In this document: in pieces, positions 1-64,000 of the stretch
Numbering within the stretch: the stretch's first letter is position 1
How the letters are laid out: each line of letters begins with the position of its first letter
IMG/VR virus record: IMGVR_UViG_3300018080_008436
Coordinates: 184,998 to 248,997 of that record
From: a virus
Direction: 5' to 3' (one strand)
Length of the DNA: 64,000 nucleotides
Notes under the pieces: model-generated
Databases searched by the model: none
What the model was told of the DNA's origin: nothing
The model's input: only the letters and a program-made list of their open reading frames with translations
Made by a program: the position numbers and the translations under genes

Positions 1-2400
1 GGGATAGTAAACCTTCAGATAACAACATTGGTATGCCAGAAATGCATATGCACAACTATGGGACTTGTTGAAACCATATCCACCAAATTTCTCAATATCT
101 GCAAAAATCTTTCCTGCGATATTGGCGCTAATACCATTCTTCTCACAGCCCTCAATGAACAAACCTCTCTGCTTCTCCAGAAGATCCATCTTCTTCTTAC
201 CCACAGCCTTTCTCAGAGTATCGGACTGACCCTTAGTAAACCCTGCAAGTTCCTGGGAGATCTTCATAACATTCTCCTGATACACCATAATTGAATAGGT
301 ATCTTTGAGAATTTCCTTCATCTTAGGATGTAGAGGCTTGATTGGTTTTCGACCATGCTTATAGTCTGCATACATTACATGCATTTTCGCACCTAATGGA
401 CCAGGACGGTAAAGAGCGTTGGCAACGATCATATCTTCAAAAGTGTCTACACGAATTGATTGAAGAAGCTTAGTAATCCCATCTGACTCAAACTGGAAAA
501 CGCCTCGATTGTCCATGCCCCTAAGCTTTCCATTCAACAGTGCAAATACCTTTGGATCATTTGGCTCAAGCTTATCAATGTCAATACTAATACCATGACG
601 ATCCTTGATGAATTTTAAAGTGTCTTCAACTACTGTTAAGGTCTTAAGGGCAAGAAGGTCAAACTTAAGTAGTCCTAGATCCTCAACTTCAGGACCGTCC
701 AACTGCGAACAGATCTGACCCTTAGAATCACGTAATGGAATATACTTGTCAATCTCTTCCTTGCAAATAACAACACCAGCAGGATGAACTCCTGATGAAG
801 ACAAAACACCTTCAAGATGTTTAACCGCATCTACAAGCTCTGGAAACTTGGAAATTGTATTCCTGAAATCATGGTTCTCTTTCAACTGTGCGTTAATTGA
901 AGTATCTACAACCTGACTGACAGGAATCTTCTTTGAGATCATATCGGCCATGTTCAAACTATTTTTGAACCAATCCAACTTCGCATTTGGATTCGCTTTC
1001 TCTTCCTGGAATTTCTTCCAGTCTCTTCCAATGTCCAAAGCTTTTGAACAACGCCTCACAACCTCTTTCGATTGAAGGGAATTGTAGGTTCCAATCTTAC
1101 AACAGTGATCCTGACCATACTTCCTGTAAATATAGTCATAGATCTCATTTCTTCGGTAATAATCAAAATCAACGTCAACATCAGGAGGACTAATACGTTC
1201 AGGATTTAAAAACCTCTCAAACAGCAAATCATATTTGAGTGGATCAATCTTTGTAATGCCAAGAATATAGAGAACCAAACTTCCAACAGCGCTACCTCGA
1301 CCAATTCCAACTCTAATATCAGAATGCTTTGCAAAATTAATGATATCCCAGAGGATTAAGAAATACTTGACATAACCACAATTTGCAATAACGCCCATCT
1401 CAAACTTAATTCGTTCTCTGTATTCAGGCTTATTTATAAAACCATACGCCGTCATGCCTTCCTTGACCAAAGTCTTTAGATAGTGAAGCTCATCCCTATA
1501 CCCTTCAGGTACTTTGAATTCAGGGAGCAGATCAGGAACAAAAGTCAATAAATCTTCATCAGCAATCTTCTCAGAGATCTCTACGGTATTCTGAAGCATT
1601 TCTGGAGCGCTGGAATACAACTTTAACATCTCATCAAATGATTTAAGATAAAAATCATCACTTCCAAAAGTAAAGCGGTCTGGATTATGGATATTGGCCT
1701 TGGTTTGGACGCAAAGCAATGTGTCATGATGTTTGGCATCTTTTTGAGAAGCATAATGAACGTCATTAGTGCAAATGGGTTTGATGCCCATCTTTTTACT
1801 CAAACCATAAGTCGCCTTGGCTATTCTTTTTTCAGTTTCGCAGAAGCTCTGCTTCTTCGGGTTAGTGTAGGAGTGAGTCATCACCTCCAGGTAATAATCA
1901 TCTCCAAACAGTTCTTTGTAACGACCGACAACATCCTTAACCCTTGAAACATCTTTGTCCTGTATAGCTCTAGAGAGTTCTCCTCCTGGACAACCAGAAC
2001 TACATATGATGCCCTCACCATACTGAGACAGCAATTCGAAATCAATCCTTGGCTTCCGATACTTCCCTCTGGTCTCAGCCATTGTGCTGAGATGCATGAT
2101 ATTTCTTAACCCCTGAAGGTCTTTCGCCAGTAACGTTAAATGGTATGTTGGAGATTTAGGGTCTCTCTCCTTCATCTTATCAGTTACATAAACCTCACAA
2201 CCCATTATGGGTTTAATCTCCCCCTTCCTACAAGCTCTCTGGAAATTCAACCATCCTCCACAAGTACCATGATCAGTAATTGCAAGTGATTTAAATCCCT
2301 TCAGTTTTGCCTCGGCAACCATCTCATCTGGAGATGAAAGGCCGTCGAGAATCGAATAATACGTATGATTGTGCAAATGCACAAATTTCTCATCAGTCAT
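1..2400 (-). CDS. dnaE: DNA polymerase III alpha subunit (DnaE), C-terminus outside window
   Basis: Open from an ATG at 2400 to the window edge, giving 800 codons of a family usually near 1,100-1,200 residues, so the C-terminus is cut off. The N-terminus has a PHP domain signature (HLHNHTYYSILDG). The palm carries PPDVDVDF at about residue 405, matching the catalytic aspartates of bacterial DnaE. GRGSAVGSLVLYILGIT and YRPGPLG blocks follow. It would be the phage replicative polymerase. The start overlaps the end of the upstream 157-aa gene by 8 nt, implying translational coupling in a minus-strand nucleotide and replication operon. Family assignment is secure; whether it replaces or supplements the host enzyme is unknown. 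Confidence 0.96.
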   Translation of the reverse strand, partial: MTDEKFVHLHNHTYYSILDGLSSPDEMVAEAKLKGFKSLAITDHGTCGGWLNFQRACRKGEIKPIMGCEVYVTDKMKERDPKSPTYHLTLLAKDLQGLRNIMHLSTMAETRGKYRKPRIDFELLSQYGEGIICSSGCPGGELSRAIQDKDVSRVKDVVGRYKELFGDDYYLEVMTHSYTNPKKQSFCETEKRIAKATYGLSKKMGIKPICTNDVHYASQKDAKHHDTLLCVQTKANIHNPDRFTFGSDDFYLKSFDEMLKLYSSAPEMLQNTVEISEKIADEDLLTFVPDLLPEFKVPEGYRDELHYLKTLVKEGMTAYGFINKPEYRERIKFEMGVIANCGYVKYFLILWDIINFAKHSDIRVGIGRGSAVGSLVLYILGITKIDPLKYDLLFERFLNPERISPPDVDVDFDYYRRNEIYDYIYRKYGQDHCCKIGTYNSLQSKEVVRRCSKALDIGRDWKKFQEEKANPNAKLDWFKNSLNMADMISKKIPVSQVVDTSINAQLKENHDFRNTISKFPELVDAVKHLEGVLSSSGVHPAGVVICKEEIDKYIPLRDSKGQICSQLDGPEVEDLGLLKFDLLALKTLTVVEDTLKFIKDRHGISIDIDKLEPNDPKVFALLNGKLRGMDNRGVFQFESDGITKLLQSIRVDTFEDMIVANALYRPGPLGAKMHVMYADYKHGRKPIKPLHPKMKEILKDTYSIMVYQENVMKISQELAGFTKGQSDTLRKAVGKKKMDLLEKQRGLFIEGCEKNGISANIAGKIFADIEKFGGYGFNKSHSCAYAFLAYQCCYLKVYYP

Positions 2401-2866
2401 CTGTTCCTCTCATAAAAGCGTCGAAGTTGATTTCTTCGGCTTGCTGAGATCGATACATGTTCATATGTATAAAATCTAAAATCTTGTCAAGAAACTCTTC
2501 CCAGTTCCACCCATTCTCTTCTGGACGAACCCACTCAATAACTGATGCGGAAAAGTTAGCTAACATGCCATTTGCTGAAGTCAACTTGATCAACGTTCCA
2601 TTCGTTGAAATTATAATCCTAAAATCCAACCCATTTTTCGAAAGCTCGATCTCGTTATATTCCCCTAAATTCACTACCTCAAAATGATCGATAACCTCTT
2701 GGTCTCTCAAAAGGGTTGCTATGAGAGTTAGTTTTGTGGTAGTATCTGTTAAGAGCCATGCATAATCAGCAGAGACTTTATAGGGGATATCTCCTACAAT
2801 CTTAAGAAAGCTCTTGTGTTTTTTTTCAATGGTTTTTGACAACTTTGCTATCAGCTTGTTATCCAT
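2393..2866 (-). CDS. Hypothetical protein, 157 aa
   Basis: I do not recognise this protein. I chose the ATG at 2866 over an upstream TTG at 2881 because GAGGAAAGGA sits just upstream as ribosome binding site. The protein starts MDNKLIAKLSKTIEKKHK and is mixed alpha/beta without an obvious motif. It overlaps the kinase gene upstream and dnaE downstream by 8 nt each, so it belongs to a tightly coupled operon and is very likely translated. Confidence 0.75.
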   Translation of the reverse strand: MDNKLIAKLSKTIEKKHKSFLKIVGDIPYKVSADYAWLLTDTTTKLTLIATLLRDQEVIDHFEVVNLGEYNEIELSKNGLDFRIIISTNGTLIKLTSANGMLANFSASVIEWVRPEENGWNWEEFLDKILDFIHMNMYRSQQAEEINFDAFMRGTDD

Positions 2867-3470
2867 TCTTCCTTTCCTCAATTAATTGGTAAGCAGTCTC
2901 CGCAACTTCATCTGCCGTTTTGTCCGTTGTATCAATTACAACGCACTCTGTATCTCTCAATTCAAGATAAGCAGGTAAGTCCTCCCGATAAATCTTCATG
3001 AGTCTGCGAACTGTCTCTTGTTTTTTGGTCCAAGTACACTTCCCATGATCTGGGTTTTTTGCCCGTTCCCCCTCAACTCGTTCAAGTAAAATATTGTCCT
3101 CTCCATCAAGAAGAATAACAAGATCTATAACCTCATCATCATGAATTGTATGCTCCATGAACTCAACACTTATACCTTGTAACATACATTGATAAACGTA
3201 AGTAGAAGTCCACCATCTGTCGGCAACAACAACTTCGTCTTTGTTGGCTACGCATTCAATATATTCATCAAGTCTTGCGGCACTAAATAAAAGGAATTGG
3301 ACTTTTTTATGAATCCCTTCCCATGGTTCAACGCCTCGGCATGCAGGTCTCAGAAGTTTGGCCAAATCTGTTCCATTAGGACTACTAAGAGTCTCATATC
3401 CTTTGGCCTTCAGATTTTTGATCAGTGTGGTTTTCCCTGCTCCATTTGGTCCCTCAACTACTACAAACAT
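2859..3470 (-). CDS. tmk: Thymidylate kinase-like P-loop kinase
   Basis: 203 aa, the usual thymidylate kinase size. A Walker A motif GPNGAGKT lies at residues 7-14, and a DRW motif (84-86) sits where the DRY/DRW nucleotide-binding motif occurs in this family. A lid-like basic segment is around ERVEGERAKNPDHGK. It would phosphorylate dTMP or a related deoxynucleotide to feed replication, which fits its place in the dnaE operon. Substrate is inferred from family resemblance; another nucleoside monophosphate kinase specificity is possible. Confidence 0.75.
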   Translation of the reverse strand: MFVVVEGPNGAGKTTLIKNLKAKGYETLSSPNGTDLAKLLRPACRGVEPWEGIHKKVQFLLFSAARLDEYIECVANKDEVVVADRWWTSTYVYQCMLQGISVEFMEHTIHDDEVIDLVILLDGEDNILLERVEGERAKNPDHGKCTWTKKQETVRRLMKIYREDLPAYLELRDTECVVIDTTDKTADEVAETAYQLIEERKNG

Positions 3471-3479
3471 ACCATTCTC

Positions 3480-3665
3480 CTATTTTTTTGCGATAATTAT
3501 TTGAAAATTACCTGATTTTATTACTGGGTTCATCCGATTCTTGACCACGATGCCATCAATCATAACTATGTTCGCCTTTACCATCTCCTGACGAACTTCA
3601 GCTTTTATTTCTCCCTCAGTAGTATAGTCACTTGGCTCAACGATCAAAACATCTGTAACATACAT
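3480..3665 (-). CDS. Hypothetical protein, 61 aa
   Basis: A short protein starting MYVTDVLIVEPSDYTTEG and ending with a basic IIIAKK tail. No family recognised. It sits 2 nt after clpP and 9 nt before the thymidylate kinase gene, in the same direction, so it is probably a real operon member. Confidence 0.6.
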   Translation of the reverse strand: MYVTDVLIVEPSDYTTEGEIKAEVRQEMVKANIVMIDGIVVKNRMNPVIKSGNFQIIIAKK

Positions 3666-3667
3666 CT

Positions 3668-4258
3668 TTATTTCCCAATAATTTCGTCAACAATCCCATA
3701 CTCCAAGGCATCCTTGGCGCTCATGTAATTATCCCTTTCCATATCCTCTTCTATCGTCTTAACCTTCTGTCCCGTATGTCGGGCCATATGGCTGTTGAGG
3801 ATCTTCTTCAAACGCTGAATCTCATTGGCATGGATCTGAATATCAGTCGCTTGCCCCCCATAACCTCCAGATGGTTGATGAATCATAATAGTGGCATTGG
3901 GCAAAGCATATCTTTTCCCTTTAGCTCCTGCGGACAACAGAAATGCACCCATTGATGCCGCTTGTCCTACAACAGTGGTTGCTATATCGCATTTTACCAG
4001 ATTCATGGCATCGTATATTCCAAGACCAGCAGTAACGACTCCACCTGGAGAGTTAATGTAGATCTGTATATCATCTTTGTCACTTTCTGACTGAAGAAAA
4101 AGAAGTTGAGCGATTACCAAACTCGCCATCTCTTTATTCACTTCTCCACTCAACATGATAATACGATCTTTGAGAAGTCTGGAATAAATGTCATATGCTC
4201 TTTCACCATTTACAGACTTTTCAATAACAGTAGGAATAAGATAATTAGTTGGCTCCAT
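3668..4258 (-). CDS. clpP: ATP-dependent Clp protease proteolytic subunit ClpP
   Basis: 196 aa from the ATG at 4258, chosen because AGGAG lies 8 nt upstream; an upstream GTG would overlap that site. The catalytic triad is visible: Ser102 in [14 protein letters not shown], His127 in [10 protein letters not shown] and Asp176 in [11 protein letters not shown]. The spacings of 25 and 49 residues equal those in E. coli ClpP. The INSPGG and GIYDAM segments are typical. It forms the barrel peptidase that works with ClpX or ClpA; no unfoldase is seen in this window, so it may use a host or distant phage ATPase. It is notable that a tmRNA lies about 3.7 kb away. Confidence 0.96.
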
Positions 4259-4351
4259 ATGACCCACTCCTTTTTTTTCAAAATACTATTCAGCTATAGT
4301 TTATGGTAGACAAGGGAATTCCAGAAAACAAGTAAAGACCCAAATTTTCTA

Positions 4352-4864
4352 CTACAAAACCATCTCCATCAATCTCTCAGGCGAGATATTGTATGGGATT
4401 TCGGTGAAAGAAACATTATGACCCTTAAGGAAATCTTTAATTTCTTGATCAATTTCCTTAGCCCTTTCATAAGTTTCATTCCGACCTTCTTGAACATAAT
4501 CATTCGGATCTTCAGATCTGTTGATGAAATACACGTCATTGTCATAACTATTAAAAACCTCGACCATCAATGATACAAAGTTCTCGTAGTATTTTTTTGG
4601 CATGTATATCTCACCAAGGAGCAGACATGAATCGAAAACCACATAATCAACCTTACCCTTCAGTCTTCTCAACATGTTGTTCTGGACCCCTAAAATAGTA
4701 AGCTGATCAGATAAACAATAATATCTCCGATCCCAAGTCAAGTCTTTTGCATATTCATGCACTAACTCGACATTAACTCCAGATCTCTTCATTTCATAAA
4801 AAAGACCTGAACAAACCGTTGACTTACCTGCCCCCGCCCCTGCAATGAAATTAATCACCTTCAT
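4352..4864 (-). CDS. P-loop NTPase/kinase-like protein
   Basis: 170 aa with a clear Walker A, GAGAGKST at residues 9-16, and a Walker B-like VVFDS around residue 75. A YERAKEIDQEIKDFL helix follows. The layout resembles NadR-like or phage AAA-type nucleotide kinases, but I cannot assign a substrate. It overlaps the upstream 106-aa gene by 14 nt and belongs to the same minus-strand operon. Confidence 0.7.
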   Translation of the reverse strand: MKVINFIAGAGAGKSTVCSGLFYEMKRSGVNVELVHEYAKDLTWDRRYYCLSDQLTILGVQNNMLRRLKGKVDYVVFDSCLLLGEIYMPKKYYENFVSLMVEVFNSYDNDVYFINRSEDPNDYVQEGRNETYERAKEIDQEIKDFLKGHNVSFTEIPYNISPERLMEMVL

Positions 4865-5171
4865 TTACACAATACCTCTCTATTCCACCCTTGTAAAACG
4901 GATCATCATCTTCAAAATCACTTTCTTCTGGAAATGAAGTAAAAGTCCCAGACCAATTATGAAAATCCAAATACCCACATTCAGTATGTTTTACTAACAC
5001 ATCAACTTCATCTTTTTCATACGTTTCTGTTGAAAGTTCATACGTTTCCGACAGATCCAGGTTTCGCAACAATTCGTCTAACTTAACCTTTAGCTCTTCT
5101 TCAATATACATGTAGAAGTGCCAACTCTCACCTTCCCAATCGTTATATTCTGTAAAACGATAAATATTCAT
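4851..5171 (-). CDS. Hypothetical acidic protein, 106 aa
   Basis: The start is taken at the ATG at 5171 (MNIYRFTEYNDWEGE) rather than the TTG two codons upstream; GAGGG lies about 9 nt before it. The protein is rich in Glu, Asp and Tyr with no recognisable motif. It overlaps both neighbours slightly, supporting real translation. Confidence 0.65.
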   Translation of the reverse strand: MNIYRFTEYNDWEGESWHFYMYIEEELKVKLDELLRNLDLSETYELSTETYEKDEVDVLVKHTECGYLDFHNWSGTFTSFPEESDFEDDDPFYKGGIERYCVNEGD

Positions 5172-5173
5172 AA

Positions 5174-5575
5174 TCAATTACCCTCGTTAGCCTCAATATA
5201 ATCTCTAATATACTCTATTGCTTCATCTAACGTAATCATAATTACGTCTGCCCTGTTTCTCAACCATGGAGAAGGATTTCCCGATGAATGAATGACAACT
5301 GTATGTTTGTGCATCGCCCAGGCCATCTGCAAACCCATTGCCGTTCCCCATGAAGGTCTCTCAGCCAGAACCAAAACAATATCGCATGATGCGATACCAG
5401 CAGTGTCATAATCTACTAATGCTTGCTCTAGTTCAAACTCTCTTCCTCGACAATCAAAATCCATAGGATTGTGGAAAGTTGCGATATCTTCCAACTCTTG
5501 GATTACTTTATCTCTCCAGTCGTTGCAGACACTGTCACTACATTTGTTGATTGCGCCTTCTAATGCAATTTTCAT
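5174..5575 (-). CDS. Nucleoside 2-deoxyribosyltransferase-like protein
   Basis: 133 aa. The core SCDIVLVLAERPSWGTAMG followed by QMAWAMHKHTVVIH resembles the nucleoside 2-deoxyribosyltransferase/DUF4406 fold: a hydrophobic strand, then an S/G-T-A-containing loop and a helix ending in A. A conserved Glu usually follows the GTA motif in active enzymes; here the equivalent position reads Met, so activity is uncertain. If active it would exchange or hydrolyse N-glycosidic bonds of deoxynucleosides, fitting this nucleotide-metabolism operon. The assignment is by motif resemblance only. Confidence 0.5.
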   Translation of the reverse strand: MKIALEGAINKCSDSVCNDWRDKVIQELEDIATFHNPMDFDCRGREFELEQALVDYDTAGIASCDIVLVLAERPSWGTAMGLQMAWAMHKHTVVIHSSGNPSPWLRNRADVIMITLDEAIEYIRDYIEANEGN

Positions 5576-5577
5576 TT

Positions 5578-6213
5578 CTATTCTCCCAATTCAAATACTA
5601 ATGGTGGTTTTTTGTCTACATCGCTGATTGAGAACCCTGCCAACGATGCGTTGTAGAAAGTTGTGATCAAATCAAAATACTTTCCATATGAATAATGGAC
5701 ATGTCCAAATACATGTAACTTCGGTTTTACCCTCTCAACAGCTTTTAACAATGCTTTAGAGCCTATTGATTCTCCATACGCAGTCATGTCCAGAATACCC
5801 TTCGGAGGACCATGCGTAATCATTACGTCTACATTATCATAGATTCTATCGTAGACTTTTTCAACATCTTTTTCAGATTTTCCAAAAGCGCCGAAAAATG
5901 GAGGTGTCCAAGGTGAACCAAAAAACTTTACCCCCTCATATTCATAATGTTCATCGATTAGGATAACTGCATTGTGTAATCTTCTGAGATGCCCCATCTC
6001 AATTGCTTTATCATGATTACCAGGAACGCAGATAATTTTCTTAAAGTCTTGTTTCTCAAACCACCTGTCAAGACTCTTAATTTGCTCTGCGGTTGTAGTT
6101 GGAGTACCACAAACAAGATCGCACATATCCCCTGAATGAATAAGGACATCACCCTTGGGCAGTGCGATCTTGTCATGATAACCATGAGTGTCGCTAATCG
6201 CAACTATTCTCAC
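5578..6213 (-). CDS. Calcineurin-like metallophosphoesterase
   Basis: 211 aa beginning with GTG, preceded by GGGAG at the right distance. All metal-binding blocks are present: D8-x-H10 (SDTHG), D29 (HSGD), N66-H67-D68 (VPGNHD), H134 (ITHGPP) and H171-x-H173 (GHVH). It should be a two-metal phosphoesterase; the compact form with ITHGPP resembles small phage and bacterial enzymes acting on phosphodiesters or nucleotides. The substrate is not visible. It abuts the 142-aa gene upstream and the deoxyribosyltransferase-like gene downstream. Confidence 0.88.
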   Translation of the reverse strand: MRIVAISDTHGYHDKIALPKGDVLIHSGDMCDLVCGTPTTTAEQIKSLDRWFEKQDFKKIICVPGNHDKAIEMGHLRRLHNAVILIDEHYEYEGVKFFGSPWTPPFFGAFGKSEKDVEKVYDRIYDNVDVMITHGPPKGILDMTAYGESIGSKALLKAVERVKPKLHVFGHVHYSYGKYFDLITTFYNASLAGFSISDVDKKPPLVFELGE

Positions 6214-6642
6214 TTATACTCCCAGAAGAGCCTTGTACTTCTCGATCTCCATTGAAGTCTTGCCTTCGCTACTGATGAGCGAATCGAGTTTCTTCTGAGT
6301 TGCGTCAAGGCTTTTCTTGTCTTCGTTCCACTGGATGAAATCAATTCTTGCCTGGAAATCTTCTTCCCAGTCTTCCAGTGTATAACCATACCATTTGAAA
6401 TCAATACTGACTCCAAGTCTACGACAGGCTTCTTCGTACTTGTCCTTTCTGGTAAGAAGGTAAGCCAAAGCATTCACCAGCGTATCAATATTGGAAATAG
6501 TGTTAATATTGAAGAAGTTGTCATCGTCATACTTGAAAAGACCGTTGGTAACCAACGAGGATCTTTTCTTCTTTCCGAGCTTTGCTTTCTTCTCTTCAAC
6601 GACTTTGATCAGTTCTTCGATTTGTTTGTCATTAGCGTTCAT
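6214..6642 (-). CDS. Hypothetical coiled-coil protein, 142 aa
   Basis: I take the ATG at 6642 (MNANDKQIEELIKVVEEKK), preceded by AGGAGTG about 8 nt upstream; a longer frame would run into the end of the upstream gene. Both ends are charged helical segments likely to form coiled coils, with a central FKWYGYTLEDWEEDFQ segment. No family recognised. Confidence 0.7.
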   Translation of the reverse strand: MNANDKQIEELIKVVEEKKAKLGKKKRSSLVTNGLFKYDDDNFFNINTISNIDTLVNALAYLLTRKDKYEEACRRLGVSIDFKWYGYTLEDWEEDFQARIDFIQWNEDKKSLDATQKKLDSLISSEGKTSMEIEKYKALLGV

Positions 6643-6667
6643 TTTTTTACACTCCTTTTTTAGTGGT

Positions 6668-7789
6668 TTAGTATTTACGGCTGATGTTTTCTCTTTTCCC
6701 ATTCTCCATCTCAACAAAGAGAACGCCAATCTCTTCTCTTTTTAGTGAAACTGGCTTGTCGTCATAACTCTCATAGCCTCCCCAGCGGGAAGTGGATTTT
6801 ACTTGATATTTGGATCGGATGCTTGTTTCTACATACTCCCCATCTTTGATCTCAATCCGCCTGATTGGGTAAAACTTCTCTTCATCTGCGTTATAACGTC
6901 CAAGCTCATATTCCCCATTATTATTCCTGCACAAATCATAGTAGTAGTGATGGTACGTTCTACCTTTACTATATGGATCGTTGTACTTCTTTGGGGGTAC
7001 TTTTCTAAAGACAAGTTTCTTGGGAACAGAAGTGTATTTACTATTTTTGAGCTTCTCATACTCTTCTGCATAGTTGTCAAGCGGAGTTTCGCTGGTTCTG
7101 GTTGCAAGCTTTGTGAATCCAGACTCAACGTGATAACGATATCTTCCTTTCTCTTTTGTCTCCAAAAGAAGGAAGATGTGTTTCTTTTTCCCACCGAAAG
7201 ATCTTGTATGATATTGACTTCCCCAATACTTGAGTTCATACCAAGCATGACGACCAAGATACATCACCTCTTCATTCTGCTTGGTCATATAGGAACAACC
7301 TTCGACCATATCTTTCCTGGTGACTTTCTTGGTTTGGAGGGAAGTAAATTCAACGGATTTCTTGTACTCTTTGGATTCAATAGGGAGAAGAACGATTTGG
7401 CTACCGCTCCATCCATAGACGAATTCGCCTTCTAACCCTTTACCCTTAATAGAAGAGCATTCCTGAAGGATGAACAGGAGATTGTCAACGGTAATCTCAA
7501 TTTCGAAACCTCTTGGGTCAAACACTCGAACTTTCTCTCTACGAGCGTTCCAACTCCATGATCTTTGGGTTCCACCAACATCTCTGTTCAAAACAAAACC
7601 CTGGATAGGTTCGTTATCATATTCTTCAACGGGGATTTTGTCGTCTTTCCATCTGTTCCAGGATTTTGTTGAAGAGACATCTCCATTCTTCTTCACATAG
7701 ACGACAAAGGCGAGTTTTTTGGTGTAGGTGTCGTTTCGTTTGTTGAATCCGACTTTGAGTTTGGCAGGGACATTCAGTTTCTCTTGCAT
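6668..7789 (-). CDS. Hypothetical protein, 373 aa
   Basis: A large basic and aromatic-rich protein with many Tyr, Trp and Lys residues; no signal peptide, membrane helix or known motif. ATG at 7789 is preceded by GAGGT. It is the first gene of the minus-strand operon that continues toward dnaE. The length and ordered composition suggest a genuine folded protein of unknown role. Confidence 0.75.
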   Translation of the reverse strand: MQEKLNVPAKLKVGFNKRNDTYTKKLAFVVYVKKNGDVSSTKSWNRWKDDKIPVEEYDNEPIQGFVLNRDVGGTQRSWSWNARREKVRVFDPRGFEIEITVDNLLFILQECSSIKGKGLEGEFVYGWSGSQIVLLPIESKEYKKSVEFTSLQTKKVTRKDMVEGCSYMTKQNEEVMYLGRHAWYELKYWGSQYHTRSFGGKKKHIFLLLETKEKGRYRYHVESGFTKLATRTSETPLDNYAEEYEKLKNSKYTSVPKKLVFRKVPPKKYNDPYSKGRTYHHYYYDLCRNNNGEYELGRYNADEEKFYPIRRIEIKDGEYVETSIRSKYQVKSTSRWGGYESYDDKPVSLKREEIGVLFVEMENGKRENISRKY

Positions 7790-7904
7790 TTCAGTACCTC
7801 TTGTTTGTAGTTTTTAGAAATTCAGTAAAGTACTATTATACATATTTTTCAACGTATTTTCCTACTATAATTCAAAAAAAAAATAAGAAAGCAAGTCGAA
7901 AGAC

Positions 7905-7938
7905 TAAAAAAGGGAGATCTTTTTTATCATATCTCCCT
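7905..7938 (-). terminator. Intrinsic terminator after the tmRNA gene
   Basis: On the minus strand an 8-bp stem AGGGAGAT/ATCTCCCT (arms at 7931-7938 and 7911-7918) is followed by a run of T. It lies about 40 nt past the tmRNA 3' end. Confidence 0.8.
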
Positions 7939-7975
7939 CTCAGAGTCATAAGTTGTTGAAAATTAATGACTTTTG

Positions 7976-8355
7976 TGGAGATGGCGAGAGTCGAACTCGC
8001 GTCCAGTATATCGATCCAAAAAGGTCTCTACATGCATAGTTGAGTGATTGTTTTTCAGGCTCATCCCAACAAGCCCTTAATCGTCTTACCGATTGTAGCA
8101 GTCTTTCCTATTGTCAGCGATCTTTCTCGTCGTAGCGTCCTATTCCACCAACGTGATCTTTTCTTCTGTCTGCTCAGTTAAAAACAGGCAACCCTGAGTA
8201 AGACATCCGCTTGATTAAGCGGCTACTGCCGAAGCAGTAGGGAATTCAATTACTTTTTTAGCAATTATATTTTTGACCGATGATTAACGAGGCCAACGAT
8301 CATCCTCGACATGCAACCTAGATTTCATGACACCTGTCGATACCATTTCATCCCC
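7976..8355 (-). ncRNA. ssrA: Transfer-messenger RNA (tmRNA, ssrA)
   Basis: The 3' end has the tRNA-like part: T-arm GCGAG-TTCGACT-CTCGC and an acceptor 3' arm CATCTCC. This pairs with GGGGATG at the 5' end (positions 8355-8349) in seven base pairs, followed by A73; CCA is not encoded. The tag frame runs 8262-8215 and ends in TAA, giving AKKVIEFPTASAVAA if resumption is at the GCT codon. The AVAA end matches the known degron style (E. coli ends ALAA). At about 380 nt the length is typical. It would rescue stalled ribosomes and tag products for ClpP-type proteolysis. Confidence 0.95.
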
Positions 8356-8367
8356 AATTACAACCTT

Positions 8368-8395
8368 ATTATAGCATATCTTAAAACAAAGTCAA
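8368..8395 (-). promoter_or_regulatory. Sigma70-type promoter of the tmRNA
   Basis: Minus-strand TTGACT (8395-8390) and TATAAT (8373-8368) are separated by 16 nt, placing initiation just upstream of the mature tmRNA 5' end. Confidence 0.75.
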
Positions 8396-8405
8396 GTCGT
8401 TCTGG

Positions 8406-8411
8406 TATAAT
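8406..8411 (+). promoter_or_regulatory. -10 box placed for a leaderless transcript
   Basis: TATAAT ends 6 nt before the ATG at 8418, with no room for a ribosome binding site. Initiation 6-7 nt downstream would coincide with the start codon. No convincing -35 box is seen. Confidence 0.5.
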
Positions 8412-8417
8412 ATTTTC

Positions 8418-8603
8418 ATGAAAGCGAAAATTATATATCCTGTTTGCGAACCAGAGATTGAAGTTAAAGTCTCAATCACTAAACTAAATCCAGATGGTTC
8501 GAGTGAATCATCAGATACAATGTGGAAGGAAAGTGAGGAATACACCCTCAAAATATACAACAAGCCAATTATCGACGCAGTAGGCGAACAATGTTCAGAA
8601 TAA
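8418..8603 (+). CDS. Hypothetical protein, 61 aa
   Basis: A short protein (MKAKIIYPVCEPEIEVKV...) of unknown function, with strand-like alternating residues. Its ATG follows a perfect TATAAT by only 6 nt, suggesting a leaderless mRNA. It overlaps the next gene by 13 nt. Confidence 0.6.
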   Translation: MKAKIIYPVCEPEIEVKVSITKLNPDGSSESSDTMWKESEEYTLKIYNKPIIDAVGEQCSE

Positions 8604-9004
8604 GAATCCCGTTTATGTCGAAGATATTGTCATTCTTCGCTCAAAAAATAGTGCAGTTATTTTTTGGTAATGCAAAAATTCAAAGAATTGAAAGACCACA
8701 ACTCGAAACAAGACAGGCTCTAATAGCTCAAGCATTAGAAACGCCCGAAGGAAGGCAGGCATTAGCAAATTCTATACCTCTAAGAAGAAGTTTGGATTAT
8801 CAAGGAGTCAACAGAAGACTTCTGATGGTTGAAGAACTCCCACCAGGAGCATATGTTCGATATGAACGTGACATTAGGCAAACTGCCAACATAATACAAA
8901 AAGCGACTCCAGCCGACATGATTGCATTTACACCTGAGAATTCGTTCCGTCCCTTCGTTTATAAAGAAACTGATGATGACATCTCGATCATTGGAATTAA
9001 GTAG
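8591..9004 (+). CDS. Hypothetical protein, 137 aa (capsid N-arm-like segment)
   Basis: Has a basic, hydrophobic N-terminal segment, then TPEGRQALANSIPLRRSLDY and RRLLMVEELPPGAYVRYERD. The latter pattern reminds me of the N-terminal arm of some phage major capsid proteins, but at 137 aa it is far too short for one, so it may be a minor virion protein or a truncated paralogue. This likeness is from memory and unverified. An alternative start is the Met at 8615. Confidence 0.5.
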   Translation: MFRIRIPFMSKILSFFAQKIVQLFFGNAKIQRIERPQLETRQALIAQALETPEGRQALANSIPLRRSLDYQGVNRRLLMVEELPPGAYVRYERDIRQTANIIQKATPADMIAFTPENSFRPFVYKETDDDISIIGIK

Positions 9005-9064
9005 GATTCTTCCTTATAAATAAAGAAAAATGTGTTCTAATCAACTGTAACTTACAGGGAACAT

Positions 9065-9526
9065 ATGGAAAACTATTGGACAGACACCACTCACTCTGTA
9101 AAAATGGCAACCCCCAGACTTATCCAAGGATACGGTTACCTTTATATTTTTGATTGTGAGGCAGATGGAAGGAACTTCGTTCAAATGTCTCAGATCTTTG
9201 TTCCAAAAGAATTGAGATATGATCCTATTGGGATCTACAAACACTTCAAAAATTTAGACAGTCAATTCCCCATTTCTACGATAACTTCACTGCATAGAGG
9301 TCAAGGTCGGGATGAAAAGTGGGCTATTGAAAAAGCTAAAGACTTTGCAAAAAAGCAAGAAGAGAACCGAATGAAGGCTGAGAAAAGAGTTGAAGATAAA
9401 GAGAAAGAAAGGGGCGAACCTGCAAGCGAAGAGTTCAAAGAAGAATTCTTTGAGATGATGAAGAAGAAACACCCACCAAAAGAAGCAAGTAGTTGGTATA
9501 ATAAGTATAAAGAATCTAGGAAATAG
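9065..9526 (+). CDS. Hypothetical protein, 153 aa
   Basis: ATG preceded by AGGGAAC. The N-terminal half is folded-looking (RLIQGYGYLYIFDCEADGR); the C-terminal half is strongly charged, Lys/Glu-rich and helical, probably a coiled coil. No family recognised. Confidence 0.65.
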   Translation: MENYWTDTTHSVKMATPRLIQGYGYLYIFDCEADGRNFVQMSQIFVPKELRYDPIGIYKHFKNLDSQFPISTITSLHRGQGRDEKWAIEKAKDFAKKQEENRMKAEKRVEDKEKERGEPASEEFKEEFFEMMKKKHPPKEASSWYNKYKESRK

Positions 9527-9587
9527 GTTTCTTGCACTATTTTTTTGAACAAATATAGATACCAAAACAAATTTGGAGTTATAAAAG

Positions 9588-9950
9588 ATGGACATTAAAA
9601 CACAAGTTACAACTAATGAGCTTGGACAAACTGTTATTCAACTTTCTAAAGAAGACTGGGAAACATATGGTAAGCAGGCTGGTTATTGGCCAGAGATGAC
9701 CAAACAAGCTGAAACAGAAGAGACTGATGAGGAAGCAGTGGAAGAAGTCACTGAAGATGATCCTCAAGATACGGTTACTGAAGCTTCTGAAGAAGTAGAA
9801 GTTAAAGAAACTGCTGTTGATCCTAATGGTGGAGTAGGCTCTCCTATTCTTATAAAAGAAGATAGCGGCTTCAATGCAGAAAACTATCCAAATCTCATTG
9901 CAGAGCAAGAAAAAGATGGCTTAATTGGTCCTTTTGCACCTAGGAAATAA
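9588..9950 (+). CDS. Acidic hypothetical protein with EW-G-K-AGW motif, 120 aa
   Basis: The first 35 residues contain TVIQLSKEDWETYGKQAGYW; the rest is a very acidic Glu/Asp/Thr-rich, probably disordered stretch. The N-terminal motif recurs in the next gene (MSQKEWVEMGKRAGWL), so the pair shares a small domain. GGAG lies upstream of the ATG. Function unknown. Confidence 0.65.
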   Translation: MDIKTQVTTNELGQTVIQLSKEDWETYGKQAGYWPEMTKQAETEETDEEAVEEVTEDDPQDTVTEASEEVEVKETAVDPNGGVGSPILIKEDSGFNAENYPNLIAEQEKDGLIGPFAPRK

Positions 9951-9961
9951 GGAGTTTGGAA

Positions 9962-10255
9962 ATGAAATTAGTAAAGTCATTTAGTGGGAAAACAAAAATA
10001 AAAATGTCCCAAAAAGAATGGGTAGAGATGGGCAAAAGGGCTGGTTGGCTAAAAGAATCCGCCTACCCAAGTTTTCCAGGATATGATAATTGGAAAACTC
10101 TTCCAGACGATTATTATGGTGAAGAGCCAGAAGAGAAACCAGATCCAAGATGTCCTAAGTGTGACAAAGAAATGTATGGAGATGGTATGGGAGAATGGAG
10201 ATGTGACGACAAAGAATGCGATGGTATAGTACATATCGATCCGCATGGGGAATAA
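9962..10255 (+). CDS. Small protein with EW-G-K-AGW motif and zinc ribbon, 97 aa
   Basis: The ATG at 9962 is preceded by GGAG (9951-9954), favoured over a TTG two codons earlier. The N-terminus repeats the W-G-K-AGW motif of the preceding gene. The C-terminus has CPKCDKEM...WRCDDKEC, a likely four-cysteine zinc ribbon. Function unknown; it could bind nucleic acid or protein. Confidence 0.7.
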   Translation: MKLVKSFSGKTKIKMSQKEWVEMGKRAGWLKESAYPSFPGYDNWKTLPDDYYGEEPEEKPDPRCPKCDKEMYGDGMGEWRCDDKECDGIVHIDPHGE

Positions 10256-10310
10256 GTTTACTTTCCATTTCGACTGAACGGAGAAAATTGAGAATTTTCT
10301 TTATTCCAAC

Positions 10311-10338
10311 TTGAAAAGCCCAAAAGACAGCTTATAAT
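10311..10338 (+). promoter_or_regulatory. Promoter of the Gln/Asn tRNA operon
   Basis: TTGAAA (10311-10316), 16-nt spacer, TATAAT (10333-10338). The stretch from CTTGAAAAGC through TATAAT closely matches the promoters of the other two tRNA operons at 39091-39118 and 54404-54431. Confidence 0.8.
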
Positions 10339-10378
10339 GGTAGCAACGATCAATTAAGATCAATAAGGAATTAATAAA

Positions 10379-10453
10379 ATGTCAGTACAAGTTCAGCAGA
10401 ATAATCAAAATAACCAAGCCCTTGAGGGTTTTGGGAGGTTGTTCTCTGCTTGA
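10379..10453 (+). CDS. Leader peptide of the Gln/Asn tRNA operon, 24 aa
   Basis: ATG preceded by AAGGA; stop TGA at 10451. The peptide has QVQQNNQNNQ at residues 4-13: five Gln and four Asn codons among ten. The downstream tRNAs are Gln, Asn, Asn, Asn-like and Gln. Bases 10421-10432 of the ORF can pair with the 5' arm of the terminator that follows. I infer an attenuation leader: ribosome stalling at Gln or Asn codons would expose the antiterminator segment. Confidence 0.8.
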   Translation: MSVQVQQNNQNNQALEGFGRLFSA

Positions 10454-10470
10454 ACATAATCCGATTTACC

Positions 10471-10503
10471 AAAGCCCTCAGGTTTCGACCTGGGGGCTTT
10501 TTT
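10471..10503 (+). terminator. Intrinsic terminator acting as attenuator before the Gln/Asn tRNAs
   Basis: Stem AAAGCCCTCAGG (10471-10482) with CCTGGGGGCTTT (10489-10500), loop TTTCGA, then a T run; the first tRNA begins two bases later. The alternative partner of its 5' arm is CTTGAGGGTTTT (10421-10432) inside the leader ORF: 12 base pairs including two G-U. An upstream hairpin CCAAGCCC/GGGTTTTGG would sequester that segment. Confidence 0.85.
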
Positions 10504-10505
10504 AT

Positions 10506-10582
10506 TGTCCGATAGCATAACTGGCTAATGCAACTGGTTCTGATCCAGTAGATTCTAGGTTCAAATCCTAGTCGGACAACCA
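10506..10582 (+). tRNA. tRNA-Gln (anticodon CTG)
   Basis: Acceptor TGTCCGA/TCGGACA, D-stem GCAT/ATGC, anticodon loop TTCTGAT, A73 and encoded CCA. U1-A72 is usual for Gln tRNAs. First tRNA after the Gln/Asn attenuator. Confidence 0.93.
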
Positions 10583-10584
10583 AT

Positions 10585-10658
10585 GGCTCTGTAGCTCAGT
10601 GGCGAGCATTTGGCTGTTAACCAAAAGGAAGCGAGTTCGATTCTCGTCGGGGCCTCCA
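10585..10658 (+). tRNA. tRNA-Asn (anticodon GTT)
   Basis: Complete cloverleaf: acceptor GGCTCTG/CGGGGCC, anticodon stem TTTGG/CCAAA with loop CTGTTAA, T-arm GCGAG-TTCGATT-CTCGT, CCA encoded. The discriminator is U73, not the G73 expected for Asn. Confidence 0.9.
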
Positions 10659-10680
10659 GAAGTTCTTTGATAATTTATGT

Positions 10681-10771
10681 TGGTAGGTGACCCGAATGGT
10701 AAGGGCCTCGGCTGTTAACCGAGTATGGGCAGGGATGTCCTTTGCGAGTTCAAGTCTCGCCCTACCAGCCA
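10681..10771 (+). tRNA. tRNA with Asn anticodon (GTT) and long variable arm
   Basis: 91 nt. Acceptor TGGTAGG/CCTACCA, G73, CCA. Anticodon stem CTCGG/CCGAG, loop CTGTTAA. The variable arm is about 20 nt with a 5-bp stem GGGCA/TGTCC, and the D-stem is only CCC/GGG. That is class II architecture, normal for Ser, Leu and Tyr but not Asn. U1-A72, G73 and GTT fit Asn identity, so it probably decodes Asn, but charging could be unusual. Confidence 0.8.
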
Positions 10772-10774
10772 AAC

Positions 10775-10899
10775 TGTGGCGTAGCTTAATGGTTAAAGCT
10801 CTAAAAGAAAGGAGTCTGATAATAAGACTCGTTACTGCAATAATTATTCTAAATTCGTCTATTAAACGAGAGATCTTGGTTCGAATCCAAGCGCCACAG
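10775..10899 (+). tRNA. tRNA-Asn-like (anticodon ATT) with a 53-nt insert
   Basis: Acceptor TGTGGCG/CGCCACA, G73, D-stem GCTT/AAGC, T-arm CTTGG-TTCGAAT-CCAAG. The only standard anticodon arm is TTCGT-CTATTAA-ACGAG (10854-10870), giving ATT. Between D-arm and anticodon arm lie 53 extra bases (10801-10853) containing the hairpin GAGTCT/AGACTC. A homologous insert sits at the same place in tRNA-Cys. CCA is not encoded (CTA). Confidence 0.7.
10801..10853 (+). other. Insert within the tRNA-Asn-like gene
   Basis: Hairpin GAGTCT-GATAATA-AGACTC followed by CTGCAATAATTA. It aligns with the insert at 13228-13273 in tRNA-Cys: stems differ by compensating changes, while the loop GAYA-ATA and the downstream GCAATA are kept. 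An intron is one explanation, a permanent extra domain another. Confidence 0.65.
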
Positions 10900-10907
10900 C
10901 TAATGAT

Positions 10908-10984
10908 TGCCTCGTAGCATAATTGGTATTGCACCAGATTTTGATTCTGGGAATTTCTGGGTTCGAGTCCCAGCGAGGCATCCA
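10908..10984 (+). tRNA. tRNA-Gln (anticodon TTG)
   Basis: Acceptor TGCCTCG/CGAGGCA, anticodon stem CCAGA/TCTGG with loop TTTTGAT, T-arm CTGGG-TTCGAGT-CCCAG, CCA encoded. Last tRNA of the Gln/Asn cluster before the HNH gene. Confidence 0.93.
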
Positions 10985-11023
10985 TTTTTTACCACAAATC
11001 GTTCTATTGGTAACATTAATTTG

Positions 11024-11029
11024 TATAAT
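11024..11029 (+). promoter_or_regulatory. -10 box for the HNH gene
   Basis: TATAAT with AAAACT between it and the ATG at 11036; no Shine-Dalgarno is possible downstream of the predicted start point. No good -35 box. Confidence 0.45.
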
Positions 11030-11035
11030 AAAACT

Positions 11036-11779
11036 ATGTTCCCAAAAGTGGAGTCGGTTGTGAAAGAAAGGGAAAAAAGAAGTTTACTTTGGCACAAATA
11101 TAATGATGAAGAATTTAGAGAACTAGTAAAAAAGTCTCAAACATATTCTGACATACTTAGAGATCATGGCATGTCAAACAAAGGGGGGAATTGCAACACG
11201 CTAAAAAAGAGAATTGCTAAACTTGGGGTTAATGACGATCATATTGCAAAGGGGCATTCTTCTAATAAAGGTAAAAAGTTCATCTCTAAAAAGATTCCAC
11301 TTAATAAGATACTTGTAGAAAATTCTACCTACAATAGGGGGCATCTAAAAAATAGAATTATAGAAGAGAAACTAATAGATTACAAATGTCAAAAATGCGG
11401 AATAACAAATAAATGGGAAGGCAGTGAACTTGTTTTAGTACTTGATCACATAAATGGTGTCAGTAATGATCATCGACTAAAAAACCTTCGTTTTCTATGC
11501 CCCAACTGCAACAGCCAGACAAAAACTTTTGCTGGAAGAAGTAAACGCAAAAGATATTACTGTGAACAATGCGGAAAAGAAAAATCGTATAAGCATTCTA
11601 AAAAATGCAAAAGTTGTGCCGCAAAAGATCTAGAAAAACGTAAAGTCCAAAACCGCCCTTCCAAAGAAGAACTTGCCGAAATGATTGATACAATGTCTTG
11701 GCTGGCAATCGGAAAAAAATATGGAGTTTCTGATAATGCAATCAGAAAATGGGCAAGATCTTACGGTATAATATCCTAA
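11036..11779 (+). CDS. HNH homing endonuclease with C-terminal HTH
   Basis: 247 aa. I start at ATG 11036 because the longer frame overlaps tRNA-Gln and a TATAAT (11024-11029) ends 6 nt before it, suggesting a leaderless transcript. The central HNH domain reads YKCQKCGITN, then VLDHINGVSNDHRLKNLRFL and CPNC. A CEQCG/CKSC zinc ribbon and an HTH segment (WLAIGKKYGVSDNAIRKWARS) follow. The last ~50 residues are almost the same as in the endonuclease at 37443-38318. It sits inside a tRNA region, typical of selfish homing genes. Confidence 0.88.
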   Translation: MFPKVESVVKEREKRSLLWHKYNDEEFRELVKKSQTYSDILRDHGMSNKGGNCNTLKKRIAKLGVNDDHIAKGHSSNKGKKFISKKIPLNKILVENSTYNRGHLKNRIIEEKLIDYKCQKCGITNKWEGSELVLVLDHINGVSNDHRLKNLRFLCPNCNSQTKTFAGRSKRKRYYCEQCGKEKSYKHSKKCKSCAAKDLEKRKVQNRPSKEELAEMIDTMSWLAIGKKYGVSDNAIRKWARSYGIIS

Positions 11780-11797
11780 CCTTAATGGAGAAGAGCA

Positions 11798-12031
11798 ATG
11801 AAATTCCGCATCAAATACAAAAAAGGATTGGGCTTTTACGCTCAAGTCAAAAGATCATTCTGGGAAAACTGGATGAAAATTGGCAAACACACTGTTGGTT
11901 TTGGTCACTACCGCGAGGATTGCCTAAGCCATCCAATGGAAACCATTGAAGAAGCCAAGAAACGTGTTGAAAAGTACAAGGAGTGGGTAAGACTAACCAA
12001 TCAAAAAGCAGAATATTACGAACTTCCATAA
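11798..12031 (+). CDS. Hypothetical protein, 77 aa
   Basis: Starts MKFRIKYKKGLGFYAQ after GGAGAAGAG. Basic N-terminus and a charged helix at the C-terminus. No family recognised. Its stop overlaps the next ATG (TAATG). Confidence 0.6.
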   Translation: MKFRIKYKKGLGFYAQVKRSFWENWMKIGKHTVGFGHYREDCLSHPMETIEEAKKRVEKYKEWVRLTNQKAEYYELP

Positions 12032-12091
12032 TGGACAACAGACCGAAAGTCATAAAAGAAGCTGTTGACAAGATAACTGAATCAGAAGGTT

Positions 12092-12119
12092 GCGAGTTCG
12101 ATCCTCGCTGGGACATCCA
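12092..12119 (+). pseudogene. tRNA 3'-half remnant
   Basis: T-arm GCGAG-TTCGATC-CTCGC, acceptor-like TGGGACA, U73 and CCA. No matching 5' acceptor strand (TGTCCCA-like), D-arm or anticodon arm precedes it. Confidence 0.65.
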
Positions 12120-12126
12120 AATTTTG

Positions 12127-12132
12127 TATAAT
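12127..12132 (+). promoter_or_regulatory. -10 box before tRNA-Gln
   Basis: TATAAT ending 9 nt before the tRNA-Gln 5' end at 12142; -35 unclear. Confidence 0.45.
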
Positions 12133-12141
12133 AGGAATAAT

Positions 12142-12215
12142 TACCCTATAGTGTAATGGTAGCACAAAAGTTTTTGGCACTTTTGGTCGGGGTTCAAATC
12201 CCTGTAGGGTAGCCA
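12142..12215 (+). tRNA. tRNA-Gln (anticodon TTG), second copy
   Basis: Acceptor TACCCTA/TAGGGTA, anticodon stem AAAGT/ACTTT with loop TTTTGGC, T-arm CGGGG-TTCAAAT-CCCTG, G73, CCA. Different in sequence from the TTG tRNA at 10908. Confidence 0.88.
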
Positions 12216-12231
12216 ACTATCTCCCCTCCTG

Positions 12232-12237
12232 TATAAT
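12232..12237 (+). promoter_or_regulatory. -10 box for the 57-aa gene
   Basis: TATAAT 30 nt before the ATG at 12267, with AGGAG (12253-12257) between them. Confidence 0.45.
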
Positions 12238-12266
12238 ATCTCTAAACCTTATAGGAGAAACCATTC

Positions 12267-12440
12267 ATGTCTAAAGAATTCGCCATCAATTCAAAAGAAA
12301 TTAACGAGAATAAGAGATATTCACTTTTAGCTTATGTCATAAACGAAAGATTACGTTTAGAAGGGATTAGCACAAACATTAACATACGTGAAACTGCTGA
12401 TAAAATCATAGTTGACGTAAACAAGAAAGATACCACTTAA
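12267..12440 (+). CDS. Hypothetical protein, 57 aa
   Basis: ATG with AGGAG 9 nt upstream. Sequence MSKEFAINSKEINENKRYSL followed by a strand/helix pattern ending IIVDVNKKDTT. Compact and soluble; unknown function. Confidence 0.65.
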   Translation: MSKEFAINSKEINENKRYSLLAYVINERLRLEGISTNINIRETADKIIVDVNKKDTT

Positions 12441-12485
12441 CACTTGGCTTTCATAAAAACATAGCAAATACTTGAGAGTAATGAA

Positions 12486-12665
12486 GTGAACGATCTAGAA
12501 AGACATAAACAAAGACTAGCCCAAATCCATTCAGATAGCAAAAAGATAAGAGAAGATGTGGAAAACACTCTGAACATATTCAAAATATTATGGTGTCTCT
12601 TCAAAGCTTGGAGATTAAAATCAGAAGTAATTTATATAATCAAAGAGCTTGAAAAATCCTCATAA
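12486..12665 (+). CDS. Hypothetical protein, 59 aa
   Basis: GTG start (MNDLERHKQRLAQIHSD). A charged helix is followed by the hydrophobic stretch IFKILWCLFKAW, perhaps a membrane-associated or amphipathic segment. Weak GAGAG upstream, so the start and reality are less sure. Confidence 0.45.
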   Translation: MNDLERHKQRLAQIHSDSKKIREDVENTLNIFKILWCLFKAWRLKSEVIYIIKELEKSS

Positions 12666-12670
12666 CTTGC

Positions 12671-12676
12671 TATACT
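12671..12676 (+). promoter_or_regulatory. -10 box placed for a leaderless transcript
   Basis: TTGAAA (12649-12654), 16-nt spacer, TATACT (12671-12676), then 6 nt to the ATG at 12683. Confidence 0.5.
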
Positions 12677-12682
12677 ACCTGT

Positions 12683-12847
12683 ATGGCTAAAAAGAAGAAA
12701 AAGAAATACAAGAACTTCCTGGAATTCCTTGAAACCCGTCTGAATAGCGAGAATTTTAAGAAAAACGCTAGTGAAGAAGAATACCAGAAGACTCTTGAAA
12801 AATACAAGAAAGAGAAACTCATCCAACGATTCGGGAACAAAAAATGA
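12683..12847 (+). CDS. Lysine-rich hypothetical protein, 54 aa
   Basis: Starts MAKKKKKKYKNFLEFLETRL and is helical and highly basic at both ends. No ribosome binding site but a -10 box 6 nt upstream. Overlaps the next ATG (ATGA). Unknown; might bind nucleic acid. Confidence 0.6.
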   Translation: MAKKKKKKYKNFLEFLETRLNSENFKKNASEEEYQKTLEKYKKEKLIQRFGNKK

Positions 12848-13203
12848 AACCATTTGAAGAAGTCTTTAAGATGTATCACGACATGGCAGGAGAGTGGAGA
12901 ATGAATCTCGACAATCTGGCTTCTCTTCATCCTGACAGTCATATTGTTTTCGGAGCCGAAGAACCTGAATATGTATCAAAAGACTCTGTTATTGAAATGG
13001 ATGTTTATCTCGCTGGAGAGAAAATCGGAGTCACAAGAGCCTGCGGAGAATTAGACAATGATGTCATTCGCAGAAATATGATTGGAATGAAAAGAGTCGG
13101 AGTAAAAAATGAGAGTGGTCATCACAATGCTTACTCCACAGGATTTGAGTTAACAGTTGATAAGGATAATAAAAGGATAGATTTAACTCCAAAAAAGTTT
13201 TAG
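12844..13203 (+). CDS. Hypothetical protein, 119 aa
   Basis: MKPFEEVFKMYHDMAGEWRM and a beta-rich second half (HNAYSTGFELTVDKDNKRID). No family recognised. Its start overlaps the previous stop, and its TAG stop shares one base with the 5' end of tRNA-Cys, so transcription likely continues into that tRNA. Confidence 0.7.
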   Translation: MKPFEEVFKMYHDMAGEWRMNLDNLASLHPDSHIVFGAEEPEYVSKDSVIEMDVYLAGEKIGVTRACGELDNDVIRRNMIGMKRVGVKNESGHHNAYSTGFELTVDKDNKRIDLTPKKF

Positions 13204-13322
13204 GTCGCGTAGTGTAATGGCAAGCATCTTATAAAATGAACCTGACATAAGGTTCTCTTCAGCAATAGTTAAAATCGTCTGCAAAACGAAGGGTCTGGGT
13301 TCGAATCCCAGCGCGACCTCCA
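13203..13322 (+). tRNA. tRNA-Cys (anticodon GCA) with a 46-nt insert
   Basis: Acceptor GGTCGCG/CGCGACC, U73 (the Cys discriminator), CCA; T-arm CTGGG-TTCGAAT-CCCAG; anticodon loop CTGCAAA on a TCGT/ACGA stem (13275-13289). Between D-arm and anticodon arm are 46 extra bases (13228-13273). rtcB begins 93 nt downstream. Confidence 0.8.
13228..13273 (+). other. Insert within tRNA-Cys
   Basis: Hairpin GAACCT-GACATA-AGGTTC then CAGCAATAGTTA. Homologous to the insert at 10801-10853, with compensating stem changes and the same position between D-arm and anticodon arm. Confidence 0.65.
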
Positions 13323-13342
13323 ATTTAACATGTCAATTTAGT

Positions 13343-13370
13343 TTGACAAATTCAAAGCTGATGCTATATT
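13343..13370 (+). promoter_or_regulatory. rtcB promoter overlapping a terminator
   Basis: TTGACA (13343-13348), 16-nt spacer, TATATT (13365-13370). The -10 box lies inside the stem of the tRNA-Cys terminator. Confidence 0.65.
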
Positions 13371-13388
13371 TATAGTATCGGCTTTTTT
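13357..13388 (+). terminator. Intrinsic terminator after tRNA-Cys
   Basis: Stem GCTGATGCTATA/TATAGTATCGGC (12 pairs including G-U) followed by six T. Confidence 0.75.
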
Positions 13389-13414
13389 ATGCAACAAAAA
13401 AAACAGGTAGAAAG

Positions 13415-14683
13415 ATGATAATTTTGAAAGGCAAATACAACGAAGCGAAGATTTTCACAGATAACGTTGAATCTTCTGCTCAGGGCCAGATCATTACCTT
13501 CTTAAATGACAAAACATTTGAGAACGGAAATATCAGGATCATGCCAGATGTTCATGCAGGTGCAGGAGCCGTTATCGGGTTTACCGCTCCAGTTGGAGAT
13601 AGGATCATTCCAAACGTCATTGGAGTTGATATTGGCTGTGGAGTCTGCGCGTTCAAACTTGGACACAGAAAAGACATTGGTGAGAAGTTTGACAAACTCG
13701 ACAAATTCATTGAAAAAACCATTCCTCATGGAATGAACGTTAATGGGGACTACAGAGATCTAGCCAAAAGCGGATATTGTGGAACCAAGGATGAGTTTGA
13801 CGCATTTACCGCAGAAGTAAAAGAAGTCTGCAATAGAACTGAACAGAACTTTACCAGAGTTATGTGCTCTTTGGGTTCTTTAGGTGGTGGAAACCATTTC
13901 ATTGAAATTGACAAAGATGACGAAGGTAACCTCTGGTTAGTTGTTCATTCTGGTTCCAGGAATTTCGGTTTACAGATCGCCAAGTATCACCAGAACAAAG
14001 CAAAAGAATACTTGGACTTCATGAAATCGTCTGAGAACGCTAAGTTAGTGGCAGAAGTCAAAAAGACTGCGAACAAAAAAGAGATATCTGGGAAGATCAA
14101 AAAAGCCAAAGATGAGGCTAAAGAGAAGTATGGTGTACATACTGGTCTTGAGTATCTTGAAGGTGGAGGTGCTGACCAATATAAAAAGGATATGGACGTA
14201 GCTCAAAGGTTCGCAAGTTTTAACCGATTGGTTATGGTTGGTCGAATCGTTGAAGGTTTTTATGGACTGAAGTATTCAGAGATGGAAGTTTATCACTCAA
14301 TCCATAACTATATCAACTTCGAAGATGGAATCGTTCGAAAAGGAGCAATCTCTGCTCATTGTGGTGAGAAAGTTGTCATTCCTTTAAATATGGCTGATGG
14401 AACAATCATTGGCATCGGAAAAGGAAATGAGGACTGGAATAACAGTGCGCCTCATGGAGCAGGACGTAAAATGTCCCGTTCAAAAGCCAAGAAGTCTTTG
14501 GATGTGGATTATTTCAGGAAAAGAATGAAACAAGCTGGAGTCTGGTCTAGTTGTGTTGGAAAAAGTACATTGGATGAAGCACCAATGGCTTACAAAAAGG
14601 CCCAAGAGATTATTGACTATTTGGAGCCAACTGTTGAGATCCAATGTCACATGAAACCAGTTTATAACTTCAAGGCGCATTAA
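13415..14683 (+). CDS. rtcB: RNA ligase RtcB
   Basis: 422 aa, near the usual ~410-480. Landmarks: VDIGCGV with the metal-binding Cys75, GGGNHFIE (Asn160, His161), HSGSRNFG (His178) and NSAPHGAGRKMS, where His347 is the guanylylated residue. RtcB joins RNA 2',3'-cyclic phosphate or 3'-phosphate ends to 5'-OH ends using GTP and Mn2+, in tRNA splicing or repair. AGGTAGAAAG precedes the ATG. It follows a tRNA-Cys with an intron-like insert, so tRNA maturation or repair is the likely job. Confidence 0.95.
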   Translation: MIILKGKYNEAKIFTDNVESSAQGQIITFLNDKTFENGNIRIMPDVHAGAGAVIGFTAPVGDRIIPNVIGVDIGCGVCAFKLGHRKDIGEKFDKLDKFIEKTIPHGMNVNGDYRDLAKSGYCGTKDEFDAFTAEVKEVCNRTEQNFTRVMCSLGSLGGGNHFIEIDKDDEGNLWLVVHSGSRNFGLQIAKYHQNKAKEYLDFMKSSENAKLVAEVKKTANKKEISGKIKKAKDEAKEKYGVHTGLEYLEGGGADQYKKDMDVAQRFASFNRLVMVGRIVEGFYGLKYSEMEVYHSIHNYINFEDGIVRKGAISAHCGEKVVIPLNMADGTIIGIGKGNEDWNNSAPHGAGRKMSRSKAKKSLDVDYFRKRMKQAGVWSSCVGKSTLDEAPMAYKKAQEIIDYLEPTVEIQCHMKPVYNFKAH

Positions 14684-14685
14684 GC

Positions 14686-14991
14686 ATGACTAAAGAAGAG
14701 ATTAGAGAATGGATGAGATCCGCAGAATGTGTCGCAACTCATAGATATGAAGATTATGGTAACATATACCAATCCAGAATCTATGAGAAAGATGGGAAGC
14801 TCTACTTAATAGAACTTTGCAATGGTGGAGTCTCAGAGAAATTTGGAAAGAAAGGATACATACGTGGAGAGTATGAACTTGTCGAAGTTCAGAAAAGAGA
14901 ATATACCGTTCAGATGGATGTTACTGAATACTCTGTTGATGGGCAAGGCGTTGTTTATGAAAAAGACGAGTGGATAGAGGTGGAACAATGA
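14686..14991 (+). CDS. Hypothetical protein, 101 aa
   Basis: Begins 3 nt after rtcB (MTKEEIREWMRSAECVATHR). Beta-rich centre (SRIYEKDGKLYLIELCNGG) and an acidic end. No family recognised; position suggests co-transcription with rtcB. Confidence 0.7.
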   Translation: MTKEEIREWMRSAECVATHRYEDYGNIYQSRIYEKDGKLYLIELCNGGVSEKFGKKGYIRGEYELVEVQKREYTVQMDVTEYSVDGQGVVYEKDEWIEVEQ

Positions 14992-16034
14992 GAGTTCTAG
15001 TTACTGGAATGATTGCAGGTCTTGGTGAAGAACAGTATATCAAGAAAGTCATCAACCTCGGAAAGGATGATGGAGTTTGCATCCAATACTACAACCTTCT
15101 TAAATGCCTTCAATCGACTTCTGGGACCAATCGACTCATGGGGGCAACCAACTACCTGTTTGAGGTTCTAAGAGAGCGAGAATACGCTAAAATCGGTTGT
15201 GCGCTTGCAGATGATGACTGCGAGAACGCAATTATAAGAGTTCCTGCAACAATTGCCTGGAATCATGTCAACCACAAGCTCAAAGACCACAAAATCATCA
15301 AAGAGATTATTAAACCTGATGTGGTCGTTACTTTGATTGATGCGGAGTGGACAATTCGGAAAAGATTGGGGCAGGGGCATTTCAACGATCCATTTCGCAA
15401 ACAAATCAATGAAGAGAACCCATCTATTCAACATGTGTTACGTTGGATGAATGAAGAGGTTAGTTTGTCTGAAGATTGGGCAAAATATTTTGGTGTTCCT
15501 CATTATGTCATTCCCATGGCTCAACATCCTTGGTCTTTGTATAAATTAATCAAACATCCAAATATCCCATCCTTTTACGTTTCGTACTCGATGACTCATG
15601 CAGATGATGAAGCTCGTAAAAAAATTAATGAGGTTGTTTTAAAACTTTGTGATTATGGACTGGTAATTGATCCTCAAGCAATTGAAATTGGTCATCAGAA
15701 GATGAGTTCTTTGGACAAAGAATTCACTTACTCCTTTACTGTTCATAGAGACTTACACTGGTTTGTTGGTAAAGTTGATTCTGTTGTTGCGATCCATCCA
15801 TATGATACAAAACCTCCTTTGTCCACTGGTATGATGGATGAGTTAGGTCATGCCAGGGATTATATGAAGAATAGATATATGATTTTCCCACCTGAGCATT
15901 TGAGTCCATTCACTACCAACAGTTATGTTGACAAAGGATGTGTATTTAAAGATGCTAAGTCATTCTTCATCGCTCTTGAAGAAGAAGGGTATGAACAACT
16001 GGAAGATTTGTCAAATTTGGAGTTAGAAAAATGA
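14988..16034 (+). CDS. Hypothetical protein, 348 aa, N-terminal nucleotide-fold-like
   Basis: I take the ATG at 14988 (MRVLVTGMIAGLGEEQYIKK), which overlaps the upstream stop and follows GAGG. The N-terminus is a Rossmann/P-loop-like strand-turn but lacks a GKS/T motif. Near the C-terminus, VVAIHPYDTKPPLSTGMMDE followed by LGHA resembles the S-x-G-x-x-x-E loop of nucleoside deoxyribosyltransferase-type folds. A two-domain nucleotide enzyme is a possibility; I cannot assign a function. Confidence 0.55.
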   Translation: MRVLVTGMIAGLGEEQYIKKVINLGKDDGVCIQYYNLLKCLQSTSGTNRLMGATNYLFEVLREREYAKIGCALADDDCENAIIRVPATIAWNHVNHKLKDHKIIKEIIKPDVVVTLIDAEWTIRKRLGQGHFNDPFRKQINEENPSIQHVLRWMNEEVSLSEDWAKYFGVPHYVIPMAQHPWSLYKLIKHPNIPSFYVSYSMTHADDEARKKINEVVLKLCDYGLVIDPQAIEIGHQKMSSLDKEFTYSFTVHRDLHWFVGKVDSVVAIHPYDTKPPLSTGMMDELGHARDYMKNRYMIFPPEHLSPFTTNSYVDKGCVFKDAKSFFIALEEEGYEQLEDLSNLELEK

Positions 16035-16345
16035 TCATTGATGCAAACACTGAATTCGAAGTTCATCTTCTGGAAGACGATGAAAGGACTGGGATGAAAA
16101 AAGGTGACATCCTTTATCCCAAAGGAGTGTATTGGAACAAAGGTAACCTCATTGTCGTTGGTAGCACTGTTGTTGACAATACCACCAGATTGTCTTTCCC
16201 AAAAGAAAATGTAGAAGTCAGAATATCAAATGGTTTACACCATGTCTGGACTGTTGGAAAACATTTGAAGTTATATGCTGATCGGGATGAAAAATTGTGT
16301 TCTTGTAATGGAAGTATTCATATATTAAATTTTGGATGTCATTAA
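16031..16345 (+). CDS. Hypothetical protein, 104 aa
   Basis: Overlaps the previous gene by 4 nt (ATGA). Beta-rich (GDILYPKGVYWNKGNLIVVG) with a late CSC pair. No family recognised. Confidence 0.6.
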   Translation: MIIDANTEFEVHLLEDDERTGMKKGDILYPKGVYWNKGNLIVVGSTVVDNTTRLSFPKENVEVRISNGLHHVWTVGKHLKLYADRDEKLCSCNGSIHILNFGCH

Positions 16346-16356
16346 AGGAGTGAATC

Positions 16357-17337
16357 ATGAAGAGAATTATTTTTTTTTGTTTGGCGGTAATTTGTGTAAC
16401 AGTATTTGCGAAAGATGAGAACAAATACAGATCGATCTCTTTGTATGAAGAGAATGACATTGTTGCAGGCACTGACCTTGACTATACAAATGGTTTCAGG
16501 TTACAGTACATCAGTAGTGATATTGAGACCTGGGACTTGCCAGACTGGGCCATCAAAATTGGCAAGAATCTTCCGTTATTCAATCATGAAGGTTACAAAA
16601 ACAATATTGGGATCGGATTTGGTCAGGATATGTACACTCCTACCGATATTGAAGATTTCAATTTAAGAGAAGATGACAGGCCATACGCAGGATGGCTGTA
16701 TTTAGCCTTTAGTCTACATCATAAAGACGAAAATGATTTACATAAGTTGGAGTTGACGTTGGGAGTTGTTGGTCCTTACTCATTAGCTTGTGATACCCAA
16801 AAAACAATTCATGAGTGGATTGATTCAAGAAACCCAAATGGTTGGGATCATCAGTTGGGTAATGAGTTCGGCTTGAACCTATCTTATGAATTCCGCAAGA
16901 AGTATCTTTTCTTAGATAATTGGGTTGATGTTATCCCTAGTGCTAAGGTTAGTATTGGTAACGTTTCAACATATTTAGCAACTGGAACTACTGTTCGTTG
17001 TGGATATAACTTGCCGAATGATTTTCATAGCAACAGGATTAGTTCTTCTGGGTTTGCTTTGCCAACCAATTACAGCAACAAAGGGGATTGGAGTGTTTAT
17101 ATTTTTGGCAATGTAACTGGATATGCAGTTGCTAGAGACATCTTCTTGGATGGAAATACCTTTGAGGACAGTCATAGCGTCGATAAGAAGCATTTTAAGG
17201 CCGAATTCGAGCTAGGAGTCGGGATGAGCTACAAACGCTTTTTTATGACCTATACAAGGGTTTATAAGACGAAAGAGTATGATACTCAGGAAAAGAATCA
17301 TACTTATGGATCTGTAAACCTTGGATTCAGGTTCTAA
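16357..17337 (+). CDS. Lipid A 3'-O-deacylase-like outer-membrane protein (LpxR family)
   Basis: 326 aa with a signal peptide (MKRIIFFCLAVICVTVFA) and AGGAG upstream. LpxR-family blocks: LYEENDI, DLDYTNGFRLQY, GFGQDMYTPTDIED, DDRPYAGWLYLAFS, LGVVGP, QKTIHEW and NGWDHQLGNE, ending in a beta-strand with terminal Phe (NLGFRF), the usual sign of an outer-membrane barrel. Family members remove the 3'-acyloxyacyl chain of lipid A at the outer membrane. In a phage it could remodel host LPS during infection, for example against superinfection; that role is inference. Confidence 0.85.
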   Translation: MKRIIFFCLAVICVTVFAKDENKYRSISLYEENDIVAGTDLDYTNGFRLQYISSDIETWDLPDWAIKIGKNLPLFNHEGYKNNIGIGFGQDMYTPTDIEDFNLREDDRPYAGWLYLAFSLHHKDENDLHKLELTLGVVGPYSLACDTQKTIHEWIDSRNPNGWDHQLGNEFGLNLSYEFRKKYLFLDNWVDVIPSAKVSIGNVSTYLATGTTVRCGYNLPNDFHSNRISSSGFALPTNYSNKGDWSVYIFGNVTGYAVARDIFLDGNTFEDSHSVDKKHFKAEFELGVGMSYKRFFMTYTRVYKTKEYDTQEKNHTYGSVNLGFRF

Positions 17338-17358
17338 CTTGAACTACTAGATTCTAAT

Positions 17359-17421
17359 TCATCTAAATCAATGCTGATCGTTATTCTCTTTCATCTAAAT
17401 CAGTGCTGATCGTTATTCTCT
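17359..17421. repeat. 31-bp tandem direct repeat at the end of a fibre gene
   Basis: Two copies of TCATCTAAATCARTGCTGAT plus CGTTATTCTCT (17359-17389 and 17391-17421) differing at one base. The second copy encodes the last codons of the minus-strand gene, and the first lies across and just past its stop. Confidence 0.85.
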
Positions 17422-18919
17422 CGATATCGGCAGTTAGTCCACCTCCACCATTTAGGCGAACTCCAAATCGAGGTGCGAGGGTTTGTTTTGTTGTTGATAT
17501 TGTTTCTGAATACCTTACTACGTCATCAACTATATATTGGATATGAAATCCATCCTTTATTATTTTCAGTGAATACGTTGTTTTAGCGGTTTCAAATGAT
17601 GATACGACCTGTGTTCCAGAAGAGTTGACAACTCTAATCCAATGATTTCCCCCAGTATTAGCCAAAATGCTAATAATCATATTGCTAGTATTAACGAGGT
17701 AAAGATTTATCTGATCATAGTTTCCACTTGCATTAGGAAGAGAGACGTTAGAGTAGTCAACCTCGAATGAATAATCGTTGAAGTCAAATGCTGGATTTGC
17801 ATTTTTCAATTGGAAACTTGTATATCTAGAAGAAAGCCCCGTATCATTAATTACTATTTTCCCTCCAGAAACATTCCACAATGTTACTTCGTCATTTGGT
17901 TCATTGTACTTTTGGTCAGTAAGTGATGTACCTGGGAATTCATCAGATAAATCATCTAAAAGATATCTACTTGCCTGATCTACAGCAATTGCGTCGAAAT
18001 CTGCACTTTTATCTTCTGCCCAACCAATAACAGTTTGTACCCATGCAGGTCCAGATGTACCTCCTTGATGTCTTCCCATGCTACTTCCAGCGGTAGTGCT
18101 AGTTGAAGCAAGAGATATATTTTCAGTATCAATTCCAAACATTTGTATTTTACTACTAGATCCATTAAATAATCCCATACAAAGTGCCGATCCTTCACTA
18201 AGTGCCCTTGCAGTTCCAATACCACCTGCGCCACCATCATACAAATTCCAACTCCAAGAGCCAAAACTGTTGCTCTGCACATTACAATAATTACCTGTTG
18301 AAGGGGCATTATCAATAATATAATTAGCTTGACTTCCATTTTGCCTAATTGCTCTTGTCGCATAGGTATAGGTTGTTCCAACTACTGTCGTATCAGTATT
18401 AACTAAAGCACTAGTACTAGCATTAACCTTGATAAAAGCATAACCCCAAGGGTCTTTGTTGACAACTCCACTTTCACAAATTGTACTGGCGGTTCCACTT
18501 CCATTCCTAGTCAAATCTTTTCCATTAACAGACTGATCATACCAAGTTATAACAACACCATTTGTTCCAGAACAAAATGTTTCTATAGCGTCAATATCTA
18601 CATGTCCAGTTCCGTCAGCATAAAAATCTTGAGAGGAAGTATCGCTAGTTCTTTCGACTTCAATTAATGGACCTGAATAACTTGGGTTTTCTTGCCAAAG
18701 TGAGTATATTTTATCTCCATCTGATAAAATTGGAGTGGGTCCATCAGAAGAAGAACTAGATGAACTCTCCAAAGCACACTCCAAGCAAAAATCATAAGTT
18801 CCGCCAATTTCAGATGGTTCTGCATTTTTGGAGCTTGTTGTCTCACCAATATACTTATAGCAAACTCCATTTATTTTAATAGATGGTCCATGATAATCAT
18901 CAAATATCTTATCTGCCAT
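17381..18919 (-). CDS. Fibre protein: Cys anchor, Ser linker, lectin-like domains, 512 aa
   Basis: Start at 18919 (MADKIFDDYHGPSIKINGVC), matching the anchor of its paralogues. Order: ~50-residue anchor with CY...CLEC, short polyserine linker (SSSSSSSDG), then two beta-sandwich-like regions. One carries VVITWYDQSVNGKDL, a concanavalin/LamG-like lectin signature; the other starts LSDEFPGTSLTDQKYN. Probably a virion adhesin subunit whose anchor fixes it to the particle (inference). It ends in the 31-bp duplication. Confidence 0.75.
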   Translation of the reverse strand: MADKIFDDYHGPSIKINGVCYKYIGETTSSKNAEPSEIGGTYDFCLECALESSSSSSSDGPTPILSDGDKIYSLWQENPSYSGPLIEVERTSDTSSQDFYADGTGHVDIDAIETFCSGTNGVVITWYDQSVNGKDLTRNGSGTASTICESGVVNKDPWGYAFIKVNASTSALVNTDTTVVGTTYTYATRAIRQNGSQANYIIDNAPSTGNYCNVQSNSFGSWSWNLYDGGAGGIGTARALSEGSALCMGLFNGSSSKIQMFGIDTENISLASTSTTAGSSMGRHQGGTSGPAWVQTVIGWAEDKSADFDAIAVDQASRYLLDDLSDEFPGTSLTDQKYNEPNDEVTLWNVSGGKIVINDTGLSSRYTSFQLKNANPAFDFNDYSFEVDYSNVSLPNASGNYDQINLYLVNTSNMIISILANTGGNHWIRVVNSSGTQVVSSFETAKTTYSLKIIKDGFHIQYIVDDVVRYSETISTTKQTLAPRFGVRLNGGGGLTADIERITISTDLDERE

Positions 18920-18923
18920 AATT

Positions 18924-20456
18924 TTACCAATTATCTCCTCTTTCCCAAGTGTAAGTAATGTTCCCAGGAGTAGTAAATGAACCAAATTGATTGTCGTTTA
19001 TGCGATAGTCACTTTTACTTCCAAGTGGAGCATCCAAACCAACAGTAAAACTTCTGGTTGTAAATGTTTGAGTTGTTGCAGGTCCGAATCTCTGAGCAGA
19101 ATAAATGTTCCCATCTCTTAGTTTAACAAGATTGAAGTATTGTTTAAACGTAAATGTCCCATTGTCATAAAGATTATATGATCTTTGAATCTCAAGATAA
19201 CGTGGGGGATGATCTGAAACATTTCTCCATTCTTCTTTATATATAAAAGTAGAGAAAGGTGATGCAGGTGGAGTATATAAACTATATCCGCCTGAACTTG
19301 CACAAACTCTTTTCTTAACACCATTGTCTGTAGGTAAATTCCAAGTCTCCCCACACCAATCTATCGTTTCTGTTGCGCCTGCATTTGAAACAGTAAGTAT
19401 CATATCAGGTTCACTATTTGGGCAACTAACTGGCCCAGGAAGATCTCCTCCAGATTCACTTGAAGAACTCTCAGATGCAGAACTCTCAGATGCAGAACTC
19501 TCAGATTGGCTAGATGAACTTGAACTACGCGCTCCACATTCAAAACATGCAAAGCCAATAACATTTCTATAGCTTGCATTAGGGTTATTTTTATATCCTG
19601 TCCTATCTACAGAAACAACATTTGAGCTAATTCTTGATCCCCCAGTATCATTACATTTTTGATTTATGTATTCATCTATACTGTTCTCAACTGCGGCGAT
19701 AGCTTCTTCTTCAGTTTCATATGTATTAGGACCAGCAGTAAATGGTCCCCATGAAGTTTGATATGTTGGAGTTTGATATGGAGCATCATTTTGATCACAA
19801 ACAGTACATTCTGGAGTCATTGCCTCATAGAACTCTCTTGACTCTAATTGAGGTGCTCCTTGGCTACAAGGATTAATATAGAATATATTGTGCTGATCGA
19901 CAATATTATCAAATCCGCCAGTTCCAGTCCAGTTATCTAATATCCAAGTTTCAAGTGCCCAATCTTCTCCGACAGTCCCTCCCCTAAACAACTCTCCAAT
20001 CTGCCAATAACATTCTTCTCCGTCTGCCAAAACAGGCCATGTCGCTGATGAATCTGAGAAATCGCAAGTATTCACGTCAAATCCAACAAACCAAATGCTG
20101 TACGCTTCTTGTGAACTTTCTGACACTTCACTTTGTTGATCTCCATCTCCTGACTCAGATGACTCTGAAACTTCTGATTCTGATCCTGTTGAAAGAGAAT
20201 TTGACCATGAACTCATGGAGACGCTACTTCTGGATACACTAGATAATGAAGAAGAAACATTTCCTTCTGATTCTGAACTAGCTGAACTAGTTGAAGATGA
20301 ACTTTCAATATCACATGCAAGACATGAATCAAATGTTCCTTCTATTTCAAATGGATATGTATTAACGGCTTCAGTCACTTCGCCTATGTAATTATAACAG
20401 ATACCATCTATTTTGACGGATACTCCTTGATATTCTTTAAAAACTTTCATCGCCAT
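18924..20456 (-). CDS. Fibre protein: Cys anchor, Ser linkers, C-terminal Cys domain, 510 aa
   Basis: Starts MAMKVFKEYQGVSVKIDG after AAGGAG. Anchor with CLACDIE, a long Ser/Glu linker, a unique central domain (WFVGFDVNTCDFSDSSATWP...), a second linker (SSSSSSQSESSASESS), and a C-terminal domain beginning CPNSEPDMILTVSNAG. That end is distantly related to the C-terminal domains of the genes at 20467 and 39143. Likely receptor-binding or decoration fibre; function inferred from layout. Confidence 0.7.
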   Translation of the reverse strand: MAMKVFKEYQGVSVKIDGICYNYIGEVTEAVNTYPFEIEGTFDSCLACDIESSSSTSSASSESEGNVSSSLSSVSRSSVSMSSWSNSLSTGSESEVSESSESGDGDQQSEVSESSQEAYSIWFVGFDVNTCDFSDSSATWPVLADGEECYWQIGELFRGGTVGEDWALETWILDNWTGTGGFDNIVDQHNIFYINPCSQGAPQLESREFYEAMTPECTVCDQNDAPYQTPTYQTSWGPFTAGPNTYETEEEAIAAVENSIDEYINQKCNDTGGSRISSNVVSVDRTGYKNNPNASYRNVIGFACFECGARSSSSSSQSESSASESSASESSSSESGGDLPGPVSCPNSEPDMILTVSNAGATETIDWCGETWNLPTDNGVKKRVCASSGGYSLYTPPASPFSTFIYKEEWRNVSDHPPRYLEIQRSYNLYDNGTFTFKQYFNLVKLRDGNIYSAQRFGPATTQTFTTRSFTVGLDAPLGSKSDYRINDNQFGSFTTPGNITYTWERGDNW

Positions 20457-20466
20457 AATTTACTCC

Positions 20467-23061
20467 TTAGCATCCCCATCCTGAGGTTCCGCCATCGCCT
20501 CTTGCCCAAGATATAGTTATTCCATCATTAGTCGTCACTTTCCCTCCAAACATGTTGTTGCCAATTGCTCCATCCAAAGTAAATAAAGAAGCTCTCCCAG
20601 AGTGAGTTGACATATTATTAGTATGATTTGTTGTTGTCTGAGTAGAAGTTCCCCCAGTAGTCTTAATTCTTCTAAACTCTGCTGTATGTCCATTGTATGA
20701 GTCGATGTATTTGGATACAAAAACACGTTGATATGCTTGTGTCGGATGATATTGTGTAGTTGAGCCATACCTACCCTGCAATTGGAGAGAGTCTTTACTA
20801 TTTGACAAAGAGAATCCAGCCCACGACTCCTCAGAAATAATCGTTCCAGTTCCTCCTGTGGTACAATTATAGGAACCACAAATCTCTTTAGTTTCTCCAT
20901 TTGTCCATTCGCATCCCATGAAAGTTTTAGTGCCTCCACCAGAGAATGTCAGGGTAACATTAACTTTGGGGTTATCTTCATTTGTTACATCACATGCTTC
21001 ATCACATCTTTCTAGTGCGGCTTGTGACTCTGAAGAGCTTGATGAACTTACATTACCTTCAGATTCGGATGACTCTGAAGATGATGATTCACTAACTGAA
21101 CTATCTGAGTATCCATCAGATGATTCTGAACTACTTGATGAGTTATCGTCTTGTTTCCAAATATAAGTGTCACCAGCGCCTCCCTTCTCCCAAGAAATAA
21201 CAGTTCCATCATCAAGAGTGACAGACGCTTTCATAGCAGGCCATTGGACTTGGGGCAACAGCCTCATAAGAGTGGAGCTTGGAAAATCTGGTTGATTTTC
21301 CGTCATTCCATTATAGCCTTTACTTATCTGATACGAGTTTCTGACTACAGTTGGGTTGTCTGAAGGGAAGTGATTAATATGACTCAAATCAACATTATAG
21401 TTGCTGTCATAGAAAAACTTAATTCTTCCATCAAATCTATAGGTTGATGGAGAATTAATATACAAATCTCCCTTGAAATAGAAATCCTTACTGGCAGTAT
21501 TCCAATATTCACCATTCGCATTAACACTATAAGAATCTGGGCAAATTGCTTTAGTTTCGCCGCTAGACCAGTCACAACCTAAGAATGTCTTTGTCCCGCC
21601 ACCAGAGAATGTCATCGTTACGTTGATTCTTGGATAGTCAGAATTATTACTAACATCACAACGGCATTCTTCAACTTCTGAAGATGAAGATGAACTCACA
21701 TTGCCTTCAGATTCAGATGACTCTGAAGAGCTATTAGAACTATCTGAATAACCTTCCGAACTGGAAGATTCTGAATAACCTTCAGAACTGGAGGAACTCG
21801 AACTTTGTGGGTTGTCGTAAAAATATCCAGGAGTTGTTCCAGTACCAGCATTCCAGACATTTCCACTATTCAATGGATATACCTCATTTGCATCTCCATA
21901 AAAGGTCCATGAAGCAAGAGTATCAACTATTGATGTATGTATTGCCCAGTAATTATTACCACTATCTTCACCATAGAATAAATAAACCCCAGTACCATTT
22001 TGATAAACTGGATATCCATTATGAGTTTGATCTGTCTTATTATATGCTCCATTGAAATTAGGAGGACGACCTTCCATTGCGCCGATATCCCATGCAGAAC
22101 CTTGAGGTCTAGAAGTTCCAATAGCATCAGTACTAAATGATCCAATAGTTGTGCCAGCGTCCCTGATATCTCCTCCTATTTTAGGGACAACATTAGTTCC
22201 AGGATTTTCAAAACAATTAGCCGCTGTCTTTTGGATAATATTGCCTGATCCCAACCAATCATCCGCTGTATCATCTGAAGAACAACAATAGGTTTGAGTG
22301 ATGGTTTGGGTAACTGTCCCTGAAGTGAACGCACTAAAATCAAAAGATGGACCTATAGACACGTTGTTTGTGGAAGTAACCGTTGATGTGACTGTTCCCG
22401 TCCCGTAATTCAGGCACTGAAAATAAAAACCATAATTACAATCACCTGTATTATATATGGTGTTATTAAACAAGTTTGCTGTCAACGATGAATCATTTGT
22501 ACTGGACCCAAAAGACTGAAGCCCGACACCTGCACCGTTTGCTGAACTTGATTCGTGGTATACAATACAATTCCTTATTGTAGCCGAAGTTGTGCTGTTA
22601 ACAGAAGCCATGAAGAAGAAATTGTTGATATTAGTTATCGAATTTGATATTCTAGTCACACAACCATCTATAATGGCTCCAGTCAATGTGCTTCCAGTTT
22701 GGTGCTGAACCTGCACAAGGGTAGATACAGAACCCGAAAAATCCGCATTAATCCTAATCCCTTCCACTCTGGTATAACTTGTTCGAACACCTATACCCAC
22801 TGATGAGTTAACCACACTAATATAAGCCCCATTCAAAGATGTCGTACCATCATGCCGATGACCAGATGCCGCATAAATGCGAGGATAGAGGGAAACCGTT
22901 GGGGTCGCCGTCCAACTCTGCATGTCAATAATACCCATATCAAATCCAGAATAGCATTCAGCCCACTGATCAGCACTTGCTTGATCATCAGCCCAGTTTT
23001 CCCAAGCTTGCAAGGTACTAAAATCACCACCGCTACTTTTAATTGTTTTTACTGTTGCCAT
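20467..23061 (-). CDS. Beta-helix fibre with two Ser-linked repeat domains, 864 aa
   Basis: No anchor module. The N-terminal ~350 residues look like a right-handed parallel beta-helix (SSGGDFSTLQAWENWAD, repeated N-x-x-I strands) closing with DAIGTSRPQGSAWDIGAMEG; the gene at 48689 ends in the same way. Two homologous domains follow Ser/Glu linkers: NVTMTFSGGGTKTFLGCDW and NVTLTFSGGGTKTFMGCEW. Beta-helices of this type occur in phage tailspikes and polysaccharide lyases; no catalytic residues can be assigned. Confidence 0.7.
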   Translation of the reverse strand: MATVKTIKSSGGDFSTLQAWENWADDQASADQWAECYSGFDMGIIDMQSWTATPTVSLYPRIYAASGHRHDGTTSLNGAYISVVNSSVGIGVRTSYTRVEGIRINADFSGSVSTLVQVQHQTGSTLTGAIIDGCVTRISNSITNINNFFFMASVNSTTSATIRNCIVYHESSSANGAGVGLQSFGSSTNDSSLTANLFNNTIYNTGDCNYGFYFQCLNYGTGTVTSTVTSTNNVSIGPSFDFSAFTSGTVTQTITQTYCCSSDDTADDWLGSGNIIQKTAANCFENPGTNVVPKIGGDIRDAGTTIGSFSTDAIGTSRPQGSAWDIGAMEGRPPNFNGAYNKTDQTHNGYPVYQNGTGVYLFYGEDSGNNYWAIHTSIVDTLASWTFYGDANEVYPLNSGNVWNAGTGTTPGYFYDNPQSSSSSSSEGYSESSSSEGYSDSSNSSSESSESEGNVSSSSSSEVEECRCDVSNNSDYPRINVTMTFSGGGTKTFLGCDWSSGETKAICPDSYSVNANGEYWNTASKDFYFKGDLYINSPSTYRFDGRIKFFYDSNYNVDLSHINHFPSDNPTVVRNSYQISKGYNGMTENQPDFPSSTLMRLLPQVQWPAMKASVTLDDGTVISWEKGGAGDTYIWKQDDNSSSSSESSDGYSDSSVSESSSSESSESEGNVSSSSSSESQAALERCDEACDVTNEDNPKVNVTLTFSGGGTKTFMGCEWTNGETKEICGSYNCTTGGTGTIISEESWAGFSLSNSKDSLQLQGRYGSTTQYHPTQAYQRVFVSKYIDSYNGHTAEFRRIKTTGGTSTQTTTNHTNNMSTHSGRASLFTLDGAIGNNMFGGKVTTNDGITISWARGDGGTSGWGC

Positions 23062-23073
23062 AAATTATCTCTT

Positions 23074-23556
23074 TTAACTAGATGAGCTACTTTCATCCTC
23101 CGTCATATCTGTCAAATTAAATGGATTTCCTGGTTGCTCTGCTGTTTTCTTCTTCCTCAAAACGGGAGTCTCTGTTTCTCTGTCATTCATAGCGCTCTCA
23201 GTCGTTCCTAGTAATCCTAGTGTGGCCACTGACATTAGGTCTCTTCTAAATCTATATTTAGAACGAGTTGTCATTACTGGACTTGACAATCCGTCAGATG
23301 ATTCGGATTCTGAACCAGAATTTAAAACTTCATCATATTGGGCATATGGATAAACAGCAACTGGATGAGGTTCTCCTGCATCATATTTCGCTTGCAATTC
23401 GGCTTCCAAAACTTCATCCTCTATTGCTATTCTTAGAAAATATGCTTTTTCTAGATCACTCCAATCGCTATGATCTAATTTCACACAAATTATATCGTTC
23501 TGTTTTTTAATATTTTTATCTGTTGGTCTATTGTCAACTAATGCTATGAGTCCCAT
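23074..23556 (-). CDS. Small protein paralogous to 48277-48678, 160 aa
   Basis: Starts MGLIALVDNRPTDKNIKKQN, contains VAVYPYAQYD, and ends FNLTDMTEDESSSSS. The gene at 48277 has MALIALVNN, QIVYPYAVFD and FKLTDLTE in the same places. Each member lies beside fibre genes, so an assembly or attachment role is possible. It has a short Ser/Glu insertion in the middle. Confidence 0.65.
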   Translation of the reverse strand: MGLIALVDNRPTDKNIKKQNDIICVKLDHSDWSDLEKAYFLRIAIEDEVLEAELQAKYDAGEPHPVAVYPYAQYDEVLNSGSESESSDGLSSPVMTTRSKYRFRRDLMSVATLGLLGTTESAMNDRETETPVLRKKKTAEQPGNPFNLTDMTEDESSSSS

Positions 23557-23570
23557 AATTTTACCTCTTT

Positions 23571-26500
23571 TTATTCCTCAAAACCATCTCCAAAATACTG
23601 CTCTGGGAATGCCTCTGAGCTACTTGATTCTGAATATTCTTCGGAACTACTACTTGATTCTGAATATTCTTCGGAACTACTACTTGATTCAGATTCTGAA
23701 CTTGAACTTTCGCTTTCTGAACTACTTGATTCGCTTTCTGAACTACTTGATTCTGAATATTCTTCGGAACTACTACTTGATTCAGATTCTGAACTTGAAC
23801 TTTCGCTTTCTGAACTGCTTGATTCGCTTTCTGAACTGCTTGATTCGCTTTCTGAACTTTCACTCTGGGATGAGGACGATTCAGACTGAGAACTACTGGA
23901 CTCTGACTGAGATGATTCACTCTGGGAACTACTGGATTCTGATTTGGAACTACTGGATTCACTTTGAGATGATTCACTCTGGGAACTACTAGATTCTGAC
24001 TGAGAACTATCACTCTGGGATGAGGACGATTCAGATTTGGAACTACTAGATTCTGACTGAGAACTATCACTCTGAGAACTACTAGATTCTGATTTGGAAC
24101 TACTAGATTCTGACTGAGAACTATCACTCTGAGAACTACTAGAACTTTCTGAATAACCTTCTGAACTAGTTGAAGAACTTTCTGAATATTGTTCAGAACT
24201 AGAACTTGATTCATTTGGACAATCATATGGAGCAGTTGGAACATCAAAATTATCAGTCCAAACAGCTAAACCTTTAACAATTCTAACTTCATCTATATGA
24301 CCACCAAAATATGTTCCACCTCTGGTATAATATCCTATGTAAGATTGTTGGGTAAAATTAGTAAATGTACCTGAGTATGAGCCAGTTGATGTTTGAGCTA
24401 CACCATCAATATACAAGGTCTGCGTATTATTATCTGCATTATGAACAAACGCAATATGCGTCCATGTACTGGAAGAAATCGCACTATTACTCATAATTTC
24501 AAAATCCCAAGATCCTCCAGTAAGATGACCAGCATACACAACTCCGTTCAATGCTACATAAACTGTGAATAAGTTGTTTGTATCTGTACGAAATTCTATA
24601 AGTCCTCCGCCAGCAGTATATCGTGCCCAACAATCAAACGTAAGGCTCCCAGATCCGATGTTCCAATCATCGCTGTCAGGAATTGATAGGTAATCAGAAT
24701 TACCATCTAACAAGAGACTTGCTCCACCAAATTTACTTTGAGCAGTATCAACTTGAGCAGTGCCATTTGCCGTAACAACATGTTTACTGTCAGATTCATC
24801 TGGGAAGTTAGTTGATCCATCCTCTCCGTCGCAGTGAAGAAGAAGTTTTGTATTCAAGCAAACTTGTTCAGTTGACTCAGATGAACTTTCTGAGTAACCT
24901 AACGAAGACGAACTAGAACTCTCTGAATAACCTTCTGAACTACTACTTGATTCTGAACTTGAACTTTCGCTTTCTGAACTGCTTGATTCGCTTTCTGAAC
25001 TGCTTGATTCGCTTTCTGAACTGCTTGATTCGCTTTGTGAACTGCTTGATTCGCTTTGTGAACTATTTGACTGAGAGCTACTTGACTCTGATTGAGATGA
25101 CTCACTCTGAGAACTAATACTTTCAGTAAAAAGATCACAAGGAAGATAGATGTGATTTATATTCTCAGTTGAACTACTTGAGCTTTCTGATTTGGAACTA
25201 CTTGATTCAGAGTAATTTTCTGAAGAACTTGAACTTCCTGAGCTTTCAGATTGAGAACTTTCAGATTGGGACGACTCTGATTGAGAACTTGAACTTTCAG
25301 ATGAACTACTGGATTGTGACGACTCAGATTGCGAAGAAGAACTTTCAGATTGCGAAGAAGAACTCTCTGAGAATCCTTCAGATGAACTACTGGATTGTGA
25401 CGACTCAGACTGCGAAGAGGAACTTTCAGATTGCGAAGAAGAACTCTCTGAGAATCCTTCAGATGAACTACTGGATTGTGACGACTCAGACTGCGAAGAG
25501 GAACTTTCAGACTGCGAAGAAGACGATTCTGATTGACTACTTTCTGAATACCCACCTGAACTACTAGACTCTGATTGTGATGACTCTGATTGTGATGACT
25601 CTGAGCTAATACTCTCAGTAAACAAGTCACACTCTCTATACCTATGTCGAACATTCTCGGTTGAACTACTGGATGAGTTACTACTAGAGGATTCACTACT
25701 AGAGGATTCACTACTTATGCTTTCAGTAAACAATTCGCAAGGAAGATAGCCGAAGTGAACATTCTCAGTTGAGCTACTTGAAGACTCACTTGATTCGGAT
25801 TGAGATGATTCACTTTGAGATGAAGACGACTCAGATTCAGATTTTGATGATTCACTCTGAGAACTGTCTGATTGTGATGAACTGGATTCAGATTTTGATG
25901 ATTCACTCTGACTACTTGAGCTTTCTGACTTACTGGATTCTGATTGACTACTGTCAGACTGCGAACTGTCTGATTGACTACTGTCAGACTGCGAACTTGA
26001 GGACTCAGATTTTGACGATTCACTTTGAGATGATTCAGAATAAGAACTTATACTTTCAGTAAACAAATCACATGGAGCGTACTCATGATTTACATTCTCA
26101 GTGGAAGAACTGCTTGAACTCTCTGATTGAGAACTCTCACTTTGACTAGAAGATGATTCTGATTGAGAGGAGCTTGATTCTGAATAATTCTCAGAACTTG
26201 TGCTTGAACTCTCAGAATAACCTTCACTTGAAGTCGATGAACTTGAATCCTTGGAAGAACTTGAACTTGAATCCTTGGAAGAACTTGAAGAACTTACAGG
26301 ACAAACTCCAGGCTCTAACGTTGGCGCAGGAGATGTTCCTGTATTTACAAACCATTCCAATGAACTTGGTGATACCCATGGTGCTGTTACGGCTGTATCG
26401 TATACAGATACTCCATCTAAGATATCAGACATCGTCCATTTACTTGAATCTGAAAAATATAAAAACCTAGATCCGTTGTAATAATATGTTGTATCATTAT

Positions 26501-29500
26501 GTACTCCAGCACTCAAATAATTCCCATTATAGCTCCCATCTCCCGCCAATTCTGCACAATATCTAATTGCCAAATCTTCGCTAGATATTGAGCTTGTACT
26601 GGATGACTCAGAATAATTCTCTGATGAACTTGACTCAGATTGAGAGGAACTTGATTCTGATTGAGATGATTCAGATTGAGAACTACTTGATTCACTTTGA
26701 GACGAAGAGCTTTCGGATTGACTACTTGATGATTCAGACTGAGATGATTCAGACTGAGATGAAGATGATTCAGACTGAGAAGAACTTGACTCACTTTGTG
26801 ATGACTCAGATTGAGAACTTTCAGATTGACTACTATCTGATTGTGATGAGCTTGACTCAGATTGAGATGAAGAACTCTCAGACTGAGAGCTTATACTCTC
26901 TGTAAATAAATCACATTCTGCATACTCAAAATTGACATTCTCAGTTGAAGAACTGCTTGAATCACTTTGAGAGCTACTGGATTCAGAATAATTTTCAGAA
27001 GAGCTACTGGATTCGCTTTTTGAGCTTGAAGATTCTGACTGAGATGAAGAACTTTCAGAATAATTTTCAGAAGAACTACTGGATTCGCTTTGCGAACTTT
27101 CTGATTGAGATGACTCACTCTGAGATGATTCTGATTGAGAACTACTTGACTCAGAATAATTTTCTGATGAACTCGAACTTCTTGAGCTTTCGCTTTGCGA
27201 ACTATCTGATTGTGATGAACTTGACTCAGATTGAGATGAAGAACTCTCAGACTGAGAACTTATACTCTCTGTAAATAAATCACATTCTGCATACTCAAAA
27301 TTGACATTCTCAGTTGAAGAACTGCTTGAATCACTTTGAGAGCTACTGGATTCAGAATAATTTTCAGAAGAACTACTGGATTCGCTTTGTGAGCTTGAAG
27401 ATTCTGACTGAGATGAAGAACTTTCAGAATAATTTTCAGAAGAACTACTGGATTCGCTTTGCGAACTTTCTGATTGAGACGACTCACTCTGAGATGATTC
27501 TGATTGAGAACTACTTGACTCAGAATAATTTTCTGATGAACTCGAACTTCTTGAGCTTTCGCTTTGCGAACTATCTGATTGTGATGAGCTTGACTCAGAT
27601 TGAGATGAAGAACTCTCAGACTGAGAACTTATACTCTCTGTAAAAAGCGCACACTCTTCATATACATAATTAATGTTCTCAGTTGAACTACTAGACGATT
27701 CTGATTGACTACTACTTGACTCCGATTGAGAACTACTCGACTCCGATTGAGAACTACTTGATTCTGATTGAGATGAAGAACTCTCAGAATAGTTTTCTGA
27801 AGAACTTGACGATTCAGATTGGCTACTGCTTGATTCACTCTGAGATGAAGACGATTCAGATTGAGACGATTCACTCTGAGATGAGGATGATTCAGATTTG
27901 GAACTACTTGATTCTGATTGAGATGATTCACTCTGAGATGACTCTGATTTACTGCTACTTGATTCACTTTCAGATTGAGAACTCTCGGACAAAGATGAAC
28001 TTGACTCGCTTTGAGAACTTTCACTCTGAGAGCTACTGGACTCGCTTTGAGATGAGCTTGATTCAGACTGAGAACTTTCAGATTGAGAACTAGAGCTTTC
28101 TGATTGGCTACTGGAACTTTCAGATTGAGATGAACTCGATTCAGATTGAGATGATTCACTTTGGCTACTTTCGCTTTGTGAACTGCTTGATTCTGATTGA
28201 CTACTTGAACTCTCTGATTGAGATGACTCACTCTGAGAACTAATACTCTCGGTAAATAAATCACAAAGTGCGTACTCAAAATTAACATTCTCAGTTGAAC
28301 TACTTGAACTTTCACTTTTTGAACTAGAGCTTTCGGAGACTGAGCTTTCGGAGACTGAGCTTTCAGAATAATTCTCAGAACTTGTACTTGACGATTCTGA
28401 ATAATTTTCACTTGAAGTCGATGAACTTTCAGAACTCGCAGAATAAACTTCGCTTGAAGTCGATGAACTTGAATCCTTGGAAGAACTTGAACTTGAATCC
28501 TTGGAAGAACTTGAAGAACTTACAGGACAAACTCCAGGTTCTAGTGTTGGAGCAGGAGGAGTCCCAGAAATTACAAACCATTCCAATGAACTCGGTGACA
28601 CCCATGGTTCTGTTGAGGCCGTATTATATGCAGAAGTACCTCCTAGAACATCAGACATTACCCATTTACTTGAATCTGAGAAATATAAGAACCTAGATCC
28701 GTTGTAATAATATGTTGTATCATTATGTACTCCAGCTATCTGGTAATTTCCATTAAATGATATGTCTCCAGCAAGCTCAACACAAATAGTTCCTGGCAGA
28801 TTCCCACTAGAAATTGAAGAACTTGAAGAAAACTGCTCTGAACTACTTGAACTTCCTGATGACTCAGAACTATTTGAATATTGTTCTGATGAACTACTTG
28901 ATTCAGATTTGGAACTAGACGATTCTGATTGAGATGAGGAACTTTCTGACTGGGATGATTCTGACTGTGAAGACTCGCTCTGAGAACTGCTGGATTCACT
29001 TTGGCTACTAGAACTTTCACTCTGGGAACTGCTAGATTCTGATTGGCTACTGTCAGACTGGGAGCTTTCGCTTTGAGAACTTTCAGATTGCGAACTAGAA
29101 GATTCACTGTCACTCTGGGACGAATCGCTCTTTGAACTACTAGATTCGCTTTGAGATGATTCGCTTTGAGATGATTCGCTTTGAGATGATTCAGATTGGG
29201 AACTCTCACTTTGACTAGATGATGATTCAGATTTACTACTGCTTGATTCAGACTGGGAACTTTCTGACTGACTGCTACTCGATTCACTCTGAGAGGAGGA
29301 ACTTTCTGACTGAGAACTCTCGGATTGAGACGACTGAGAAGATTCTGATTGAGAGCTTGAGCTTTCTGACTGGGAGCTATCACTTTGGCTACTGCTACTC
29401 TCTGACTGAGAAGATTCAGATTGTGAACTACTTGATTCAGATTGTGAACTACTTGATTCAGATTGTGAACTGCTACTCTCTGACTGAGATGATGAGCTTT

Positions 29501-31154
29501 CTGATTGAGAACTTTCAGATTTACTACTGCTCGATTCACTTTGGGAAGACTCAGATTTGGATGATTCAGATTGGGATGATGAACTCTCTGATTTTGAACT
29601 ACTGGATTCGGATTGAGACGATTCACTCTTACTACTACTGGACTCGCTTTGAGAGCTTTCGGATTGAGACGAAGAACTTTCAGACTGCGATGATGAACTC
29701 TCGGATTGAGATGACTCAGATTGGGAACTCTCAGATTGTGAGCTAGAAGACTCGCTATCACTCTGGGACGACTCAGATTGGGAACTGCTAGACTCAGACT
29801 TACTACTCTCAGATTGAGACGATTCTGACTGTGAACTTTCACTTTGAGAACTACTTGATTCACTTTGAGAGGATGAACTCTCGGACTGACTACTCTCACT
29901 CTTTGAACTACTTGACTCTGATTGGGACGACTCACTCTTTGAACTACTTGACTCTGATTGGGACGACTCACTCTGAGACGATTCCGACTGTGAACTTTCA
30001 CTTTGAGAACTGCTTGATTCTGATTGAGAACTTTCGGACTGACTACTTTCACTCTTTGAACTACTTGATTCACTCTGAGATGATTCACTCTGAGATGATT
30101 CACTCTGAGATGATTCACTCTGAGAGCTACTTGATTCCGATTGAGAACTCTCACTTTGAGAACTTTCAGAATGCGCCAAACTTGAAGTTGATGAACTTGA
30201 ATCCTTGGAAGAACTTGAACTTGAATCCTTGGAAGAACTCGAAGAGCTTACAGGACAAATTCCGTTCTCTGTTACTGGGGCTGGAGGAGTTCCATTATCA
30301 ACAAACCAAGACAAATACCCAGGACCAATCCAAGGGGGAACTAAGTTTGTACTATACGCAGATACCCCTCCAAGAGTCGTTGACAATGTCCATCTACTAA
30401 GATTCGAATAAAATAGAAATCTTGATCCACTGGAATAATAAACTGTCTCATTGTAAATGCCAACAGCACTGTAAGTAGCATTATAAGAAGTATCTCCAGC
30501 ATGTTCCACACAAACATCATCTATCAAACCGCCACTAGAAATTGAAGAACTTGAAGAAAACTGCTCTGAACTACTTGATTCAGATTGAGATGAGGAGCTT
30601 TCACTATATAGTTGAGATGAGGAGCTACTTTCACTTGACTCACTTGAGATACTTCTGGAACTATCGGAATAATTCTCTGATGAACTTGACTCGCTTGAGA
30701 TACTACTTGAACTCTCAGATGATCCAGAGCTAACACTATATTGTTCTGAACTACTTGAGCTACTTTCACTAGAGCTACTATCACATAAAGTTGGGAGACG
30801 AACAATAGTTATTGAAGGCCAAACGCCTGTTGTAGTTTGAGCATCAATAAATGTTTGAACCTGTGGTATTGTTGGGTCAGGAGTTATGATATCTGTGAAC
30901 ACCCAAGCATATTCACAACGAACATCATTAATTGATCTGTCAACATTGCCATCAAAATCAGCATCAGGTATCTCAGGAAGTCTAGCAACAGTTATCGATG
31001 GCCAAACGCCTGTTGCTGTTTGAGCATCAACAAAATCTTGAACCTGAGCTATACTTGGGTTAGGAGTAAATTGATCTACAAAAACCCAAGCATAATAAAT
31101 ACGAACATCATTTATAGTGATGTCTTTGTCATTGTCGAAATCTGCACAACCCAT
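23571..31154 (-). CDS. Giant serine-rich repeat protein with dockerin-like N-terminus, 2527 aa
   Basis: N-terminus (1-130) has two dockerin-like calcium-binding repeats: CADFDNDKDITINDVRIYYA and DADFDGNVDRSINDVR. Then follow about 1,900 residues of SSSSQSES/SSQSES-type repeats. Three ~95-residue modules interrupt them near residues 205-300, 785-880 and 1525-1620, each ending GICPV/GVCPVSSSSSSKDSSS. About eight short STENVNFEY...CDLFTES motifs also occur. A LamG-like lectin domain lies near 2100-2320 (CDGEDGSTNF, GGHIDEVRIVKG). A further Ser/Glu tail ends FGDGFEE. Comparable to serine-rich repeat adhesins in design. Likely an extended virion fibre and possible glycosylation target (inference). 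Confidence 0.75.
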   Translation of the reverse strand: MGCADFDNDKDITINDVRIYYAWVFVDQFTPNPSIAQVQDFVDAQTATGVWPSITVARLPEIPDADFDGNVDRSINDVRCEYAWVFTDIITPDPTIPQVQTFIDAQTTTGVWPSITIVRLPTLCDSSSSESSSSSSEQYSVSSGSSESSSSISSESSSSENYSDSSRSISSESSESSSSSQLYSESSSSQSESSSSEQFSSSSSISSGGLIDDVCVEHAGDTSYNATYSAVGIYNETVYYSSGSRFLFYSNLSRWTLSTTLGGVSAYSTNLVPPWIGPGYLSWFVDNGTPPAPVTENGICPVSSSSSSKDSSSSSSKDSSSSTSSLAHSESSQSESSQSESSSSQSESSQSESSQSESSQSESSSSKSESSQSESSQSESSSSQSESSQSESSQSESSQSESSSSKSESSQSESSSSKSESSQSESSSSQSESSSSQSESSQSESSQSESSKSESSSSQSESSQSDSESSSSQSESSQSESSQSESSSSQSESSSSQSESSQSESSSSKSESSQSESSSSKSESSSSQSESSKSESSQSESSSSKSESSQSESSSSQSESSSSQSESSSSQSESSSSQSESSQSESSSSQSDSSQSESSSSQSESSQSSQSESSQSESSSSQSESSSSQSESSQSESSSSKSESSSSQSESSQSESSQSESSQSESSQSESSSSKSDSSQSDSESSSSQSESSQSESSQSDSSQSESSSSQSESSSSQSESSSSQSESSQSESSQSESSSSQSESSSSKSESSSSSEQYSNSSESSGSSSSSEQFSSSSSISSGNLPGTICVELAGDISFNGNYQIAGVHNDTTYYYNGSRFLYFSDSSKWVMSDVLGGTSAYNTASTEPWVSPSSLEWFVISGTPPAPTLEPGVCPVSSSSSSKDSSSSSSKDSSSSTSSEVYSASSESSSTSSENYSESSSTSSENYSESSVSESSVSESSSSKSESSSSSTENVNFEYALCDLFTESISSQSESSQSESSSSQSESSSSQSESSQSESSQSESSSSQSESSSSQSESSSSQSESSQSESSSSQSESSSSQSESSQSESSSSLSESSQSESESSSSKSESSQSESSQSESSSSKSESSSSQSESSQSESSSSQSESSSSQSESSSSSENYSESSSSQSESSSSQSESSSSQSESSSSQSESSSSSTENINYVYEECALFTESISSQSESSSSQSESSSSQSDSSQSESSRSSSSSENYSESSSSQSESSQSESSQSESSQSESSSSSENYSESSSSQSESSSSQSESSSSSENYSESSSSQSDSSSSSTENVNFEYAECDLFTESISSQSESSSSQSESSSSQSDSSQSESSRSSSSSENYSESSSSQSESSQSESSQSESSQSESSSSSENYSESSSSQSESSSSKSESSSSSENYSESSSSQSDSSSSSTENVNFEYAECDLFTESISSQSESSSSQSESSSSQSDSSQSESSQSESSQSESSSSQSESSSSQSESSQSESSSSQSESSSSQSESSSSQSESSQSESSSSQSESSSSENYSESSSTSSISSEDLAIRYCAELAGDGSYNGNYLSAGVHNDTTYYYNGSRFLYFSDSSKWTMSDILDGVSVYDTAVTAPWVSPSSLEWFVNTGTSPAPTLEPGVCPVSSSSSSKDSSSSSSKDSSSSTSSEGYSESSSTSSENYSESSSSQSESSSSQSESSQSESSSSSSTENVNHEYAPCDLFTESISSYSESSQSESSKSESSSSQSDSSQSDSSQSDSSQSESSKSESSSSQSESSKSESSSSQSDSSQSESSKSESESSSSQSESSQSESSESSSSSTENVHFGYLPCELFTESISSESSSSESSSSNSSSSSTENVRHRYRECDLFTESISSESSQSESSQSESSSSGGYSESSQSESSSSQSESSSSQSESSQSSSSSEGFSESSSSQSESSSSQSESSQSSSSSEGFSESSSSQSESSSSQSESSQSSSSSESSSSQSESSQSESSQSESSGSSSSSENYSESSSSKSESSSSSTENINHIYLPCDLFTESISSQSESSQSESSSSQSNSSQSESSSSQSESSSSESESSSSESESSSSESESSSSESSSSSEGYSESSSSSSLGYSESSSESTEQVCLNTKLLLHCDGEDGSTNFPDESDSKHVVTANGTAQVDTAQSKFGGASLLLDGNSDYLSIPDSDDWNIGSGSLTFDCWARYTAGGGLIEFRTDTNNLFTVYVALNGVVYAGHLTGGSWDFEIMSNSAISSSTWTHIAFVHNADNNTQTLYIDGVAQTSTGSYSGTFTNFTQQSYIGYYTRGGTYFGGHIDEVRIVKGLAVWTDNFDVPTAPYDCPNESSSSSEQYSESSSTSSEGYSESSSSSQSDSSQSESSSSKSESSSSQSDSSQSESSSSKSESSSSQSDSSQSESSSSQSESSQSESSSSKSESSSSQSESSQSESSSSQSESSSSQSESSESESSSSESESSSSESESSSSESESSSSSEEYSESSSSESESSSSESESSSSESESSSSSEEYSESSSSSEEYSESSSSEAFPEQYFGDGFEE
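24900..30170 (-). repeat. Low-complexity Ser/Glu/Gln coding repeats
   Basis: Degenerate 12-15 nt units encoding SSSSQSES, SSQSES and SSSSKSES are repeated hundreds of times, broken only by the three Cys-containing modules and the CDLFTES motifs. Nearly identical blocks at about 26880-27250 and 27245-27620 indicate recent internal duplication. Confidence 0.85.
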
Positions 31155-31165
31155 TTTATTTTCCT

Positions 31166-34100
31166 TTAACTACTCGAACTTGATGAAAACAAGTTCGAAC
31201 TTGATGACGACACATTATTGAATGACTCTGAGCTAGAACTCTTAACCATCGCGTTTGTGCAATCAAACTCAATATCTTCAAAACTTTCAATCTGGAAGAA
31301 ATTAATAATCGTATAAGTATGATATCCTGGGACCGTCCCTCCCAAATAAGAACCTGTAAAATTCGTTGGACCACCTTGATTAACAAGTGTCATTCTTGCT
31401 GTGATACTAGGATTCTCTACAGGGTCTATCCTATTAATTGGTATATGCACTGCCGCTACCGTCTTGACAGGACTTATATCATAATTATAATTGTATGTGA
31501 AACTATCTCCCCCATTAAATGACACGCTATCAGAAGCTATCTCCTCAGTTTCAGATCCTGGCTCCAAATAAGTAAGAAGAACGGATAGTTGTTTCAAACA
31601 TTGTGCGTCAAGTGAACTCGATGAACTATCATCAGAATATCCCTCGGACGAACTCTCTGAATAACTCGATGAACTCTCTGAATATTGCTCAGATGAAGAA
31701 CTAGAGCTACTTGAATCACTTGAATTGCTCTGAGACGATTCAGATTGAGAACTCTCTGATTGTGATGACTCAGATTGAGAACTGCTGGACTCACTTTGGG
31801 AACTTTCAGATTGAGAACTATCACTCTGAGAACTGCTGGATTCAGATTGAGAACTCTCAGATTGAGAACTGGAAGACTCAGACTTAGAGGAAGAAGACTC
31901 ACTCTCGGAACTTGAACTTTCTGAATATTGTTCAGAACTTGAACTTGACTCAGAACTAACGGAACTAACAGAATATCCTCCAGATGACGATGAACTAGAT
32001 GAGTCAATACTTGAGCTACTTGAGCTACTTGAACTACTGCTGTAATTAGCATTCGCACATTCTTCACAATTGTTATAAATACTGTCAATGTTATGAGTAA
32101 TTGGCTTGTCTACCAAACCAACTCTTTGGTAACAGACTCCATTTACGCTGATAAATTCTGCTTCGGTATATGGAACAACTATATTTCCGTTCCATTCATC
32201 GATATCGAGTGCCGTAACAACGTCTTCTATTGGACATCCAAGACCATACAATCCACTAGATGGTCCTGCAAAATTCAATCCTACAATCTTTAATTCTCCA
32301 CCGACTTCAATCAATACAGTAGAACCTGAATCTCCTCCCTGCCCCATTCTTGTATCAGCACTATATAATATTTGGTCAGTAAAATATGCCTGTAAATTGG
32401 TTCCAGACCCATCTCCATAATTGACTGTTGCCGCAGTAAACTTCTGGGTCAATGTTGCAAAAGGAGGTGGAGTAATTCCTGTTGTTCTGCCACTCTTGTA
32501 AACTTGGTCCCCAATATTGTATTCAGATTTATTGGAAAATGCGAAAGGACCATGTCCAACTTCAAGGATATTAGTAGCCGCATCGTCAACATCAACTGAG
32601 AAAATCGCACAGTCTACTGAATTACTAGCAACTCCGCTTCCTCCGAACTTCATAGCTACGGCTCTTTTCACCTGACCCGCTCTATCAGTAGGAGAGACAC
32701 CTCCATCATTTGGAGATGGCTGTAACATCCACAAACCAGTTGTATCGGTACTACCCTCTTCTCCAAGGAAGGCTTCCTCATAAACATGAGGGTCACTGTG
32801 GTTACTTGATATGTTCGAAAAGCTAAACTCTCCTCCACTGTAAATGACTGTAACACTATGAGTATGAGGATTCGTAGTATCTGGATCGCCACCTGACAAC
32901 AACGATCCTCCAGATGAAACAACAACACTAGAAGATATCCCATCTATCAAATTCCCAGCCTGTTGCCCAGTTATTGTAACTAAATGATAATGGCTATATC
33001 CCCAAGATTCCCCTGTACTGAAATCAAGGAAAAAATAAGTTGTTGAATAAGGAGTTCTATAATCAGGATCATATTTCAGGCCAGCACAGTGATTATTAGT
33101 AAGTGCGACCAATGAATCGTCTGTAGTATCTTTTACAATAGCTCCAAGAGTACATGCTGTTCCACTTTCCTCTATGGCACTAATTCCTCCTTGAAGTGGT
33201 CTGTACTTTTCATCATGAGGAGGACATCCGCCACCAGCACCATCTTTACAACTTCCATGAGCGAACAGTTTCTCAACTACAATAATATCTGTTTTGGTGT
33301 TAGTTGACAAACGCTCTGGAATAAGATCATTTTCGTCTAGCTCAGAAATATCAACTTTTCTCTCTACACCGACAACTACGCATGGTTCTCCAGTATCTAC
33401 ACCATCAACAATCTTAGTTCCTGCCATGGCCATAACAACATTAGCTTTTGGCGCTATTTCAGCAACATACAATTCATTGGCATCTCTTTCTTCCTGACTA
33501 TCATATTCAGGAGATCTTGGGACGGCTCTTGCCGTAGCTTGACTGAAACTCCTTGGATTAGAGCACATTGTAAATTCAATATTACCATAGCTTGAAGAAC
33601 TTGAAGAACTTGAAGAGTCTATCGATGAACTAGAACTGGAAGATTCTGAACTTTCAGATTGTGAACTTTCGGAATAACCTTCAGAAGAAGAACTAGAAGA
33701 TTCTGAACTCAAACTCTGAGATGATTCAGAATATTGTTCAGAAGAAGAACTAGACTTACTTGAATCAGATTGTGAACTGTCAGAATAATTTTCGGAACTT
33801 GAGCTAGATTCGCTTGAAACGCTTTGTGAACTGTTAGATTGTGAACTGTCAGAGTAGCCTTGGCTAGACTTACTTGAATCAGACAATGAACTGTCAGATT
33901 GTGAACTGTCAGAATACTCTTCAGACGAACTTGACGAACTTGGAGAACTATCCGAACTGACAGAACTTACAGAGTACTCTTCAGAAGAAGAACTTGAACT
34001 ACTGTGACTAGAACTACTTTCACACAGAGTTGGAAGACGAACAATAGTTATTGAAGGCCAAACACCTGTTGCTGTCTGAGCATCAATAAACGCCTGAACT

Positions 34101-34393
34101 TGCGGTATTGTTGGATCAGGAAATGTAAGGTCTGTGAACACCCATGCAAAATAACAACGGACATCATTGATTGTCCTACTTCCATTACCATCAAAATCAG
34201 CATCAGGGATTTCAGGAAGTATATCTGCGGTTATTGATGGCCAAACACCTGAAGCTGTTTGAGCGTCAATGAAATCTTGAACTTGGGATAATGTTGGATT
34301 TGGAAAATATCTATCCATGAAAACCCAAGCATAATAAACGCGAACGTCATTTATATTCAAGTCAAAATTATGTTCGAAATCTGCACAACCCAT
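31166..34393 (-). CDS. Dockerin/serine-rich fibre with trypsin-like protease domain, 1075 aa
   Basis: N-terminal pair of dockerin-like repeats close to those of the giant gene (CADFEHNFDLNINDVRVYYA). A Ser linker follows. A chymotrypsin-fold protease domain comes next: His in LTNNHCAG, candidate Asp in SVDCAIFSVD and Ser in GQGGDSGSTVL. Then an internal copy of the anchor (VNGVCYQRVG...NCEECANA), another Ser/Gln linker, and a C-terminal beta domain ending FDCTNAMVKSSSSESFNN, shared with the next gene. The protease could cut host surface proteins or fibre precursors; both are inference. Confidence 0.75.
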   Translation of the reverse strand: MGCADFEHNFDLNINDVRVYYAWVFMDRYFPNPTLSQVQDFIDAQTASGVWPSITADILPEIPDADFDGNGSRTINDVRCYFAWVFTDLTFPDPTIPQVQAFIDAQTATGVWPSITIVRLPTLCESSSSHSSSSSSSEEYSVSSVSSDSSPSSSSSSEEYSDSSQSDSSLSDSSKSSQGYSDSSQSNSSQSVSSESSSSSENYSDSSQSDSSKSSSSSEQYSESSQSLSSESSSSSSEGYSESSQSESSESSSSSSSIDSSSSSSSSSYGNIEFTMCSNPRSFSQATARAVPRSPEYDSQEERDANELYVAEIAPKANVVMAMAGTKIVDGVDTGEPCVVVGVERKVDISELDENDLIPERLSTNTKTDIIVVEKLFAHGSCKDGAGGGCPPHDEKYRPLQGGISAIEESGTACTLGAIVKDTTDDSLVALTNNHCAGLKYDPDYRTPYSTTYFFLDFSTGESWGYSHYHLVTITGQQAGNLIDGISSSVVVSSGGSLLSGGDPDTTNPHTHSVTVIYSGGEFSFSNISSNHSDPHVYEEAFLGEEGSTDTTGLWMLQPSPNDGGVSPTDRAGQVKRAVAMKFGGSGVASNSVDCAIFSVDVDDAATNILEVGHGPFAFSNKSEYNIGDQVYKSGRTTGITPPPFATLTQKFTAATVNYGDGSGTNLQAYFTDQILYSADTRMGQGGDSGSTVLIEVGGELKIVGLNFAGPSSGLYGLGCPIEDVVTALDIDEWNGNIVVPYTEAEFISVNGVCYQRVGLVDKPITHNIDSIYNNCEECANANYSSSSSSSSSSSIDSSSSSSSGGYSVSSVSSESSSSSEQYSESSSSESESSSSKSESSSSQSESSQSESSSSQSDSSQSESSQSESSSSQSESSQSESSQSESSQSNSSDSSSSSSSSEQYSESSSSYSESSSEGYSDDSSSSSLDAQCLKQLSVLLTYLEPGSETEEIASDSVSFNGGDSFTYNYNYDISPVKTVAAVHIPINRIDPVENPSITARMTLVNQGGPTNFTGSYLGGTVPGYHTYTIINFFQIESFEDIEFDCTNAMVKSSSSESFNNVSSSSSNLFSSSSSS

Positions 34394-34407
34394 TTTGTAT
34401 TTTCCCT

Positions 34408-35934
34408 TTAGTTACTTGAAGTCGATGATGAAGACTCATTATTAAACGATTCTGAGCTAGAACTCTTTACCATAGCATTTGTGCAATAGAACCTAACTGA
34501 ATTGAATTCCTCTATAAAATCAAAATTAACAAGCGAATACCTAGCATCATCCCCCGATGATAAGAAATCAAGATATGAAGCAACATATGTTGTTTCAAAC
34601 GTACTGTTCCTTCTAGTCATTCTAGTTGTTATTCCTAAATTCTGAGATGTATCTAACCTGTTCTTATTAATAACAAATGATACAACTGTTTGTGTTGATG
34701 GGATGACTGCGGAATCAAAATTATAAGTAAAATAGCCATTCCCATTATAATCTACACTATTAGATGTGAATGTATCTGAACCACCCTCAATATATTCTAC
34801 TTCAATAGTTAATGGCTTGAGACATTCTGTGTCATCCAAAGAACTTGAACTACTTGATGACTCACTGTAGTTCTCTGAGCTAGTTGAAGAACTAGACTCT
34901 GAATCTAAAATAACAGCAGAACTGGACGAACTATTAGACTGGGAACTTTCGCTTGCAGAAGATTCGCTTTGAGAAGAACTTGATTCGGACTTAGACGAAC
35001 TTGACTCAGATTCCGAACTACTTGACTCAGATTCCGAACTACTAGATTCACTCTCTGAACTACTTGACTCTGAACTCTCCGACTGAGAGCTTGAACTTTG
35101 CGAACTTTCAGACTGTGATGATTCAGACTTGGAACTTTCAGACTGTGATGATTCAGACTGTGATGACTCTGACTGTGAACTTTCAGATTGACTACTTGAA
35201 CTCTCTGATTGTGAACTTTCGCTTTGAGAACTCTCACTTGCAGAACTTTCAGACTCAGAACTTTCAGACTCACTTGCAGAACTTTCAGACTCAGAACTTG
35301 AGGATTCAGAATAGTCTTCAGAAGAGGATGAAGATTCGCTTTCTGAACTACTTGATTCTGAGGCCGAAGATTCGCTTTCTGAACTACTTGATTCGCTATT
35401 GCCCTCAGATGATGTACTTGAACTTGAGTCTAAAGAGGAGCTTGAACTTGATGTAGTTGAAGAACTTGATGAAGATACGTTATTAAAACTCTCTGAAGAA
35501 CTAGACTCATCTGATATCAACTCTTCACTCGAACTTGAAGAACTTGAATCATAAACAACAATATAACCAGTTTCTTGTTCCCCAGAAGTAGGATCTCTTA
35601 ACGGAATCCATTCGTTGTCAAATAAATTCGTTGTTACAGTTCTATATTTGGGTACATACCTTTTGATTGGTGGGTTGGGCTTTGTGATGAAAGGATCAGC
35701 ATCTCCAACCTGAATTCTCACGATTTCTATGATATACCAAGCAGGAGAAAAACAATATCCACCATACTCATAATGGAATATCAAAATGTAAACTTTAGGA
35801 GTAACTTCGCCCGTAACGATGTCTGTGTCTTTCTTGATGTAGAACGGCTGGCCATCATGAGTTCCTCTTAACTCATAAATACCATTAGCGTTTTCATCGC
35901 CAAAATCAATAGCGATTAGCTGGGGGAAAGACAT
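34408..35934 (-). CDS. Fibre-associated protein with Ser linker, 508 aa
   Basis: A distinct N-terminal domain (MSFPQLIAIDFGDENANGIY) of about 130 residues, then about 220 residues of Ser/Glu/Gln linker. The C-terminal domain ending FYCTNAMVKSSSSESFNN is paralogous to the end of the protease-containing fibre. It is the first gene of the minus-strand fibre block. Probably a virion component; the N-terminal domain may be an alternative attachment module. Confidence 0.65.
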   Translation of the reverse strand: MSFPQLIAIDFGDENANGIYELRGTHDGQPFYIKKDTDIVTGEVTPKVYILIFHYEYGGYCFSPAWYIIEIVRIQVGDADPFITKPNPPIKRYVPKYRTVTTNLFDNEWIPLRDPTSGEQETGYIVVYDSSSSSSSEELISDESSSSESFNNVSSSSSSTTSSSSSSLDSSSSTSSEGNSESSSSESESSASESSSSESESSSSSEDYSESSSSESESSASESESSESESSASESSQSESSQSESSSSQSESSQSESSQSESSQSESSKSESSQSESSQSSSSQSESSESSSSESESSSSESESSSSESESSSSKSESSSSQSESSASESSQSNSSSSSAVILDSESSSSTSSENYSESSSSSSSLDDTECLKPLTIEVEYIEGGSDTFTSNSVDYNGNGYFTYNFDSAVIPSTQTVVSFVINKNRLDTSQNLGITTRMTRRNSTFETTYVASYLDFLSSGDDARYSLVNFDFIEEFNSVRFYCTNAMVKSSSSESFNNESSSSTSSN

Positions 35935-36087
35935 GTTATTATCTCCAAAATCATATGCAACAATTATTTAACAGATTAATTTTTAGAATGTTTTTTACAA
36001 TCCTCTGACTATAATTGATATTCACGTTCTTAATAAATTCGCGTTTTGTCAACAAGAAACCTTTTCCAAAAGCAAAAAACTACTAAA
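35935..36087. other. AT-rich intergenic stretch
   Basis: 153 bp between the fibre block and the glycosyltransferase-like gene. A minus-strand TATAGT near 36014 and a ribosome binding site (GGAG) before the ATG at 35934 can be seen. No well-spaced -35 box and no RNA gene recognised. Confidence 0.4.
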
Positions 36088-36891
36088 TTACTCCTCATTA
36101 AAGAAGTCTGACTTAATAACTTTCATAATCCCTGTGTAACGAGACATGTTTTCGCGATAATTATATGTTGATCGATTACTTAAAATTGCCCAGTTCTGAA
36201 CCGTATCTATACTCCACTTATTTAAACAAGGAATAATAGGACCAGTGGCAATCGCAATAACATACTTGACTTTCGTGGAGATATTACCAATTTGCATTAA
36301 ATTTAAACCGTAATCCAAAGTACATGGGGCGGCACCACTATCAAGATGTCTTGTTACTATGATCTTATAACGATCTTTTAGTCTATCTACAAAAGTATCA
36401 AAAGTACTGGCTGGTTTCTTGTATTGACCACTACATGCCCTTGAGTTGACCAACAATATGTCGAAATCTTCTGGGATATCTTTATGCGCTCTTTCTAAAA
36501 TCGATGGGTTGTTCATCAATATATCATCAACCTTAGTAAAAGGACAGTGAACTCCAATTTCCTTTGACAACAATTGAAAATAGTCAAGGTAAATTTCATT
36601 CAAACAAAAAGCACCCTTATATCTCTTTCGTTTGAATGGTATACTCGCATACCAGGTGTTAACAGTTTTGTTCCCTGTTGATTTTTCATACCGTCTTCTT
36701 GCTTGCATTGTCCCCAGTTTAATGCGATCTTCCAAACCAACAATATGTGACTGAAGTTCTTTCTTGTACTTTTTCATTACATAGAAAATACAATTTACAT
36801 CATCATTCTGAATGCAAAGGTTTCTCATGTAATGAATCTGATAGACACAATCTCCTAAATGACGACCATTATGGAAATAAATCTCTCTCAT
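36088..36891 (-). CDS. Putative glycosyltransferase (GT-B-like), 267 aa
   Basis: Starts MREIYFHNGRHLGDCVYQIH, a GDxxYQ-type loop like that of family 9-like transferases. A second-half segment KYVIAIATGPIIPCLNKWS resembles the donor-binding region. Soluble. It lies beside the fibre genes, and further transferases occur from 55365 onward. The substrate is unknown and the family call tentative. Confidence 0.5.
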   Translation of the reverse strand: MREIYFHNGRHLGDCVYQIHYMRNLCIQNDDVNCIFYVMKKYKKELQSHIVGLEDRIKLGTMQARRRYEKSTGNKTVNTWYASIPFKRKRYKGAFCLNEIYLDYFQLLSKEIGVHCPFTKVDDILMNNPSILERAHKDIPEDFDILLVNSRACSGQYKKPASTFDTFVDRLKDRYKIIVTRHLDSGAAPCTLDYGLNLMQIGNISTKVKYVIAIATGPIIPCLNKWSIDTVQNWAILSNRSTYNYRENMSRYTGIMKVIKSDFFNEE

Positions 36892-36893
36892 TT

Positions 36894-37214
36894 TTAATAA
36901 GGCTCTTCAGGTGGAGCAGGAAAATCGTCTGTGTCTAATTCTTCAATTGATGGGTTAAATGCATTAAGAAATGCTTGTCTTTGCTCCAATGGAACATTTA
37001 AAAAATCCATACGTTCATCTGGAATCTTTAAAACAGCCCAACGGCCATCAATCATTTCTTTTGGGGCATCAGCCCATTTAGTTGTTGCCTGCGATTCTGG
37101 AGCAGGCTTTCCATTCTTATTTCCTATTACTGGGAATTGTGGAGAATTATTCAAAGCGTTTAAAGCCGCAATTGCAACATTCTCATCATCCCATACATAA
37201 TAAAGCATTCCCAT
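36894..37214 (-). CDS. Hypothetical protein, 106 aa
   Basis: MGMLYYVWDDENVAIAALNA, then GRWAVLKIPDERMDFLNVPL and a Pro/Glu-rich acidic tail. Two bases separate its stop from the next ATG. No family recognised; the style fits a small phage structural or chaperone protein. Confidence 0.6.
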   Translation of the reverse strand: MGMLYYVWDDENVAIAALNALNNSPQFPVIGNKNGKPAPESQATTKWADAPKEMIDGRWAVLKIPDERMDFLNVPLEQRQAFLNAFNPSIEELDTDDFPAPPEEPY

Positions 37215-37271
37215 TTTTTCTCTCCTTTAGAGTTTTGTTATTAATTCAAAAATCAGGAAGGGAATACCTAC

Positions 37272-37298
37272 AAAAAAGCCCCCAAAAAATGGGGGCTT
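37272..37298 (-). terminator. Intrinsic terminator after the class II Lys-anticodon tRNA
   Basis: Minus-strand AAGCCCCC/GGGGGCTT stem with an A/T loop and following T6. It ends the transcript running from the Thr/Lys tRNA operon and the endonuclease gene. Confidence 0.85.
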
Positions 37299-37352
37299 GA
37301 ATTGCTATATGGGATATATTTTTAATTGGAAATATTACCCACATAGCAATAT

Positions 37353-37440
37353 TGGTGGAGCCGACAGGATTCGAACCTGCGCGGAGCTTGCGCTCTCTTG
37401 ATTAAAAGTCAAGTACCTTCAGCCACTCGGTTACGACTCC
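37353..37440 (-). tRNA. tRNA with Lys anticodon (TTT) on a Ser-like class II body
   Basis: Acceptor GGAGTCG/CGGCTCC, A73, CCA. D-arm ACCGAGTGGCTGAAGGT as in Ser tRNAs; anticodon stem CTTGA/TCAAG with loop CTTTTAA. Variable arm GAGC-GCAA-GCTC. A normal tRNA-Lys(TTT) exists at 38490. Identity is ambiguous: SerRS reads the long arm, LysRS the anticodon. Confidence 0.8.
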
Positions 37441-37442
37441 AA

Positions 37443-38318
37443 TTAAATTATTCCATAACTTCTCGCCCATTTACGAATTGTATTACATGTTACCCCATAT
37501 TTTTTACCAATAGCAACCCAAGTCATCTTATCTATCATGTCTTTTAGCTCTTCTTTAGATGGGCGATTCTGAACCTTACGACGACTTGGCAACTTACCAT
37601 TACATGAAGTACATCTGGTGCTTCTATGCTCAATTGCTTTGTTGCAATCTACACATCTATTTGTTTTTTCTTCCTCTAGCTTTTTAACATATTCCTCTAT
37701 GGTTGTTTCAATTTTACAGTTTGCACATTTGTCCTTAATGACATTTTTGATCTGGGCAACAACCATTTTTCTATGCTTTTTGTCAAGCTTATTGTATTTA
37801 GACCACCTGATTCTATATACGAACCATCCATTGTCTTCCAAATATTTATTTCTACGCTTATCACTTTTTATTATTTTTTCATCGCAATAATGTTGCTCTC
37901 CATCGATTTCTATGTCTATTTTTCTTATTGGATCAGAGAAATCGAGTTGATATGTGCCAACTCTGTGATGGTATATTAACTCTATATTCTCATTTCTAAA
38001 TAACTTCTCAAAATATTTTTCTGGGTACGACATTCCTTTGCTATGATGGTTAAGTAAATACGGGACTTTATCTGGATTTTCTTTAAGAAACTTTCTTCTT
38101 GCCTTACTAATCTTTTCTTTTGTTTTCTCTGACAGTTTTCTGGGTTTTAGTTTACAACTTAATTTCATGGCACTCGATCTTTCTCTTGATACAAAATCTC
38201 CTCGTTTTCTGGCAGACGTAATTGCCGCCATACTAACTCCAAATTCCTCAATAACTTCTCTCCATGTATGTCCTTCGTCATAAAACTTCTGAATTTCAAT
38301 CCAATTGTATCTAGGCAT
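37443..38318 (-). CDS. Vsr-like (PD-(D/E)XK) homing endonuclease with shared HTH tail
   Basis: 291 aa. N-terminal HTH (WREVIEEFGVSMAAITSARK), a NUMOD3-like KLSEKTKEKISKARR, then a Vsr/DUF559-type nuclease core (IDIEIDGEQHYCDE...KYLEDNGWFVYRIRWSK). A two-CxxC ribbon and a C-terminal HTH (VAIGKKYGVTCNTIRKWARS) follow, nearly identical to the HNH protein at 11036-11779. It lies between tRNA-Lys genes of the Thr/Lys operon. AGGAGTG precedes the ATG. A mobile homing gene is the likeliest reading. Confidence 0.88.
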   Translation of the reverse strand: MPRYNWIEIQKFYDEGHTWREVIEEFGVSMAAITSARKRGDFVSRERSSAMKLSCKLKPRKLSEKTKEKISKARRKFLKENPDKVPYLLNHHSKGMSYPEKYFEKLFRNENIELIYHHRVGTYQLDFSDPIRKIDIEIDGEQHYCDEKIIKSDKRRNKYLEDNGWFVYRIRWSKYNKLDKKHRKMVVAQIKNVIKDKCANCKIETTIEEYVKKLEEEKTNRCVDCNKAIEHRSTRCTSCNGKLPSRRKVQNRPSKEELKDMIDKMTWVAIGKKYGVTCNTIRKWARSYGII

Positions 38319-38407
38319 AACAACACTCCTTTTTAGTTGTATTGTTATGTATTTCTAGATAAGTATAGCAACATCCTTTGAGAAATTGGACTTTTATGGT
38401 TCAAATT

Positions 38408-38484
38408 TGGTGGGCTGGGTGGGACTTGAACCCACGACCAACGGAGTAAGAATCCGCGACTCTATCCAACTGAGTTACCAACCC
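38408..38484 (-). tRNA. tRNA-Lys (anticodon CTT)
   Basis: Acceptor GGGTTGG/CCAGCCC, D-stem CTC/GAG, anticodon stem GCGGA/TCCGT with loop TTCTTAC, T-arm GTGGG-TTCAAGT-CCCAC, A73, CCA. Confidence 0.92.
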
Positions 38485-38489
38485 ATTTT

Positions 38490-38564
38490 TGGTGGACCTG
38501 GAGAATTTTGAAATCTCGACCAACGGATTAAAAGTCCGCGACTCTGCCTCTGAGTTACAGGTCC
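38490..38564 (-). tRNA. tRNA-Lys (anticodon TTT)
   Basis: Acceptor GGACCTG/CAGGTCC, anticodon stem GCGGA/TCCGT with loop CTTTTAA, A73, CCA. The T-arm is odd: GAGAT-TTCAAAA-TTCTC has a T-T mismatch where G53-C61 is normally invariant, so it may be weak or decaying. Confidence 0.82.
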
Positions 38565-38619
38565 AAAGTGAGAGAGCATATCTACTTCGAAGACTTAACA
38601 ATATGCTTTTAAACTCTCT

Positions 38620-38695
38620 TGGAGCCGCCTGACGGAATTGAACCGACATCCTCTGAGTACAAAACAGAGATAATAATCCTTTATACTAAGGCGGC
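38620..38695 (-). tRNA. tRNA-Thr (anticodon TGT)
   Basis: Acceptor GCCGCCT/AGGCGGC, U73, CCA. Anticodon stem CTCTG/CAGAG holds nine loop bases TTTTGTACT (or a U-U pair closing a 7-base loop), centre TGT. One mismatch in the T-stem. Confidence 0.82.
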
Positions 38696-38701
38696 GTCAT
38701 A

Positions 38702-38773
38702 AGCCCTTGCCCAGCAACGATCTGGGACTAATCCCTTACGAGGGGATAGTTCTGCCAATTAAACTACAAGGGC
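38702..38773 (-). tRNA. tRNA-Thr (anticodon CGT)
   Basis: Acceptor GCCCTTG/CAAGGGC, anticodon stem ATCCC/GGGAT with loop CTCGTAA. The T-loop reads ATCGTTG instead of TTCRANY, and CCA is not encoded. Confidence 0.8.
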
Positions 38774-38801
38774 ATCTTACTTAAATTTTCAAAGATCATT
38801 C

Positions 38802-38876
38802 TGGAGCATCCAATCGGACTCGAACCGATAACCCCCTCCTTACCATGGAGGAATTCTACCATTGAACTATGGATGC
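38802..38876 (-). tRNA. tRNA-Thr (anticodon GGT)
   Basis: Acceptor GCATCCA/TGGATGC, anticodon stem CCTCC/GGAGG with loop ATGGTAA, T-arm ATCGG-TTCGAGT-CCGAT, U73, CCA. First tRNA after the Thr/Lys attenuator. Confidence 0.9.
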
Positions 38877-38883
38877 ATAGGCA

Positions 38884-38918
38884 CAAAAAAACCCGAAGTC
38901 TTTATCGGACTTCGGGTT
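38884..38918 (-). terminator. Attenuator terminator before the Thr/Lys tRNAs
   Basis: Minus strand AACCCGAAGTC (38918-38908) pairs with GACTTCGGGTT (38900-38890), then T6. Its 5' arm can instead pair with GGCTTCGGG (38965-38957) at the end of the leader ORF, nine base pairs with one G-U. CCACG/CGTGG upstream could shield that segment. Confidence 0.85.
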
Positions 38919-38940
38919 GGTCAGTATCTTTACGTTCAGG

Positions 38941-39018
38941 TCAAGACAACAAACCTCCCGAAGCCACGCGTTTCTTCGTGGTTTTGGTTGTTTTAGTTGT
39001 CTTGGTTGTAGCGTACAT
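38941..39018 (-). CDS. Leader peptide of the Thr/Lys tRNA operon, 25 aa
   Basis: AAGGA precedes ATG 39018. Residues 4-16 read TTKTTKTTKTTKK: eight Thr (all four codons) and five Lys in 13 codons. The tRNAs that follow are Thr, Thr, Thr, Lys, Lys and, past the endonuclease, another Lys anticodon. Layout equals that of the leaders at 10379 and 54375, and recalls the Thr-rich leader of the bacterial thr operon. Confidence 0.85.
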   Translation of the reverse strand: MYATTKTTKTTKTTKKRVASGGLLS

Positions 39019-39090
39019 TTTTAAAATTCCTTATCTTCATTTAATTGAAGTTTATGAGCATTGTTCATTAAACTCGCTCAAGTTACCCCT

Positions 39091-39118
39091 ATTATAAGCT
39101 ATGTTTGGAGCTTTTCAA
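39091..39118 (-). promoter_or_regulatory. Promoter of the Thr/Lys tRNA operon
   Basis: Minus-strand TTGAAA (39118-39113), 16-nt spacer, TATAAT (39096-39091), followed by AGGGGTAAC; shares CTTGAAAAGC and spacing with the other two tRNA operon promoters. Confidence 0.82.
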
Positions 39119-39142
39119 GCGCAACTGAGATTTTTTTTGAAA

Positions 39143-40351
39143 TTATGGACAAGTCTCGTTTCCAACAGTAGGAACGTATGATGGCGCACCTTTCCATCCT
39201 GCCCAAGTATCAGTTCCAACACCATTAGCTTGGAGTGCATCCCACTTAATGGTCAAATTACCATATGACCCCAAACTAGAAGCATCAAATGTAACGAATG
39301 TAAAACTGCTATTGGGAATAACTGTGGTTGAAGTTAGTGTACCTACATAAACTCCAGCAGAAATCCTGTTGTTATATTGAGAGTTTGTTCCCAAATTGAT
39401 CCATACATGATGGTAAATATTGCTTCTTAAATAACAAGCAACTTTTTGAAATGTGGAATAAGATCCGCCAATTCTTAATTGCATTGATCCATTATAAGTG
39501 TTATTCCAAGATTCTGCTGGACTATTGCTATACGTACCTGGACATATTATTTTTGATTCTCCATTGTACCATGAGACGAATCCTGTCCCATCATGCAACC
39601 AGTTAATGCTGTTTGCCGTTCCAGTCCAACAAAGAGTAACTTTCATTCTAGGATCTGAATTCCCCCCACACATAATTTTGGGCAATGGAGGTCCATCACT
39701 TTCTGAAGAACTTGAGGAACTATCTGGAGGTAAACCAGAACTGGAAGATTCAGAGTATGAACTCTCAGAGTATGAACTGGAAGATTCAGAGTATGAAGAT
39801 TCAGAATATGAACTGGATGATTCAGAATATGAACTTTCGGAGTATGAACTGCTAGACTCTGAAGAATTGCACCCTCCTTCACATACTTCTATTACTTCTC
39901 CCTCTGTGTAATTTAGATATGCTCCTGGAGTTGCTAAGACAATTGCATCCTCACTACCCCAATTTGTATAAGTCCCTTCATCAAATCCATTAATACAGAC
40001 AGTTCCCTCTGAGATATTGCCAAAAAGAGTTGGTGGAGAAAACCAAAGGGTATTTTTAACTTCTGATATCCCACCAATTGTTACGTTAACACATTCAATA
40101 GAGCTTGAAGAAGATGGTGCGGCCAAAGATTCTGAAGAAGATGATCCTCCACCAAAAGACTCTGAAGATTCAGACAAAAGGCTCTCGGAGGAAGAGCTTG
40201 CGAGTTCACAAGCCAAACAGGAATCAAAAGTACCCTCAATCTCAAATGGGAAAGCATTTCTTGGTTTTGTTGTTTCACCAGAGAATTTGTAACATTGACC
40301 ATCTATCTTTATAGATGATCCTTGATAATCATCAAATACTTTGCTTGACAT
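39143..40351 (-). CDS. Fibre protein: anchor, Cys domain, SYSES linker, 402 aa
   Basis: Anchor MSSKVFDDYQGSSIKIDGQC with CLACELA. Ser linker, then a domain running from ECVNVTIGGI to EVIEVCEGGC shared with the genes at 50877 and 51454. A Tyr-containing linker (SSYSESSSSYSES) and a C-terminal domain beginning CGGNSDPRMKVTLCW related to the repeats in 20467-23061. It is the last gene of the second fibre block; the tRNA operon promoter lies just past its stop. Confidence 0.72.
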   Translation of the reverse strand: MSSKVFDDYQGSSIKIDGQCYKFSGETTKPRNAFPFEIEGTFDSCLACELASSSSESLLSESSESFGGGSSSSESLAAPSSSSSIECVNVTIGGISEVKNTLWFSPPTLFGNISEGTVCINGFDEGTYTNWGSEDAIVLATPGAYLNYTEGEVIEVCEGGCNSSESSSSYSESSYSESSSSYSESSYSESSSSYSESSYSESSSSGLPPDSSSSSSESDGPPLPKIMCGGNSDPRMKVTLCWTGTANSINWLHDGTGFVSWYNGESKIICPGTYSNSPAESWNNTYNGSMQLRIGGSYSTFQKVACYLRSNIYHHVWINLGTNSQYNNRISAGVYVGTLTSTTVIPNSSFTFVTFDASSLGSYGNLTIKWDALQANGVGTDTWAGWKGAPSYVPTVGNETCP

Positions 40352-40416
40352 AATTGGGATTCCAGCACATTTTGTTTCGAAATATTTTTCTTTGTGCTAT
40401 ACCCAAATACCTGCAA

Positions 40417-40608
40417 TTATTTTTTGGATCGTTCCCTATTTAACGACTCTCTAAGGGAATAAGTGTCGAAGGCCATGACCGAAATCATTTCAAGCATTAC
40501 TTGATCCAAAGGCTTATAGCCACCTTTATACAATTTTAGTAAACTCTCTACGTGATAATTATGTTTGGCGATTCTCTCCAATTCCCCTAACAGCTTCCTC
40601 TTCCTCAT
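40417..40608 (-). CDS. Hypothetical protein, 63 aa
   Basis: Helical and basic (MRKRKLLGELERIAKHNYHV). It overlaps the receiver-like gene by 50 bp and lacks a clear ribosome binding site at its first ATG, so the true start may be later. Confidence 0.45.
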   Translation of the reverse strand: MRKRKLLGELERIAKHNYHVESLLKLYKGGYKPLDQVMLEMISVMAFDTYSLRESLNRERSKK

Positions 40609-41008
40609 TTGTACCAGCCATTAGTTTAATCCTTTTCTTTGTTTTCTCGATAACGTCAGCAAACTTTGAACCCCCAAAAGGGCAATAGTGACATTCCATG
40701 TCTTTATTCCTCATTTCCCTCATCATAACCTTTGCTCCACGCAAATTTAATGAGTGAACAATGATAGATAATTTCTTATTTGGAGTCTCATGAAGTCGTC
40801 TTGCAACAGTAGCCCCAGTATTAAATTCATCACTATCTACATACTGTCTTCCCTCAAGATCATGATCTAGGAAAATATAGTCATACTTATTGGTATTTAG
40901 CCACTCCATTGCAAGGTCAACTTGGTCAGTAATGTCTAACTGACATGGTAAATGCTCTCTAAAAATTGCGATTCTTCTTGGGTCATCTTCCAGGATAAAA
41001 ACTCTCAT
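40559..41008 (-). CDS. Receiver-like protein (cyclic-phosphate-processing REC type), 149 aa
   Basis: Receiver fold signatures: FILEDDPRR at the N-terminus with the acidic pair, DYIFLDHDLEG with the central Asp, and IIVHSLNLRGAKVM. The LDHDLEG plus VHSLN pattern is what I recall for the predicted cyclic-phosphate-processing receiver family (cREC), proposed to act in RNA repair rather than signalling. No output domain. RtcB also acts on cyclic-phosphate RNA ends, so a link is possible but not shown. Confidence 0.65.
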   Translation of the reverse strand: MRVFILEDDPRRIAIFREHLPCQLDITDQVDLAMEWLNTNKYDYIFLDHDLEGRQYVDSDEFNTGATVARRLHETPNKKLSIIVHSLNLRGAKVMMREMRNKDMECHYCPFGGSKFADVIEKTKKRIKLMAGTNEEEEAVRGIGENRQT

Positions 41009-41403
41009 TGTATCTCCTTTATGAATTCTTCATCTTCCATTAATTCATCCATTGCTTTTTCGACCTTATCTGCCGTTTTCTCCAACAGAAACTCTCTAAG
41101 CAAAGGTATGGCCATTATAAAATATAAAACGCCATACTTTCCAAATTGCCATTTATGATGCAATTCATGGGCGACAACACTCACGAGCATCTCTGGAGCA
41201 TCTTTCCCATAATGAATTAGGTTTATCTCTGATGGTTTCTTCCAATCAAAACTGCCTAATATACCATTATTAGCATCATATTTCTCATTCCAATATATCT
41301 TCACACCTGAAGGGTCAGCAATTGGGTAAGGCAACCTGTCTTTGGCCTTAGAAATAATTTTTACGAAATATTCTTGTTCCTTTTGAGTTAGTTCTTGTTT
41401 CAT
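41005..41403 (-). CDS. Putative zinc metallopeptidase (HELHH motif), 132 aa
   Basis: Contains VVAHELHHKWQFGKYG, an HExxH zinc site of the SprT/minimal gluzincin style, followed by a hydrophobic segment (VLYFIMAIPLL). Overlaps the receiver-like gene by 4 nt. Substrate unknown. The hydrophobic stretch suggests membrane contact. Confidence 0.65.
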   Translation of the reverse strand: MKQELTQKEQEYFVKIISKAKDRLPYPIADPSGVKIYWNEKYDANNGILGSFDWKKPSEINLIHYGKDAPEMLVSVVAHELHHKWQFGKYGVLYFIMAIPLLREFLLEKTADKVEKAMDELMEDEEFIKEIQ

Positions 41404-41471
41404 TCCCCGAACCCCCTATAAATTCTCTAATACTATTATAACTTCAAAAATACATATTCCAAGAGCCACAA

Positions 41472-41501
41472 CAAAAAAGACCATAGATACCTATGGTCTT
41501 T
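41472..41501 (-). terminator. Intrinsic terminator
   Basis: Minus-strand AAAGACCATAG-GTAT-CTATGGTCTTT followed by more T, downstream of the 88-aa gene. Confidence 0.85.
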
Positions 41502-41520
41502 AAATTAGTGTTTTATTGAT

Positions 41521-41550
41521 AGAGTTTAGAGTTTAGAGTTTAGAGTTTAG
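41521..41550. repeat. Heptanucleotide tandem repeat (AGAGTTT)4
   Basis: Four perfect copies of AGAGTTT; the stop codon of the minus-strand 88-aa gene lies inside the array. Confidence 0.9.
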
Positions 41551-41806
41551 AATCTCTAAGGGCTGTAAGGGCATCAATCCTACCTTGCATTAAAGTGATT
41601 CTGTCATTTAACTGTTCAACCGTCAATTGACTTAATTGAGCCTGTCTAATAATTGGTCTGATGACTTGAGCAGTATATTTGGCGATCAAATCTCTTCTTA
41701 CTCTACCAGGCTTTTCATCAGGATAATCGTTTGTAACGATGTCCTGTAAAGTTCTTCCGCCTTCAAGTTTAGTTTTTACATCTTCAAGTTGAGTATCATT
41801 TAACAT
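41540..41806 (-). CDS. Hypothetical helical protein, 88 aa
   Basis: MLNDTQLEDVKTKLEGGRTL with a YPDEKPGRVRRDLIAKY segment and a C-terminal heptad-like helix (LNDRITLMQGRIDALTALRD). Its last codons and stop fall in the AGAGTTT array. The role of the protein is unknown; the style resembles small tail or assembly proteins. Confidence 0.6.
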   Translation of the reverse strand: MLNDTQLEDVKTKLEGGRTLQDIVTNDYPDEKPGRVRRDLIAKYTAQVIRPIIRQAQLSQLTVEQLNDRITLMQGRIDALTALRDSKL

Positions 41807-41879
41807 TTTTAATCCTCTAATTTTGAATTTTGATTAATATTTTTGTTTCTAATTATACAAAGAAAATCCTTTATGAATT

Positions 41880-42866
41880 TTATGGTGGACTACTCTTATA
41901 TGGATGTCCAGTTGGTAAACTTCCTTCTTGGCCCCACTTCCAAGCGAGATATCCCTCAACCTCTTGACGCTCTGTGTTTGTTAGTGCCTTTCTATAAACA
42001 AGAACCTCTGCATAATCTGCTTGCATGAAGTTACTATATCCCTCATTCAGTGCGCCCAAGGTAAGTGTAGAGCTATAGTTCGGAATAGATGTGCTAGTTT
42101 CTGTACTTGTTTTACTTAAGCTACCGTCCACATACAATTTTGATCTTTGAGAAGCGATCAAAGATCCGTCAAATACTGTTTCCATCATATAAACCGTTCC
42201 ACTACTGAAAGTTTGAGGATCGGAATCCCACCTATCCCCAATACCGTTAATATCGATATATACATAACTATCATTCCAATAGAACATGCCATAAGCGTAT
42301 TCCCCGAATTCGCCAAAACCAGTGCGCTTAGCGATAATGCCATCTGGATCTCCACTTAAAGTTGGTTTTAGCATTACCAATATTGTTAATCCTGAAGTTC
42401 CGTCTAAAGTGTCATCGTCTGGAACAACCAATATGTCTGAAACTCCATCAAATCTAACGACATATTTTCCATCTAAGGCATTTGAGACATATGTGGGTTG
42501 ATCAGTACCCGTACCTTGAGCCGCATGGTTTTCATTCCCTGATTTATCGTCCCATTGACTAACGAATCCTCCTGATTCAGTAATCGTATCAGAGTCGTCT
42601 GCATCAAGCCACAGAACTAAATTTGATATATCGGACGGCATAAATCCATCTGAACTCGAAGAACTACTTGAAGATACGTTGTTGAAACTTTCAGAGCTTT
42701 CTGAAGAACTTGATTCTAGAGCACACTCTAGACAAGAATCAAAAGTTCCACCTACTTCAGATGGATCAGTATCAACTGGGGCCAAGGTTTCTCCTACAAA
42801 AAGATAACATTCTCCATTTATTTTAATTGAAAGCCCTTGGTAATCTTGTAAAATCTTATCTGCCAT
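41880..42866 (-). CDS. Anchor-LamG fibre protein 1, 328 aa
   Basis: Anchor MADKILQDYQGLSIKINGEC with CLECALE, linker SSSSESSESFNNVSSSSSS, then a LamG/concanavalin-like lectin domain (LVLWLDADDSDTITES, FVSQWDDKSGN) ending YLAWKWGQEGSLPTGHPYK. Last of six tandem genes, each coupled by TAATG to the one before. LamG domains bind glycans or proteins, so a receptor-binding fibre is likely. Confidence 0.8.
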   Translation of the reverse strand: MADKILQDYQGLSIKINGECYLFVGETLAPVDTDPSEVGGTFDSCLECALESSSSESSESFNNVSSSSSSSSDGFMPSDISNLVLWLDADDSDTITESGGFVSQWDDKSGNENHAAQGTGTDQPTYVSNALDGKYVVRFDGVSDILVVPDDDTLDGTSGLTILVMLKPTLSGDPDGIIAKRTGFGEFGEYAYGMFYWNDSYVYIDINGIGDRWDSDPQTFSSGTVYMMETVFDGSLIASQRSKLYVDGSLSKTSTETSTSIPNYSSTLTLGALNEGYSNFMQADYAEVLVYRKALTNTERQEVEGYLAWKWGQEGSLPTGHPYKSSPP

Positions 42867-43825
42867 TATGGTGCCGCTCCTTTGTATGGATGTGTTAACG
42901 GTAAATTATCTTCTAGCCCCCATTTCCAAGCAAGATAGCCTTCTAATTTTTGTCTGGTGTCAGTTGTTATATCGTTCTCAATAACGATTATCTCGCAAAT
43001 GTATCCATCCAAACGTTCGGTTGCTCTGTCAGCGACTCCCATTCCTTGAGAAGCGGTATTTGAAGTATTTCCTGCGGTTTGAAATGCTGTTGGCCCAGAA
43101 AGCGTTCCGTCATAAGTCGAATATACTTGTGCATTAGCCCAATCTGCAATAGAAACAAACATATGTGGGTCTGTATCGGTTGTTTGCCAAAAAATTTCTA
43201 AATAGGAATCACTATCTAATCTTCTACCAGCAGTACCCAGGTCTCCAGCTTCAACCTGATGCTTTAATCTTGTGGAACCACTATTCTGATAAACCTCAAA
43301 TAGAATATTTGTCCCAGTAATAACATCCTTCTTGTGAACAGTTAAAATCATAGCAGAAGGAACGTTTTGTAGATAAGCACCCGACCCGATAGCAATACTG
43401 TCATCTCCATCAAAGTCTATTACATTTAAGCCATTTTGCGTTGTGGCACCAGTAGTTGGCTGTTCGGCACCAGTTCCTTGAGTTAAATGATAATCATTTC
43501 CTGATTTATCATCCCATTGACTAACACTCCCTCCAGAATCAGTAATGGTATCTGTATCAGCCGCATCATACCAACCTAGCAATGTCAATTCTGCTGGGGT
43601 GAAACCTCTACTTGATGAGCTACTTGATGAAGATACATTGTTAAAACTTTCAGAACTTTCTGAAGAGCTAGATTCTAAAGCACACTCTAAACAAGAATCG
43701 TAAGTTCCACCTATCTCTGAAGGGTCAGTGTCAACTGGAGCAGTCGTTTCCCCTACAAAAAGATAACATTCTCCATTTATCTTTATTGAAGGTCCCTGAT
43801 ATTGTTGTAAAATTTTATCTTCCAT
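42866..43825 (-). CDS. Anchor-LamG fibre protein 2, 319 aa
   Basis: Anchor MEDKILQQYQGPSIKINGEC and the same SESSESFNNVSSSSSSSS linker. The lectin domain begins LLGWYDAADTDTITDS and ends YLAWKWGLEDNLPLTHPYK. Same plan as its neighbours but divergent between the ends, as expected if the binding faces vary. Confidence 0.8.
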   Translation of the reverse strand: MEDKILQQYQGPSIKINGECYLFVGETTAPVDTDPSEIGGTYDSCLECALESSSSESSESFNNVSSSSSSSSRGFTPAELTLLGWYDAADTDTITDSGGSVSQWDDKSGNDYHLTQGTGAEQPTTGATTQNGLNVIDFDGDDSIAIGSGAYLQNVPSAMILTVHKKDVITGTNILFEVYQNSGSTRLKHQVEAGDLGTAGRRLDSDSYLEIFWQTTDTDPHMFVSIADWANAQVYSTYDGTLSGPTAFQTAGNTSNTASQGMGVADRATERLDGYICEIIVIENDITTDTRQKLEGYLAWKWGLEDNLPLTHPYKGAAP

Positions 43826-44790
43826 TATGGTGGCGCTCCTTTATATGGATGATCTGATGGTAAATTATCTTCTAGACTCCATTTCCAGGCCAAATAACCT
43901 TCGAGTTTTTGTCTTGTATCCAAAGTCTCGTCTTCAACAACTATTAACTCCCCAATAGCTCCATCAAAACGTTTATTTCCTCCCCCAACATCTCCATCCC
44001 CGATCTCAAATAACTGAGTTGTATCATTGGGAATAGAAGTTGGGTTCGTTTGAACAGACTCAGCTTGCTCAACCCCATTCACAAAACATCTAGCATCTCC
44101 ATATGTCCCACCCTGAGGTCTTGTCATTACAGTTATGGTAGGGGTACTAAGAGTTACTGGTGTATATTTGTCATTACCATTATTATATCTCCAAGCCCAT
44201 CCATCAGAACCAACAGACACCTTAATTGAATTTGTGACATTTCCACTAAAACCACACCAACGATCATCTGAAGTTACACTACTATCAACCACTATGACTA
44301 CGGCAATCATAACATCAGGGTTAGCTCCAAGACCAAGTCTTGAATTTATAGATAATTCTTTTTGTGGGAAATCTAGAATATTTAACCCATTTATATTTCT
44401 TGTTCCTGTAATTGGTTGATCTGATCCGCTTCCTTGAGTTACATCATAATTATTCCCAGACTTGTCGTCCCATTGACTTACATTTCCACCTGAATCCGTT
44501 ATGGTGTCAGAATCTGTTGCGTCCCACCAACCAACAGGACTGACATCTAATGGATTAAACCCTCTACTTGATGAAGAACTGCTAGAAGAAACATTATTAA
44601 AACTCTCCGAACTGTCTGAGGAACTAGAAGTACTTGATTCCAATGTACACTCAAGACAAGAGTCAAAAACCCCACCTATTTCAGATGGATCTGCATTAAT
44701 TGCTTCAGTTGTCTCTTCAACAAATAAATAGCATTGTCCATCTATCTTAACTGAAGCCCCCTGATAATCTTGAAATATCTTAACTGACAT
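43825..44790 (-). CDS. Anchor-LamG fibre protein 3, 321 aa
   Basis: I place the start at 44790 (MSVKIFQDYQGASVKIDGQC), where TAATG couples it to the preceding stop. Linker with SESFNNVSSSSSSSS; lectin domain VGWWDATDSDTITDS to YLAWKWSLEDNLPSDHPYK. The anchor variant (VEETTEAINADPSEIGG) groups with proteins 5 and 6. Confidence 0.8.
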   Translation of the reverse strand: MSVKIFQDYQGASVKIDGQCYLFVEETTEAINADPSEIGGVFDSCLECTLESSTSSSSDSSESFNNVSSSSSSSSRGFNPLDVSPVGWWDATDSDTITDSGGNVSQWDDKSGNNYDVTQGSGSDQPITGTRNINGLNILDFPQKELSINSRLGLGANPDVMIAVVIVVDSSVTSDDRWCGFSGNVTNSIKVSVGSDGWAWRYNNGNDKYTPVTLSTPTITVMTRPQGGTYGDARCFVNGVEQAESVQTNPTSIPNDTTQLFEIGDGDVGGGNKRFDGAIGELIVVEDETLDTRQKLEGYLAWKWSLEDNLPSDHPYKGAPP

Positions 44791-45671
44791 TATGGAACCC
44801 ACTTATTATTCAAATAATTAATCACAGTATCTTGCTCAGAACTTGTCAAATCTTCGTTATAGAAAATCAATTCGCAAAGAGCCATTTTTAAATACCTAAC
44901 ATTCCCTGAGATAGGATCACCACCTATACGGATGTTGTTATAAACTGATCCTGCAATTGTTGAACCTCTCTGAAACTTAGAAACTTGTATCTGATCAAAA
45001 GTAAAACTAGCTGATGCAACTCCATTAACTTCAAAATCACCATCTGTATAACAAAAATCATTGGCATCATTTGTTGGTCTCCAAGCCGCAACAGTTCCAC
45101 TAGCTAGTCGAATGTTACCTCTATCGCCTGCATTTGAGACCAAACCACTACAACATCCAGTATTTGGCTGACCAGACTTTACAATGACTGCCGCAAAGAC
45201 CCACTCCATATCTGTAACATTAATAGAATTCCTTTGCAGAAAATCATTTGAACCATCAAAAGTTAAAGTGTTAAGATTATTTTGAGTTTCCAATTCTGTT
45301 TGAGGCTGATTCGACCCAGTTCCCTGAGTTACATGGAAATTGTTTCCTGATTTATCATCCCATTGACTAACAAATCCACCTGAATCGGTTATAGTGTCCG
45401 TATCAGATGCGTCATACCACAAAGACAAGCCTGGGATATCATATGGGAAGAAGCCACTTGATGACGAACTGGAAGAAGAAGTATTTCCTATGCTTTCAGA
45501 ACTGTCTGAAGAACTTGATTCTAGAGCACACTCTAAACACGAACTAAAAGTCCCACCTACCTCTGATGGATCGGTATCTACTGGAGCAGTTGTTTCTCCT
45601 ACAAAAAGATAACACTCTCCGTTTATCTTAATTGAAGGACCTTGATATTCTTGTAAGATTTTATCATCCAT
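44790..45671 (-). CDS. Anchor-LamG fibre protein 4, 293 aa
   Basis: Start at 45671 (MDDKILQEYQGPSIKINGEC), coupled by TAATG. Linker SSSSDSSESIGNTSSSSSSS; lectin domain LSLWYDASDTDTITDS, FVSQWDDKSGN, with several Cys (NTGCCSGL). It ends VINYLNNKWVP, lacking the HPYK tail of proteins 1-3. Confidence 0.8.
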   Translation of the reverse strand: MDDKILQEYQGPSIKINGECYLFVGETTAPVDTDPSEVGGTFSSCLECALESSSSDSSESIGNTSSSSSSSSGFFPYDIPGLSLWYDASDTDTITDSGGFVSQWDDKSGNNFHVTQGTGSNQPQTELETQNNLNTLTFDGSNDFLQRNSINVTDMEWVFAAVIVKSGQPNTGCCSGLVSNAGDRGNIRLASGTVAAWRPTNDANDFCYTDGDFEVNGVASASFTFDQIQVSKFQRGSTIAGSVYNNIRIGGDPISGNVRYLKMALCELIFYNEDLTSSEQDTVINYLNNKWVP

Positions 45672-46537
45672 TATATGCCCCACTTATCAGACAAATAATC
45701 TTCCACTTGTAATCTCTCACTAGTCGTTAAAGCTCTATTGTATATTATTATTTCTCCAATATCACCATTAAAAGTCTCCCCAATACGCAAACTATAATTA
45801 GATGGGTTGGCAAAATCATTTGTTGTTAAGTCGCTGAACTGGGAGGTTCCATTCATCCAAACATTCTGGCCAACACCATCTTCATTCCTCATGGTAAAAT
45901 AATTCCAGTTATTACCTCCAGTCCAAGACCACTGACACCTTCCTCCAGCACTCCATTCTCCAAAATCGAAATACCCATCACCAGTACTCCACGTCAAGTG
46001 ACATCCAATTCTATTTACTTCTCTTGGATTTGAAAAAATTGGATAGCTTGCTGTAGTTACGCTTCTTTTCTGAACGATGAACATTGTTATATCATCTTGA
46101 GGCCATGTATATGGATCTTTATCCATGTAATCTCCCCCATCCCATCTAATAATATTATTGCCATTTTGAACATTTGTTTGATAGGTTGGTTGTAACGAAC
46201 CAGTCCCTTGAGTAACATCATTGTCATTACCTGATTTGTCATCCCATTGACTAACACTGCCAGAGGATTCTGTTATGGTATTAGAATCAGCCGCGTCAAG
46301 CCACAATTGAATGTCTGCAATATCATATGGGAAGAAACCACTCGAACTGGAAGAAGAACTTGAATCCAACGAACTTGATGAACTTTCTAGAGTACACTCC
46401 AAACAAGAATCATAGGTCCCTCCAATCTCAGATGGGTCAGCATTAATACTTTCAGTTGTTTCCTCAACAAATATATAACACTGCCCATCGATTTTAACAG
46501 AAAAGCCTTGATAATTTTGAAATATCTTAACTGACAT
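45671..46537 (-). CDS. Anchor-LamG fibre protein 5, 288 aa
   Basis: Start at 46537 (MSVKIFQNYQGFSVKIDGQC), coupled by TAATG. Short linker SSSSSLDSSSSSSSS. Lectin domain IQLWLDAADSNTITES to ERLQVEDYLSDKWGI. Same family; receptor specificity cannot be read from sequence. Confidence 0.8.
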   Translation of the reverse strand: MSVKIFQNYQGFSVKIDGQCYIFVEETTESINADPSEIGGTYDSCLECTLESSSSSLDSSSSSSSSGFFPYDIADIQLWLDAADSNTITESSGSVSQWDDKSGNDNDVTQGTGSLQPTYQTNVQNGNNIIRWDGGDYMDKDPYTWPQDDITMFIVQKRSVTTASYPIFSNPREVNRIGCHLTWSTGDGYFDFGEWSAGGRCQWSWTGGNNWNYFTMRNEDGVGQNVWMNGTSQFSDLTTNDFANPSNYSLRIGETFNGDIGEIIIYNRALTTSERLQVEDYLSDKWGI

Positions 46538-47460
46538 CAGATTCCCCACTTATCCATTAAATAATTTTCAACAGTAATTCTTTCACCATCTGTTAAATCT
46601 CTATCATAAATAACAACTTCTCCACAATAGAACCTGGCATAAGCATTGTTCCCTCGATTAACTCCTAATCTAATTCTACTTGAAAAAAGACTAAAAGTAT
46701 CATTTCTAGTTGAGCCTGTTTGACTACCGTTTAAAAAGGCTTTTTGTTGAGATCCTGTATTCCAAGCTGTAAAAAGATATCTAGTATTATTAACTGGACT
46801 TCCATATGTTATCTGCCTTTGAGTTGTGGTAGCATCATGATATCTATAGTCCATATTAGCTGACCCTGCAAAACTTAACTGTAATGCTCCAGCAAAATTA
46901 AATACATTATGACTACTATATATACCATCATTAGTGTCAAATGGAGAGAACGCAGTAACAGCCATAAAAATTGTAAATGCTCCTGATGGACTTGCAGATA
47001 AGTTTTCCATATCATCATCAACTCCATCAAAAAACATACAGCCAAGGCCATTAAAACCAGAAGAAAGATATTGAGGTTGTTTGGTTCCAGTCCCTTGAGT
47101 TAAATCCCACCCTCCAGTCCATTTGTCATCAATTTGGGAAATAGATCCTGCTGACTCTGTAATCGTATTAGAATCTGATGCATCATACCAAGCATAAAGG
47201 TTGTTGATGTCATATGGGTAGAAACCACTTGAGGAAGAGCTACTGGAAGAAACATTATTGAAACTCTCAGAACTTTCCGAAGAACTAGAAGTACTTGAAG
47301 AACTAGACTCTAATTCACATTGAAGACAAGAGTCGTAAATTCCACCAATCTCAGATGGGTCAGCATTAATTGCTTCGGTAGTTTCCTCAACGAATATATA
47401 ACACTGCCCATCGATTTTAACAGAAGAGCCTTGGTAATCTTGAAATATCTTGACTGACAT
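46537..47460 (-). CDS. Anchor-LamG fibre protein 6, 307 aa
   Basis: First gene of the tandem set (MSVKIFQDYQGSSVKIDGQC). Linker SSSSSTSSSSESSESFNNVS. Lectin domain LYAWYDASDSNTITES to ERITVENYLMDKWGI. It follows the release factor gene by about 40 bp. Confidence 0.8.
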   Translation of the reverse strand: MSVKIFQDYQGSSVKIDGQCYIFVEETTEAINADPSEIGGIYDSCLQCELESSSSSTSSSSESSESFNNVSSSSSSSSGFYPYDINNLYAWYDASDSNTITESAGSISQIDDKWTGGWDLTQGTGTKQPQYLSSGFNGLGCMFFDGVDDDMENLSASPSGAFTIFMAVTAFSPFDTNDGIYSSHNVFNFAGALQLSFAGSANMDYRYHDATTTQRQITYGSPVNNTRYLFTAWNTGSQQKAFLNGSQTGSTRNDTFSLFSSRIRLGVNRGNNAYARFYCGEVVIYDRDLTDGERITVENYLMDKWGI

Positions 47461-47502
47461 TAGTATAAAAAGTTTTGATTGTCTCGATATTTATTTCAAG
47501 AT

Positions 47503-48220
47503 TTACCCTCTTAACCCCTTGCTGATTTTGGAATACTCATCATAGATCAGGTTCAATTTCCCTTTCATAATATCTTGGGGTCTGAACTTTTTCTTTATTC
47601 TTTCGTCCTTAACTCTACTCTCAATGAAATTATAGGTTCTAACCCTGGTCCCTCTGCCCATGTCTCCTATTTGCTCTCTACGTTTATTATTATGATCGTT
47701 ATGGTCCTTTGCGCCTTGCATGGCGTTAATACGGCTAGTAACGACTGAGAGAGCTATTTGACGGTTTCTGTGCTGATTCTTGGTATTGGCGCAAGCAGAT
47801 ATGCCAGTAGGCTTATGAGTTATCTTGACATTAGAGGCAGTTCTATTCCTATGTTGACCACCAGGACCTCCACCACAGAAACATTCAATTTCGAAATCAG
47901 CCATATTTAACTGATATTCGTAACATTCTGTGTATGGAAGAACTGCAACAGCAATAGTAGAGGTATGTCGTCTACCTTTTGACTCTGTGGGGGGACACCT
48001 CTGAACGCGATGTATGCCGCTTTCTAAAGAGAACTTATTGGTGAGATTTTTGCCTGACAACAGGAATGAATATGAAGAAACAGAATGGCTAAAGACAATC
48101 CATGGAGATGTCTTCTGCCTTACAATACCCTTGGTACATTTTTACCATGTCTACTAAGAAAAGTTTGGAGTCTTCTCCACCTTCTCCAGCTTTGAGTTCG
48201 AGTACAATTTGTTCTTTCAT
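47503..48220 (-). CDS. RF1-like peptide chain release factor needing +1 frameshift
   Basis: A perfect AGGAGG precedes ATG 48220. Frame 0 gives 43 aa (QIVLELKAGEGGEDSKLFLV, a class I release factor block) and stops at TAG 48091-48089. A +1 shift at CTT-TAG-C continues for 195 aa: FSLESGIHRVQRCPPTESKG with a PxT-type tripeptide (PPT, as in RF1, which reads UAA/UAG), then GGGPGGQHRN, the peptidyl-hydrolysis GGQ. The usual N-terminal domain of about 100 aa is missing. Total about 238 aa. The shift could be programmed, a mutation or an assembly error. Confidence 0.85.
48089..48094 (-). promoter_or_regulatory. Candidate +1 frameshift site CUU-UAG
   Basis: CTTTAG followed by C, equivalent in layout to CUU-UGA-C of bacterial prfB. 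Only a weak GGA lies upstream, in place of the strong internal Shine-Dalgarno seen in prfB. Confidence 0.6.
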
Positions 48221-48276
48221 AATAAACCTCCTGAGGTTACAACGATCATTATACCATTTATTATAGGAAAATCAAG

Positions 48277-48678
48277 TTATTCTGTTAGATCTGTTAATTT
48301 GAACTGAGGGCTGTTTACACTTGCTTGTAAAGGCTCGACTGGAGTTATATTATCTTCTAATTCTTCTTTTGTTGCACCAATTATTTGAAGAACCTCTCCA
48401 TCAATATTGTCTACATCAAACTTTCTATAGCTAATTTTGGTCATTTCATCTCCATCAAAAACAGCGTATGGATAGACAATTTGTGGGTGATCCTCTCCAT
48501 TTAGTCTCATATTCATTAATTGAGATTCCAAATCAGGATCATCTAAATGAATTCGAATAAATTCTTTATCTTCTTGAATTCCCCAAGGTGAATCATCAAG
48601 TTTAACTATAATAATATCTCCTTTCTCGTGAACCCCATGTAGACTAAATCCATTATTTACAAGTGCTATTAATGCCAT
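48277..48678 (-). CDS. Small protein paralogous to 23074-23556, 133 aa
   Basis: MALIALVNNGFSLHGVHEKG, QIVYPYAVFD and a C-terminal FKLTDLTE match the paralogue at 23074. This copy lacks the Ser/Glu insertion. It follows fibre genes as the paralogue does. Function unknown. Confidence 0.65.
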   Translation of the reverse strand: MALIALVNNGFSLHGVHEKGDIIIVKLDDSPWGIQEDKEFIRIHLDDPDLESQLMNMRLNGEDHPQIVYPYAVFDGDEMTKISYRKFDVDNIDGEVLQIIGATKEELEDNITPVEPLQASVNSPQFKLTDLTE

Positions 48679-48688
48679 ATTATTTCTC

Positions 48689-49849
48689 CTATGTGTTTAA
48701 TTCAAATGCTCCAATATCTGGAGGATCTTTTCTAGTTGTTCCAAGTATATCTGTCTCTACTCCAGAAATAGCTATCCCAGCCGCATAGATGTCAGCACTA
48801 GAATTTTTAACACTATGATCAGACCCAACTGTCGTCCATTGATCGGAGCTGGATTTACTTATTAAATTACCACTTCCCAACCAAGAATTCGCTGTGGTAT
48901 CAGAAGAACAACAATAGTCAACATTTTCTGTAATAATTCCAAGTGTGTAAAAATCATCCCCACCATTATCCATACTAATGTTGTTCTGGCAATTCCAATC
49001 AACAGTGACATCATTTAAGGTGCGGATGTAAAAACCTCTTGTTCCATAGTTGTAAATAGAATTATTATATGTATTAAGAGTGTAGTTATATGTGCCATCA
49101 TTCTCATAAAGTTGAAATGCTACTGCACCATCTCTTGTTTCACTTCCCGAACAATAGAATGAATTATTGATAATATTAAATACACCATCTACGTTATAGA
49201 CATTAATAAATATACAAAATGCGCTATTAGCTCCCTGTAATTGGAATACGCAGTTCTTAACTGTCAAATGATTCGCATGACCTTCACCTTGAGCAAACAA
49301 TGTGGTAGCAAATGTATTTGTCCCGATTACTCTCATTCCATCAATTTCTACATATGGGTCAACAATTGTAAATACACTACCACTTGAAGAACAATACGCC
49401 CCATTGAGGGCAGTTGTTCCATCATGTTTGTGGCCATCTGCTGGAGCTATTTTTAGATGATTATTCTCATCTTGATTAGTGCCTCCACTAATTACACATG
49501 TTCCTGCGTTAAACCCTGAATCAACTAAGCCGAGAACGACACCTCTGTCCGTAAAGTCTGTATTTCTAGCCGCTTCAAATGCGGCTAATGAAGAATAATC
49601 TCCATCGATGTTTTTTATTGTATAAACTTCTGGATCTCCAAATGATGAAGTAGAGCTAGATTCCGAATAAGCTTCAGATGATGATGAAGAACTGGATTCT
49701 AATTTACATTCCAAACAAGAGTCGTAAGTTCCACCTATAACACTTGGGTCTGTATTAAATGGTTGAGTCGTTTCTCCAATAAATTTATAACAAACATCAT
49801 TTATTTTAATAGATGCTCCTTGATAATCATCAAATATTTTATTTGCCAT
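48689..49849 (-). CDS. Anchor-beta-helix fibre protein, 386 aa
   Basis: Anchor MANKIFDDYQGASIKINDVC with CLECKLE, Ser linker, then a right-handed beta-helix-like domain (DGHKHDGTTALNGAY; repeated NNSFY/NNSIY turns). It closes with ILGTTRKDPPDIGAFELN. The domain corresponds to the N-terminal half of the gene at 20467, so the same module occurs with and without the anchor. Possibly a glycan-binding or depolymerising spike. Confidence 0.75.
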   Translation of the reverse strand: MANKIFDDYQGASIKINDVCYKFIGETTQPFNTDPSVIGGTYDSCLECKLESSSSSSSEAYSESSSTSSFGDPEVYTIKNIDGDYSSLAAFEAARNTDFTDRGVVLGLVDSGFNAGTCVISGGTNQDENNHLKIAPADGHKHDGTTALNGAYCSSSGSVFTIVDPYVEIDGMRVIGTNTFATTLFAQGEGHANHLTVKNCVFQLQGANSAFCIFINVYNVDGVFNIINNSFYCSGSETRDGAVAFQLYENDGTYNYTLNTYNNSIYNYGTRGFYIRTLNDVTVDWNCQNNISMDNGGDDFYTLGIITENVDYCCSSDTTANSWLGSGNLISKSSSDQWTTVGSDHSVKNSSADIYAAGIAISGVETDILGTTRKDPPDIGAFELNT

Positions 49850-49864
49850 AATTTACTCTTTTCT

Positions 49865-50368
49865 TTATGGATAATTGGTAGGCAATAAATTCCCATAAAA
49901 AGTTACTGTTGGAGCATAAGCAACTTCTACCAAATCACCTACTTCCACATCAAAAGGTACAGATTGAGTTTTTGATCGTACTCCTCCACCTCTATACTCT
50001 TCAACATTATTGATTTTAATGCTACAAGTGTAACCAAGGTTACCAGTATGCCAAACTCTCAAAACTCCATCTCTTGGGACAGAATCTATTAATGTTGAAT
50101 ATGTCCCACCAACTCCAGTTTTATAGAAATAATTCTCGCTAAGATAATATGCGACTGCATGTTCTATTGCAGTTAATGTAGTTCTACCTTGACTGTCTGC
50201 TGTTATATATGCAGAATAACCTGATATATTGTCATAGATCACAGAACTTAAACTAGCATCTTTAGGAGTTCCATCTGTTTTAGTTCCAACATACTCAAAA
50301 GCTTTTTGAGTTCCTTGGTCATTTATGACAATAGCAGAGCCAACATAAGAATAATAATGTTTACTCAT
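49865..50368 (-). CDS. Paired small structural-type protein A, 167 aa
   Basis: Ends VEVAYAPTVTFYGNLLPTNY and contains LRVWHTGNLGYT, both shared with the next gene, so the two are paralogues. No anchor or Ser linker. Beta-rich, likely a virion or fibre component. Confidence 0.6.
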   Translation of the reverse strand: MSKHYYSYVGSAIVINDQGTQKAFEYVGTKTDGTPKDASLSSVIYDNISGYSAYITADSQGRTTLTAIEHAVAYYLSENYFYKTGVGGTYSTLIDSVPRDGVLRVWHTGNLGYTCSIKINNVEEYRGGGVRSKTQSVPFDVEVGDLVEVAYAPTVTFYGNLLPTNYP

Positions 50369-50382
50369 AATTCACCTCATTG

Positions 50383-50865
50383 TTATGGATAATTAAATGG
50401 CAATATAACGCCATAAAAAGTTACTGTTGGAGCATAAGCAACTTCTACTGAAGCGCCTTCCGCAACATTAAAGCCTCTCGACAAAGTAAAAGATTTTGCA
50501 TGTGATGATGCATATATTTGCGATCCGTTAACAACTACTCGCATTGTATATCCAGCGTTACCAGTATGCCAAATCCTCATAACTCCCTCTGCGGGAGCAC
50601 TAGACCATAAAGTACTTAAACTGCCAGTAACACCACTGACAGAAGCGTAATTGGTAAACGCCAACAAATACTCTGCCCCATCATAGTCTGATTTCCCCTG
50701 TGGATCTGCATATGTAAATATAGACCCATTAGATGTTCCTGTCACTCCTGATGGGTATGCACTAGGCACTCCTGTTGTTTGACCAATACGTTCAAGGTAT
50801 ACAACCTCATCCCCAATATCATACGAGACTCCATCTCCTTGATCTGATGTAAAATAATAACTCAT
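50383..50865 (-). CDS. Paired small structural-type protein B, 160 aa
   Basis: Paralogue of the 167-aa neighbour (MRIWHTGNAGYT; VEVAYAPTVTFYGVILPFNY). N-terminus MSYYFTSDQGDGVSYDIGDE. Unknown role among fibre genes. Confidence 0.6.
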   Translation of the reverse strand: MSYYFTSDQGDGVSYDIGDEVVYLERIGQTTGVPSAYPSGVTGTSNGSIFTYADPQGKSDYDGAEYLLAFTNYASVSGVTGSLSTLWSSAPAEGVMRIWHTGNAGYTMRVVVNGSQIYASSHAKSFTLSRGFNVAEGASVEVAYAPTVTFYGVILPFNYP

Positions 50866-50876
50866 AACTTTACTCC

Positions 50877-51443
50877 TTAAAAAGATCCTTGTTGATATTC
50901 ATAAACTGTTGGGGTTACATCAATAGATTTTTGGTTATATTCCCAAACATTTTGTGGGAAGCAAGCCTCTTCACAAACATCAACAACTTGGTCTTCTGAG
51001 AAATTCTGATAAGCAAGTGGAGCGTCAAGAGTGATGATGTCTTCTGCTCCATAGTTTCTGTAATGACCACTGTAAATCGCATCTATACAAACAGGTCCTT
51101 CGTTAATGACCCCTAAAAATGGGGGTGGTGAGAACTGCAATCCATTTATGTTTTCAAGTACATGTTGAATAGTACCATTAGTACACTCATAAGAACTTGA
51201 AGACGATTCATTACCAACAGATTCTGAAGATGAACTTTCTGCTCCAATAGATTCAGATGATTCTGACAATGAACTTTCAGATGAAGAACTATCTAAAGCA
51301 CATTCCAAACATGAATCAAAAACTTCTTCGATTTCAATTGGATAAGAATTAATAGGTTTTACGGTTTCACCGATCCATTTATAACAAACACCATTAATCT
51401 TAATGGATGCTCCTTGATAATCGTCAAATATTTTATTCGCCAT
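50877..51443 (-). CDS. Short anchor fibre protein, 188 aa
   Basis: Anchor MANKIFDDYQGASIKINGVC with CLECALD, Ser/Glu linker, then only the shared Cys domain (ECTNGTIQHVLENINGLQ to VVDVCEEAC) and a short tail ending VYEYQQGSF. It lacks a large C-terminal domain, so it may be a minimal or reduced member of the family. Confidence 0.7.
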   Translation of the reverse strand: MANKIFDDYQGASIKINGVCYKWIGETVKPINSYPIEIEEVFDSCLECALDSSSSESSLSESSESIGAESSSSESVGNESSSSSYECTNGTIQHVLENINGLQFSPPPFLGVINEGPVCIDAIYSGHYRNYGAEDIITLDAPLAYQNFSEDQVVDVCEEACFPQNVWEYNQKSIDVTPTVYEYQQGSF

Positions 51444-51453
51444 AATTTACTCC

Positions 51454-52872
51454 TTAAACTGCTCCACCATCATAAACTGCTCCCCATTCTGATCCAATTG
51501 CAGTTCTCCCTGCTTCAGCGGCACCTCCCGCAGTGTATTTACTGTTGCCGAACGTTGGGATTCCTGCGGCAGGTTTTAACGATTGACCTCCCCATGAAAT
51601 CAGAAGTGCATCATAGTTAGCAGTAGACAGGGCATCGTAAGGAGTGCCACGAGCTATTTCTGCCATGAACTCATGTATTACTGTGACGTTAGAAACATCC
51701 CAGTTGCTGAGGTCTTGGTCAAAATTAGGTTGGAACCTAATGGCTTGTTGAATATCAGTAACGCTTGATGTATCCCACACCCCTATCGGCTGATTGAATA
51801 CGCCTCTACTGGCTAAAGTTGCACCTAGCATATTTGCCAGTGTTGTCACGTTACCCATGTTTGTAAAGTTTTGGATCGCGCCATTGAATAAAGGACAAGT
51901 ATTAAACATACCTGAGCAGTCAGTGACACTATTCATGTCCCAGTTCCAATTTGCGCTTGCGCCTGTCATTCCAGTACATCCTGCGAACATCCATGAACAA
52001 TCCGAACACGCCGACAAATCAGGCACATCAGATGCGGTGATTTCAAGGCCACTACAACTCGAAAATGCGTTAGCCATCTGAGGCCACTGATACGTTCCCC
52101 ACTGTCGAATTTCTTTGAGCTTTGATGCATATCCCCATCCTGAAATCCAACCAGAAGAAGAAGAGAAGTCAACAGACATTTCATACTCGGTATCTGCGTC
52201 AGGATAGATATGTTCGATTATAAATCCACCAGTAACCGTTTGTTGGTTTCCATCACCCCAATCAATATATGTTGTGTTAGGGTTACCTATGTAAATTTGA
52301 ACTGTTTTATTCTCTCCTGAATCCCACAATGCTTTAAAAAGATCACCCTCAGGGTAAGAACTGCTTGACGAACTTGAAGTTGAACATGGATCATCACAAA
52401 CCTCTACAACTTGTCCAACCGAATACTTACTTGCCGCACCTGGCTCAACTAAAGAAATACCAATCCAAAGACCAACATTTATCTCTCCAATATCATTTCC
52501 ATTTACACAAACAAAACCTGAAAAAGTATTTAATGGAGAAGTTGATTCAAAGCCTAATACATTTCCTACAATGGTTAATATTGAAACAGTGGCACAACCT
52601 TCTGAACTTGATGAAGAAACATTTTCTTCACTTTCTGAAGAATTGGAACTAGAAGAACTGCTAACATTACCAATTGATTCAGAAGATGATGATTGAGTAC
52701 TTTCTGATGAACTTGATTCAATAGCACATTCGAGACAATTATCAAAAACTTCTTCTATTTCGCTTGGGCTTGAATTAACAGAACTAGTTGTTTCACCGAT
52801 CCATTTATAACAAACCCCACCTATTTTAATTGATGCTCCTTGATAATCGTCAAATATTTTTTCTCTACCCAT
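51454..52872 (-). CDS. Anchor fibre protein with PKD-like and BspA-type (DUF285) domains, 472 aa
   Basis: Anchor GREKIFDDYQGASIKIGG with CLECAIE, Ser linkers, the shared Cys domain (CATVSILTIVG to EVCDDPC), and a PKD-like stretch (IDWGDGNQQTV...IEHIYPDADT). Repeats of the MF..W..SSV type follow (WDTSSVTDIQQ, FDQDLSNWDVSNVTVIHEFM), typical of DUF285/BspA leucine-rich surface proteins. These mediate binding in bacteria; here probably another exchangeable adhesin head. Confidence 0.78.
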   Translation of the reverse strand: MGREKIFDDYQGASIKIGGVCYKWIGETTSSVNSSPSEIEEVFDNCLECAIESSSSESTQSSSSESIGNVSSSSSSNSSESEENVSSSSSEGCATVSILTIVGNVLGFESTSPLNTFSGFVCVNGNDIGEINVGLWIGISLVEPGAASKYSVGQVVEVCDDPCSTSSSSSSSYPEGDLFKALWDSGENKTVQIYIGNPNTTYIDWGDGNQQTVTGGFIIEHIYPDADTEYEMSVDFSSSSGWISGWGYASKLKEIRQWGTYQWPQMANAFSSCSGLEITASDVPDLSACSDCSWMFAGCTGMTGASANWNWDMNSVTDCSGMFNTCPLFNGAIQNFTNMGNVTTLANMLGATLASRGVFNQPIGVWDTSSVTDIQQAIRFQPNFDQDLSNWDVSNVTVIHEFMAEIARGTPYDALSTANYDALLISWGGQSLKPAAGIPTFGNSKYTAGGAAEAGRTAIGSEWGAVYDGGAV

Positions 52873-52947
52873 AAAAAATCTCTCTAGATAATATTGATAA
52901 ATAGTTCAATATATATATCTGAGAAACCTTTGGAAAAATAGAGAGTT

Positions 52948-53029
52948 TGGTATGGGGGGTGGGACTTGAACCCACAGAAATTCACTTGTTTATAAGACAA
53001 GCCGCTTAACCAAATTTGCGTACCCCCAC
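52948..53029 (-). tRNA. tRNA-Ile (anticodon TAT)
   Basis: Acceptor GTGGGGG/CCCCCAT (one G-U), D-stem CGC/GCG, anticodon stem CTTGT/ACAAG with loop CTTATAA, T-arm GTGGG-TTCAAGT-CCCAC, A73, CCA. It should read AUA. The variable region is about 9 nt, slightly long. Confidence 0.88.
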
Positions 53030-53154
53030 ACAGGTAAGAAGTTTTGGGGAGGTGGGGAGGCTCACTGGGGTAAGTGGCTTCTTATTATATTGCCGTCCAT
53101 TGTGTCAGCCCGTTCTCCTTCTAACGGGTGTTTCCGATGACATGGCATCCCCTT
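53030..53154 (-). other. Structured spacer between tRNA-Ile and tRNA-Val
   Basis: Minus-strand CCATGTCA can pair with TGACACAATGG (three-base bulge), enclosing CCCGTT/AACGGG with an 8-base loop; a TATAAT-like box follows (53092-53087). No tRNA or ORF is convincing. It may be a processing element or a promoter region. Confidence 0.35.
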
Positions 53155-53231
53155 TGGTGGGCAGTACAGGACTCGAACCTGTCACGACCTCGGTGTAAAC
53201 GAGGCATTCTAGCCAAATGAATTAACTGCCC
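53155..53231 (-). tRNA. tRNA-Val (anticodon TAC)
   Basis: Acceptor GGGCAGT/ACTGCCC, anticodon stem CCTCG/CGAGG with loop TTTACAC, T-arm ACAGG-TTCGAGT-CCTGT, A73, CCA. Confidence 0.93.
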
Positions 53232-53297
53232 AGTAAAATCATATTCGAAATACTTCTTTCATATTATAACCTAAATTTCCTTTAGTTCAACAAACAA

Positions 53298-53373
53298 GCT
53301 GATTTATTTTTTGAAGGGTTTGAACCTTCTAGATGGTGTAAGCATCGTTAACCTGTTTTTTGCTGTAATCAGC
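53298..53373 (-). pseudogene. Degenerate tRNA-Val-like sequence
   Basis: Ends GCTGATT/AATCAGC pair perfectly. Inside are a GATG-CTTACAC-CATC anticodon arm (TAC) and a good T-arm GAAGG-TTCAAAC-CCTTC. The D-arm is an A-run and eight bases separate T-arm and acceptor. Probably a decayed gene of the Ala/Val/Ile cluster. Confidence 0.45.
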
Positions 53374-53382
53374 CTTTATTTT

Positions 53383-53459
53383 TGGTGGACCTACACGGAT
53401 TCGAACCGAGATTTCCTCCCTGCCAGAGAGGTGTGTTAGCCATTAGTCACTATAAGCCC
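53383..53459 (-). tRNA. tRNA-Ala (anticodon GGC)
   Basis: Acceptor GGGCTTA/TAGGTCC with G-U pairs, D-stem GTG/CAC, anticodon stem CCTCT/GGAGG with loop CTGGCAG, A73, CCA. One mismatch in the T-stem. Confidence 0.83.
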
Positions 53460-53493
53460 TTTTTGTTTCATAACTCGTTGATAATTAACGACT

Positions 53494-53572
53494 TGGTGGA
53501 GACGGTCGGAATCGAACCGACCACATGCTGGTTGCAAACCAGTATCGCCAAAGCCTTGGTACATGCGCCCCC
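53494..53572 (-). tRNA. tRNA-Ala-like (anticodon TGC), divergent D-arm
   Basis: Acceptor GGGGGCG/CGTCTCC with two G-U pairs, anticodon stem CTGG/CCAG with loop TTTGCAA, T-arm GTCGG-TTCGATT-CCGAC, A73, CCA. The D region is four bases too long and forms CCAA-GGCT-TTGG rather than a standard D-arm. Confidence 0.7.
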
Positions 53573-53577
53573 AAGTT

Positions 53578-53799
53578 TTAAACGCCTAATTCGTTATCCT
53601 CAAAAAACACAACATCCGAAATCGGTTCTAGTCTTTCGTATGTCTCATTCCATATTTCAATTTCTTCATCCGTCAATGCAACCTTGTCATTTTTACAGTT
53701 CCATCGATCTTTGTCTGGACACCAACAACTGCCTTCTGCATGTATCCATTGTGCCATGCATTTCTCAAACATTTTCTTGTAATCTACGTTGTCTTCCAT
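53578..53799 (-). CDS. Hypothetical protein inside the Ala/Val/Ile tRNA operon, 73 aa
   Basis: Start MEDNVDYKKMFEKCMAQWIH at 53799, with GGAG upstream; the longer frame begins nearer tRNA-Ala. Cysteine-rich middle (CWCPDKDRWNC) and an acidic C-terminus. No family recognised. It lies between two tRNA-Ala genes. Confidence 0.55.
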   Translation of the reverse strand: MEDNVDYKKMFEKCMAQWIHAEGSCWCPDKDRWNCKNDKVALTDEEIEIWNETYERLEPISDVVFFEDNELGV

Positions 53800-53864
53800 C
53801 GTCTGTCTCCAGTATCTGGTCATTTATACGGACATCATGGCCACATAAATGGCCACATAAGTCT

Positions 53865-53941
53865 TGGTGGAGCATAAGAGACTCGAACTCTTGACATCCT
53901 GCTTGCAAAGCAGGTGCTCTAGCCATCTGAGCTAATGCCCC
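53865..53941 (-). tRNA. tRNA-Ala (anticodon TGC)
   Basis: Acceptor GGGGCAT/ATGCTCC, D-stem GCTC/GAGC, anticodon stem CCTGC/GCAGG with loop TTTGCAA, T-arm AAGAG-TTCGAGT-CTCTT, A73, CCA. Confidence 0.93.
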
Positions 53942-54002
53942 AAAATACGGGATACCTAAGCATTGCCCGTTTTTGAATGGATGTCGAAACATTGCCATTC
54001 TT

Positions 54003-54095
54003 TGGTGGAGAAGATTGGAGTCGAACCAATTAAAATTGTTTGCCGAAGAGAGCCTTATAACAAGCTCAGTTTGCCCTCCGCAGGGCATCTTCTCC
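54003..54095 (-). tRNA. tRNA-like with Ile anticodon (TAT) and long variable region
   Basis: Acceptor GGAGAAG/CTTCTCC, T-arm ATTGG-TTCGACT-CCAAT, A73, CCA. D-stem GCCC/GGGC. The anticodon arm GAGCT/GGCTC has an 8-base loop TGTTATAA; by U33 the triplet is TAT. About 19 nt follow before the T-arm. A8 instead of U8. The arm and the following TCTTCGGCAA resemble the insert in tRNA-Cys (AAGGTTCTCTTCAGCAA). Confidence 0.6.
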
Positions 54096-54132
54096 AGTTG
54101 TTTTAGAACTCTGTTCGTTAAAACATCGTTCT

Positions 54133-54209
54133 TGGTAGTTGGGACAGGACTCGAACCTGCATCCTCCGATATGTAAAAACGGTGCTCCGCGCAATTAAGC
54201 TACCCAACC
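54133..54209 (-). tRNA. tRNA-Val (anticodon TAC), first of the cluster
   Basis: Acceptor GGTTGGG/CCCAACT, D-stem GCTT/GAGC, anticodon stem CCGTT/ATCGG (one mismatch) with loop TTTACAT, T-arm GCAGG-TTCGAGT-CCTGT, A73, CCA. Confidence 0.87.
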
Positions 54210-54235
54210 AACAATAATAAATTGTAAAAGATCAC

Positions 54236-54266
54236 AAAAAAAGCCCTGTCATTTCTGACAGGGCTT
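54236..54266 (-). terminator. Attenuator terminator before the Ala/Val/Ile tRNAs
   Basis: Minus strand AAGCCCTGTCA-GAAA-TGACAGGGCTT then T5. The 5' arm AAGCCCTG can also pair with CAGGGCTT (54315-54308) near the end of the leader ORF. CCGTC/GACGG further upstream can hold that region in a protective hairpin. Confidence 0.85.
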
Positions 54267-54288
54267 AAACCGACTTCTGGAAACTACA

Positions 54289-54375
54289 TCATCCAGAAAG
54301 AGCAGAAAAGCCCTGCCCGTCTGCGACTACCGCGACGGCTACTACTGCTATGGCTATTTCTACTCTCTTTTTCAT
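54289..54375 (-). CDS. Leader peptide of the Ala/Val/Ile tRNA operon, 28 aa
   Basis: GGAG precedes ATG 54375. Residues 7-18 are IAIAVVAVAVVA: Ile (both ATA), Val (GTA, GTC) and Ala (GCC, GCA, GCG) codons only. The tRNAs downstream are Val(TAC), Ile(TAT), Ala(TGC), Ala(TGC), Ala(GGC), Val(TAC) and Ile(TAT). Same plan as the other two leaders. Confidence 0.85.
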   Translation of the reverse strand: MKKRVEIAIAVVAVAVVADGQGFSALSG

Positions 54376-54403
54376 AAAACATATCTCCAGTTACGTTGCC
54401 CCT

Positions 54404-54431
54404 ATTATAAGGCATCTATTTGGCTTTTCAA
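54404..54431 (-). promoter_or_regulatory. Promoter of the Ala/Val/Ile tRNA operon
   Basis: Minus-strand TTGAAA (54431-54426), 16-nt spacer, TATAAT (54409-54404) then AGGGGCAAC. Almost the same as the promoter at 39091-39118. Confidence 0.82.
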
Positions 54432-54456
54432 GCTCGAATCGAAAATAAATTCGTCT

Positions 54457-55017
54457 TTATTGAAGAAAAATCAAAAAAAACTCTCTGTGCCTGTTGCAAG
54501 CAGATGAAGCGAACTCTTTTATGTTCTCCATATCTTCATTTGAAAGGTGCGAAGCACAATCAACAAAGACATATGTTGGCTCCAAACCCAGACCCCAACA
54601 GGACCGAGAAGATAAGAGAAAGTGGATATTGAAGCCATCTGCTTCAGTCATTTGAGGCCACTCAATGTGGTCAATACTATGGTCTCTTAATGTAGCATTG
54701 CACATGTTCCTATGAAATTCAAGTTGTCGTGCGTTATGCGAGAACACAGCAGAATCTACTCTATTTCTAGCAATAAACTCCATAAGTGCAGTTGAATGAC
54801 CACTTCTTCTTGTTGCCCTAGCATGTACTGTACACCATGAATCAATCCAATTGGGATAAGAACTACCACTATCCCAAAATCGCGCTTGGTTTTGACATGT
54901 TCTTGAAATGGAAACAAGGGTCTCCAAAGCCCCCAATACCGTATCCTCACAATTTGAGACGATATTAACGGCTCTGGTTTGCATAGAGTCTAGCTTTACG
55001 ACTCCGCAATTAGACAT
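54457..55017 (-). CDS. P-loop-like protein with degenerate Walker A, 186 aa
   Basis: ARATRRSGHSTALMEFIARN resembles a Walker A in which Lys is replaced by His, and TYVFVDCAS resembles Walker B. Between them lies AVFSHNARQLEFHRN, helicase- or terminase-like in spacing. At 186 aa it is too short for a terminase. Role unknown; ATP hydrolysis is doubtful without the Lys. Start overlaps the upstream stop. Confidence 0.5.
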   Translation of the reverse strand: MSNCGVVKLDSMQTRAVNIVSNCEDTVLGALETLVSISRTCQNQARFWDSGSSYPNWIDSWCTVHARATRRSGHSTALMEFIARNRVDSAVFSHNARQLEFHRNMCNATLRDHSIDHIEWPQMTEADGFNIHFLLSSRSCWGLGLEPTYVFVDCASHLSNEDMENIKEFASSACNRHREFFLIFLQ

Positions 55018-55349
55018 TATTCTTCTGCTTCTTCTGGACCTTGTTCGTCGCCATCAGCTTCATCAGGATCATCCACCTCAGGCTCAATAATGCGCATCTG
55101 AGGCATTACGGTAGAATTCATCTTTCTTCTGTTCTGAGCTTCTCTTCTTTCATCATTGATGACTTCAAAATAGTATTGAAGAGTGCCCATCAAATAACGG
55201 TATGAACCAGTCCACTCATGGAACTCATTGTAATTACCTTCATCAGAAACGTTATTCCCCATAATGAAGAACTCTCTTACGTTTTTGATTTCGACTTCCG
55301 AAGATCTCTGTTTTTCCTGTTCAGTTTCTGGGATCAGTTTGATAATCAT
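55017..55349 (-). CDS. Hypothetical acidic protein, 110 aa
   Basis: MIIKLIPETEQEKQRSSEVE, a central YRYLMGTLQYYFEVINDERR helix and a disordered acidic tail (DDPDEADGDEQGPEEAEE). No family recognised. Coupled to the P-loop-like gene. Confidence 0.65.
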   Translation of the reverse strand: MIIKLIPETEQEKQRSSEVEIKNVREFFIMGNNVSDEGNYNEFHEWTGSYRYLMGTLQYYFEVINDERREAQNRRKMNSTVMPQMRIIEPEVDDPDEADGDEQGPEEAEE

Positions 55350-55364
55350 GCTTTTCTCCTGTGA

Positions 55365-56282
55365 TTATATGTTGAGTTTTTCCTTAAGAATTTTCCTAAA
55401 TGTCTTGGCCGCACCTTCTGGGGTAGCATTTTCCAAGTACCATTGATAGCCGTTTTCGGCAATTTCCTTGATATTATACCGATTTTCTAAGTCTTTGAGA
55501 TCAGTATCCTCATCAATATAGATATAATGTTTACCTTCAACCAGTGGATTATAGTAATAGGGCTTGTAATTAAGCAGTAAAGGCTTCTTCATCATCATGT
55601 AATCGATTTCTCTCCGATTCTTCTTGTCAGTAACGACAGTTGACCTTCCACCAAGAACGATACCATATTTACTTCTAGCCATATAATCTCGATATTCATC
55701 ATCATTCAGTGGTCTTCCGGTTTTCTTCAAACCTTGATCGCTTCTGATGACCTCAATTCCTTGTTTTTCTAACTCTGGAAGAAGCTTATGTCTGGCTTTC
55801 CAGTTCTTGCCACAGAAGAAACCAAGTCTATCAATTTCAACTTCTTGTTGAAGTTCTTCTTCTCTGCCAACAAACTTGGTGAACAAACGACTTGGAAAAA
55901 ATGTCCAAGGACAGAACTTATCTCTGAACACTTGAAGTTCCTCAAGAGATTTTGGGATCATCTTCTTTCTATTCATATATCTATGAACTCGTTTAGTAGA
56001 AACATGACAATCTTGGACTTTGATAATCAAATCAAAATCATAATTGTAAACTCCCAGAGAATAACATGGACTTGGATATTCCCACAAATCAAGATAGATC
56101 TTCTTACCTGCACACTGCAATATAGTAGCTCGATACCATCTTGTTACTTTTAATGCTTCCTCATGATAAAACATGTCGTAAAGATCACTGTTTTTGAGAG
56201 CATTCAAAAGGTATGGCATCCCTAGAGTACCACCATATCCGTCCAACTGCTTTTTATTAATACCTAACTTGATTTTTTCCAC
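55365..56282 (-). CDS. Putative glycosyltransferase (GT-B-like), 305 aa
   Basis: N-terminal GYGGTLGMPYLLNALKN and C-terminal YGIVLGGRSTVVTDKKNRRE with IDYMMMKKPLLLNYKPYY resemble the donor half of GT-B transferases, including the helix that contacts the sugar nucleotide. Soluble. It starts the transferase cassette that runs to the window end. Substrate unknown. Confidence 0.6.
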   Translation of the reverse strand: MEKIKLGINKKQLDGYGGTLGMPYLLNALKNSDLYDMFYHEEALKVTRWYRATILQCAGKKIYLDLWEYPSPCYSLGVYNYDFDLIIKVQDCHVSTKRVHRYMNRKKMIPKSLEELQVFRDKFCPWTFFPSRLFTKFVGREEELQQEVEIDRLGFFCGKNWKARHKLLPELEKQGIEVIRSDQGLKKTGRPLNDDEYRDYMARSKYGIVLGGRSTVVTDKKNRREIDYMMMKKPLLLNYKPYYYNPLVEGKHYIYIDEDTDLKDLENRYNIKEIAENGYQWYLENATPEGAAKTFRKILKEKLNI

Positions 56283-56292
56283 TTTACTTCTC

Positions 56293-57603
56293 CTATGATC
56301 TAAATGGCAAATGTTTAATTAATTTCCTCTCGCCTTTTGTCTTTTGAGAAACTGGTTTTGGAGTCGGAGGAACTTCTTCAATCTTCTCTATCTTTGGTTC
56401 AACAGTAACAGTCTTAATATCAGTGTTGACCCTTTGGATATTCTGGTTACTGGACCCAACAGAAACGTCATCTCCCGTATTATCAACAGAAACTACACGA
56501 TAAGATTTCTTAACTTCTGGGACTTCTTCAATCTCTGTAGTTCTAACAACAGGTTCTTGCGATTTCTTAACCTTAGCGGCAGTAGTCATTTCTCTTGATG
56601 CGGATATAAGTTCATCTCTTTTCTCAAGATTCTTTAAATAAGGTTTCTGAGCGTCTTCTGGCTCATCTTTCGTCTTATCCTTATCTCCTGGCTTACAATA
56701 CATGCCCCAAGTTCTTTCATCCTCAACTTTTCCTAACTTTCCTGTCACTTCTTCCATAGCCTCTGAGAATGGCATGTGAGGGAAACAAGTAAGACCAGAA
56801 TCAGGATTACAGTTGTAAACCTCAAGTCCTTCTTCCTTGAAATATGGCTGAAGTTTGGGATAATATTCAGTATTCATTATCTTGTATGTCTTCTTATTGC
56901 AGTTAACAGCACCTTTCTCTCGTCTTTCATCAAAATGATAAGTGTAGTCTTCAGACATTGTGAAATCTGCACCCAAAAGATAAATTCTTCTAAAACCAAG
57001 CAAGAAAAGGATTCTGACAGCAGGAAGCATAACGCTTCTACCTCCACCATACTGTCCACTATTTCCCCAGTTAATTTTATCTTCGAAAAGCCAACGGCTT
57101 GCCTCAAATTTCTCATTCCTATGAAAGAAAACGCAATTAGGGCACTCGCCAACAAGAACTTTCTTGCCCTCTTTCTTCATTTCTGACCAAGTATCATTAT
57201 CAAAAATTGGCTTCTCAGCATGAGCATGTGGAACAAACTTAGTAATTGCTGGATCAAGCCAAATTGATTTAAGAAATCTCTGAGGATCATCTACGCATGA
57301 CCAAAAAGTTGGTCGAAAAGTCGCAGGTCCATTGTTTACCCCATAAGTGATGACCCCTGGTTTTTTTAACGCCGCAAGATCATACATCCCACTTACTAAA
57401 CTTGGCCCATTAAGAATCAAAAAAGCAGAAGCTCCTTTGTATTGACCAACCAAATTTAACTGAGCGCACTCTCTGGTAAAGAAGAATGGAGTCTGCTGAT
57501 AATATTCATTCGACACGCAATGTCCAAGGTGTCTATCTCGATGATGCCTGAATGTCTTAATATCATTGCCGTCTTTAAGTAAGCTTCTACGTCTGGTTCC
57601 CAT
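56293..57603 (-). CDS. DUF115/MAF-like glycosyltransferase, 436 aa
   Basis: Core signatures: ASAFLILNGPSL near the N-terminus, GVITYGVNNGP, and RILFLLGFRRIYLLGADFTM. These resemble the DUF115/motility accessory factor and sialyltransferase-like fold. A proline- and charge-rich tail of about 130 residues ends KHLPFRS. Family members in bacteria transfer nonulosonic acids to Ser/Thr of flagellin, which makes Ser-rich fibres a tempting target (inference). Confidence 0.65.
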   Translation of the reverse strand: MGTRRRSLLKDGNDIKTFRHHRDRHLGHCVSNEYYQQTPFFFTRECAQLNLVGQYKGASAFLILNGPSLVSGMYDLAALKKPGVITYGVNNGPATFRPTFWSCVDDPQRFLKSIWLDPAITKFVPHAHAEKPIFDNDTWSEMKKEGKKVLVGECPNCVFFHRNEKFEASRWLFEDKINWGNSGQYGGGRSVMLPAVRILFLLGFRRIYLLGADFTMSEDYTYHFDERREKGAVNCNKKTYKIMNTEYYPKLQPYFKEEGLEVYNCNPDSGLTCFPHMPFSEAMEEVTGKLGKVEDERTWGMYCKPGDKDKTKDEPEDAQKPYLKNLEKRDELISASREMTTAAKVKKSQEPVVRTTEIEEVPEVKKSYRVVSVDNTGDDVSVGSSNQNIQRVNTDIKTVTVEPKIEKIEEVPPTPKPVSQKTKGERKLIKHLPFRS

Positions 57604-57632
57604 ATATATTCTCCATTAAGAACTTTTTTTCA

Positions 57633-57950
57633 TTATACAATAACCTCTTCACCAAACTCAACATCGAACCCAGTTACTAGAAAGGTTTTTTCTTTTGTTT
57701 CGCCATTAAATGGTTTTACATAATATTCTACTACAATTTTAGTGAATTCATCAGCCGAGGCATCGAGTCGGATAGATTTAACCGCTCCATTGCTGATTTC
57801 TTCATTTTTTACATTACACTTTATATCCATTCCATGGATGTAGAACTGAGAATAGTGTTGTCTACCAAATATTCTTCCATCAGAAATGCAAATGGGGGAT
57901 GGAAATGAAGAATCAAGTCTCCCTCCATGGAAATTACTATGTTCGGACAT
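57633..57950 (-). CDS. Hypothetical protein, 105 aa
   Basis: Start MSEHSNFHGGRLDSSFPSPI at 57950, with AGAGG upstream. Beta-rich second half (KIVVEYYVKPFNGE...FLVTGFDVEFGEEVIV) with a loose likeness to the upstream 115-aa protein. Unknown. Confidence 0.55.
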   Translation of the reverse strand: MSEHSNFHGGRLDSSFPSPICISDGRIFGRQHYSQFYIHGMDIKCNVKNEEISNGAVKSIRLDASADEFTKIVVEYYVKPFNGETKEKTFLVTGFDVEFGEEVIV

Positions 57951-57952
57951 CC

Positions 57953-58300
57953 TTATACCTCTATTACGTGCTCGTCCCATAGCTTTTGCGCTTCTTCTCT
58001 ATCATTTGCTAAAAAATCAACATCTAAACGAGATATGGGGAATCTTGCAACCTTACCTTTTTCCCCATTTGTCCCGTAAGTTTCAATTATTAAGTAACAG
58101 ACATCTCCAGCAACAACCTCAATTGTGGCACGTTTAAGAGTATACTCATCTGGTAGTTCCCATGTATCTTTTGCGTCTATTTCAATCTTATCCCATGTTA
58201 ACTTTTCAAAATCTGGACCATGTTCTCCGCTCATGTTACACATTTTTTTTGGACGACCAAAAAGACAACAAAGACAAGTATCTGATCTTAATTTTTTCAT
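57953..58300 (-). CDS. Hypothetical protein with N-terminal Cys pair, 115 aa
   Basis: MKKLRSDTCLCCLFGRPKKM is followed by a beta-rich domain (KRATIEVVAGDVCYLIIETY; FPISRLDVDF). No family recognised. Between the DUF115-like and family 2 transferase genes. Confidence 0.6.
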   Translation of the reverse strand: MKKLRSDTCLCCLFGRPKKMCNMSGEHGPDFEKLTWDKIEIDAKDTWELPDEYTLKRATIEVVAGDVCYLIIETYGTNGEKGKVARFPISRLDVDFLANDREEAQKLWDEHVIEV

Positions 58301-58303
58301 GAT

Positions 58304-59044
58304 TTACCTTTGGATATTTGGCCCACCCCTATCATGATTGAGATGATATTGAGGAAGAACATTTAACGGTCTTCTGCCACCCATATGAACTCTAAACTGT
58401 CGGTCAGATTTCGTTCTTCTCCAAACATCTCTAAGTCTGTGGCAGTATCTCCCTACTTTCGTTCCATCTTCCTGAACATCACCCTTCTCTTTGATTGCCT
58501 CAACTCTTGCCAATTGAAAATATCCAGCACAGGTTTTTCTTCCGCTAATCCATTTCTTTGGCCAATCTTTGGGAATTTGAGCCACATCCTCGATTACACA
58601 AGGATAAACTCTCTCGTCATTTTCGAAATATTCTATGCAAAAGGGAATATCTAAAGAATGACGATCAGCCCCAAGAACTTTTGTTTCGTCTTTATAATCA
58701 TCACTCTCTAGCTTCTTCTTAATATCATCAAAAAACATTGGATCATACACCATATCAGAATCGGCAAACAAAATCCAATCAGCTTCTGTTGCTCCTGCCC
58801 TCATATTTCGAGGAATAGCCCTATTAGGAGCCTGTTTAGGGGTCAATTCGACATCAAGTATGTTCAAACCCTTTTCTTTAAAAAAATCAATAACCTGAGG
58901 AGTTGTTGGATCTCCATTTTCAGGGGTATAAGAAATGCTAACCAGTATGTCTGGTATATCTCCTTTCTGTTGCAATATCGAACTGAGCATCCAACACAAT
59001 CTTCGTTGATATGAATGACAATGTATACAAATTTCTAATTTCAT
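58304..59044 (-). CDS. Glycosyltransferase family 2-like, 246 aa
   Basis: GT-A fold: MKLEICIHCHSYQRRLCWML, a nucleotide-sugar-binding core and the metal-binding WILFADSDMVYD (DxD). C-terminal region with HMGGRRPLNVLPQYHLNHDR. It would use an activated sugar with a divalent metal. Acceptor not visible. Confidence 0.78.
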   Translation of the reverse strand: MKLEICIHCHSYQRRLCWMLSSILQQKGDIPDILVSISYTPENGDPTTPQVIDFFKEKGLNILDVELTPKQAPNRAIPRNMRAGATEADWILFADSDMVYDPMFFDDIKKKLESDDYKDETKVLGADRHSLDIPFCIEYFENDERVYPCVIEDVAQIPKDWPKKWISGRKTCAGYFQLARVEAIKEKGDVQEDGTKVGRYCHRLRDVWRRTKSDRQFRVHMGGRRPLNVLPQYHLNHDRGGPNIQR

Positions 59045-59053
59045 AAAAACTCC

Positions 59054-59707
59054 TTAAGCTTTAACAAACCACCAAGATCTGATTACACCTCCAACAGCAT
59101 GGATCTTATAACCATATCTCGCTCCATAATAATCTACTACCGTTTTGACATGATAATCCAAACCTCTCCCCCAATAATCTTTCATGCCAGAATTCTCACC
59201 ATCTTTATAATCATGACCTGCTACCACTCCACCCGTTCTAACTTTAGGAGTCCATGCATAGATATCATTAAATATTCCTTCCAAACTGTGGTCGCCATCG
59301 ATGTATACAAAATCAAGAAGGCCATCTGGGATTTCCTGATAAACCTCAATACTAAATGCCTTGACTAATTCAACCCTTCCAGCATCAATAAATTCTTTCA
59401 GATGATTCTCACAATCTTTTTGTCGATTACTTCCATCCTTGTCATACTTTTCTTTCCCATAACCAGATCCAAAATCATCAATCCATGGATCAATACAATA
59501 GTATTTCTGCAAATCTGATTTAGAAACCATGTGGTGAGAAAACGTCCCCTTGTCAACCCCTATTTCTGCTCCGAATTGATATTTCATATCTTTGCAAAGC
59601 TTAGGAAAAAAGTGATCTCGGTACTTATTTTTTCCTTTCTCTTTAAGGATCTTACTCGCGACTTCTTCAACTTGATTGATTATTTGTTCATTCCTGTACT
59701 TCACCAT
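59054..59707 (-). CDS. SAM-dependent methyltransferase-like (Methyltransf_24 type), 217 aa
   Basis: Start at 59707 (MVKYRNEQIINQVEEVASKI), with GGAG six bases upstream and no overlap with the previous gene. FGAEIGVDKGTFSHHM is the SAM-binding loop; LLDFVYIDGDHSLEGIFNDI and GGVVAGHDYKD are typical of the class I sugar methyltransferase group. Probably modifies a glycan made by the neighbouring transferases. Confidence 0.75.
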   Translation of the reverse strand: MVKYRNEQIINQVEEVASKILKEKGKNKYRDHFFPKLCKDMKYQFGAEIGVDKGTFSHHMVSKSDLQKYYCIDPWIDDFGSGYGKEKYDKDGSNRQKDCENHLKEFIDAGRVELVKAFSIEVYQEIPDGLLDFVYIDGDHSLEGIFNDIYAWTPKVRTGGVVAGHDYKDGENSGMKDYWGRGLDYHVKTVVDYYGARYGYKIHAVGGVIRSWWFVKA

Positions 59708-59739
59708 AGAAAACTCCAGCATTATTGTATTCGAATTTA

Positions 59740-60531
59740 TTATACAGTTTCGTCGTAGATCCCACCCCATCCATTTGGGTTGGCCTTATAGGGTCTTGTC
59801 CCCCTCATCGCCTTGGTAAGAATCTTCTTGTTCTTCTCCTGACAAGCCAGATCATTTTTTAAATTTGGCTTAGAATGTGGTTGATGAAAAAGATTTATGC
59901 TTTCCATTGTCTCTCCAAGCCAAATAACCTTGGCTCCTGATCGCCCCATTCTTGTAAAAAGATCAAAATCTTCAGAACCCCACCCTACAAAAGCTTCATC
60001 AAAACCTCCGACTTTATGCCATTGATCAATGTGAGCACACTGACAGCCGCCAGCAGTAGTTCTTTTTTTGATTCTCCCCCGTCTACATGAAGCTAAATTT
60101 TCGAATGGGTCAAGTCTCCCTTTGTATATCTGATTAGCTATTTTTGGTTTCCAATACATAGTCCTAGACTCAATGAAAACATTTGGAGCAACTCTCTTCA
60201 AAATCTCATCAACAAAAGTTGGCCCGAAAAAGATATCAACATCAGTGGTCATGATGTATGGAGTTCTAGCATTTCTAATTCCCACATTGTTCATCTTCGC
60301 TCTTTCAAATTCTTCCCCAAGAGGCTCTTGAACAATTCTAATCAATGGTTCGCATTCTCTGGATTCAAAAAACTTCTTAAGTTCATCATAATTCTTACTC
60401 CCACCATCAGCTATAACCACCTCAAAATCTTTATTGGTTTGCTTTTCTAATGATAATAAGAAAAACTTTGTGATATTCTTTTTAAGGTCTAACCGATCCC
60501 TATTAGAAGCGGCTATAGTCAAGGTTTTCAT
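59740..60531 (-). CDS. Glycosyltransferase family 2-like, 263 aa
   Basis: MKTLTIAASNRDRLDL opening, FEVVIADGGS, the metal site MTTDVDIFFGP, and GGFDEAFVGWGSEDFDLFTR, the ED(D/E) acceptor-side motif of polypeptide GalNAc/galactosyltransferase-like family 2 en. Confidence 0.8.
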   Translation of the reverse strand: MKTLTIAASNRDRLDLKKNITKFFLLSLEKQTNKDFEVVIADGGSKNYDELKKFFESRECEPLIRIVQEPLGEEFERAKMNNVGIRNARTPYIMTTDVDIFFGPTFVDEILKRVAPNVFIESRTMYWKPKIANQIYKGRLDPFENLASCRRGRIKKRTTAGGCQCAHIDQWHKVGGFDEAFVGWGSEDFDLFTRMGRSGAKVIWLGETMESINLFHQPHSKPNLKNDLACQEKNKKILTKAMRGTRPYKANPNGWGGIYDETV

Positions 60532-61265
60532 TACTTCTCCTTTGGCGGGGCGTATCTATACGATGGAAGTCCCTGATAGTGTATAAAATGAACTCTTTTG
60601 GAATTAATCTCTTTCTTTGTATATGAAGAATACTTCCATAAATTGCAAAATTCTGGCTCATGCAGTTCCCAGTATTTCTCTTGTCCCATCCATCCTCCAG
60701 ATCTACGATCCATCGCCCTTGCAAGTGGAGGCTCCGCTGAATTCCCAGGTTTCTTTTCCCAACATTCTATGATCTCATCTGGGAAGGTCTTATCTCTAAT
60801 GTAAAGGAATCCTGCATTAGGAAGCTTTCTGGTATCCTTCTTGCCTCTCCAGAAACATTTCCTGCGCTTATATTGCTGTAAATTAGCTTGACAGTATTCC
60901 TTCTTCCCCATAACTTCCCAGAAATCATTCGGCAATGCTTTTTTTGCGTGACAATCCCAATCAATAAACACAATCTCATCATAATCTTCCATGGCTATCT
61001 TTAAAATATCCAATTTATGTCGATATTGATTAGAAGACAAATCATATGGATGTGGATCTTTGTCCAGAAGAACCAAATTATCCATTGAAAATCTATCCCT
61101 GAGATGATTATAATTCTCTTCTCCGAATATATAGGTTACAAATGGTGCTGTGAATGGATTCTTCAGAGTTTTATTGATATCATATTCCATCTTATAACGT
61201 CTTTCCACAACCCTATTCTCTCTTGAGAAAATCCCCCACAGTCCTCTTATAAATGCTCTTTTCAT
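60531..61265 (-). CDS. Putative GT-A glycosyltransferase, paralogue 1, 244 aa
   Basis: Start MKRAFIRGLWGI at 61265, matching the paralogues. It has FGEENY, QYRHKLDILKIAMEDYDEIV and FIDWDCHAKKALPNDFW; DWD stands where DxD is expected in GT-A enzymes. NAGFLYIRDK and a Cys/Trp-rich end follow. Four such paralogues lie in this cassette. Substrate unknown. Confidence 0.62.
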   Translation of the reverse strand: MKRAFIRGLWGIFSRENRVVERRYKMEYDINKTLKNPFTAPFVTYIFGEENYNHLRDRFSMDNLVLLDKDPHPYDLSSNQYRHKLDILKIAMEDYDEIVFIDWDCHAKKALPNDFWEVMGKKEYCQANLQQYKRRKCFWRGKKDTRKLPNAGFLYIRDKTFPDEIIECWEKKPGNSAEPPLARAMDRRSGGWMGQEKYWELHEPEFCNLWKYSSYTKKEINSKRVHFIHYQGLPSYRYAPPKEK

Positions 61266-61276
61266 AAGTTTCTCCT

Positions 61277-62008
61277 TTACCAACCAACCCTCAATCTTCT
61301 GTGGACCTGTTTTTTATTTAAGTGTTTGAAGCACCTGTTTTTTGATGCATATTGTTCTTTGGAAAATACCTTGCACTCATCTAGATAGAAAAAATCAGGC
61401 TCAAAATTATTCCAATACTCTTCCATACCTTGCCATCCACCGAGAAGATCATCTGTGTATTTTGCAATAACTCTTTCTTCAGACCATGGCCTACCCATAT
61501 CTTCCCATAACTGCAATAGATCCTCTGCCACTTTCTTCTCTCTACAATAGACAAAACTAGCACAAGGGATCATCTTCAAATTTTCAGTTCTCCACTTGGC
61601 TTTTCTTCTTTTGTAAGATCGAAGTATAGCTTGTAGAGGTTGCTTTTTGCTAAGGACTTCCCAGAAATCTTCTGGCAATCTTTTGATTGGATATGTGTCC
61701 CAATCAAGAAATACAACTTCATCAAATTCCTGCATACCTTGATAAAGAACCTCCAACTTATGTCTGAACTGTTCTGTATCTATATCCCAGACAATCGGCC
61801 TCTTATCGACCAGTTTCGCGTTAAAACCCTCATCTACCAGGAACTTATAGTTATCTTCCCCAAATACATAAGCGGTAAAAGGCTCGTTCCATGGATTCGC
61901 TTTCAAAACCTTAATGTCGTTATCTATTTTGGAGCGCCTTTTATATAAACGACGACCTTGATGGTCATGAATGCCCCACAAACCTCTTATAAAGCCTCTT
62001 TTCATCAA
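61277..62008 (-). CDS. Putative GT-A glycosyltransferase, paralogue 2, 243 aa
   Basis: MMKRGFIRGLWGIHDHQGRR, EQFRHKLEVLYQGMQEFDEV, FLDWDTYPIKRLPEDFW, CASFVYCREK and GGWQGMEEYWNNFEPDFFY. Very close to paralogue 3 at 62561, indicating recent duplication around the methyltransferase gene between them. Confidence 0.65.
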   Translation of the reverse strand: MMKRGFIRGLWGIHDHQGRRLYKRRSKIDNDIKVLKANPWNEPFTAYVFGEDNYKFLVDEGFNAKLVDKRPIVWDIDTEQFRHKLEVLYQGMQEFDEVVFLDWDTYPIKRLPEDFWEVLSKKQPLQAILRSYKRRKAKWRTENLKMIPCASFVYCREKKVAEDLLQLWEDMGRPWSEERVIAKYTDDLLGGWQGMEEYWNNFEPDFFYLDECKVFSKEQYASKNRCFKHLNKKQVHRRLRVGW

Positions 62009-62009
62009 C

Positions 62010-62564
62010 TTAATCCTTATCTAAATCACTTACTTTGAAAAGCCAACTAGTATCAATGAATTTCTTATGTGGTATCCCTAAAACTTCATGAACAGCCTTC
62101 CTAACAGAATCTCTCTTAATATCATGGCCAGTAATATATCCAGTTTTCTTGACTTTTGGCAACCACTTTATAATATCATTCTTAACGGCTTCATATTGAT
62201 GGTTGCCGTCAATATATACCAAATCTAAGCTCTCATCTTCGAACTTATCAACTGCCTCATCTCCAGGCATTTTGTATTTTTTAAGTTTATCTTTGTGTGG
62301 AGCCATTTTTTGATCGAACATCTTCTCTACAAGCTCCATTGGCCTGCTTTTAGAAGCGCCATCACTATCATCATAACCATTCTGCCAAGGGTCAATGGCA
62401 TGAATCATTTTGATATTATTGTCAGATGCAAAAATTGACGTACTATCTCCTGAATAACAACCAATTTCTACCATAACAATATCTTTCATATCACTAACGT
62501 ATTTAATCATATTCTTAAGGCCGTTTATGAGTTTGGCCTTTCTTCGCATTATATTCCTACTCAT
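62010..62564 (-). CDS. SAM-dependent methyltransferase-like, 184 aa
   Basis: Start MSRNIMRRKAKLINGLKN at 62564, with AGAGG upstream. MVEIGCYSGDSTSIFA is the SAM loop; LVYIDGNHQYEAVKNDI and GYITGHD match the methyltransferase at 59054. The two are paralogues, each beside glycosyltransferases. Confidence 0.75.
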   Translation of the reverse strand: MSRNIMRRKAKLINGLKNMIKYVSDMKDIVMVEIGCYSGDSTSIFASDNNIKMIHAIDPWQNGYDDSDGASKSRPMELVEKMFDQKMAPHKDKLKKYKMPGDEAVDKFEDESLDLVYIDGNHQYEAVKNDIIKWLPKVKKTGYITGHDIKRDSVRKAVHEVLGIPHKKFIDTSWLFKVSDLDKD

Positions 62565-63292
62565 TTCCAACCTCTCTTTAATCTACCAGCAACCTGCTTT
62601 TGGTTTAGGTGCTTGAAACATCTGTTCTTTGTTTTATATTGCTCTCTTGAGAACAAAATACATTCATCTAGATAGAAGAAATCAGGCTCGAAGTTATCCC
62701 AATAAACATCCATACCCTGCCAACCACCTAAAGCCTCATCCATGTATCGTGCCATAATTATTTCTTCAGACCATGGTCTACCTCTTTGCTCCCACATTTC
62801 ACAAAGTCTTTCAGTAACAGCCTTATCTCTACAATAAACAAAGCTTGCGCAAGGAACTTTTCTCTGCTCATCTTTTCGCCATGTAGCTTTCTTTCTGTGG
62901 TAAATACGTAAAATAGCCTGAAACGATCTTTTCTTGCCAAGAACTTCCCAAAAATCCTTTGGTAATGGTTTCGTTGGTAATGTATCCCAGTCAAGGAATA
63001 CCATCTCATCGAAATCATTCATCCCTTGATCGAATGCTTCAAGTTTATGTCTGAATTGCTCTTTTTCCATATCCCAGACAATTGGTTTCTTATCGACCAA
63101 TCTGGAATCAATCCCTTCGTCCAAAAGATACTTATGATTGTCCTCTCCAAAAGTATAACAAACATAAGGCTCGTTCCAGGGATTCATCTTAAGTAGTTTA
63201 ATGTCATTATCAATTTTAGAACGTCTTTTATAGAGGCGACGACCCTGATGATCATGAATCCCCCATAGACTTCTTACAAAACCTCTCTTCAT
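62561..63292 (-). CDS. Putative GT-A glycosyltransferase, paralogue 3, 243 aa
   Basis: MKRGFVRSLWGIHDHQGRRL, EQFRHKLEAFDQGMNDFDEM, FLDWDTLPTKPLPKDFW and GGWQGMDVYWDNFEPDFFY. About as long as paralogue 2 and strongly similar to it. Overlaps the methyltransferase start by 4 nt. Confidence 0.65.
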   Translation of the reverse strand: MKRGFVRSLWGIHDHQGRRLYKRRSKIDNDIKLLKMNPWNEPYVCYTFGEDNHKYLLDEGIDSRLVDKKPIVWDMEKEQFRHKLEAFDQGMNDFDEMVFLDWDTLPTKPLPKDFWEVLGKKRSFQAILRIYHRKKATWRKDEQRKVPCASFVYCRDKAVTERLCEMWEQRGRPWSEEIIMARYMDEALGGWQGMDVYWDNFEPDFFYLDECILFSREQYKTKNRCFKHLNQKQVAGRLKRGWK

Positions 63293-63302
63293 TATTTATA
63301 CC

Positions 63303-64000
63303 TCATAGTAAATGTAAAAAACATGATTTCTTTCCATCTAACATGGTTTGTGAATAGACGGATTTTCTTCTTAAATTGCAAACCTCTGGCTCAAACAAAT
63401 TCCAGTAGACTTCTGAACCACACCAACCACCACAGAAATCATCAATGTATTTAGACATTGCAGGTTCATCATCAAAAATCAAACTTTTTTCTCGGAACCG
63501 AAGTTCCAATCCTCTTTTCTGTCTTTCCGCCTGCTTTTCGTCAACCCATTTATGAAGGCCATCCCATATATCTATCATCTTTTCTGGGATAGAATCATCT
63601 CTAAAATAGGCGAATCCTCCATTACAAACTTTTCTAAGATCTGTTTCTCTCCAAAGGCACTTTTTAGTCCTATATTGGAATAGGTTAGCCTGGAAGGACT
63701 CTTTTTTACCCAATTCGTCCCAAACATAGTCGAATTTATCAGTTGGCACACAATCCCAATCGAGAAAAGCAATCTCATCAAAATAATTGAATGCGATATG
63801 AAAAATCTCTAGTTTATGACGGTACATCTCCGTTTCAAGATCCCACATGGTTGGGAATGTATTTACGCAGATGGAGTTAAAGCCATTATCTTCCAGCCAT
63901 TTGTGGTTCTCATGCCCAAACGTAAATATCGTAAACCAATCTCGTTCTTTGGTTTCAAGAATTTCCTTTTGGATTTTACCGTTACGATGTTTCCAAACAT
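63303..64000 (-). CDS. Putative GT-A glycosyltransferase, paralogue 4, N-terminus outside window
   Basis: The frame is open through 64000, so the internal Met at 63848 is not the start. Upstream residues include DWFTIFTFGHENHKWLEDNG, matching the FGEDNHKYL region of the paralogues. MYRHKLEIFHIAFNYFDEIA, FLDWDCVPTD, NGGFAYFRDD and GGWCGSEVYWNLFEPEV follow. Ends CFLHLL. Confidence 0.62.
   Translation of the reverse strand, partial: VWKHRNGKIQKEILETKERDWFTIFTFGHENHKWLEDNGFNSICVNTFPTMWDLETEMYRHKLEIFHIAFNYFDEIAFLDWDCVPTDKFDYVWDELGKKESFQANLFQYRTKKCLWRETDLRKVCNGGFAYFRDDSIPEKMIDIWDGLHKWVDEKQAERQKRGLELRFREKSLIFDDEPAMSKYIDDFCGGWCGSEVYWNLFEPEVCNLRRKSVYSQTMLDGKKSCFLHLL

Follow-up and report, generated by a model that had tools for sequence, protein, structure and literature searches.

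The trp and phe operons are amino-acid operons governed by ribosome-mediated attenuators, and for textbook attenuators it is accepted that the decision falls during transcription. The phage tRNA operons analyzed here resemble the E. coli thrL and hisL systems: cognate control codons lie in a short leader ORF, RNA segments 1–4 are present, and the modeled antiterminator disappears where the control block ends. Unlike the attenuators of amino-acid operons, which regulate biosynthetic enzymes, those considered here precede phage tRNA genes, a single leader names up to seven amino acids, the product of the operon is the molecule that would be sensed, and there are seven copies in one viral genome. 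The Rfam families His_leader (RF00514), Phe_leader (RF01859), and Thr_leader (RF00506) follow the same logic and gave the best, albeit weak, leader-family matches: in a permissive search, the Gln/Asn leader scored 25.2, 16.7, and 14.8 bits against gathering cutoffs of 49, 55, and 55 bits, respectively, and because these scores lie far below the thresholds, we do not regard the phage leaders as members of these families.

For more than 50 years, there has been no clear answer to why phages have tRNA genes of their own, with codon compensation and defense evasion as the proposed reasons (PMC10264068). Phage-encoded tRNAs replace damaged host tRNAs and thereby evade host defenses that target tRNA (PMC10264068, PMC11555353), which provides a natural reason for a sensor of tRNA shortage; these papers do not propose that a shortage controls the tRNA genes, the text of PMC10264068 mentions neither attenuation nor a leader, and attenuation goes unmentioned in the text of the phiCbK and Lacusarx articles and of two articles on phage tRNAs. 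The preliminary description of the Gln/Asn operon knew of no phage tRNA genes controlled in this way, and we likewise found no report of attenuated phage tRNA genes in the open-access literature, although an earlier report elsewhere is possible. The type of switch is classical; what is new, as far as we can tell, is its application to phage tRNA genes, its presence throughout a genome, and the direct feedback by the product.

Seven leader-bearing tRNA operons in one viral record

The window, a stretch of 64,000 nucleotides, belongs to a virus record of 476,248 bases that may be incomplete and that contains 60 tRNA matches. Seven tRNA operons of this record bear a leader, three of them in the window and four outside it, the latter found by inspecting the stretches around the remaining tRNAs of the record. 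The preliminary description had reported a single operon, that for Gln/Asn, which is confirmed here; two more in the window and the four elsewhere had been overlooked. All seven share one plan, consisting of a sigma-70-like promoter, a leader ORF, a three-segment RNA switch, an intrinsic terminator, and tRNA genes. The parts of the Gln/Asn operon (10311–10984) are as follows.

10311–10338 (+): sigma-70-like promoter, TTGAAA-16-TATAAT, 11/12 consensus matches
10379–10453 (+): leader ORF, MSVQVQQNNQNNQALEGFGRLFSA, 24 codons, control block at codons 4–13
10414–10421 (+): segment 1, CCAAGCCC, which can pair with and cover segment 2 (GGGTTTTGG) and is paired in the free fold
10421–10434 (+): segment 2, antiterminator partner, 14 pairs with 10469–10482
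10471–10500 (+): segments 3 and 4, intrinsic terminator, 13 pairs followed by a T run, formed in the free fold
10506–10984 (+): tRNA-Gln(CTG), Asn(GTT), Asn(GTT), an oversized tRNA-like element, and Gln(TTG)

The promoter, the 24-codon ORF, the strong terminator, and the two Gln and two Asn tRNAs were thus all found where they had been described. The fifth element, earlier called an "Asn-like" tRNA, scores as a tRNA in Rfam (10775–10899; record 195772–195896), but ARAGORN makes no call there. The alternative partner that had been proposed inside the ORF for the 5' arm of the terminator is an exact 12-pair match, 10421–10432 (CTTGAGGGTTTT) against 10471–10482 (AAAGCCCTCAGG), and extends to 14 pairs; as also proposed, segment 1 can cover this partner. 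An AAGGA motif lies 14–10 nt 5' of the ATG, the stem at 10471–10500 is the longest among seven terminator-like sites in a terminator scan, and the composition of the leader departs from the pooled background with a –log10 p of 4.2.

The other two operons of the window lie on the minus strand.

38408–39118 (–): Thr/Lys operon, whole
39091–39118 (–; record 224088–224115): its promoter, with the promoter motif described below
38941–39018 (–): its leader ORF, MYATTKTTKTTKTTKKRVASGGLLS
38890–38918 (–): its terminator, the 5' arm of which can also pair with GGCTTCGGGAGGTT within the leader ORF
38408–38876 (–): tRNA-Thr(GGT), Thr(CGT), Thr(TGT), Lys(TTT), Lys(CTT)
37353–37440 (–): an extra tRNA-Lys(TTT), behind an endonuclease gene
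52948–54431 (–): Val/Ala/Ile operon, whole
54404–54431 (–; record 239401–239428): its promoter, with the same motif
54289–54375 (–): its leader ORF, MKKRVEIAIAVVAVAVVADGQGFSALSG
54241–54266 (–): its terminator, the 5' arm of which can also pair with GGCAGGGCTT within the leader ORF
52948–54209 (–): tRNA-Val(TAC), Ala(TGC), Ala(GGC), Val(TAC), Ile(TAT), and more tRNA-like elements

Outside the window, the leaders and the tRNAs that follow them, in record coordinates, are the following.

318638–318715 (–): MKSLSLSLCSSYLSLRWTGLCVQRT, then Cys2 Tyr2 Leu5 Ser5
303989–304069: MNVVRDMHIIRRDWSHRASDLRYRMF, then Arg4 Trp Ile2 Val Asp2 Met His
282954–283031: MNNYMYIREPEREEPPAFGRRSADL, then Glu/Pro/Glu/Pro/Glu/Pro
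277327–277371: MNNLNNIFRFFSHL, then Phe Phe

The leader ORFs range from 14 to 28 codons, each has a purine-rich stretch resembling a ribosome-binding site 5' of its ATG, and an intrinsic terminator lies between leader ORF and first tRNA gene in every operon, with two in tandem in both the E/P and the F operon. The amino acids named are Q/N, T/K, V/A/I, C/Y/L/S, R/W/I/V/D/M/H, E/P, and F, so that the seven leaders combined name 19 of the 20 amino acids, the exception being Gly; the Gly/Met operon of this genome showed no leader, and neither did its isolated tRNAs located between protein genes. All four occurrences of the promoter motif TTGAAAAGC..TTATAAT in the 476 kb lie upstream of a tRNA leader, and the reversed-sequence control contains none.

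We note two further features of the tRNA complement. One tRNA without a leader (record 409751–409822) has the anticodon CTA and would read UAG, which is the stop codon of the E/P and F leaders. TRNA-like genes of 117–125 nt, which score as tRNA in Rfam and receive no ARAGORN call, occur at 10775–10899 and 13203–13319 and at record positions 282509–282626 and 315933–316051.

Cognate composition of the leaders and folding of the switch

Counting the non-start leader residues that fall within the amino-acid set of the cluster behind, the true pairing of leaders and clusters gives 79 cognate residues and is the only one of the 5040 possible pairings to reach this value (mean 24). In a blind scan, in which all ATG ORFs of 8–42 codons upstream of each tRNA cluster were scored against permuted tRNA sets, 0 of 2000 permutations did equally well for this genome. 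At the level of anticodons, a codon that the anticodon can read precedes the switch point for 34 of 37 distinct anticodons, compared to a mean of 31.7 after synonymous randomization (P 0.14); since this is no significant excess over the amino-acid effect, codon-level matching was dropped and is not claimed. Ile and Val codons do track the isoacceptors of the cluster, with ATA and mostly GTA in the V/A/I leader vs ATT and GTT in the R/W/I/V/D/M/H leader.

To model the switch, the nascent RNA was folded with a ribosome placed at every leader codon, where it masked the 13 nt that begin with the A-site codon. The free RNA forms the terminator in all seven leaders, whereas with the ribosome inside the cognate block, and before segment 4 is synthesized, the antiterminator is the preferred predicted structure in all seven, in line with the two states that the preliminary description had envisaged. 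In the Gln/Asn leader, the modeled antiterminator probability is about 0.96–0.97 as long as the ribosome occupies the control block, the structure is lost at codon 13, and the mid-block value of 0.96 was matched by 1 of 200 dinucleotide shuffles. In each of the seven leaders, the model places the loss of the antiterminator at the end of the cognate block or near it. Defining the switch offset as the first codon at which the antiterminator probability drops below half of its plateau, counted from the last codon of the block, six leaders of this phage gave values of 0, +1, 0, 0, +1, and +2, compared to +1 and +1 for the positive controls E. coli thrL and hisL, and –3 to +2, with one at +7, for eight leaders from other phages. 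The offset of –11 listed for the R/W/I/V/D/M/H leader arises because the automatic rule stretched its block to codon 25; the antiterminator is lost at codon 14, the end of the dense block V3–W14. When the stretch from the ribosome to the terminator was dinucleotide-shuffled as a control, the combined p value was 6e-5 across the seven leaders of this phage and 7e-10 across 15 phage leaders. In most of the seven, the terminator is predicted to outcompete the antiterminator at full equilibrium, and the decision must therefore fall during transcription, through co-transcriptional folding. Taken together, the folding models with their controls and shuffles, along with the covariation described below for phiCbK-family homologues, point to an antiterminator that is incompatible with the terminator and can form only while a ribosome occupies the control codons.

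The same arrangement in other phages, and covariation

Pairs of cognate leader and tRNA cluster, to which the preliminary description had pointed as a means of verification, were found in several distant phages, namely in Tunturi_5, in uncultured huge phages of 485–642 kb (LR745208, LR745206, and LR756502), in Sphingobium phage Lacusarx, and in the phiCbK family. LR745208, an uncultured 485-kb phage reached by a TerL search (25% identity), has six tRNA clusters preceded by cognate ORFs, with 0 of 2000 permutations as good; hairpins without a U-tract terminator lie behind these leaders, and another route of termination may operate there. The leaders concerned, together with those of the other phages, are listed below.

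LR745208: MNSYTTSERERESDSERT, before Glu/Asp/Glu
LR745208: MRFFTTTRTRTAGLTRKG, before Thr3
LR745208: MNLSTHSTNTAPAATAACVVACVGPAAPPAA, before Pro/Ala
LR745208: MNQHLHHHCY, before Tyr/Cys/His
LR745208: further leaders, before Arg/Gly and Leu clusters
Tunturi_5 (cultured host): MKTLCLSSYCLSSSLSLSDGW..., before Leu/Cys/Tyr/Ser
LR745206 (example): MTTMNLNMTMNLTLNVVNITLCNIRP..., before Asn/Arg/Leu/Val/Ile/Thr/Met
CcrKarma: MFALSHNSLSTKAASPATLSLALPATATKPSTKPTTSASHSTDHL, before Pro/Lys/Leu/Ser
CcrKarma: MTHLLTRYEREATGLDTTTA, before Glu/Asp
CcrKarma: MSKTYRQFVRQIQVVRNIRAGRS..., before Phe/Val/Ile/Gln, a kind also present in phiCbK itself
Brevundimonas phage Bajun: MTSYRQNVQNIRVVRFNRTGRS..., a Phe/Val/Ile/Gln-type leader before Tyr/Val/Ile/Val/Gln/Asn/Arg
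Sphingobium phage Lacusarx: MSQSALISFREKLTTMFTRFGKRDRREGERGFSL, before Lys/Gly/Asp/Glu/Arg/Phe

A panel of nine tRNA-rich phages was picked by hand and is therefore not a basis for frequencies. Within it, Tunturi_5, LR745206, and LR756502 have terminator-type leaders, XacN1 and CcrColossus have candidate leaders, and the blind scan returned no convincing cognate leaders in LR756508, LR756511, Agrobacterium phage Atu_ph07, and Bacillus phage G; as these four are also tRNA-rich, the arrangement is not a mere byproduct of tRNA clusters. In the whole-phage permutation, the threshold of p < 0.01 was missed by Tunturi_5, LR756502, XacN1, and CcrColossus, because they have few permutable clusters or many leaderless ones, and the claim for these phages rests on the individual leaders and, for CcrColossus, also on its relatives. 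In the cultured phiCbK family, which has three kinds of leader, the records annotate some of the leader ORFs as hypothetical proteins and also mark some of the terminators, with no link between the two in the annotations seen. The cultured carriers comprise phiCbK and its relatives (Caulobacter), Bajun (Brevundimonas), Tunturi_5, and Lacusarx, and the arrangement is therefore directly testable.

The Phe/Val/Ile/Gln leader of the phiCbK family has homologues in 48 phage records, from which an alignment of 11 distinct sequences from related phages was built. Across these 11 sequences, pairing is retained in 92% of the pair cells of helix 1:2, 98% of those of helix 2:3, and 98.5% of those of helix 3:4, and both partners have changed in two, two, and four pairs, respectively, whereas sliding the partners by 1–3 columns reduces pairing to 24–63%. 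Columns 28 (segment 2), 109 (segment 3), and 125 (segment 4) change together from G, C, and G to A, U, and A in CcrSC and BL9; Bajun has A at 28 and U at 109 but G at 125, and the sole exception is CcrPW, with an A–C mismatch between columns 28 and 109. As segment 3 is common to helices 2:3 and 3:4, this covariation directly supports two mutually exclusive structures, with the caveat that its shuffle controls need caution because the sample of 11 is small and related.

The covariation that the preliminary description had expected among relatives is thus present, for all three helices, in homologous leaders of the phiCbK family; for the leaders of this phage itself, no diverged homologue was found. 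Megablast with the neighborhood gave no diverged relative, and searches with four proteins (one tail-fiber-like, one conserved hypothetical, one encoded upstream of the Arg-cluster leader, and one ADP-ribosylglycohydrolase-like) returned only the near-identical contig IMGVR_UViG_3300017991_005548 and one protein hit at 30%. The same contig was recovered by promoter-pattern scans, which otherwise gave matches without tRNAs, and TerL relatives (50–76% identity) are fragments without tRNAs.

Proposed mechanism, alternative readings, and surroundings

Judging from sequence and folding models, we consider it very likely that each of the seven operons is controlled by ribosome-mediated transcription attenuation, with the tRNAs of the operon itself as the molecules sensed. 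The leader-peptide attenuation first proposed for Gln/Asn is supported by the seven replicates within the genome, the ribosome-position model and its controls, the other phages, and the covariation. In such a mechanism, RNA polymerase would start at the sigma-70-like promoter, and a ribosome would translate the short leader ORF. With ample cognate charged tRNAs, the ribosome would clear the control codons and cover segment 2, such that terminator 3:4 forms and the tRNA genes stay off. Were any cognate charged tRNA scarce, the ribosome would stall in the control block and cover segment 1, allowing antiterminator 2:3 to form before segment 4 is made and transcription to enter the tRNA genes; untranslated RNA would fold into 1:2 and 3:4 and terminate. 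Each tRNA group would be under negative feedback, and the amino acids that a leader names would together act as an OR gate. We infer both translation of the leaders and a response of read-through to the level of charged tRNA.

What the switch responds to is a separate question. The preliminary description had thought of Gln or Asn limitation; a shortage of tRNA, through loss or cleavage of host tRNA or through high demand, appears to be the better fit, as extra tRNA cannot cure amino-acid starvation. The benefit would then lie in replacing tRNAs that the host has lost or that a defense nuclease has cut, and the broader proposal that several unrelated lineages of large phages carry a distributed tRNA-homeostasis circuit, in which a cognate leader signals the shortage of each tRNA group, nearly all amino acids are covered, and lost host tRNAs including those cleaved by defenses are replaced, has in our judgment a somewhat better than even chance of being correct. 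The same switch might instead report amino-acid starvation or the general speed of translation, with tRNA production merely coupled to it. A stalled ribosome is blind to the cause of the scarcity of charged tRNA, and amino-acid supply is what known attenuators sense (PMC1183508); nevertheless, a lack of amino acid is not relieved by extra tRNA, and the leaders name whole sets of mutually unrelated amino acids, which find a match solely in the tRNAs that their operons encode, which leaves this a possible but rather unlikely signal.

Other readings dispense with the leader as a sensor altogether. Precursors of tRNA need 5' processing, and phiCbK-family records list some of the small ORFs as hypothetical proteins, such that the hairpin could be a processing or insulating element, the ORF incidental or a micropeptide, and tRNA synthesis constitutive. 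We find this improbable, as it explains neither the cognate composition of seven different peptides, nor the antiterminator that is lost at the ends of the cognate blocks, nor the covariation of three helices. T-box riboswitches, which bind tRNA and could sense its uncharged form directly, are also tRNA sensors sited before a terminator; however, no T-box match was obtained in the window at the gathering score or for the Gln/Asn leader in the permissive search, and a T-box would have no need for control codons that are translated, making this reading scarcely credible.

If attenuation by the operon's own tRNAs is correct, a sensor that opens each operon only at shortage would show when the phage needs its tRNAs, and the role of phage tRNAs would be one of conditional replacement. 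Classical attenuation would then extend to tRNA genes and to viruses, and the leaders, by naming the tRNAs that a phage expects to lose, would offer a way to learn them.

Several neighboring genes of the window are also of interest. Endonuclease genes lie beside tRNA clusters at 10991–11779 (+) and 37443–38318 (–), one HNH and one DUF559/MTES_1575-like, and the two products share a similar C-terminal stretch (RKVQNRPSKEEL...). An array of paralogous genes at 39143–52872 (–), whose products start with IFDDYQGxSIKINGxCYxFxGET, is probably tail-fiber-like, and a 2527-codon open frame at 23571–31154 (–) is overlapped by long open frames in other frames, as expected for a repetitive protein. The gene at 16357–17337 (+) encodes an LpxR-type outer-membrane protein of the lipid A deacylase family, which is unusual for a phage and suggests a Gram-negative host. 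Finally, an RtcB RNA ligase gene lies near the Gln/Asn operon at 13415–14683 (+), and the phage encodes a tmRNA at 7973–8355 (–) with the tag AKKVIEFPTASAVAA.
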